A stretch of DNA of 26,026 nt from a virus. The notes below the pieces were generated by a model that made no database searches, was not told the origin of the DNA, and saw only the letters and a program-made list of their open reading frames with translations. Both the position numbers and the translations under genes were made by a program. The stretch lies in IMG/VR virus record IMGVR_UViG_3300049783_001389, positions 1 to 26,026 of that record. One strand, 5' to 3'. Positions 1 to 26,026 of the stretch are shown here, piece by piece (position 1 is the stretch's first letter; each line of letters begins with the position of its first letter).

Positions 1-16
1 TTTGTGGATTATCCAT
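1..16 (-). CDS. MORN-like repeat protein, array gene 11 (start only)
   Basis: Only the first five codons are in the window, reading MDNPQ. The start codon at 16-14 overlaps the stop of the preceding array gene (9-11) through the same 8-nt ATGGATAA arrangement seen at the other junctions, and the N-terminal MDNP is the family signature. The array therefore continues beyond the left edge, and its total gene number cannot be known from this window. Confidence 0.8.
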
Positions 17-284
17 ACTGCAACTTCATCATAACTTTTTCGCCATCTGTCAGGTCTGTATTTGCATCCAGCCAGTGATCAAATGAATACACTTGATTAT
101 TTAACCACCAGGACTTGCCGCCTGCATATTCGGTAGCAGGCCCATCTGTTCTGTGAAGTTTACCATTTACATACCATCTCTTGTTGCCATTTGCATATTC
201 ACAAGAAGGCCCATCAGTTCTATGCGGAAGACCATTCAGGTACCATCTCTTATTACCAAACTCATCAATTCTTGGCCTATCCAT
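9..284 (-). CDS. MORN-like repeat protein, array gene 10 (2 repeats, 91 aa)
   Basis: This is a small protein of unknown function in the tandem family. It begins MDRPRID instead of the usual MDNP, has two 23-residue repeats (HR at residues 21 and 44, WxLN-type turns at 14 and 37), then the conserved tail ending EKVMMKLQYG. It is one residue shorter than the other two-repeat members because one residue is missing in the second repeat (EYAGGKSWW), so the third aromatic turn falls at 59 instead of 60. Its start overlaps the stop of gene 9 by 8 nt, and this junction uses TAG (ATGGATAG) instead of TAA. No convincing Shine-Dalgarno sequence precedes the start, so translation probably depends on reinitiation after gene 9. 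A 71-nt stretch (135-205) is identical to part of gene 7 (1155-1225), suggesting recent exchange between paralogs. Confidence 0.85.
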   Translation of the reverse strand: MDRPRIDEFGNKRWYLNGLPHRTDGPSCEYANGNKRWYVNGKLHRTDGPATEYAGGKSWWLNNQVYSFDHWLDANTDLTDGEKVMMKLQYG

Positions 285-624
285 ACTGCAACTTCATCAT
301 AACTTTTTCACCATCTGTCAGGTCTGTATTTGCATCCAGCCAGTCATCAAATGTATAGCGCTGATCGTTTAAATACCAATCCATCTGGCCATTCGCCCAT
401 TCAACCGCCGCGCCATCTGTTCTATGACGATCGTCATTTAAATACCAACTCTTACGATCATTTGCATATACGATAGCAGGCCCATCTGATCTATGACGTT
501 CGCCATGCAGCCACCATTCTGTATCATTATCCCACCATTCAATAGCAGGCCCATCTGATCTATGACGTTCGCCATTTACATACCATTCCTTGGTACCATG
601 TTCATCAATTACTGGATTATCCAT
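277..624 (-). CDS. MORN-like repeat protein, array gene 9 (3 repeats, 115 aa)
   Basis: This family member has three 23-residue repeats with HR at residues 21, 44 and 67. The first two cores read HRSDGPA and the third HRTDGAA, the only core in the array where the proline is lost. The middle repeat is polar and charged (ANDRKSWYLNDDRHR). The C-terminal segment has the usual FDDWL motif and ends MMKLQYG. The start overlaps the gene 8 stop by 8 nt (ATGGATAA). A 48-nt stretch at 473-520 is identical to 2173-2220 in gene 4, showing that DNA blocks are shared by non-adjacent genes. Function is unknown; the repeat spacing and NG turns resemble MORN_2/YwqK-type beta-hairpin repeats, which is a similarity in pattern rather than proof of role. 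Confidence 0.85.
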   Translation of the reverse strand: MDNPVIDEHGTKEWYVNGERHRSDGPAIEWWDNDTEWWLHGERHRSDGPAIVYANDRKSWYLNDDRHRTDGAAVEWANGQMDWYLNDQRYTFDDWLDANTDLTDGEKVMMKLQYG

Positions 625-964
625 ATTGCAACTTCATCATAACTTTTTCACTATCTGTCAGTTCTGTATTTACTTCAAGCCATACATCAAATGTATAGCT
701 CCGATCGTTTAAATACCAATCCAGCGCGCCATCCGCCCACTCAATAGCAGGCCCATCTGTTCTGTGCAGCTTGTTATTTACATACCAACTATTGCGCTCA
801 CCTGCATATTCAAAAGCAGGGCCATCTGTTCTGTGCAGCTTACCATTTAGGTACCATTCTGTGTCGTTATCCCACCATTCAATGGCCGGCCCATCTGTTC
901 TATGCAGCAGACCATTTAGATACCATTTCTTGGTACCTGATTCACTAATTTCTGGATTATCCAT
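617..964 (-). CDS. MORN-like repeat protein, array gene 8 (3 repeats, 115 aa)
   Basis: This three-repeat member has HR at residues 21, 44 and 67 and all three cores reading HRTDGPA. The N-terminal cap MDNPEISESGTKxWYLN is almost the same as in gene 2, which points to a shared origin of these two caps. The tail has FDVWLEVN and ends SEKVMMKLQYG. The 8-nt overlap with gene 7 is ATGGATAA. The DNA in front of the start (an A/T-rich run ending ttgcaat) contains no purine-rich ribosome binding site, because the end of gene 7 here encodes VIIKLQYG and lacks even the GAAG found at other junctions. Coupled translation is therefore the likely way this gene is expressed. Confidence 0.85.
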   Translation of the reverse strand: MDNPEISESGTKKWYLNGLLHRTDGPAIEWWDNDTEWYLNGKLHRTDGPAFEYAGERNSWYVNNKLHRTDGPAIEWADGALDWYLNDRSYTFDVWLEVNTELTDSEKVMMKLQYG

Positions 965-1373
965 ATTGCAATTTTATAATAACTTTTTCTTCATGTGTCA
1001 AGTCTGGATTTACATCAAGCCATTCATCAAATGTATACATCTGATCATACAAACACCACCACAGACCACCATCTGGCCATTCTTCAGCAGGTCCATCTGC
1101 TCTGTGCAGCTGGCCATTTATATACCAACTCTTGCCACCTGATGCATATTCACAAGCAGGCCCATCTGTTCTGTGAAGTTTACCATTTACATACCATCTC
1201 TTGTTGCCATTTGCATATTCACAAGCAGGGCCATCTGTTCTATGACGTACTTCATTCAGCCACCATTCTTTTGAACCATCTGCCCGTTCAACAGCAGGGC
1301 CATTTGTTCTGTGCAGGAATCCATTTTCCCACCATCTCTTGGTACCTGTGCGATCAATTATTGGATTATCCAT
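957..1373 (-). CDS. MORN-like repeat protein, array gene 7 (4 repeats, 138 aa)
   Basis: This is the longest member of the array, with four 23-residue repeats (HR at residues 21, 44, 67 and 90), exactly one repeat (69 nt) longer than the three-repeat members. The first core is HRTNGPA, the second and third are HRTDGPACEYA, and the fourth is HRADGPAEE. The second and third repeats are nearly the same, fitting a recent internal duplication. The tail carries LWWCLYD before YTFDEWL and ends VIIKLQYG, with isoleucines where most paralogs have methionines. DNA at 1155-1225 is identical over 71 nt to 135-205 in gene 10. The start overlaps gene 6 by 8 nt. Confidence 0.85.
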   Translation of the reverse strand: MDNPIIDRTGTKRWWENGFLHRTNGPAVERADGSKEWWLNEVRHRTDGPACEYANGNKRWYVNGKLHRTDGPACEYASGGKSWYINGQLHRADGPAEEWPDGGLWWCLYDQMYTFDEWLDVNPDLTHEEKVIIKLQYG

Positions 1374-1644
1374 ATTGCAACTTCATAATAACTTTTTCGC
1401 CATGTGTCAGGTCTGAATTTGCGTCCAGCCATTTATCAAATGTATAGCAGGTATCATTTAAGCACCACCACAGCTCACCATCTGCCCACTCACAAGCAGG
1501 GCCGTCTGTTCTATGCAGGTTGCCATTTATAATCCACTCTTTGCTACCATCTGCATATTCAGCAGCAGGACCGTCTGTTCTATGCAGTTTGCCATTTGCA
1601 TACCAATGCCTGTCGCCAGCTTTATTAATTCTTGGATTATCCAT
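1366..1644 (-). CDS. MORN-like repeat protein, array gene 6 (2 repeats, 92 aa)
   Basis: This two-repeat member has HR at residues 21 and 44 and aromatic turns at 14, 37 and 60. The second repeat contains IINGNLHR, where the usual WYLNG turn has changed. The tail begins LWWCLNDTCYTFDKWL, with a cysteine pair four residues apart (C-x4-C spacing) shared with gene 3. It ends VIMKLQYG. The start at 1644 overlaps the stop of gene 5, whose end differs from the others (KLTHG), so the sequence just upstream of this start is ttaacac rather than ttgcaat. The overlap is nevertheless the same ATGGATAA. Function unknown. Confidence 0.85.
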   Translation of the reverse strand: MDNPRINKAGDRHWYANGKLHRTDGPAAEYADGSKEWIINGNLHRTDGPACEWADGELWWCLNDTCYTFDKWLDANSDLTHGEKVIMKLQYG

Positions 1645-1984
1645 GTGTTAACTTCATCATAACTTTTTCACTATCTGTCAGGTCTGTATTTACTTCAAGC
1701 CATTCATCAACTGAATACTCTTGATTATCTAAGTACCACTCTGCATCACCATCTGCATGTTCAACAGCAGGTCCATCTGTTCTGTGAAGTTTGCCATTTA
1801 TAAACCAAGCCTTTGCATCATCTGCATGTTCAATAGCAGGGCCATCTGTTCTATGACGTTCGCCATATAGATACCATTCAGTATCACCATCTGCATATTC
1901 AACAGCAGGTCCATCTGTTCTGTGCAGCCCGCCGTCTACCCACCATATCTTGGTACCTGTGTAATCAATATATGTATTACCCAT
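1637..1984 (-). CDS. MORN-like repeat protein, array gene 5 (3 repeats, 115 aa)
   Basis: This is the most divergent member at its ends. It starts MGNTYID instead of MDNP, through the junction ATGGGTAA, and finishes KLTHG instead of KLQYG. It has three repeats with HR at residues 21, 44 and 67, all with the HRTDGPA core, and two VEYADGD/VEHADGD segments. The tail motif is YSVDEWLEVN, with valine in place of the usual phenylalanine before DxWL. Despite these differences the 8-nt overlap with both neighbours is kept, which suggests that the overlap itself, and not only the encoded residues, is under selection. Confidence 0.85.
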   Translation of the reverse strand: MGNTYIDYTGTKIWWVDGGLHRTDGPAVEYADGDTEWYLYGERHRTDGPAIEHADDAKAWFINGKLHRTDGPAVEHADGDAEWYLDNQEYSVDEWLEVNTDLTDSEKVMMKLTHG

Positions 1985-2324
1985 ATTGCAATTTCATCAT
2001 AACTTTTTCTTCATGTGTCAGGTTTTTATTTGCTTCAAGCCATTCATCAAATGTGTACTCCTGATTATCTAACCACCAGGAATCCTGGCCATCTTCCCAT
2101 TCAATAGCAGGCCCGTCTATTCTATGACGGTTGCCATTTATATACCAAGTCTTGCGACCATTCATATATTCAATAGCAGGCCCATCTGATCTATGACGTT
2201 CGCCATGCAGCCACCATTCTTTACTACCATCTGCATATTCAATTGCTGGTCCATTTGTTCTATGAAGTTTGTTATTTGAATACCAAGTCTTGGTACCAAA
2301 CCGATCAATTTCTGGATTATCCAT
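1977..2324 (-). CDS. MORN-like repeat protein, array gene 4 (3 repeats, 115 aa)
   Basis: This three-repeat member has HR at residues 21, 44 and 67 and aromatic turns at 14, 37, 60 and 83, giving an exact period of 23. The cores are HRTNGPA, HRSDGPA and HRIDGPA. The segment EYMNGRKTWYING is shared with gene 2, and the DNA of that block is identical over 54 nt (2134-2187 and 2745-2798). A further 48 nt (2173-2220) match gene 9 exactly. The tail contains YTFDEWLEANKNL and ends EEKVMMKLQYG. The overlap with gene 3 is ATGGATAA. It appears to be a mosaic of blocks found elsewhere in the array. Confidence 0.85.
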   Translation of the reverse strand: MDNPEIDRFGTKTWYSNNKLHRTNGPAIEYADGSKEWWLHGERHRSDGPAIEYMNGRKTWYINGNRHRIDGPAIEWEDGQDSWWLDNQEYTFDEWLEANKNLTHEEKVMMKLQYG

Positions 2325-2595
2325 ATTGCAACTTCATCATAACTTTTTGTTCATGTGCCAGGTCTGGATTTAGTTCAAGCCATTCATCAAATGTATAGCA
2401 TTTATCATTTAAGCACCACCACAGCTCACCATCTATAAACTCAACAGCAGGCCCATCTGTTCTATGACGTTCGCCATATAGGTACCATTCTACATCACCA
2501 CCTGCCCATACAATAGCAGGCCCATCTGTTCTGTGCATCTGACCATTTAGCAGCCATCTCTTATTGCCTGATCCGTAAATTTCTGGATTATCCAT
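2317..2595 (-). CDS. MORN-like repeat protein, array gene 3 (2 repeats, 92 aa)
   Basis: This two-repeat member has HR at residues 21 and 44. The N-terminal cap MDNPEIYGSGNKRWLLN is followed by repeats with cores HRTDGPAIV and HRTDGPAVE. The tail starts ELWWCLNDKCYTFDEWL, with the same cysteine pair as gene 6, and is the only one reading DLAHEQ where the others have DLT. It ends KVMMKLQYG. The start overlaps gene 2 by 8 nt with no clear Shine-Dalgarno sequence. Cysteines at the repeat/tail boundary could be chance, or could matter for metal or disulphide chemistry; the sequence alone does not decide. Confidence 0.85.
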   Translation of the reverse strand: MDNPEIYGSGNKRWLLNGQMHRTDGPAIVWAGGDVEWYLYGERHRTDGPAVEFIDGELWWCLNDKCYTFDEWLELNPDLAHEQKVMMKLQYG

Positions 2596-2935
2596 ATTGC
2601 AACTTCATCATAACTTTTTGCTCATGTGTCAGGTCTGTATTTACTTCAAGCCATACATCAAATGAATAGATATGATTATTTAGGTACCAAGTCTTGCGAC
2701 CATCTGTATATTCACAAGCAGGCCCATCTGTTCTGTGACGCCGACCATTTATATACCAAGTCTTGCGACCATTCATATATTCAATAGCAGGCCCATCTAT
2801 TCTGTGACGTTCGCCATGCAGCCACCATTCTGCATTACCATCTGGCCATTCAACAGCGGGCCCATCTGTTCTGTGCCGGCGCCTATTTAAATACCATCTC
2901 TTGGTACCTGATTCACTAATTTCTGGATTATCCAT
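2588..2935 (-). CDS. MORN-like repeat protein, array gene 2 (3 repeats, 115 aa)
   Basis: This three-repeat member has HR at residues 21, 44 and 67, with cores HRTDGPA, HRIDGPA and HRTDGPA. The usual NG turn of the first repeat is NR (WYLNRRRHR), so the turn glycine is lost there. The GRKTWY element occurs twice within the protein, and the EYMNGRKTWYING block is shared with gene 4. The tail contains YSFDVWLEVNTDL and ends EQKVMMKLQYG. It overlaps gene 1 by ATGGATAA. As the second gene behind the promoter, its expression should follow gene 1 most directly if coupling is real. Confidence 0.85.
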   Translation of the reverse strand: MDNPEISESGTKRWYLNRRRHRTDGPAVEWPDGNAEWWLHGERHRIDGPAIEYMNGRKTWYINGRRHRTDGPACEYTDGRKTWYLNNHIYSFDVWLEVNTDLTHEQKVMMKLQYG

Positions 2936-3206
2936 ATTGCAATTTCATCATAACTTTTTGCTCATGTGTTAGGTCTGTATTTATTTCAAGCCATTCATCA
3001 AATGTGTAAGAATATCCATTTAAATACCATATCATAGTACCATCTGCACATTCAAGTGCAGGTCCGTCTGTTCTGTGACGCACACCATTTACCCACCAGC
3101 TCTTGTCACCACTTGCCCATTCAAATGCAGGCCCATCTGTTCTGTGCCGTACACCATTTAGCAGCCATCTCTTACTGCCATCTAGATCAATTTTTGGATT
3201 ATCCAT
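2928..3206 (-). CDS. MORN-like repeat protein, array gene 1, promoter-proximal (2 repeats, 92 aa)
   Basis: This is the first gene of the array in the direction of transcription. The reading frame stays open upstream to 3392, but the start is placed at the ATG at 3206. There the protein begins MDNPKID like its paralogs, its length becomes exactly that of other two-repeat members, and an AGAGG ribosome binding site lies 4 nt upstream. The upstream extension would encode unrelated sequence across the promoter. Two repeats are present (HR at 21 and 44, cores HRTDGPAFE and HRTDGPALE) with two WASGDKSWWVNGV-type turns. The tail has YTFDEWLEIN and ends EQKVMMKLQYG. It is the only gene of the array with a clear ribosome binding site, which fits entry of ribosomes here and passage down the array by coupling. 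Confidence 0.85.
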   Translation of the reverse strand: MDNPKIDLDGSKRWLLNGVRHRTDGPAFEWASGDKSWWVNGVRHRTDGPALECADGTMIWYLNGYSYTFDEWLEINTDLTHEQKVMMKLQYG

Positions 3207-3210
3207 TAGG

Positions 3211-3215
3211 CCTCT
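3211..3215 (-). promoter_or_regulatory. Ribosome binding site of array gene 1
   Basis: On the minus strand AGAGG ends 4 nt before the ATG at 3206. It decides the start of gene 1 and is the only good Shine-Dalgarno sequence found in the array. Confidence 0.65.
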
Positions 3216-3233
3216 GCATTTTCTTACTCGTAC

Positions 3234-3262
3234 TTTGTACAACAAGACATATTGGTTGTCAA
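3234..3262 (-). promoter_or_regulatory. Sigma-70-type promoter for the repeat array
   Basis: Reading the minus strand, TTGACA (3262-3257) is a perfect -35 box. It is followed after 17 nt by TACAAA (3239-3234), matching four of six -10 positions. Transcription would start near 3227, about 20 nt before the first ATG. The form is that of an early phage promoter read by unmodified host polymerase, unlike the late boxes in front of the plus-strand genes. Short inverted arms ACAAC (3239-3243) and GTTGT (3255-3259) lie inside it and could be an operator, but 5-bp arms may be chance. Confidence 0.6.
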
Positions 3263-3275
3263 GAAAAAAACGGTT

Positions 3276-3289
3276 ACATGGTATCATGT
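3276..3289. promoter_or_regulatory. Small palindrome upstream of the array promoter
   Basis: ACATG and CATGT flank a 4-nt centre (GTAT), giving a 14-bp imperfect palindrome about 14 bp upstream of the -35 box of the array promoter. It could be a regulator binding site in the divergent intergenic region. The arms are short, so this is tentative. Confidence 0.25.
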
Positions 3290-3296
3290 GGGCGGG

Positions 3297-3316
3297 CAAC
3301 CAACCAACCAACCAAC
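3297..3316. repeat. (CAAC)5 tetranucleotide repeat
   Basis: Five perfect CAAC copies (20 bp, followed by one further C) lie in the divergent region. On the minus strand they read as GG pairs separated by TT, a pattern able to form a two-layer G-quadruplex. The tract is outside the coding sequences as assigned here. It may be a slippage site altering spacing upstream of the array promoter. Confidence 0.8.
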
Positions 3317-3369
3317 CTGCTACTAAATCATAATTCAACAGTTTCAAATAAAAACGTGATTTCCTGCAA

Positions 3370-3377
3370 CATAAATA
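3370..3377 (+). promoter_or_regulatory. Late-type promoter box before gp25-like gene
   Basis: CATAAATA matches the NATAAATA late box known from T4-like phages and cyanophages (T4: TATAAATA). It ends only 5 nt before the ATG at 3383, so if it works like T4 late promoters the message would start at or next to the start codon. A weaker box, AATAAAAA at 3347-3354, is an alternative that would leave a normal short leader. Confidence 0.45.
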
Positions 3378-3382
3378 CTTGT

Positions 3383-3748
3383 ATGGTAACATTCATTGGA
3401 TTCTCCACAATCGGCAAACGTACAGGCACTCGCACCCTAGAGGACAAGGAGTTGGCTAAGCGCGACCTTCTTAATCATTTCTATACACGCAGAGGTGAAC
3501 GCCTGGGCGAACCAGAATTTGGTAGCATACTACCTGAACTTATTTTTGAACAATTTGATCAATTTGTTATTGATGCAGCAGATGATGATGTTCGCAGAAT
3601 TATTGATTTAGACCCTCGTTGGAGATTGCGTGATTATAATATTGATTCAGACAATCAAAATCTAACTATTACAGTTCAGTTAGAATATGTACCAAACCTT
3701 AGCAATGACACATTGGTTTTAGAATACACCAGAACGGAAGAGATTTAA
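3383..3748 (+). CDS. 25: Baseplate wedge protein, gp25-like (121 aa)
   Basis: This is a homologue of T4 gp25, a baseplate wedge protein that links the wedge to the tail sheath and shares a fold with T6SS gp25/TssE. The N-terminus FIGFSTIGKR, the LLNHFYTRRGERLGEPEFGS segment (about residues 31-50), LIFEQFD and the C-terminal LRDYNI followed by an alternating beta strand (LTITVQLEYV) are the family pattern. Length is close to T4 gp25 (132 aa). The frame is open further upstream, but the GFSTI motif belongs at the extreme N-terminus, so the ATG at 3383 is chosen; a GTG at 3356 is the only other reasonable start. No Shine-Dalgarno sequence precedes it, unlike every other plus-strand gene here. 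The gp6-like gene begins 3 nt after the stop, as expected for a baseplate operon. Confidence 0.88.
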   Translation: MVTFIGFSTIGKRTGTRTLEDKELAKRDLLNHFYTRRGERLGEPEFGSILPELIFEQFDQFVIDAADDDVRRIIDLDPRWRLRDYNIDSDNQNLTITVQLEYVPNLSNDTLVLEYTRTEEI

Positions 3749-3751
3749 CAT

Positions 3752-6700
3752 ATGGCACAAAATGTAAGACAAAGAAACTTGTTCTCAGCAGAAGACTACA
3801 GTGTAGTATATGATAGCTTCAAGCAAGCAAACTTTCAAGCATATGACTACGATACGATTCGTGGTGCATTGGTGGATTACATCCAACAGCAATATCCAGA
3901 AAATTATAATGACTGGATTCAAAGCAGTGAATTTGTTGCATTAATTGAAACGTTATCGTTTCTTGCACATTCGCTAGCATTTAGAATCGACCAAGCAGGA
4001 CGTGAAAACTTTCTTAGCACCGCAGAACGTCGTATCAGTGTTTTACGCATTGCTGACTTTCTGGGATACACTCCCAGTCGACATCAACCAGCGCGTGGGC
4101 AGTTAAAAATAACTGGCATCCGTACAACACAGGATGTATTTGATATTAATGGCGGCAATCTTAAAAACACAACGGTTGAATTTGAAGATAGTTTCCAAAA
4201 TTTCTTATTGGTTATGAATGAAATTCTCAGCCAAAAGAATAAATTTGGCCGGCCAACCAATAGTGTTCGCATTGGTAATGTTAAGAACGATATATACTCA
4301 ACCAATATTACTGATGACAGGAATGTAGTGTTTAGTATTAGTGGTGAAATTAACAGTGTACGTCGTAATTTTGAGATACATGGTCTTGAAGTTAATCAAT
4401 CAAAAAATGTGTTACAAGAAGTTACTCCTGATCCAACAGGTAATTTTGATTTAGTTTATAAAAATGATGGCCAGGGATTGGGCAGCAATAGTACCGGATT
4501 CTTTGTGGGATTCAAACAAGGAAATTTACAGTTCAGTGATTTTAATGCAGATAAAGCAATTAGCAATCTGGTTATTGACATTAATGCAACAAACGTTAAT
4601 AATAATGACATTTGGGTGCAATCGATTAATACCGCTGGAGAAGTCTCAGATTATTGGACAAAGGTTGATTCAGGATTTGGTGCAAACACAGTATTTAATA
4701 ATATACGACAAGATAATCGAAAGCTATATACTGTTAAAACTGTAGAAGATGACAATATTAATATAGTATTTGGTGATGGTGTGTTTAGCGAAATTCCTCG
4801 GGGAATGTTGCGTATTTGGTATCGTACAGGTATCAATCAAACATACAGTCTTGATCCTGATGATTTAAACTCAGTTACATTTAGTTTTGATTATAATGGG
4901 GCAAATGACAATACATATAAAGCTACGTTTACGTGTGAACTTCAGGAACCAGTAACGAACGCTGCATCGCAAGAATCAATTACAAGTATTAAAAACAATG
5001 CTGGTAGAGTGTTTGCAACACAGGATCGTATGATTACAGCCAGTGATTATTCTGTATATCCTTTAACTGTAAGTGAAAACGTTAAGAAAATTAAAGCAAT
5101 CAATAGGACATATGCTGGGCACAGCCGATTCATTACGCCGCGCGACCCCACAGGACAATATCAGAATGTAGACATGATATCTGACGATGGTTACATCTAT
5201 AGCGAGGGTGTTACGTATCGCAATAGCATAGCCTTGCCAGCAACATTATCAAGCGAACAGATTTATGAGAGATACATTGCTGATCTAATTGAAAACCCAG
5301 AAATTATCAATTTGTTTTATGACAAATACACTGTTAAAGATGTTGACTTTAGCACTGTCGCCGCCAGCTATGAATGGCAGCAAATTACATCTGGATATAA
5401 AGGATCAACAGGTTACCTTACACAAAATAGTGCAATACAAAAGGCAGGTACCACATCAGTCAATGATTTAAGTAATGCAGGTCCTGGCTCCATTGTAGAG
5501 TTTATTGAGTCACCGTATAATTCAGGAACACTTGGTGTTATTGGTACCACACTTACTATTGTTAATGCAGGTTCAGGATTTACTAGTCAACCATCAGTTG
5601 CAATACGTGGAACAGGTACAGGCGCAACGGCCACAGCAACAATATCAGGCGGACAATTGGCAGTGGTTACAATTACAAATGGTGGTTCTGGTTATCAGAA
5701 TCCTGTTGTAATTGAGATTATTGGCGGAAGCGGGACTGGTGCAATGGTTGTTGCGGCAGCAACAACTGCAACTCGTGGCTGGGCAAGGGTTATTGATATA
5801 GTAAGCGAAGGCCAGGGCATAACTGATAATAATGGTAACCCAACTGGTATTACCAGCAGAGGGCAAGGTGCTATAATTCTTAATAAAAGCATCCCCAATA
5901 CTGCCCGTGTTAGCCGTATTTTTCCTTCCTACAATACTGTGTTTAGCACAGATGAAAAGAATGCCATAATTGATGAAATTGCAGCGCTTAATACTTTCGG
6001 TTTGCGTTTTGAAAGTGATACAGGACTATGGAAAATTATCCGTGCTGGCGATTTGCCACCAATTAGCGAAAACGATCCAGATAACTTTAGCTTTGCCAAT
6101 GCTGGTAATGCTTCAAATAGCAACTTGGACCATAGCTGGATTATACGTGTAAATTATAGTGCAAATGCATGGCAATTTATATCACGACGTTCTCGTATAG
6201 TATTTGGTAGTGACACCAACATTCGATTTTATAACCAAAATGGTAAGCGTCGATTCAATGTTGAAACAAATAAACCAGAACGTGATCGTATTTTAATTAG
6301 CAGCACAAATACTCAGCCCGGCGGAGGACTTTCTCCATTAGCAGAATCACTGCCTTTCTTTACCCATCGTTATTTTACAGAATCAGATGGTTATACTGAT
6401 GATCGTAAGGTAATTGTAACGTTGGCTGATATTGACAATGACAATTATCCTGACAACCCACTTGCATTTAAAATGCTTGCTGGAACAGACACGATTGCAT
6501 TAAATACTATCACTGAGGACGGGCATACTTATACAGTTCGCAGTGACACTGGTGTATCTACTTCTGGCAGAGAAAAACTAACATTTACCTGGCGCCGTAT
6601 CAGTACAAGTAATTACCGTATTGACCCTAGTTTGAGTAACATTATTGACATCTTCGTTCTTAACCAAAATTACGATAATAAATACCGAGAGTGGATTGCA

Positions 6701-7180
6701 GATAGCCGTCTACCAGCAACTAAACCAGACGCACCAACCGATATAGCACTTGAAAAACAGTTTACAGGTATTGAAAGTAAAAAAGCAATCAGCGATAGTA
6801 TTGTTTATCGTGCAGCAGAATATAAAATTTTGTTTGGTGAGCTGGCTGACGTTGAACTGCAAGGTATATTTAAGATTGTGAAAGTATCAGGTACAACATT
6901 GACAAGTAACGAAATTAAATCTAAAGTATTGACCGCAATTAACGAATTTTTTAATATTGATAATTGGGATTTCGGTGAAACTTTCTACTTTACTGAACTA
7001 AGTGCATACATACACCAGCAACTGCCAGGTGTAATAGCTAGCATTGTTATCACGCCGACGCAAAGTAACAGTGTATTTGGAGACTTATTCCAGATAATCC
7101 CAGAAAGCAATGAACTATTCATTCCAGACGTAACATTAAGAGATATCGACATTGTCGATTCATTGAACGCATTAAGGTAA
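3752..7180 (+). CDS. 6: Baseplate wedge protein, gp6-like (baseplate J family), enlarged (1142 aa)
   Basis: This is a homologue of T4 gp6, the protein that forms the inner ring joining baseplate wedges. Residues about 30-115 show the typical start: YDTIRGALVDYI, a helical FVALIETLSFLAHSLAFRID segment, then FLSTAERRISVLRIADFLGYTPSR. A gp6-type RMITASDYSVYPL motif lies near residue 427, and the C-terminus (AINEFFNIDNWDFGETFYFTEL, then FGDLFQI and a beta tail) is the conserved end of the family. T4 gp6 has 660 residues; the extra length here includes a glycine-rich insert at about residues 599-670 with two GSGF/GSGY units that also occur as a module in the giant protein downstream. GGAAGAG precedes the start by about 9-11 nt. 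The gene lies between gp25-like and the giant gene with gaps of 3 and 4 nt. Confidence 0.88.
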   Translation: MAQNVRQRNLFSAEDYSVVYDSFKQANFQAYDYDTIRGALVDYIQQQYPENYNDWIQSSEFVALIETLSFLAHSLAFRIDQAGRENFLSTAERRISVLRIADFLGYTPSRHQPARGQLKITGIRTTQDVFDINGGNLKNTTVEFEDSFQNFLLVMNEILSQKNKFGRPTNSVRIGNVKNDIYSTNITDDRNVVFSISGEINSVRRNFEIHGLEVNQSKNVLQEVTPDPTGNFDLVYKNDGQGLGSNSTGFFVGFKQGNLQFSDFNADKAISNLVIDINATNVNNNDIWVQSINTAGEVSDYWTKVDSGFGANTVFNNIRQDNRKLYTVKTVEDDNINIVFGDGVFSEIPRGMLRIWYRTGINQTYSLDPDDLNSVTFSFDYNGANDNTYKATFTCELQEPVTNAASQESITSIKNNAGRVFATQDRMITASDYSVYPLTVSENVKKIKAINRTYAGHSRFITPRDPTGQYQNVDMISDDGYIYSEGVTYRNSIALPATLSSEQIYERYIADLIENPEIINLFYDKYTVKDVDFSTVAASYEWQQITSGYKGSTGYLTQNSAIQKAGTTSVNDLSNAGPGSIVEFIESPYNSGTLGVIGTTLTIVNAGSGFTSQPSVAIRGTGTGATATATISGGQLAVVTITNGGSGYQNPVVIEIIGGSGTGAMVVAAATTATRGWARVIDIVSEGQGITDNNGNPTGITSRGQGAIILNKSIPNTARVSRIFPSYNTVFSTDEKNAIIDEIAALNTFGLRFESDTGLWKIIRAGDLPPISENDPDNFSFANAGNASNSNLDHSWIIRVNYSANAWQFISRRSRIVFGSDTNIRFYNQNGKRRFNVETNKPERDRILISSTNTQPGGGLSPLAESLPFFTHRYFTESDGYTDDRKVIVTLADIDNDNYPDNPLAFKMLAGTDTIALNTITEDGHTYTVRSDTGVSTSGREKLTFTWRRISTSNYRIDPSLSNIIDIFVLNQNYDNKYREWIADSRLPATKPDAPTDIALEKQFTGIESKKAISDSIVYRAAEYKILFGELADVELQGIFKIVKVSGTTLTSNEIKSKVLTAINEFFNIDNWDFGETFYFTELSAYIHQQLPGVIASIVITPTQSNSVFGDLFQIIPESNELFIPDVTLRDIDIVDSLNALR

Positions 7181-7184
7181 ACAT

Positions 7185-10100
7185 ATGGCTAACGACTACA
7201 GCGCCAAACCAACAAACGTAAAGAACTTTACACAAAGTTTAGAGAGCAATTTAACACAGGATATTCAAGATTATAGTGAATTCCTACCAGAAATTAATCG
7301 CACTGAATCATTACAGCGGTTCTTTGGTTCCACAGTAAATCAACTTTTAAGCTCTGGCTCAACACAAAGTATTGATGCATACTGGGGTCGCCTCAGCGGC
7401 CGCAATTATAATCCTAATGCCGAATTATTCAATCCCGAAACAGACGATAAGCGGTTAAATTACCAATTCCTGCCAGGTGTTGTACAACGTGCAGCTGGTG
7501 TAACACAACAAACAACCAGCTATATCAATTGGTTAGACCGTATTGAAAGCCTGGGCGCAAATCTTAACAACCATGACCGCACCTTTAGTGAACCAGGCTA
7601 TGTATTGGATTTACCAATTAACTCTGATATGCTTGTTAACTATCGCAACTACTACTGGCTTGAAGGTGAGATTCCGCTTATTGTAATTGAAGCTACTATA
7701 GCCAATCCAATTGATATTGATGATATTACTTCCCAGAGCCAATATACTACACCAAGTCTTGAAAATTATCAAAGTGTAAAATTTGTCAGCGGTATCCGTG
7801 TACAATTTATTGGTGCACATGCAACCAGCACCAGTGGTAACTATGCAGTGGATGCAATTTATTATGTAGAGAACGTTGGCGGTAGACATGGTATCAAACT
7901 AATTGAGCAAGTAAATGCAACAGGTAAGATTACATTTGTATCAAATACGCCTTATGCAATTGCAGCATCTGAAGGTTATGATACTGTTGATTATGATACC
8001 ACTGCATGGGATGGAGTTGCAAATTTCCAGGAATATAATGTTACCACCACCGCGCTGCGCGATGATCTTAGTTTGAATAAAAGCTACGTTGTTATGGAGC
8101 GCTGGTCCCAGGACAAAAATCCCTGGGCACGTTCAAACAAGTGGTTTAGTATACATGCATTGCGTACCGCAGTCGAGTACAATACTCTGGATCTGGAAGC
8201 GTATATTAACACTCGTACCCGTTCTGACAGGCCAATTATTGAATTCCATGCAAACATGGAATTATTCAATACCTGCAAAAATTATGTTGACACTGTAGAT
8301 TATGCCGTTAACATAGACCAAATTACAGAAATACTCAGTGGTATACCTGCTTACAACATTGATAGCGAAAATGCACTTCAGAATGGCGACATTATTCTTG
8401 TAGCATTTGACGCACTAGCAGATCTTGAATTATCTTCCGTCGGCGCATTTGGACCAAGTTTTGGTCCATCATTCAATCGTGGAGTACAGGCGGCAACTGC
8501 CAACAAAGCTTACGTAGTGGGCGGAGTGGGCTCCAGCATTACTATTACTGAGGCACCTTCTCCTATTGATAACTTTATTGCTGACGATTATGTTATTGTT
8601 GTTAAAGGAACAGATAACGGAGCAATTTATTGCTTTAATGGCACTACTTGGAAACAGGCACAAAATAAAGAAAGTCGTGGAGACTTTCCAAAATTTGTTC
8701 TTTATGATGATAAATTAACAGCACTAGATGCGTATAGTGATTCTGATTTTGTTGGTGATAAAATCTTTGGTTACCAGGAAACTACTGCTGGCGCTTTTGA
8801 CCGTGAATTAGGCTTTTCACCAGCATTTAATGATCAGGGATCATTTAGTAATTACAGATTTGAATGGACACTTAATAACAATCGCTATAATCAGAGTGTA
8901 TTGACTGACAGTTCTGAAATACGCGGTCTATATTATTGGAAAGATTCTGTCAATGTTGAATACTACAATGGATGGAGTAACATCCGTGGTGGACAACGTG
9001 TTCCAGTTATGCAGACGCAAGTTGCAGCAAACAATGACAACATTGTATTTGACCTTGGGACAACGGCAGTTTCACAACCTACTGAATTTACGGTAACATA
9101 CGAAAATGGTGCATACCAATGGTATGATCACAGTTATATTGACCTTACGGCAATAGGATATGCGAATCCAGACTTTGTGTGGCAATCAGATACTGATTAT
9201 ACAATCAATGTTTTGGTTGACGATAGTACAACACCTATCCAGTTTGTGTCGCCAATGCGTGTGGCGCCAATGAATATAACAGGAGTCACATTAGTTTCCA
9301 ATGACCCTGTACAATTAACAGTTGCAGCAACCGCTGCCTTGAAAACTGGCGATAGTGTAAAAATAACCAATACTGTTGGTAGTGTAGAATTAAATGATAT
9401 TACCAAAGTAATTACAGTAATCAATGGTACTACAATTGAATTGCAGGGAACTGACAGTGGTGATTATACTGCTTGGATCTCTGGCGGTGCAATTGAAATC
9501 TTTGACGGGGATATTACATTAACACAAATTAACAATACAACATACACACTTAACATCAGCAGTCAATACAAATATGACCGTGTTATATATGAAAATAGAC
9601 AAATACAAACACAATTTGGTGAGATCTTTATCAATAATAATAACCATGAACGCTATTCAATTGTAAAAAATGGACAGCGGTTAATTGAAAACCAAGACTT
9701 CACACGCACTGGATCAAGTATTACAGTTACAGGCTGCGTGGTATACGATGTTGTTGAATTGCAATATATTGCCAACACTGATCTTGTAAATGCAGTATAC
9801 GATGTTGCACCTGTGCATTTCTATAACAATGATAACAAGGCGTTTACTGGTGCTGGATATGATGACATAATTAATCACCTTACACGACAGATGGCGGCAT
9901 TGCCAGGATTTACTGGTAGCACAGTTGGAGTCAATAATTATTACAACACATTGCGCCTAAATACATTTGATGGCCTAATCCGTCAACAGCGATTCCGCAC
10001 AAAAAATGTACAGCATTTAATGGACCAGGAGGATATTAATCCTATCCGTGCCCTGAAGAGCTTTTCGATTGATTATGCAAACTTTAAGAAATCACTGCGA

Positions 10101-13100
10101 AGCAAAGCCAAACAGCTATGGACAACAGAAAGCTGGAGCAATATACGTGAGTTGACTGATCGCGCATTAAGTGATATTAACTTGGGCAAGAACGACACAT
10201 TTAAGTACGCGCATAGCGACATGCTTTATTACAAACAGGCGCGTTCAATTACATATAATATTACCACAACGTTAACCACATTGGCCTTGCCAGAAGTTGT
10301 TAACCGCTATGGTGATACACAAAATCACGTGCAAGTTTATGTTAAAGAATTTGTTTCCGCTGCTGGTGTAATTCTGGAACGTCCGCTGGTCAGAGGTACT
10401 GAATACATTATAGAGGGTCCAAATATCACATTAACTACTGCCGTAACAAACGGTGCAGTGGTTACAATTCGTTGGTATGATCACAAACAGGTTAGCCATG
10501 TGCCATTTAGCGCAGTTAAGCTAGGATTCTTTAAGCCCACACAGGTGGAAATTGTAGGCGACGAACTAATAGGGCACGATGGTTCACGGCATGCAATAAC
10601 TGGTACAAGTGTAGTTGATATGAACTCCACAAGCTTTGATATTGAAACCGCTGTATTGTGGGATTTTGAACTTCGTATATATAACAACCTTGTTGATGCG
10701 CACTTTGTTGGTGATGATATTGTTGCTGACATGAATGAGTTTTATCCTGGGCCGCACCGCAAACTTGCGTACAATGTTGCAGATCTAAATATACGGCTTG
10801 ATGATTGGTACAATCGTTGGGCAGTGCGCAATAATGTCAGTGTAATTGATGATGTTGCGTACGATAATGGTAACGAATTTACTTGGAACTATTCATCAGT
10901 TGGCCCTAATTTAGGTAGCTGGCGTTCAGTTTATGTTTATTATTTTGGTACAGATCGCCCACATACTCATCCTTGGGAGATGCTTGGTCACTCAGTAAAG
11001 CCAGTTTGGTGGGATGCAACGTATTCTTGGACTGCAGGAGCATTGCGCACCGCGTTGGAAAATGCGCTTACATATGGTATAACAGGCAACGCAACCAGCG
11101 CAGACTTTGTTGATGTACGTTATGCAAGAAACAGCTATAATTGGTCTGCAAATTCGATTGTCAGTGATAACGGATTAGCAGTTTTAAATAATCCTGTTAG
11201 CGGACAAGTGGTACCATCACCATCAGCACAGCCTGCCAGCCAGAGCTTTGTATTTGGTGACTGGAGTGAAATCGAAAACAAGTGGCGTAAAAGTAGCGAG
11301 TATCTGTTTGCTCTTGCTGAAGTATATTTGCAACTAAAACCATACCGTACACATGAAACATTCTGGCAACTTGCCAGATGGGAGCGCAATCGTACAGTAA
11401 CACAGGAACAATGGATTGATCCAGACACATGCCAACGTCAGCATATATCAGAATTGCACAACCAATTAATTACTGATGGTGTCATCAGTAAAATTAAAGT
11501 GACTGCTCCTGGCACTGGTTATACAACCTTGGACCTTGAATTTATAGCAGATAATGTATGCTACCACAACCCAGAGGCTGTTGCTTATACAAACAGCGGC
11601 GGAGTTGTTGGTGTTTCTATACAACAGCCAGGTAGAGGCTTTAATAACGCACCAACAGTTGTCCTTACAGGGAGCACAGGTGCGGTAGGCGCAGAACTAG
11701 AATTTAGCTTGGATTTTGACTTTGTAGTAACACATCTTGGATTTAATAGTTTACCAGCTGAGGAATACCGTGAGATTGAAGCCCATACTAATAACTTGGC
11801 AGACCGCCTGGAAAATTTGGAATTGAACTATATGCTACACGTTGGTGGCTACACTGACAAGCGTATTATGACAATAGAAATCGATGGCGACTTTTCAAGC
11901 GGAAACATTAAAATTCCAGACAATAGTTATGATATCTTAATTGACCGTAATGCACCTATCAAGACCGCCTTTTATTCTGGTGTCAAAATTGAAAAACTAG
12001 CTGACTCCAGCTATCAGGTAACAGGTTATGACTTAGACAGTGCTTATTTCCAATTCCTATCACCAAGTACAGCTGGCAAAGCTGTTAGCGTAAACGTTGG
12101 TAATACTGAGGTTGTCAAGCATCTTAAATGGCGCAATGAAATAAAACGTATTCCATACCGTAGCAGATTTATTAAACGTCAAGAGTTGTATCAGTTTCTA
12201 TTAGGTCTTGGCAAGTATTATGACAGTATTGGATTTGATGTAGTTGCTGAATGGGAAGTAGATGCTCTTGAAGCTATTGCATGGGCACTTGATGCTACAC
12301 AAACAGAACCGTTTTTTGTGAATGGTATTGTCACTGCATTAGATTATTACCAGGGGGAGCGTGGTCTGCTTCAAACAATTGATGTCAATTATGATGGCGC
12401 AGTCAACATTTTGGATAATAAGTTTAAGAAAATTAGACGTTCAGAAATGCTGGTACTACGAGATAACACAAAGACTGAAATAGGTATGGCGGACCAGTCT
12501 GATCGCATTTATGGAATTGGTGTTCGCGTAATTGAATTTGAACATATCATCACTCTGCAAAATAATACAACGTTCAATGATCCAATTTACCAGCCAGAAA
12601 TTGGTGTGGGCCAGAAGCGTGTGCACTTAATAGGTGAACGTACCCGCAACTGGAATGGCCGTGTTGAGGCACCAGGATATATTGTACAAGATCGTGGACT
12701 TGTGCTCAATATTGAAAGTAGCGTCCGTGAACTAGAACAAGATTGGGTATCAGCAGAAAGTAAAGCACTTGAGCGACTAACGCGTCAAACAATTGGCTAC
12801 AATGTTGGATACTCAAAGCCAACATATATGACCAATATGTTTATTTCTGATAAAAGCGCATACAACTTTGAAAAAGGGCAGCGCAAGTATAAGGGAACAT
12901 CAGCAGCGATTTCTGCAATGGCCAGAAACAAAAACATCTTTGGTACATCCTTTAACCATGAACTTTACGAAGAATGGATGGTACGTTTGGGTGATTATGG
13001 TGATGTGTCTGAGCGTAACCCGTTGCAGTTTGCTGTTGATCCTAATAAAATAAAAACTGATCCACAGCACTTTAGATTTAATGACACCTTTGTAAGTGAT

Positions 13101-16100
13101 CGTCAAGAAGATTTAATTGTAGATTTACACAAAGGTGCATCTGATGCGATCAGCGGTAATTTTAGTACACCGTTTGACGTCTTTGACGTGCTGCGATTGG
13201 ACAACACAAGTATACAGACCCTTAATAAGTATCAAACGTTTACTCGTGATGCTGGTCTTCCTATTGTTAATGAAATTGATTATTTCCTAGGATCAATTGA
13301 CGATATTGGTGACATTTATGACCCAACACAAAAATATGCACTTATCCCAAATTGGAGCGAGACAACTGCATACATTCAAGGCGACATGGTACGTAGATTT
13401 GGTAAAGTACACACCTTAGCAATTGCAACAACTGGTCTCACTGCCATACAAGATGACATTGTGGTTCGTGGCACACAAGTATTCCCGTTGGTTAATAATG
13501 GCTTGACATTTGTTGCCAATGGCAATACTGTTACGTTCGCAAAATCTAGTACTAATATTACATATGATACCATTGTAGTTAATGGTACTGTAACTAATCC
13601 TGTAATATCAAGCGGTAGCACTCTAACATTGGATAGTATCAATGTCAACTTTATTAAAACTCAAACTACAACTTCGTTTGGTGATATTGTAATTGATGGT
13701 AATGTAACCAACCCAACTATACAAAACAGTGCATCACGTGAATTAACGATCAGTTATGCAAGTAATGCTACCAACACGCTTACACCAGTAACAGTGGCAT
13801 TTAACGAGTTAAACACTACTTTAACCATGCAAGCAATCTGGGTTGCTGTATTAAGTGCCACATCTGAATCAGATCCGCTGGGCAAAACAGCAAGCCGTTT
13901 GACAGCACTTGAAACACTGCGCCAAGCGTACACAACAGCGACCAGCATAGCAGCATGGGAAACTTGGATTGGCAACTATTATAATGCCGCAGTTAACCCT
14001 GACCGTTATGTTAATCCTGAATATGTTGGTGATCAAGTAGCCGCCAACATAGGTGCTACATGGGAAAGTGCAGCCCGCACTCTAATCCAATTAGACTTGG
14101 ATTTGCTCACATCATTAGCAGGAACGCATACAGAAACAGAAAACACATTAGTTTCTGGTCGCGGCAGCTATAATAATAGTGCGACGTTTGATGCTGATGT
14201 ATTATCAGTTAATAACTTGTTGGATTTCAACAATACAGCATCTGATGTAAATGAAAATTTACAAGACTTTAGAGCTTTTGTTGCAGCCAATGGGGGAACA
14301 TCTATTGCAGATGGTACTGAAGTAACAGTAACCAACCCAACAGAATACATAACAGATACTCTTGCTACAATTGGCAACAAAATTACTACCGCATTAGCAT
14401 TGGCTAACGCACCAGCTGGCATCACCGTTTCCTTAACTGGCAATGTTATTACGTTGCGACGCACAAGTAATTTGGTTGGATCCCGCTTGGGTGTATCAAT
14501 TGATACTGCTTTAGGATATACGGTTGCTGACAATGATGTTGCCACACAGAGTACAACGGTAACAGGACCTGTTGATTTAACGTTGTCAGAAGCTGTGACA
14601 GCGGTAAACAATGCAAGTATAACTGGTGTTAGTGCGCAAGCAATTAACAATAAAATGCAAATTTCCAGCACTAATCAAAATTTGATAATAGGTAGCGGTA
14701 CAGCCAACACCAACATTGGTGTTAATTTTGGAACAATTAATGCAACCACCAACACATCAGTGGTGCTTACTAATTTGGCCATTGGTGATGTAGTAACACA
14801 AATTAACAATGCAGCAATCACTGGCATTACAGCCAGTCAGGTTGAAGGCGCATTATTGATTACATTCGTTGGTAGTGTACTTACAATTGGTGCAGGTACA
14901 GCTAATATTGAATTGGGTATTGATGAAAATGTGTATAGCAGCTTAACTGATGCAGTACAGAACATATTTAATGAAGCTGATTGGAATGTAGCACAGGAAC
15001 CTGCACACTTTAATATTTGGACAATTGACAATATTGGGGCTAATTCCATAGGTCCTAGTAGCACAACCAATCGTTATGACGTTTATCAAACATTAGATTT
15101 TCAAATTGGTGTAACTGAAATTTGCGCTGGTAACGAAAATGGTGATGATGCGTTGGTGTTCGTCAATAAAGAGCATACCCTTGCGGTTGGCGAGTATGTA
15201 TTCATTATTAATTCAACATGTATTCCCAGCGTGGATGGAATCCACCAGGTTACGTCATTGCAGGGCGAGTTTGGATTTTACATAGATAGGTATATTGAGC
15301 AGAAAGGATTTACTGGCAAAGTAATACCAATTCGTTCAGTTCGCTTCTCTAACTCAGCGGACGCGACCAATGCACTAAGCAATACATCTTATGTACAAGC
15401 GTCATTGGGTCTGCGTACTAATGATTATATATACGTTGATGCACTATTGGATAGCAATGATAACAGTTTGGGCTATGGGGCAGTGTATACTATTGGAAGA
15501 ACTGATACTGGCGCTGGCTTAACATTGGTTCGTAATGAAAATGGTAAAACAGACAACAGCAAAATTAAGAATGGTATCCTGTATAACAATACAGATGGAG
15601 AAACAATAACACGTTTTGAAGTATTTGACCCATTGAAAGGTATCATCCCTGGTATTGCAGATATCGAAATCAATCTACGTAGTGATGTTGATTTTGCATA
15701 CTATAACAGTTCAACTGACCCTGAGTTGGAAGTACGTATTGAAAATGCATGGGGCCAAAAGCAGATTGGTACTGTATGGTGGGACTTGCAGAATGCTATA
15801 TATCTAAACTATGACCAGGGCACACCAGAATACCGTCAAGAGCAATGGGGGCAACTATTCCCAACAGGTAGCATTGACATTTATGAATGGACTAAAAGTC
15901 CAGTAACACCTGATGAATATCTTGCAGCCGTAAACGCTGGCACAATCATTGATGGTATTGAATTGACGGGGACACCATATGTTTTGGAAGACCAGTTTGG
16001 TGAAGCACAATACAGTTGGAGTGAAGAACTAGAGGTAAATCGAAATACCAATCAGATTGAAACATACTATTACTTCTGGGTTAGCAACAAAACAACAACG

Positions 16101-18185
16101 CCCACCTTGGAACGTAACTATAGTGTTGTGCAGCTAGCAGCGGTTATAGCAGATCCAACCACTCAACAAGTGGATTGGTTAGCTGCAACAGGTGATAATA
16201 CATTATTAGTCAGTAGCCTGCCTAATGCAACAGGATATACAGATCTTGTAATGCAAGTAAACTTTGATGTCAATACAAGTGATTACCATCAGGAATTTGT
16301 ATTGTTGGCAGAAAATGATCCAAAGTTGCACATTCCTGAATGGCTGCACATCAGCCTACGCGATAGCCTTGCAGGCTTTGCACAGAACACAGTTGATTCT
16401 GAATACGTGGCTTGGAGCAATAGTACAACCTATTCACCAGGAAATATAGTAAAGAGCACATTAGAGCAGTTTTTCCGTTGCCATACAACCACAACTAATA
16501 ATAATCCTGATAGCGATGCCAATAACAATTTTTGGACACTATTGGAAGCCAACAAAGATAATCCAGACGGTGATTATAATGGTATTGATATTGTACGTCT
16601 GAATGCAGCACAAAGCATTCCAGACCGCACCCTGCACCCAGCAGTTCGATATGGTCTGGAAACTCGTCCGCACCAGACTTGGTTTAAATCAATTGATAAT
16701 GCACGTGAAGTTTTACTTGATAAGATTAATGATCAATTTAGCAACATCAATATTATCAATAGTGATATTCCTTGGCAGGCGATATTTGAGCGTAAATTCT
16801 CTGTTGGTGCACTTGAGTATGATATTACCGACTATTGGAATTTTGCAGATTGGTCTATTAATGGATTCACATTTGAACGTGGTGTTGGTGATTATTTCAT
16901 CCAAACAACTAGTGAATTATCTGGCATAGCCGCAGTAGAAGGTGACATTGCACAAGTAGAGAGCAGCACTGATATTGATAACCGTATCCGTCGTAGCGTA
17001 TGGAAATATGAAGGCGCGCAATGGAATCTTATATACAAAGAAAGAGCAACTATTAAATTTAATGACTTGCTTTGGGATAGCAGCCAGGGAGATACTGGTT
17101 GGGATATAGTTGGATTTGATACCAACAGTTGGGACAAAGAAGCTAGCAGCGTGTTAGCTGAGATCTTTGACAGTTTCTACACCAGTATTTGGATTGAAGA
17201 GCGTAGTAGCTTATATGCCGACTTATGGTTGTATATGGCCAAGCATGTCCTGCGTGAACAAAATGAAGTTGATTGGTTGTTTAAAAGCAGTTATTTCAAT
17301 TTGATTGCAGAGGACGTATTAGAAAAGCAGTTTAATCGTTACTTTACAGAAAACGTTGATGACTTCTTTGACTATGTCAATACAGTTAAACCTTTCCATA
17401 GTAAGATACGTGATGCAATTGTGCGTAAAATAGCTGATGACAGCGTGGATATTACCACTCTTGATACTGTTGAAATCCGTGTGCAGACTAATCCAGTGGA
17501 CAGCACAATTAACGAAACAACCACTCGTTCGTTCCGTATGCATGTTGGTACAAATGGCAACAATTATTCAAGTCAGATTGTCGATGCAGGCAAAGTACTA
17601 CTGGGAATTAATATTGGCCCAAGCGATACCGTTATACCATTCCTGAACACAGGAACTGGTGTATTATCAGAAGCAAGTGGTGCAATTTGGATAAATGGCG
17701 AACGTATAACATATACTGGTAAGACTGTGCTTACTGCACAAAATGCGCTTGGTGTAGCAACTGCTATCAGTGGGTTTAGTGCAGGATTTAGTGATGGCTT
17801 TGCTGGTGTTGAACTTTTGACAGGTATAACACGTGGTACACAAGGCACAATTGCCAGAGGCCACAGCTTTGCTGATATTATTGAAGATGAAACTAATCAT
17901 GCATTGACTGAAAATACAGCATTGAGTACTTACGGAGCGACAACAACTGGGCAAACAAATAACTTGTCACCAGCTTGGAATGAACTTGGCGATAGTTTGT
18001 TGTCAGCCACTAATGATAATCCAAATGCAATTAGTATACGTGCTGATGGTTTTGGTACAATTGACCCATATGGTAATATACAACATGCGCAATGGTTAAC
18101 AAAACAAGAATCAAATATTGCAATTGCATCATTACAGTCAGAATTGGAAGAATTAATTGAGATAATGGAAGTGTCGTTGGTATAA
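7185..18185 (+). CDS. Giant baseplate/tail structural protein in the gp7 position (3666 aa)
   Basis: This giant virion protein follows gp6 directly, the place of gp7 in T4; T4 gp7 is about 1030 aa. A long reading frame without interruption and an AAGG site 7 nt before the ATG support it. Visible segments: RFFGSTVNQLL...SIDAYWG (residues 45-68), loosely like the gp7-family helical motif; HPWEMLGHSVKPVWWD near 1262-1280; a GxGY/GxGF beta module at about 1433-1508 like the insert in gp6; YEEWMVRLGDYG near 1928-1940; a WSETTAYxxGDMV segment at about 2056-2084; two VTNP strand repeats at 2124-2185; two flagellin-hook-IN-like repeats at 2461-2580; a CBM5/12-like WSNSTTYSPGNIV...FWTLLE segment at 3075-3122; INGERITYTG...LTGITRGTQGT near 3501-3560; and a short coiled coil at the end. 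It probably builds the outer wedge and tail tip. Identity with gp7 is inferred from position only; a fusion of several wedge proteins is an alternative. Confidence 0.75.
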   Translation: MANDYSAKPTNVKNFTQSLESNLTQDIQDYSEFLPEINRTESLQRFFGSTVNQLLSSGSTQSIDAYWGRLSGRNYNPNAELFNPETDDKRLNYQFLPGVVQRAAGVTQQTTSYINWLDRIESLGANLNNHDRTFSEPGYVLDLPINSDMLVNYRNYYWLEGEIPLIVIEATIANPIDIDDITSQSQYTTPSLENYQSVKFVSGIRVQFIGAHATSTSGNYAVDAIYYVENVGGRHGIKLIEQVNATGKITFVSNTPYAIAASEGYDTVDYDTTAWDGVANFQEYNVTTTALRDDLSLNKSYVVMERWSQDKNPWARSNKWFSIHALRTAVEYNTLDLEAYINTRTRSDRPIIEFHANMELFNTCKNYVDTVDYAVNIDQITEILSGIPAYNIDSENALQNGDIILVAFDALADLELSSVGAFGPSFGPSFNRGVQAATANKAYVVGGVGSSITITEAPSPIDNFIADDYVIVVKGTDNGAIYCFNGTTWKQAQNKESRGDFPKFVLYDDKLTALDAYSDSDFVGDKIFGYQETTAGAFDRELGFSPAFNDQGSFSNYRFEWTLNNNRYNQSVLTDSSEIRGLYYWKDSVNVEYYNGWSNIRGGQRVPVMQTQVAANNDNIVFDLGTTAVSQPTEFTVTYENGAYQWYDHSYIDLTAIGYANPDFVWQSDTDYTINVLVDDSTTPIQFVSPMRVAPMNITGVTLVSNDPVQLTVAATAALKTGDSVKITNTVGSVELNDITKVITVINGTTIELQGTDSGDYTAWISGGAIEIFDGDITLTQINNTTYTLNISSQYKYDRVIYENRQIQTQFGEIFINNNNHERYSIVKNGQRLIENQDFTRTGSSITVTGCVVYDVVELQYIANTDLVNAVYDVAPVHFYNNDNKAFTGAGYDDIINHLTRQMAALPGFTGSTVGVNNYYNTLRLNTFDGLIRQQRFRTKNVQHLMDQEDINPIRALKSFSIDYANFKKSLRSKAKQLWTTESWSNIRELTDRALSDINLGKNDTFKYAHSDMLYYKQARSITYNITTTLTTLALPEVVNRYGDTQNHVQVYVKEFVSAAGVILERPLVRGTEYIIEGPNITLTTAVTNGAVVTIRWYDHKQVSHVPFSAVKLGFFKPTQVEIVGDELIGHDGSRHAITGTSVVDMNSTSFDIETAVLWDFELRIYNNLVDAHFVGDDIVADMNEFYPGPHRKLAYNVADLNIRLDDWYNRWAVRNNVSVIDDVAYDNGNEFTWNYSSVGPNLGSWRSVYVYYFGTDRPHTHPWEMLGHSVKPVWWDATYSWTAGALRTALENALTYGITGNATSADFVDVRYARNSYNWSANSIVSDNGLAVLNNPVSGQVVPSPSAQPASQSFVFGDWSEIENKWRKSSEYLFALAEVYLQLKPYRTHETFWQLARWERNRTVTQEQWIDPDTCQRQHISELHNQLITDGVISKIKVTAPGTGYTTLDLEFIADNVCYHNPEAVAYTNSGGVVGVSIQQPGRGFNNAPTVVLTGSTGAVGAELEFSLDFDFVVTHLGFNSLPAEEYREIEAHTNNLADRLENLELNYMLHVGGYTDKRIMTIEIDGDFSSGNIKIPDNSYDILIDRNAPIKTAFYSGVKIEKLADSSYQVTGYDLDSAYFQFLSPSTAGKAVSVNVGNTEVVKHLKWRNEIKRIPYRSRFIKRQELYQFLLGLGKYYDSIGFDVVAEWEVDALEAIAWALDATQTEPFFVNGIVTALDYYQGERGLLQTIDVNYDGAVNILDNKFKKIRRSEMLVLRDNTKTEIGMADQSDRIYGIGVRVIEFEHIITLQNNTTFNDPIYQPEIGVGQKRVHLIGERTRNWNGRVEAPGYIVQDRGLVLNIESSVRELEQDWVSAESKALERLTRQTIGYNVGYSKPTYMTNMFISDKSAYNFEKGQRKYKGTSAAISAMARNKNIFGTSFNHELYEEWMVRLGDYGDVSERNPLQFAVDPNKIKTDPQHFRFNDTFVSDRQEDLIVDLHKGASDAISGNFSTPFDVFDVLRLDNTSIQTLNKYQTFTRDAGLPIVNEIDYFLGSIDDIGDIYDPTQKYALIPNWSETTAYIQGDMVRRFGKVHTLAIATTGLTAIQDDIVVRGTQVFPLVNNGLTFVANGNTVTFAKSSTNITYDTIVVNGTVTNPVISSGSTLTLDSINVNFIKTQTTTSFGDIVIDGNVTNPTIQNSASRELTISYASNATNTLTPVTVAFNELNTTLTMQAIWVAVLSATSESDPLGKTASRLTALETLRQAYTTATSIAAWETWIGNYYNAAVNPDRYVNPEYVGDQVAANIGATWESAARTLIQLDLDLLTSLAGTHTETENTLVSGRGSYNNSATFDADVLSVNNLLDFNNTASDVNENLQDFRAFVAANGGTSIADGTEVTVTNPTEYITDTLATIGNKITTALALANAPAGITVSLTGNVITLRRTSNLVGSRLGVSIDTALGYTVADNDVATQSTTVTGPVDLTLSEAVTAVNNASITGVSAQAINNKMQISSTNQNLIIGSGTANTNIGVNFGTINATTNTSVVLTNLAIGDVVTQINNAAITGITASQVEGALLITFVGSVLTIGAGTANIELGIDENVYSSLTDAVQNIFNEADWNVAQEPAHFNIWTIDNIGANSIGPSSTTNRYDVYQTLDFQIGVTEICAGNENGDDALVFVNKEHTLAVGEYVFIINSTCIPSVDGIHQVTSLQGEFGFYIDRYIEQKGFTGKVIPIRSVRFSNSADATNALSNTSYVQASLGLRTNDYIYVDALLDSNDNSLGYGAVYTIGRTDTGAGLTLVRNENGKTDNSKIKNGILYNNTDGETITRFEVFDPLKGIIPGIADIEINLRSDVDFAYYNSSTDPELEVRIENAWGQKQIGTVWWDLQNAIYLNYDQGTPEYRQEQWGQLFPTGSIDIYEWTKSPVTPDEYLAAVNAGTIIDGIELTGTPYVLEDQFGEAQYSWSEELEVNRNTNQIETYYYFWVSNKTTTPTLERNYSVVQLAAVIADPTTQQVDWLAATGDNTLLVSSLPNATGYTDLVMQVNFDVNTSDYHQEFVLLAENDPKLHIPEWLHISLRDSLAGFAQNTVDSEYVAWSNSTTYSPGNIVKSTLEQFFRCHTTTTNNNPDSDANNNFWTLLEANKDNPDGDYNGIDIVRLNAAQSIPDRTLHPAVRYGLETRPHQTWFKSIDNAREVLLDKINDQFSNINIINSDIPWQAIFERKFSVGALEYDITDYWNFADWSINGFTFERGVGDYFIQTTSELSGIAAVEGDIAQVESSTDIDNRIRRSVWKYEGAQWNLIYKERATIKFNDLLWDSSQGDTGWDIVGFDTNSWDKEASSVLAEIFDSFYTSIWIEERSSLYADLWLYMAKHVLREQNEVDWLFKSSYFNLIAEDVLEKQFNRYFTENVDDFFDYVNTVKPFHSKIRDAIVRKIADDSVDITTLDTVEIRVQTNPVDSTINETTTRSFRMHVGTNGNNYSSQIVDAGKVLLGINIGPSDTVIPFLNTGTGVLSEASGAIWINGERITYTGKTVLTAQNALGVATAISGFSAGFSDGFAGVELLTGITRGTQGTIARGHSFADIIEDETNHALTENTALSTYGATTTGQTNNLSPAWNELGDSLLSATNDNPNAISIRADGFGTIDPYGNIQHAQWLTKQESNIAIASLQSELEELIEIMEVSLV

Positions 18186-18200
18186 TGCACTTTGAATATC

Positions 18201-18208
18201 AATAAATA
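18201..18208 (+). promoter_or_regulatory. Late-type promoter box before the 344-aa fibre gene
   Basis: AATAAATA fits NATAAATA. It ends 23 nt before the ATG at 18232, leaving room for a short leader containing the AGGA ribosome binding site at 18221-18224. It lies in the 46-nt gap after the giant gene. Confidence 0.6.
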
Positions 18209-18231
18209 ATATAAACTTATAGGATGATGAA

Positions 18232-19266
18232 ATGGTAGTAAACACAATTAACGATCTGGTTGCATTGCTTAATTTGGCTGATCAAGATGTAACAGTTCTT
18301 GGCGCAATATCTAATGATGCTGCAACTGCCACTGGCAGCGGAGTTGGCCCAGGCTTGGTAACAACACGTAACGGTAGCAGTGTTAAAAATGTTCAGAAAG
18401 TTATTGCTGATATTGAAAATGGCATCACAACTGGTATTCGACCTGCGATCCAAGAAGAAGGTGTAACTGTTCTTGACAATGCAGCTACGTGGAATTTTGT
18501 GGGCAACAATATTACTATTACTGACATCAGTGGGGTAGCTACTGTTACCCTTGCTGGTGTTGCCACACTTACAGGTACAGAAACTTTATTTAATAAAACT
18601 CTGAGCGATACCACCGTAGAGGGCGACCTTGTAGTTACCGCAGGCACAGGTACCTTGAATGTCAGTGGATCAGCAACAACACAATATAGTGGCGGTATCC
18701 TATGGTTATCCAACGGCGCTACGTCAGGTAACTTTGGTGTAACTTTCGCAAGTCAAGTTATTGGTGCTGACACCACAGGAAGTTCATATGCCATAAACGA
18801 GGTTGATGCAGCAGGTGCATATGTAAAGAGTATATCCAATTACGACCACGCAACCAGTATTTTCACACATATTCAGTATAACTACTTCAACAGTGGTGTA
18901 GGAGTTACTGGAAATATTACCACATCAAACGGATACGTCACCACTGCACACCAAGTAAACGCACAAACCGGAACAACATACACAACTGTTCTAACAGATG
19001 CCAACGCAATGATAACAATGTCCAACGCAGCATCAAACGTATTTACAATTGATCCTGTTGCAACGACAGCATATCCTGTTGGATTTACTTGTGAAATTAT
19101 TCAACTTGGCGCTGGCGCAACAACGATACAAGCAGGTGCCGCAGTAAACCTGAATGGTGTGGCTGCTGGTGGCGGTGTGATCACTGCCCAATACGATGTT
19201 GTAAAAATCAGACATGTTGCAAGTGATACTTGGATCGTGGACGGCGTTATTGGTACAATCGCGTAA
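18232..19266 (+). CDS. Tail fibre or fibre-like virion protein (344 aa)
   Basis: This is a beta-rich, threonine- and glycine-rich protein of fibre type. A short N-terminal helical part (NTINDLVALLNLADQDV, IADIENGI) is followed by beta repeats including TGTETLFNKTLSDTTVEG near residues 119-136, a form common in phage fibres. The C-terminal ~105 residues (about 240-344, starting at NAQTGTTYT, with MSNAASNVFTI, GAGATTIQAG and DTWIVDGVIG) form a module that recurs at the C-terminus of the 488-aa fibre. A TAGGATGATGAA leader gives a good ribosome binding site, and a late-type box lies just upstream. The host target is not predictable. It could be a short fibre, a collar or whisker-like protein, or a baseplate-attached fibre. 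Confidence 0.7.
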   Translation: MVVNTINDLVALLNLADQDVTVLGAISNDAATATGSGVGPGLVTTRNGSSVKNVQKVIADIENGITTGIRPAIQEEGVTVLDNAATWNFVGNNITITDISGVATVTLAGVATLTGTETLFNKTLSDTTVEGDLVVTAGTGTLNVSGSATTQYSGGILWLSNGATSGNFGVTFASQVIGADTTGSSYAINEVDAAGAYVKSISNYDHATSIFTHIQYNYFNSGVGVTGNITTSNGYVTTAHQVNAQTGTTYTTVLTDANAMITMSNAASNVFTIDPVATTAYPVGFTCEIIQLGAGATTIQAGAAVNLNGVAAGGGVITAQYDVVKIRHVASDTWIVDGVIGTIA

Positions 19267-19272
19267 TAAATA
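19265..19272 (+). promoter_or_regulatory. Late-type promoter box overlapping the upstream stop codon
   Basis: AATAAATA matches NATAAATA, and its first two bases are the last two of the TAA stop (19264-19266) of the 344-aa gene. It ends 19 nt before the ATG at 19292, with AAGGA (19281-19285) between them as the ribosome binding site. Confidence 0.6.
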
Positions 19273-19291
19273 CCATGAATAAGGAAAGTCA

Positions 19292-22069
19292 ATGACTGAA
19301 ACAAGTAGAGAAACCATATTAAGCAGTATTGCAACCAACCTACCTGATAATACTTCTGGTGAAATTTCACCAGCAGATATGCGCAATGAATTTGTTAATT
19401 TAGCAGATAGTGTGCCGTTTAGACATACGTCGTCAGCAATTCCGCCCATTGTTACTGACGATATAAATGGTACTGCTGGTAATGGATCATTTGGGGTTGG
19501 TGATTTTTGGGTAGACAGCGCAACTGGTAGCACCTATATCTGTACAGCTAATACTGTTGGCGCTGCAATTTGGCAAATAACAGCTACAAACTTCCCTGTA
19601 ATTAGTGATGGTAATGGTGCCATAAGTCAAATTGCAGTTTGGCAAGATGACAAAATAGTAGTGGGAACATCAGCACTGACATATACTGGTGGCGTGTTAA
19701 GTGTTACAGGCACTGTGGCAGCGACAGATTTTACAGGAGACGGGGCAGCTTTAACTGGTGTTGCATCAAGCGCGCAAGGCGCTCTTGCAGATACCGCATT
19801 ACAGCCCGCAGCAATTGGTGTTACTGCACAAGCATATTCATCTGTGCTTCAGAACACAACAGCAAGCTATACCACCGCAGAGGAAACTAAATTAGCAGGA
19901 CTAACAGAACTACTTGCCATTGCGCAATCCAAAGGCATCACAGCGGTTGCCGGGATGGTTTACAGCGCTTCACTTGATAAGGATGGTGGCGATTGGATCG
20001 ACGGTGCAAAAGCTCGTGCCAGTTCTTGGTTTAACGAGCCACTGAACACTGCAACACGGGGCGCAACTCGTGCGTTTCCTGACCCTGCCGTTATTTTGGC
20101 AGAGGCCAATAAGGTCACGATCTACGATGGAACTGATCCGGCTTTACCAATGTGGATGGTGTTTAACGGTGGCCTTGGCCGTCCAGTTTACAACAAAACC
20201 ATATCCTGTGTTTCAGCCAAGCAAGGTGTGCTTGTGATCGGTCAACTTGCTTTTGGAGGCTTGGCTCAAATTAATTTTGTTCGCGATTATAGCTATCTAA
20301 GAAGCTCAACAACAAGTGAGTTTAATGGCTGTATAATTGCAAATCGAAACGTCGGAACAGCAGATGTTGTTACGGGATTACTCTCCCCGCTGGTGAACAG
20401 TGCAGTCAACGACGTAACAATGCATTGTTATCCCAACGCGCCAATCGATCCTGCAACCGGCTTGCAAATCCCTACGATTGCAGTGGGTACTGATGGCGGT
20501 GTGAGTGTTATCAATAATGATGGGACTGTAACAAATAGCGGGACTACGGTTGGGATAAACACAGTTGAATTTGATGATCGTGGGGGCCTTTGGATGACCC
20601 GAAACAACTATGGACGGACTACTCTTTATTCAACTACTTTTGCCGCTGGTTTTGGAGGGAGTGATCTAACAAACACAATGAAAATCCCCGCCGTTTCTGC
20701 AACCACAAACTCAGTTTTGCCATATGGTACAGCTCTTTTGGCGTCTATAGGAACGGCATTTTCGGGTTTAAAAAAATTCGGAGTTTCTATAAACAGTGTT
20801 AACTATAGCGACTTTTCAAAAGGTATGGCGGTTTTCCTAAATTCCACCTTTAATACAGGCTGGATGGTTGGCGACATCAAGGGTGCGTTCCTGTCCTCGG
20901 TGTCTACGGTGTCGCTGGTTGGCTCTGGTAACATAAGTCCAAGTCTATCAGAATTTGTGACAGTGGGAACTGGCACTTGGGTAGATAACGGTGACGGCAG
21001 TTATACCTTTACGGATACCGCAGGTGGGCAAACCCGACCGGGGGTTGAGTGGGCAACAAACTTGATGGTAACTGATGGGTCTAAACGTTACGGACTTGAA
21101 TACACTATTGTTTCTGCAAGTAACACGATGGCCGCGTCGATGTTTTCGGGTGGACCGACCATCTATCCAAATGGGGCTGGTACTTACACATCTTATGGCA
21201 GTCCAACTGGTGATGGGCGCATGAGATTTCTGATTGAAAGCGCTAACACATCAATTGGCAATAATTTTAGAATACGAGATGTGAAGGTGTATGAGGTAGA
21301 CGCTGATCGATCCGTGAACGCCAAAGGCTTGATCGTCAACGGCACAATCGCACGAGCGGCTGTCGCTACTGGTGCGGAGCTTGTGGGCTATTCAGGGTTC
21401 TCGGCAGCGAACTATCTTGAGCAGCCTTACAACGCTGATCTCGATTTCGGGACTGGTGACTTCTCGATTATGGGCTGGGTTAAACCTGACGCCACACAAG
21501 GGGCAGGGCAAGACTATATATTTGGACGTGACACCACAGAGTTAGCTCTTGGCTACATCGCTTCTACTGGGACTTGGTACATATACATTAACAACGTACT
21601 GACAACGGTGGTTCGCAATATTACAGGGCAATGGGGAAACTTCGCACTGATCCGTAGTGGCACGACGGTTAGCCTGTATATAGATGGTCTGCTAATCACA
21701 TCATCAACAAATGCCGGAGATGTATCAGGAACCACTCCGACTTTTGTTATTGGCAATTTAGCCGCAGGCAACTCGCAGGCTTTCGAGGTCGGTTCACTTG
21801 CCCTTCTTCGCATATCAGCAACCGCACTAACTGCCGCACAGATCGCCAAAATCTACAACGATGAAAAGCACTTGTTCCAAGACAATGCTTTGTCAGTCTT
21901 GTCTGCTGATGCTGTTACCGCGCTGGCTCACGATCCAGTAACCGACTTGCTCTACGTTGGTGGTGCAAGCGGCACGGCCACTATCTCAGGCATCACACCA
22001 GTCTCAAGGGACGCAACAGCAGTCACCACCTTTATATCAGTGGTTGACGAAATGGAGATTAAGCAATGA
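19292..22069 (+). CDS. Large modular tail fibre with LamG-like distal domain (925 aa)
   Basis: This is probably a receptor-binding fibre. Residues 1-165 form an N-terminal module shared with the 488-aa fibre: LPDNTSGEISPADMRNEF, GSFGVGDFWVD near 68-76, then ISQIAVWQDD and LTYTGGVLSVTG. A fibre-type TTAEETKLAGL motif sits near 195-205. Beyond about residue 210 the sequence changes in character: a segment with TVGTDGGV/INTVEFDDRGGLWMT-like strands resembling propeller blades, a beta-sandwich-like part at about 541-680, a LamG/concanavalin-like domain at about 700-860 (FGTGDFSIMGWVKPD, WYIYINNV, SLYIDGLL), and a last VTALAHDPVTDLLYVGG strand pair near 871-893. DNA of the distal part is markedly richer in G+C than the flanks, suggesting acquisition from another phage. 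Its stop overlaps the next start as ATGA. It may bind a surface glycan, by analogy with LamG folds. Confidence 0.75.
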   Translation: MTETSRETILSSIATNLPDNTSGEISPADMRNEFVNLADSVPFRHTSSAIPPIVTDDINGTAGNGSFGVGDFWVDSATGSTYICTANTVGAAIWQITATNFPVISDGNGAISQIAVWQDDKIVVGTSALTYTGGVLSVTGTVAATDFTGDGAALTGVASSAQGALADTALQPAAIGVTAQAYSSVLQNTTASYTTAEETKLAGLTELLAIAQSKGITAVAGMVYSASLDKDGGDWIDGAKARASSWFNEPLNTATRGATRAFPDPAVILAEANKVTIYDGTDPALPMWMVFNGGLGRPVYNKTISCVSAKQGVLVIGQLAFGGLAQINFVRDYSYLRSSTTSEFNGCIIANRNVGTADVVTGLLSPLVNSAVNDVTMHCYPNAPIDPATGLQIPTIAVGTDGGVSVINNDGTVTNSGTTVGINTVEFDDRGGLWMTRNNYGRTTLYSTTFAAGFGGSDLTNTMKIPAVSATTNSVLPYGTALLASIGTAFSGLKKFGVSINSVNYSDFSKGMAVFLNSTFNTGWMVGDIKGAFLSSVSTVSLVGSGNISPSLSEFVTVGTGTWVDNGDGSYTFTDTAGGQTRPGVEWATNLMVTDGSKRYGLEYTIVSASNTMAASMFSGGPTIYPNGAGTYTSYGSPTGDGRMRFLIESANTSIGNNFRIRDVKVYEVDADRSVNAKGLIVNGTIARAAVATGAELVGYSGFSAANYLEQPYNADLDFGTGDFSIMGWVKPDATQGAGQDYIFGRDTTELALGYIASTGTWYIYINNVLTTVVRNITGQWGNFALIRSGTTVSLYIDGLLITSSTNAGDVSGTTPTFVIGNLAAGNSQAFEVGSLALLRISATALTAAQIAKIYNDEKHLFQDNALSVLSADAVTALAHDPVTDLLYVGGASGTATISGITPVSRDATAVTTFISVVDEMEIKQ

Positions 22070-22353
22070 CCGTATCAATAAGCAAACCAGCAATCAATTT
22101 GCGGAAAGAACTAAACAAGGGTGCCGCAAAATATCGCATCGAAACCTTTGCTTTTACAGGCGACAGCTCAGAAACAACCTTCGCTCTACCCAACGGATGG
22201 GAACCTAAGTTTGTCTACTCTGATGGAGCAAGGAAGCGTGAAGGATCAGGTAATGATTATACTGTAACGTTTGATGGTTTCATATACTCAGTAGTATTTG
22301 CTGTGGCTCCGGCAGTGGTATTTGTAGACATAGATTGCGAGGTGTCAGAATGA
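22066..22353 (+). CDS. Small fibre-associated protein (95 aa)
   Basis: This is a short protein without a recognised function. It has a basic N-terminal stretch (NLRKELNKGAAKYRIETF), then FTGDSSETTFALPNGWEPKFVYSDGARKREGSGNDYTV, a beta-rich pattern seen in short phage fibre-tip or head-decoration proteins, and a hydrophobic end (YSVVFAVAPAVVFVDI). GGAG lies 8 nt before the ATG, and the start overlaps the stop of the 925-aa fibre by 4 nt (ATGA), so the two are likely translated together. It may be a separate tip or adaptor of that fibre, or part of the imported cassette. These are inferences from position. Confidence 0.65.
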   Translation: MTVSISKPAINLRKELNKGAAKYRIETFAFTGDSSETTFALPNGWEPKFVYSDGARKREGSGNDYTVTFDGFIYSVVFAVAPAVVFVDIDCEVSE

Positions 22354-22859
22354 CAGTATTCATGCAAAAAGGCGATGCGTATTTGTCTGTTGCTCAGGCG
22401 TATAATCGAGGCCTGGCAATATACAATCTAGAGATGGCTGTACATCAACGAACAGCCCTTCAGGTTTCAGATCCTACCTATTATGAAGCATGGGCAATGA
22501 ACTGGATACACGACAATCAGATTAGTGAGACAAATAACGTCTTTAATCTTGATCTATTACGATACCGAAGAGCAACACTACGACTTGAAAAATATGAATT
22601 AGCAGTTGGCCGTGAAGAGGTTTACTATCAACAAGACACTGGTGAGATCGATGATGAAGGTGTAGCCGTAACTGAACTTATATTAGGACAGACAGCAATT
22701 GAAGCGTTGCCGGCAACTGTGGAAATAGCAATATACTCTGACGATGGTACCACAACAGTAGAGCAAGTGGCGAACCCAGCTATTGTAACAGACGAATCAG
22801 AGCGTAGCCGGGCACAAGCATCGATTGATGCAACGCCAGATGAAGTCAAAAACTTTTAA
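22350..22859 (+). CDS. Hypothetical protein after fibre gene, possible fibre chaperone (169 aa)
   Basis: I do not recognise this protein with certainty. The frame is open from 22335, but the ATG at 22350 is chosen because GAGG lies 7 nt upstream and the start forms an ATGA overlap with the preceding gene. The N-terminal half looks helical (AYLSVAQAYNRGLAIYNLEMAVHQR, LRYRRATLRLEKYELAVGREEVYYQQ), the middle is acidic (DTGEIDDEGVAV), and the end is again polar and helical (DESERSRAQASIDATPDEVKNF). A small soluble helical protein coupled to a fibre gene is the usual setting of tail-fibre assembly chaperones, so that role is possible but unproven. It closes the 925-aa fibre unit; the next gene has its own promoter box. 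Confidence 0.6.
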   Translation: MTVFMQKGDAYLSVAQAYNRGLAIYNLEMAVHQRTALQVSDPTYYEAWAMNWIHDNQISETNNVFNLDLLRYRRATLRLEKYELAVGREEVYYQQDTGEIDDEGVAVTELILGQTAIEALPATVEIAIYSDDGTTTVEQVANPAIVTDESERSRAQASIDATPDEVKNF

Positions 22860-22907
22860 ACTTGACTAATACATACGTCATAATATGAAATCGCTACGTA
22901 TTGCGAA

Positions 22908-22915
22908 GCTAAATA
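22908..22915 (+). promoter_or_regulatory. Variant late-type box before the 488-aa fibre gene
   Basis: GCTAAATA differs from NATAAATA at one position and recurs exactly at 24418-24425. It ends 18 nt before the ATG at 22934, with AAGGA (22924-22928) as the ribosome binding site. It lies in the 74-nt gap after the 169-aa gene, where I see no terminator. Confidence 0.45.
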
Positions 22916-22933
22916 TAAACAACAAGGATTGAC

Positions 22934-24400
22934 ATGGCAAAATTAGACAGCACAGAACTTAAAGCGCAAACTACCGCCCTTTTCCCAGACAACACATTAG
23001 GTGAAATTAGCGCTGGCGATTTGCGTGGCCAATGGACAAACATCGCAGACTCAGTTGCTTTTGTATCAACTGGGTTTATAACATCACCAGCAGCTACTGA
23101 CGATGATGCAAACACAAGTGGTAATGGTACATTCCAACTTGGTGACATTTGGATTGATGAGACGAATGACGTTGCTTATATGTGTGCTGATAATAGCACA
23201 AGTAATGCAGTATGGTTGAACATATCATTTGCAGACGCATCTGCATTATCAGCAACAGGTAGCCCATCAATAAATCAAATTGCAGTATGGGCAGATGCTA
23301 CAACATTGGTTGGCTTTGGTGAACTTACATGGGATGGCAACACTACAACGTTGACTTTGACTGGCAATTTGGTGGTTACAGGCACAGTAGACGGCAGAGA
23401 TATTGCAACAGATGGTATAAAACTTGATGGTATTCCCACAGCACCAATTGAAAATATTTCAATAGGCAACGCACCTGTAAATGGTGTTGGCGCAACTGGA
23501 TTTAATGCAACTACGTTAACCTTCCAAACTGGCAATGGTATTACAGTAACTAATCCATCAACCAATCAAGCGCTGTTGCGAGTTGACAATAATCGTGTTG
23601 CAAACAACACAACAACATATGCAACATCTGGAAATGAAAAGGTACTTGGTTCCACAGATAACTTGACTTATCAAACAAACGCCGGCGCAACAGGAACCAC
23701 ACGTTGGACCCTACCAGTTTCGTCAGCACTTGGCACACCACCACAGTTGGTTGTCACCTTTATCAAAGCAGCCAATCAAACAATGGAAATTGTTGGGGCG
23801 GCAAATGGTGTGACTATTAACGGCCTTACTGAAGCAGGTGGTGGTGAAAGTACAGTTATTATCTGCCCAACTCCTTTTGATACATTTGCTGTTGCAGTAT
23901 ATTCTGGCACAGCCAACACATATTATGTTTATACAGGTACAGATATCACCAAGAGTGGTACACCAGCAGATAACCAGATAGCTGTATGGGCTAGCGACTC
24001 CTTGGTTGAAGGCAACAATAACCTTACATGGAACGGGGCGATACTCAACGTTACTGGTGAAATTAAACATACTTGGACAATTAATCCACAGACTGGCACT
24101 ACATATACCAGTGTATTGGCAGATCAATCCAGAATCATAACAATGGCCAATGCTGCATCTAACACACTTACAATACCAGACAGCACTGCAATTGATTATC
24201 CTATTGGTACTGAAATTCGTATTATTCAAATTGGTGCAGGTGCTACTACAATTACTGGAAGTGCTGGCGGTGCTGGTGTAACATTAAATGGTGTTTTGAC
24301 TGGCAGTGGTAATATTACTTCTCAATGGAGCGAAGCAAAACTATATAAAGCAGCAACTGATACATGGTATGTAACTGGTGAAATTGGAACAGTGACATAA
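22934..24400 (+). CDS. Modular tail fibre protein (488 aa)
   Basis: This fibre protein is assembled from modules found in its neighbours. Residues 1-150 resemble the N-terminus of the 925-aa fibre (FPDNTLGEISAGDLRGQW, GTFQLGDIWIDE, YMCADN, INQIAVWAD, LTWDGN), which suggests a shared attachment site. Residues from about 378 to the end repeat the C-terminal module of the 344-aa fibre (NPQTGTTYTSVL, MANAASNTLTI, GAGATTITG, DTWYVTGEIG). An internal duplication is visible: NQIAVWAxxxxLV followed by LTWxG occurs near residue 115 and again near 350. A DIATDGIKLDGI segment near 156-167 is a common trimer-fibre element. It probably forms a second, alternative or accessory fibre next to the 925-aa protein. 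Start choice is fixed by AAGGA 5 nt upstream. Confidence 0.75.
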   Translation: MAKLDSTELKAQTTALFPDNTLGEISAGDLRGQWTNIADSVAFVSTGFITSPAATDDDANTSGNGTFQLGDIWIDETNDVAYMCADNSTSNAVWLNISFADASALSATGSPSINQIAVWADATTLVGFGELTWDGNTTTLTLTGNLVVTGTVDGRDIATDGIKLDGIPTAPIENISIGNAPVNGVGATGFNATTLTFQTGNGITVTNPSTNQALLRVDNNRVANNTTTYATSGNEKVLGSTDNLTYQTNAGATGTTRWTLPVSSALGTPPQLVVTFIKAANQTMEIVGAANGVTINGLTEAGGGESTVIICPTPFDTFAVAVYSGTANTYYVYTGTDITKSGTPADNQIAVWASDSLVEGNNNLTWNGAILNVTGEIKHTWTINPQTGTTYTSVLADQSRIITMANAASNTLTIPDSTAIDYPIGTEIRIIQIGAGATTITGSAGGAGVTLNGVLTGSGNITSQWSEAKLYKAATDTWYVTGEIGTVT

Positions 24401-24417
24401 TTGCTATGATTAATAAT

Positions 24418-24425
24418 GCTAAATA
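24418..24425 (+). promoter_or_regulatory. Variant late-type box before the 191-aa gene
   Basis: GCTAAATA is identical to the box at 22908-22915. It ends 24 nt before the GTG start at 24450; AATAGG at 24435-24440 is the likely ribosome binding site. It occupies the 49-nt gap after the 488-aa fibre. Confidence 0.45.
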
Positions 24426-24449
24426 CGTGAATAGAATAGGTATATCATT

Positions 24450-25025
24450 GTGGATCATCTAAAATTACATGTTGAAGGCCACGTTTTAATACGTGACCCT
24501 GCTACAGGCGAGATTATTTTAAATCGTCGTAATGCAATTCATCGTGAAAATATGAGCTTTGCAATTGCATCATCATTAACCAATACCTCAGGAATTAATT
24601 CATTCACAGGATTTATTAACGGATTGTCTTTTGGTAATGGTGGTGTAGTTATTGATGGCAGTGGCAATGTTACATATAACACAGTAAATGTAACAGATGT
24701 TACTGCTGAATTATATAATAAAACCTATACAAAAATTGTTAACTTTAATGTTAATGATGATATTGCAAATAATACATCTGTGGTTCACACAGGTGGAACG
24801 ACATACAGTGATGTGGTCGTGACATGCACACTAGATTATGGTGAGCCCGCAGGGCAAGATCCACTTGACAATACAGCCAGCCAAGAGGGTGACTTTGTAT
24901 TTGATGAGATTGGTCTAGTTTCGCAACAAGGTAGATTACTAACGCACTTGATATTTCATCCAGTTCAAAAATCACAGAACAGAAAAATCGAAGTGATTTA
25001 CACCGTAAGGATCTCAGCAGGATAA
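24450..25025 (+). CDS. Virion structural protein, fibre-region type (191 aa)
   Basis: The protein begins with a GTG codon; no nearby in-frame ATG gives the conserved start KLHVEGHVLIRDPATGEI. It continues with NAIHRENMSFAIASSL (about residues 28-43), FINGLSFGNGG, YNKTYTKIVNFNV, TCTLDYGEPAGQD, FDEIGLVS and LTHLIFHPVQKSQNRKIEVIYTVRI. This series of motifs is one I associate with structural proteins encoded near fibre genes of T4-like marine phages; the precise role in the particle is unknown. The C-terminal beta strand pair and lack of membrane segments fit a virion component. It is followed after 3 nt by the next fibre gene, so both are likely in the unit starting at the box at 24418. Confidence 0.7.
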   Translation: MDHLKLHVEGHVLIRDPATGEIILNRRNAIHRENMSFAIASSLTNTSGINSFTGFINGLSFGNGGVVIDGSGNVTYNTVNVTDVTAELYNKTYTKIVNFNVNDDIANNTSVVHTGGTTYSDVVVTCTLDYGEPAGQDPLDNTASQEGDFVFDEIGLVSQQGRLLTHLIFHPVQKSQNRKIEVIYTVRISAG

Positions 25026-25028
25026 CAC

Positions 25029-26026
25029 ATGGCATATACAGTAGATTTCACAAACGGAACCAAAACAGCAATAACAGTTGCTAACTCAGCGGTTGATACA
25101 ACCACCAATATCGGCTTAGTCGGAAGAGGCTATAAAGGTTATGGTGAAGTAGTAGCAGAAAACATGCTGCATCTGTTGGAAAACTTTGCAAGTGGTTCTG
25201 CACCTAGCAAACCCGTGGAGGGCCAAATTTGGTTTGACTCTGCATCTAACTCACTCAGATATTTTGATAACACAGTAGCAAATTCTGGTAATTGGAAGTC
25301 AATAGCTAATATGGCGGTGCAGTCAAATGCACCAACAAGTGTTGGTGAGACAGACGGTCATTTTTGGCTAGACAGCGACACTGGTTTGCTGTATATTTAC
25401 TATAACGGTTCATGGATATCATTTAGTGATGTTGCAGGTGACAGTCGCATTGTGGCACGTACCCGAAATGCAACAAATGGTTTCCAATATCGTACAATAG
25501 AAACTATTGTAAATGGAAAAATTGTAAGCATTCAAAGCTCAGATGATATTGGAGCAACTGGTTGGACACCACAAAACGATGGTGGAGCAGATACTGAGTA
25601 TTTGGAAAATGGAGTTACCGTGTTATCTTCAGAATTTCCATTAGTGCGCCAGGGTATTAACTTGAATACAGCTGGAGATTATGTATTCAGCGGAACGGCA
25701 ACCAAAGCATTGTACGCTGACCTTGCAGAACGTTACGCATCAGATGCTGAATATAGTTATGGCACTGTTGTTAAAATTGGCGGTACTAAGGAAATTACAC
25801 AGACTGATACTGAATATTGCACAGATGTGTTTGGTGTTATTTCCGATAAACCAGCATTTGGTATGAACGATGGTGCAGGAACAAAGAAGACTCACCCATA
25901 CGTGGCCCTGGCAGGCAGAATTCCAGTTAAAGTTATTGGCAAAGTAAATAAAGGTGATAGGCTTGTAGCTTCATCAGTACCAGGACATGCAATGGCAGGC
26001 GTATTAGATCGTGCAAGCGTATATAC
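25029..26026 (+). CDS. Tail fibre / virion protein, 3' end outside window (332 codons visible)
   Basis: The ATG at 25029 lies 3 nt after the previous stop, with AGGAT overlapping that stop as ribosome binding site. The frame is open to the right edge. Residues 1-60 include FTNGTKTAITV and a helical AENMLHLLENFASGSAP part. Two units of a fibre repeat follow: PVEGQIWFDS...LRYFDN (about 62-80) and ETDGHFWLDSDTGLLYIYYNGSW (107-129, shown as its parts). A strand AGDYVFSGTATKAL leads into ADLAERYASDAEY (230-242) and GTVVKIGG, then FGVISDKPAFGMN and VALAGRIPVKVIG. This last part resembles the ADLAE(R/K)Y region found near the C-terminus of T4-like marine phage fibres and is distantly like peptidase-G2-type fibre ends. 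Self-cleavage is not shown; the missing C-terminus would be needed to judge it. Confidence 0.75.
   Translation, partial: MAYTVDFTNGTKTAITVANSAVDTTTNIGLVGRGYKGYGEVVAENMLHLLENFASGSAPSKPVEGQIWFDSASNSLRYFDNTVANSGNWKSIANMAVQSNAPTSVGETDGHFWLDSDTGLLYIYYNGSWISFSDVAGDSRIVARTRNATNGFQYRTIETIVNGKIVSIQSSDDIGATGWTPQNDGGADTEYLENGVTVLSSEFPLVRQGINLNTAGDYVFSGTATKALYADLAERYASDAEYSYGTVVKIGGTKEITQTDTEYCTDVFGVISDKPAFGMNDGAGTKKTHPYVALAGRIPVKVIGKVNKGDRLVASSVPGHAMAGVLDRASVY

Follow-up and report, generated by a model that had tools for sequence, protein, structure and literature searches.

Why would a phage carry at least eleven near-copies of one small repeat protein in a row, each gene overlapping the one before it? 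The window, which is the whole stretch of 26,026 nt analysed here and at the same time the entire IMG/VR record, starts within such an array: its minus strand has ten complete genes, which span 3206 down to 9, and the beginning of an eleventh (Table 1). Since the array is broken off by the contig end, eleven is a minimum copy number. The first-pass annotation had reported ten complete and one partial paralogs with 8-nt overlaps, and reading each of the ten junctions at its coordinates gave the same picture, with the overlap ATGGATAA at eight junctions and ATGGGTAA and ATGGATAG at one each. As we will argue below, there is an even chance that an accessory, moron-type cassette carries the array as its amplified cargo, which would be translated by serial reinitiation and would make a repertoire of protein binders.

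Table 1. Features of the array and its surroundings in the window; overlaps are with the preceding array gene.
Feature	Position	Strand	Remarks
gp6-like baseplate wedge gene	3752..7180	+	used to find related phages
gp25-like baseplate wedge gene	3383..3748	+	divergent from cassette; right flank of insertion site
Candidate cassette promoter	3234..3262	-	-35 TTGACA (3262-3257), 17-nt spacer, -10-like TACAAA (3239-3234)
Short leader	3207..3225	-	only SD-like motif of the array: AGAGG, 4 nt before ATG
Array gene 1	2928..3206	-	92 aa; ORF open to 3392, start 3206 set from paralogues
Array gene 2	2588..2935	-	115 aa; overlap 2928-2935 ATGGATAA
Array gene 3	2317..2595	-	92 aa; overlap 2588-2595 ATGGATAA
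Array gene 4	1977..2324	-	115 aa; overlap 2317-2324 ATGGATAA
Array gene 5	1637..1984	-	115 aa; MGNT start, LTHG end; overlap 1977-1984 ATGGGTAA
Array gene 6	1366..1644	-	92 aa; overlap 1637-1644 ATGGATAA
Array gene 7	957..1373	-	138 aa, four full repeats; overlap 1366-1373 ATGGATAA
Array gene 8	617..964	-	115 aa; overlap 957-964 ATGGATAA
Array gene 9	277..624	-	115 aa; overlap 617-624 ATGGATAA; AlphaFold2 model, pLDDT 95.9
Array gene 10	9..284	-	91 aa; overlap 277-284 ATGGATAG
Array gene 11, start (ATGGATAATCCACAAA)	1..16	-	cut at contig end; overlap 9-16 ATGGATAA

A ribosome binding site had been proposed for the first gene only, and this holds: AGAGG in the leader is itself weak, and none of the motifs GGAG, GAGG, AGGA and AAGG is found at 3-12 nt before any internal array start. 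In the window, Shine-Dalgarno (SD) motifs precede 0/9 array starts versus 6/7 other codirectional starts of the same contig. The same tendency is seen in the relatives, where 69% of the array junctions, but 37% of the remaining gene pairs on those contigs, lie within -20 to +5 nt (36 loci, p=1.6e-4), and where tight junctions carry an SD motif in 29/131 cases in arrays versus 142/246 in other gene pairs; per locus, the SD frequency is 32% for array junctions and 72% for other gene pairs (14 loci, p=0.0075). A stop/start spacing of about -8 to +5 nt is a mark of termination-reinitiation, and all ten junctions of the window are at -8, a spacing that is enriched and at which coupling is possible without an SD motif (PMC12548453). 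From their sequence, the overlaps are therefore very probably sites of SD-less termination-reinitiation. Coupling by RNA unfolding was rejected, as the junctions have no structure beyond that of shuffled sequences (z -0.7 to 1.5), and a polyprotein made by frameshifting was rejected because every copy has a conserved start and stop of its own. Promoters and terminators inside the array do not exceed chance, and no terminator for the cassette was found in 1-3800, where the contig ends within the array.

How did the identical overlaps arise? A chance origin is excluded, because a second contig, L009, has 12 homologous genes whose 11 junctions all show this type of 8-nt overlap, and the window junction 5/6 matches its junction 1/2. 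The expectation that homologues occur as arrays with the same overlap is thus true of L009, but other arrays have junctions of their own, each constant within its array (-8, -7, -4, -14, +3 and others). Since this is so, the identity of the overlap results largely from duplication of a unit that is bounded by the overlap. The selection for coupling proposed in the first-pass annotation agrees with the tight, SD-poor junctions across loci, but its argument that the overlap was kept through many duplications was overstated, as the overlap is the unit boundary. In L012/L013 the -8 spacing is lost and replaced by a gap of 0 or -1 nt, and the arrays L049, L083 and L095 have spacers of 14-53 nt, which shows that coupling is not required for array formation. 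A fixed ratio of the products, also suggested before, is not derivable from sequence; if reinitiation is imperfect, a falling gradient would rather be expected.

These data also bear on the alternative that the array is a product of near-neutral recombination, in which ATGGATAA at the start and end of the unit keeps the overlap automatically and the copies bring a gain in dosage and no collective function. Besides the junctions, which are constant within and different between arrays, and the existence of arrays with spacers, this is suggested by copy numbers that range, at a single site, between 0 and at least 11, and by mosaic blocks between copies, such as the 71-nt identical block that genes 7 and 10 have in common, one repeat out of register. 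However, all ten complete copies are open and the dN/dS of array paralogues is 0.38-0.95, which indicates purifying selection. Furthermore, the window paralogues are diverged (pS 0.25-0.41), so that they are not fresh duplicates. The paralogues of the window and L009 interleave, whereas L184, L025 and L030 expanded separately, and these independent arrays, like many others, still keep tight, SD-poor junctions. We therefore regard near-neutral amplification as unlikely. At positions 2, 3, 15 and 17 pN exceeds pS; given an overall dN/dS below 1, this variation could reflect relaxed constraint and not diversification.

The surroundings of the array point to an accessory element, and this moron-like setting had been overlooked in the first-pass annotation. 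In 17 loci the site upstream of gp25 is empty, with -25 to +13 nt between the upstream tail gene and gp25, and both the TTGACA-N17-TA element and the family genes are absent there. Fourteen loci have the element, among them every one of the six in which family genes lie on the minus strand at this site, and it recurs at the same place in the relatives (12/12 in L183/L184, 10-11/12 in L194, L187, L201 and L182), on the strand opposite to gp6 and 406-428 nt before it, compared with 490 nt in the window. In the window the -10 (TACAAA) is a weak one, and 17% of random contig segments reach the same promoter score; the promoter call therefore rests on position and on conservation in the relatives. 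Family genes at the site number at least 11 in the window, six in L183/L184, five in L194 and one in L187/L197, whereas the other occupied loci contain different, unrelated small ORFs. Two hallmarks of a moron are thus found, a site that is empty in close relatives (17 loci) and a promoter of its own, here the predicted TTGACA-N17-TA element. Site, promoter geometry and copy number let the array appear as the cargo of a moron-like cassette between tail genes, a reading that is new here; the setting is best explained as a divergent cassette that a jumbo myovirus carries between a pair of its tail genes, with a putative host-type sigma-70 promoter of fixed geometry at occupied sites.

The array products contain a 23-residue repeat, W-Y-L-N-G-x-L-H-R-T-D-G-P-A-x-E-Y-A-D-G, 2-4 times, together with a two-helix tail. 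It had been stated that no function can be read from the sequence; a fold can, although the role is only inferred. The AlphaFold model of gene 9 is a MORN-like sheet, and its best Foldseek matches are MORN1 structures (prob 0.99/0.97, but with weak E of ~5e-3 and a VIA Z of ~5), so that a MORN-like fold is predicted. None of the window proteins matches Pfam MORN; MORN_2 (PF07661) is matched only below the cut-off, by the relatives L071, L036 and L090. Similarly, DUF6745 (PF20530) is reached by window genes with 26.8, 24 and 14.1 bits, all below the cut-off of 27, which the relatives L052 (59.5 bits), L080 (41.4) and L018 (39) pass. NCBIfam gave no match, PHROGs gave the array genes only weak matches to families of unknown function, and a known defence or counter-defence family was rejected, as PADLOC matched none of the seven proteins tested. 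Relatives are found in at least hundreds of uncultured viral contigs, often as arrays, and the earlier view of phages as usually avoiding such numbers of near-copies does not hold for this repeat family. Among 50,697 cultured-phage records, the window's own protein matches only Atu_ph07, P12053L and one uncultured record. Literature searches on this repeat, on MORN repeats in phages and on tandem paralogue arrays turned up no description of these arrays; the nearest report is that MORN repeats are enriched 37-fold in marine viromes from long reads relative to assemblies (PMC9238414).

Might the products be parts of a structure? Coupled genes could give subunits in set proportions for a hetero-oligomeric or graded assembly, possibly one linked to the tail or virion. 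The array adjoins baseplate genes, genes for heteromeric complexes are enriched in short overlaps (PMC10666635), and MORN1 proteins dimerise (PMC7725318). Moreover, the distant relatives L203 and L205 have their repeats fused to a further domain, and mass spectrometry has placed the PA5oct homologue of this domain in the virion; the N-terminal “WCTA” fused domain (L203/L205/L021) is modelled with a pLDDT of only 46. However, close relatives lack any array and that of L009 is located elsewhere, adjoining MoxR/VWA genes, and for these reasons an association with the tail as such was rejected. The cassette also has its own predicted divergent promoter, and single homologues exist, including the P12053L copy with its own AAGGAG, which weakens the earlier suggestion of an obligate hetero-oligomer. 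Such an assembly is therefore improbable, although, given the L203/L205 fusion, the products may have a role in the virion. Slightly less probable again are counter-defence decoys, numerous inexpensive variants that would soak up an immune sensor or toxin of the host: an accessory cassette with a host-type promoter, varying paralogues and expansion in many uncultured phages would suit them, but the PADLOC result speaks against them.

An accessory repertoire of protein binders is thus, in our view, the most likely role. One transcript would be made from the cassette promoter, translation would begin de novo at gene 1, and it would pass to the later genes by termination-reinitiation without an SD motif at ATGGATAA, all of which we strongly infer; distal products would then probably be present at falling levels. 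New copies would, with similar confidence, arise by unequal recombination between the overlap-bounded units and between the 69-nt repeats inside genes. The products may be scaffolds for binding proteins, with differences in the number of repeats and at a few strand positions, and together they may form a shuffled repertoire against proteins of the host or of rival phages rather than virion parts of fixed stoichiometry. A tentative generalisation, rather doubtful in its full form, is that many uncultured phages keep such promoter-driven, recombination-shuffled arrays of MORN-like binders, and that serial reinitiation without SD motifs makes from them a repertoire which can be expanded against the proteins of hosts or rivals as these change. 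If true, a binder repertoire would be a new kind of phage diversification, without reverse transcriptase. As the family is nearly absent from cultured phages, it has no studied member; its arrays are a natural series for how far serial reinitiation runs without SD motifs, and empty versus occupied sites make its function testable by comparison of sister phages.

Similar to MORN repeat proteins (Trypanosoma and Toxoplasma MORN1, MORN4, junctophilins), the array products have a 23-residue unit and a predicted extended antiparallel sheet, but they differ in the HRTDGPA motif, the two-helix tail and the missing Pfam MORN match. With DUF6745 they have the repeat motif in common, but match only pieces of its 206-residue model. 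Phage morons are accessory genes with their own promoter that are inserted between late genes. The cassette resembles them in its sigma-70-type promoter, the empty sites in relatives and the interchangeable cargo; unlike them, its cargo appears to be amplified into a translationally coupled multigene array, and the phage appears to be a lytic-type jumbo phage, not a known prophage. Regarding termination-reinitiation, -8 is one of three enriched overlaps and coupling tolerates a missing SD motif (PMC6728339, PMC10666635, PMC12548453), whereas ten consecutive, putatively coupled paralogues with no internal SD motif distinguish the window from the known systems. Bacillus phage G has about 35 zinc-ribbon copies, a lineage-specific expansion (PMC7824862), so that there, too, one family of small proteins has expanded greatly in a jumbo phage; the family described here, however, is strictly tandem, apparently coupled and common to many phage lineages.

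The window covers one IMG/VR record in full (26,026 bases). Its gp25-like and gp6-like baseplate genes match those of Atu_ph07, PA5oct, and related phages, which assigns it to a jumbo myovirus tail module. As the first-pass annotation had claimed, eleven ORFs, ten of them complete and the last cut off soon after its start, form an array in which each gene has exactly 8 nt in common with the previous one (see the table). The contig probably ends where assembly broke off within the repeats, and the copy number is a minimum, with the remainder hidden beyond this point. An SD-like motif is present in gene 1 alone, as proposed, but it is weak (AGAGG).

Sequence features and locations
Feature	Location	Strand	Description
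Array genes 1-11	3206 to contig end	minus	ten complete, one partial
Eight array junctions		minus	ATGGATAA
Array junction	1977-1984	minus	ATGGGTAA
Array junction	277-284	minus	ATGGATAG
Tail-module ORF	7185-18185		single, 3,666 aa, downstream of gp6
Relic of family 3' end	L009:3026-3055		AAAGTTATGATGAGGCTGCAATATGGATAATCC; ahead of first L009 array gene
Family protein	L071:1966-3123		ten repeats after apparent twin-arginine-type signal peptide (RRGLFKSGILGLIAPSVAKA)
897-aa protein	L086:3732-6425		seven internal repeats; part ahead of them DNA-binding or nuclease-like by eye
Family matches	G005 (contig of L014):277535-277816, 280358-280636		in-frame stop codons; possibly decaying copies
Fusion proteins	L203:160-4869, 8486-9727; L205:4326-5420, 9037-11207		N-terminal motif GKNTRWCTAA

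The claimed termination-reinitiation coupling has sequence support independent of the sameness of the junctions, and serial reinitiation in the array is strongly inferred. Under one start-calling rule, and with a background that rests on simple gene calls, a spacing of -20 to +5 nt (stop to next start, minus values being overlaps) is seen on average at 69% of array junctions and at 37% of the remaining codirectional pairs (Wilcoxon p=1.6e-4 across 36 loci), and tight junctions carry an SD motif in 29 of 131 array pairs vs 142 of 246 others, or 32% vs 72% as per-locus means (14 loci, p=0.0075), both p-values being indicative because many loci are related. In the window the motif occurs at none of nine array junctions vs six of seven other genes. 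RNA folding at nine junctions is ordinary, without special structure, and therefore direct reinitiation is favoured over unfolding. In the L012/L013 lineage the -8 start has gone out of frame and its replacement is placed at 0 or -1 nt. pS is near zero in codons 2-5 (0.01-0.04) vs 0.42-0.52 in codons 6-12, which is partly forced by the overlap. An overlap of -8 is known to be enriched, and an SD is not strictly required for coupling (PMC12548453; PMC10666635). The simplest reading is that the host polymerase would make one transcript across the array, on which gene 1 would be initiated de novo and later genes by serial reinitiation; of the fixed or graded product ratio proposed earlier, this favours product levels that drop along the array, except if reinitiation is almost complete.

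Selection had also been proposed to keep the overlap; the tight, SD-poor junctions speak for coupling, but the sameness within an array is mostly inherited with the unit, since each array has its own constant junction. Arrays of homologues do occur elsewhere, with the same -8 in L009, L025, L030, and L065, but others have -7 (L014), -4 (L020, L023, L034, L038), -11/-14 (L097-L099), +3 to +5 (L035, L048, L076), or +14 to +53 (L049, L083, L095). Recombination at the overlap would preserve it, because it is the unit boundary at both ends. Genes 7 and 10 have 71 identical nt in common, offset by one repeat, hence copies recombine. In the tree, window and L009 copies interleave, and L184, L025, and L030 form one group each and are thus separate expansions. 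The L009 relic differs from in-array sequence by one A-to-G change creating GAGG, and so now supplies the first gene's SD.

Searching IMG/VR with the family alignment gave 600 candidate stretches, at least 453 of which are relatives. Among cultured-phage records, matches are confined to a handful. In the viral set examined, 34 strand-loci have a single family gene and 14 have a run of at least six; in bacterial and archaeal assemblies, 62 of 73 family loci are single. Contigs G018 and G019 have 112 matches each and G020 has 83; three 20-kb pieces of G018 (L166, L167, L169; 60 kb of 128,541 bases) hold 49 family ORFs, an extraordinary expansion for one contig. The same stretch encodes a ThyX-like protein, apparently with an intein, and an IMP dehydrogenase-like protein. 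The large arrays of L097-L099 (JABXKB010000001.1, Lokiarchaeota bin), whose 11- or 14-nt overlaps mostly have an SD, probably lie on a contig of viral origin that was binned as archaeal.

The array proteins may, more tentatively, be a panel of protein binders, since accessory location, variable repeat number, a constrained framework, and a few strand positions with pN > pS fit this. Rival readings are near-neutral amplification of the array, a structural hetero-oligomer, and decoys. A lead that may point to a virion role comes from L203/L205 and L021/L017/L066, where the repeats form one protein with an N-terminal domain; the PA5oct homologue of this domain is annotated as a structural protein on mass-spectrometry evidence. 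For L203/L205 this homologue is EST35_0205 (virion protein, ESI-MS/MS), and the fusion genes stand on either side of gp6 as tandem copies that overlap by 4 nt.

The insertion site was compared between loci that hold a related gp6 gene, the independent loci being fewer than the counts given because several contigs are near-duplicates: in 17 loci the site is empty and the distance from the end of the upstream tail gene to gp25 is -25 to +13 nt, with 2 nt the commonest value, and in occupied loci a divergent insert headed by TTGACA-N17-TA parts the two. Fourteen loci carry this promoter; it precedes gp6 by 490 nt in the window and by 406-428 nt in the relatives, and is a perfect TTGACA-N17-TATAAT in L183/L184; L178, also occupied, has no such promoter. 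Besides the window array of at least 11 genes, the cargo consists of family genes in varying number (six in L183/L184, which enclose an unrelated 280-aa gene; five in L194; a single one in L187/L197) or of small ORFs that are not related (L170, L182, L196, L171, L174, L201). Promoter, empty site, and copy-number variation are established by comparing the sequences.

Each array protein opens with 13 residues, continues with two to four units of 23 residues, and ends in a conserved sequence (YTFDEWLxxNxxLTxxEKVMMKLQYG). The AlphaFold2 model (30 aligned sequences; pLDDT 95.9) shows short hairpins in succession and a pair of terminal helices. Foldseek ranks crystal structures of MORN1 first (prob 0.99 and 0.97, E about 5e-3), and in VIA-align Z reaches 6.8 with single-sheet proteins, the CPAP G-box among them, and is 6.5 with MORN4. 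The closest Pfam model is DUF6745, slightly below whose cut-off they score. The predicted fold is termed MORN-like here, and by sequence the array proteins are not members of Pfam MORN; the cassette, an optional insert with a host-type promoter, has the apparent anatomy of a moron.
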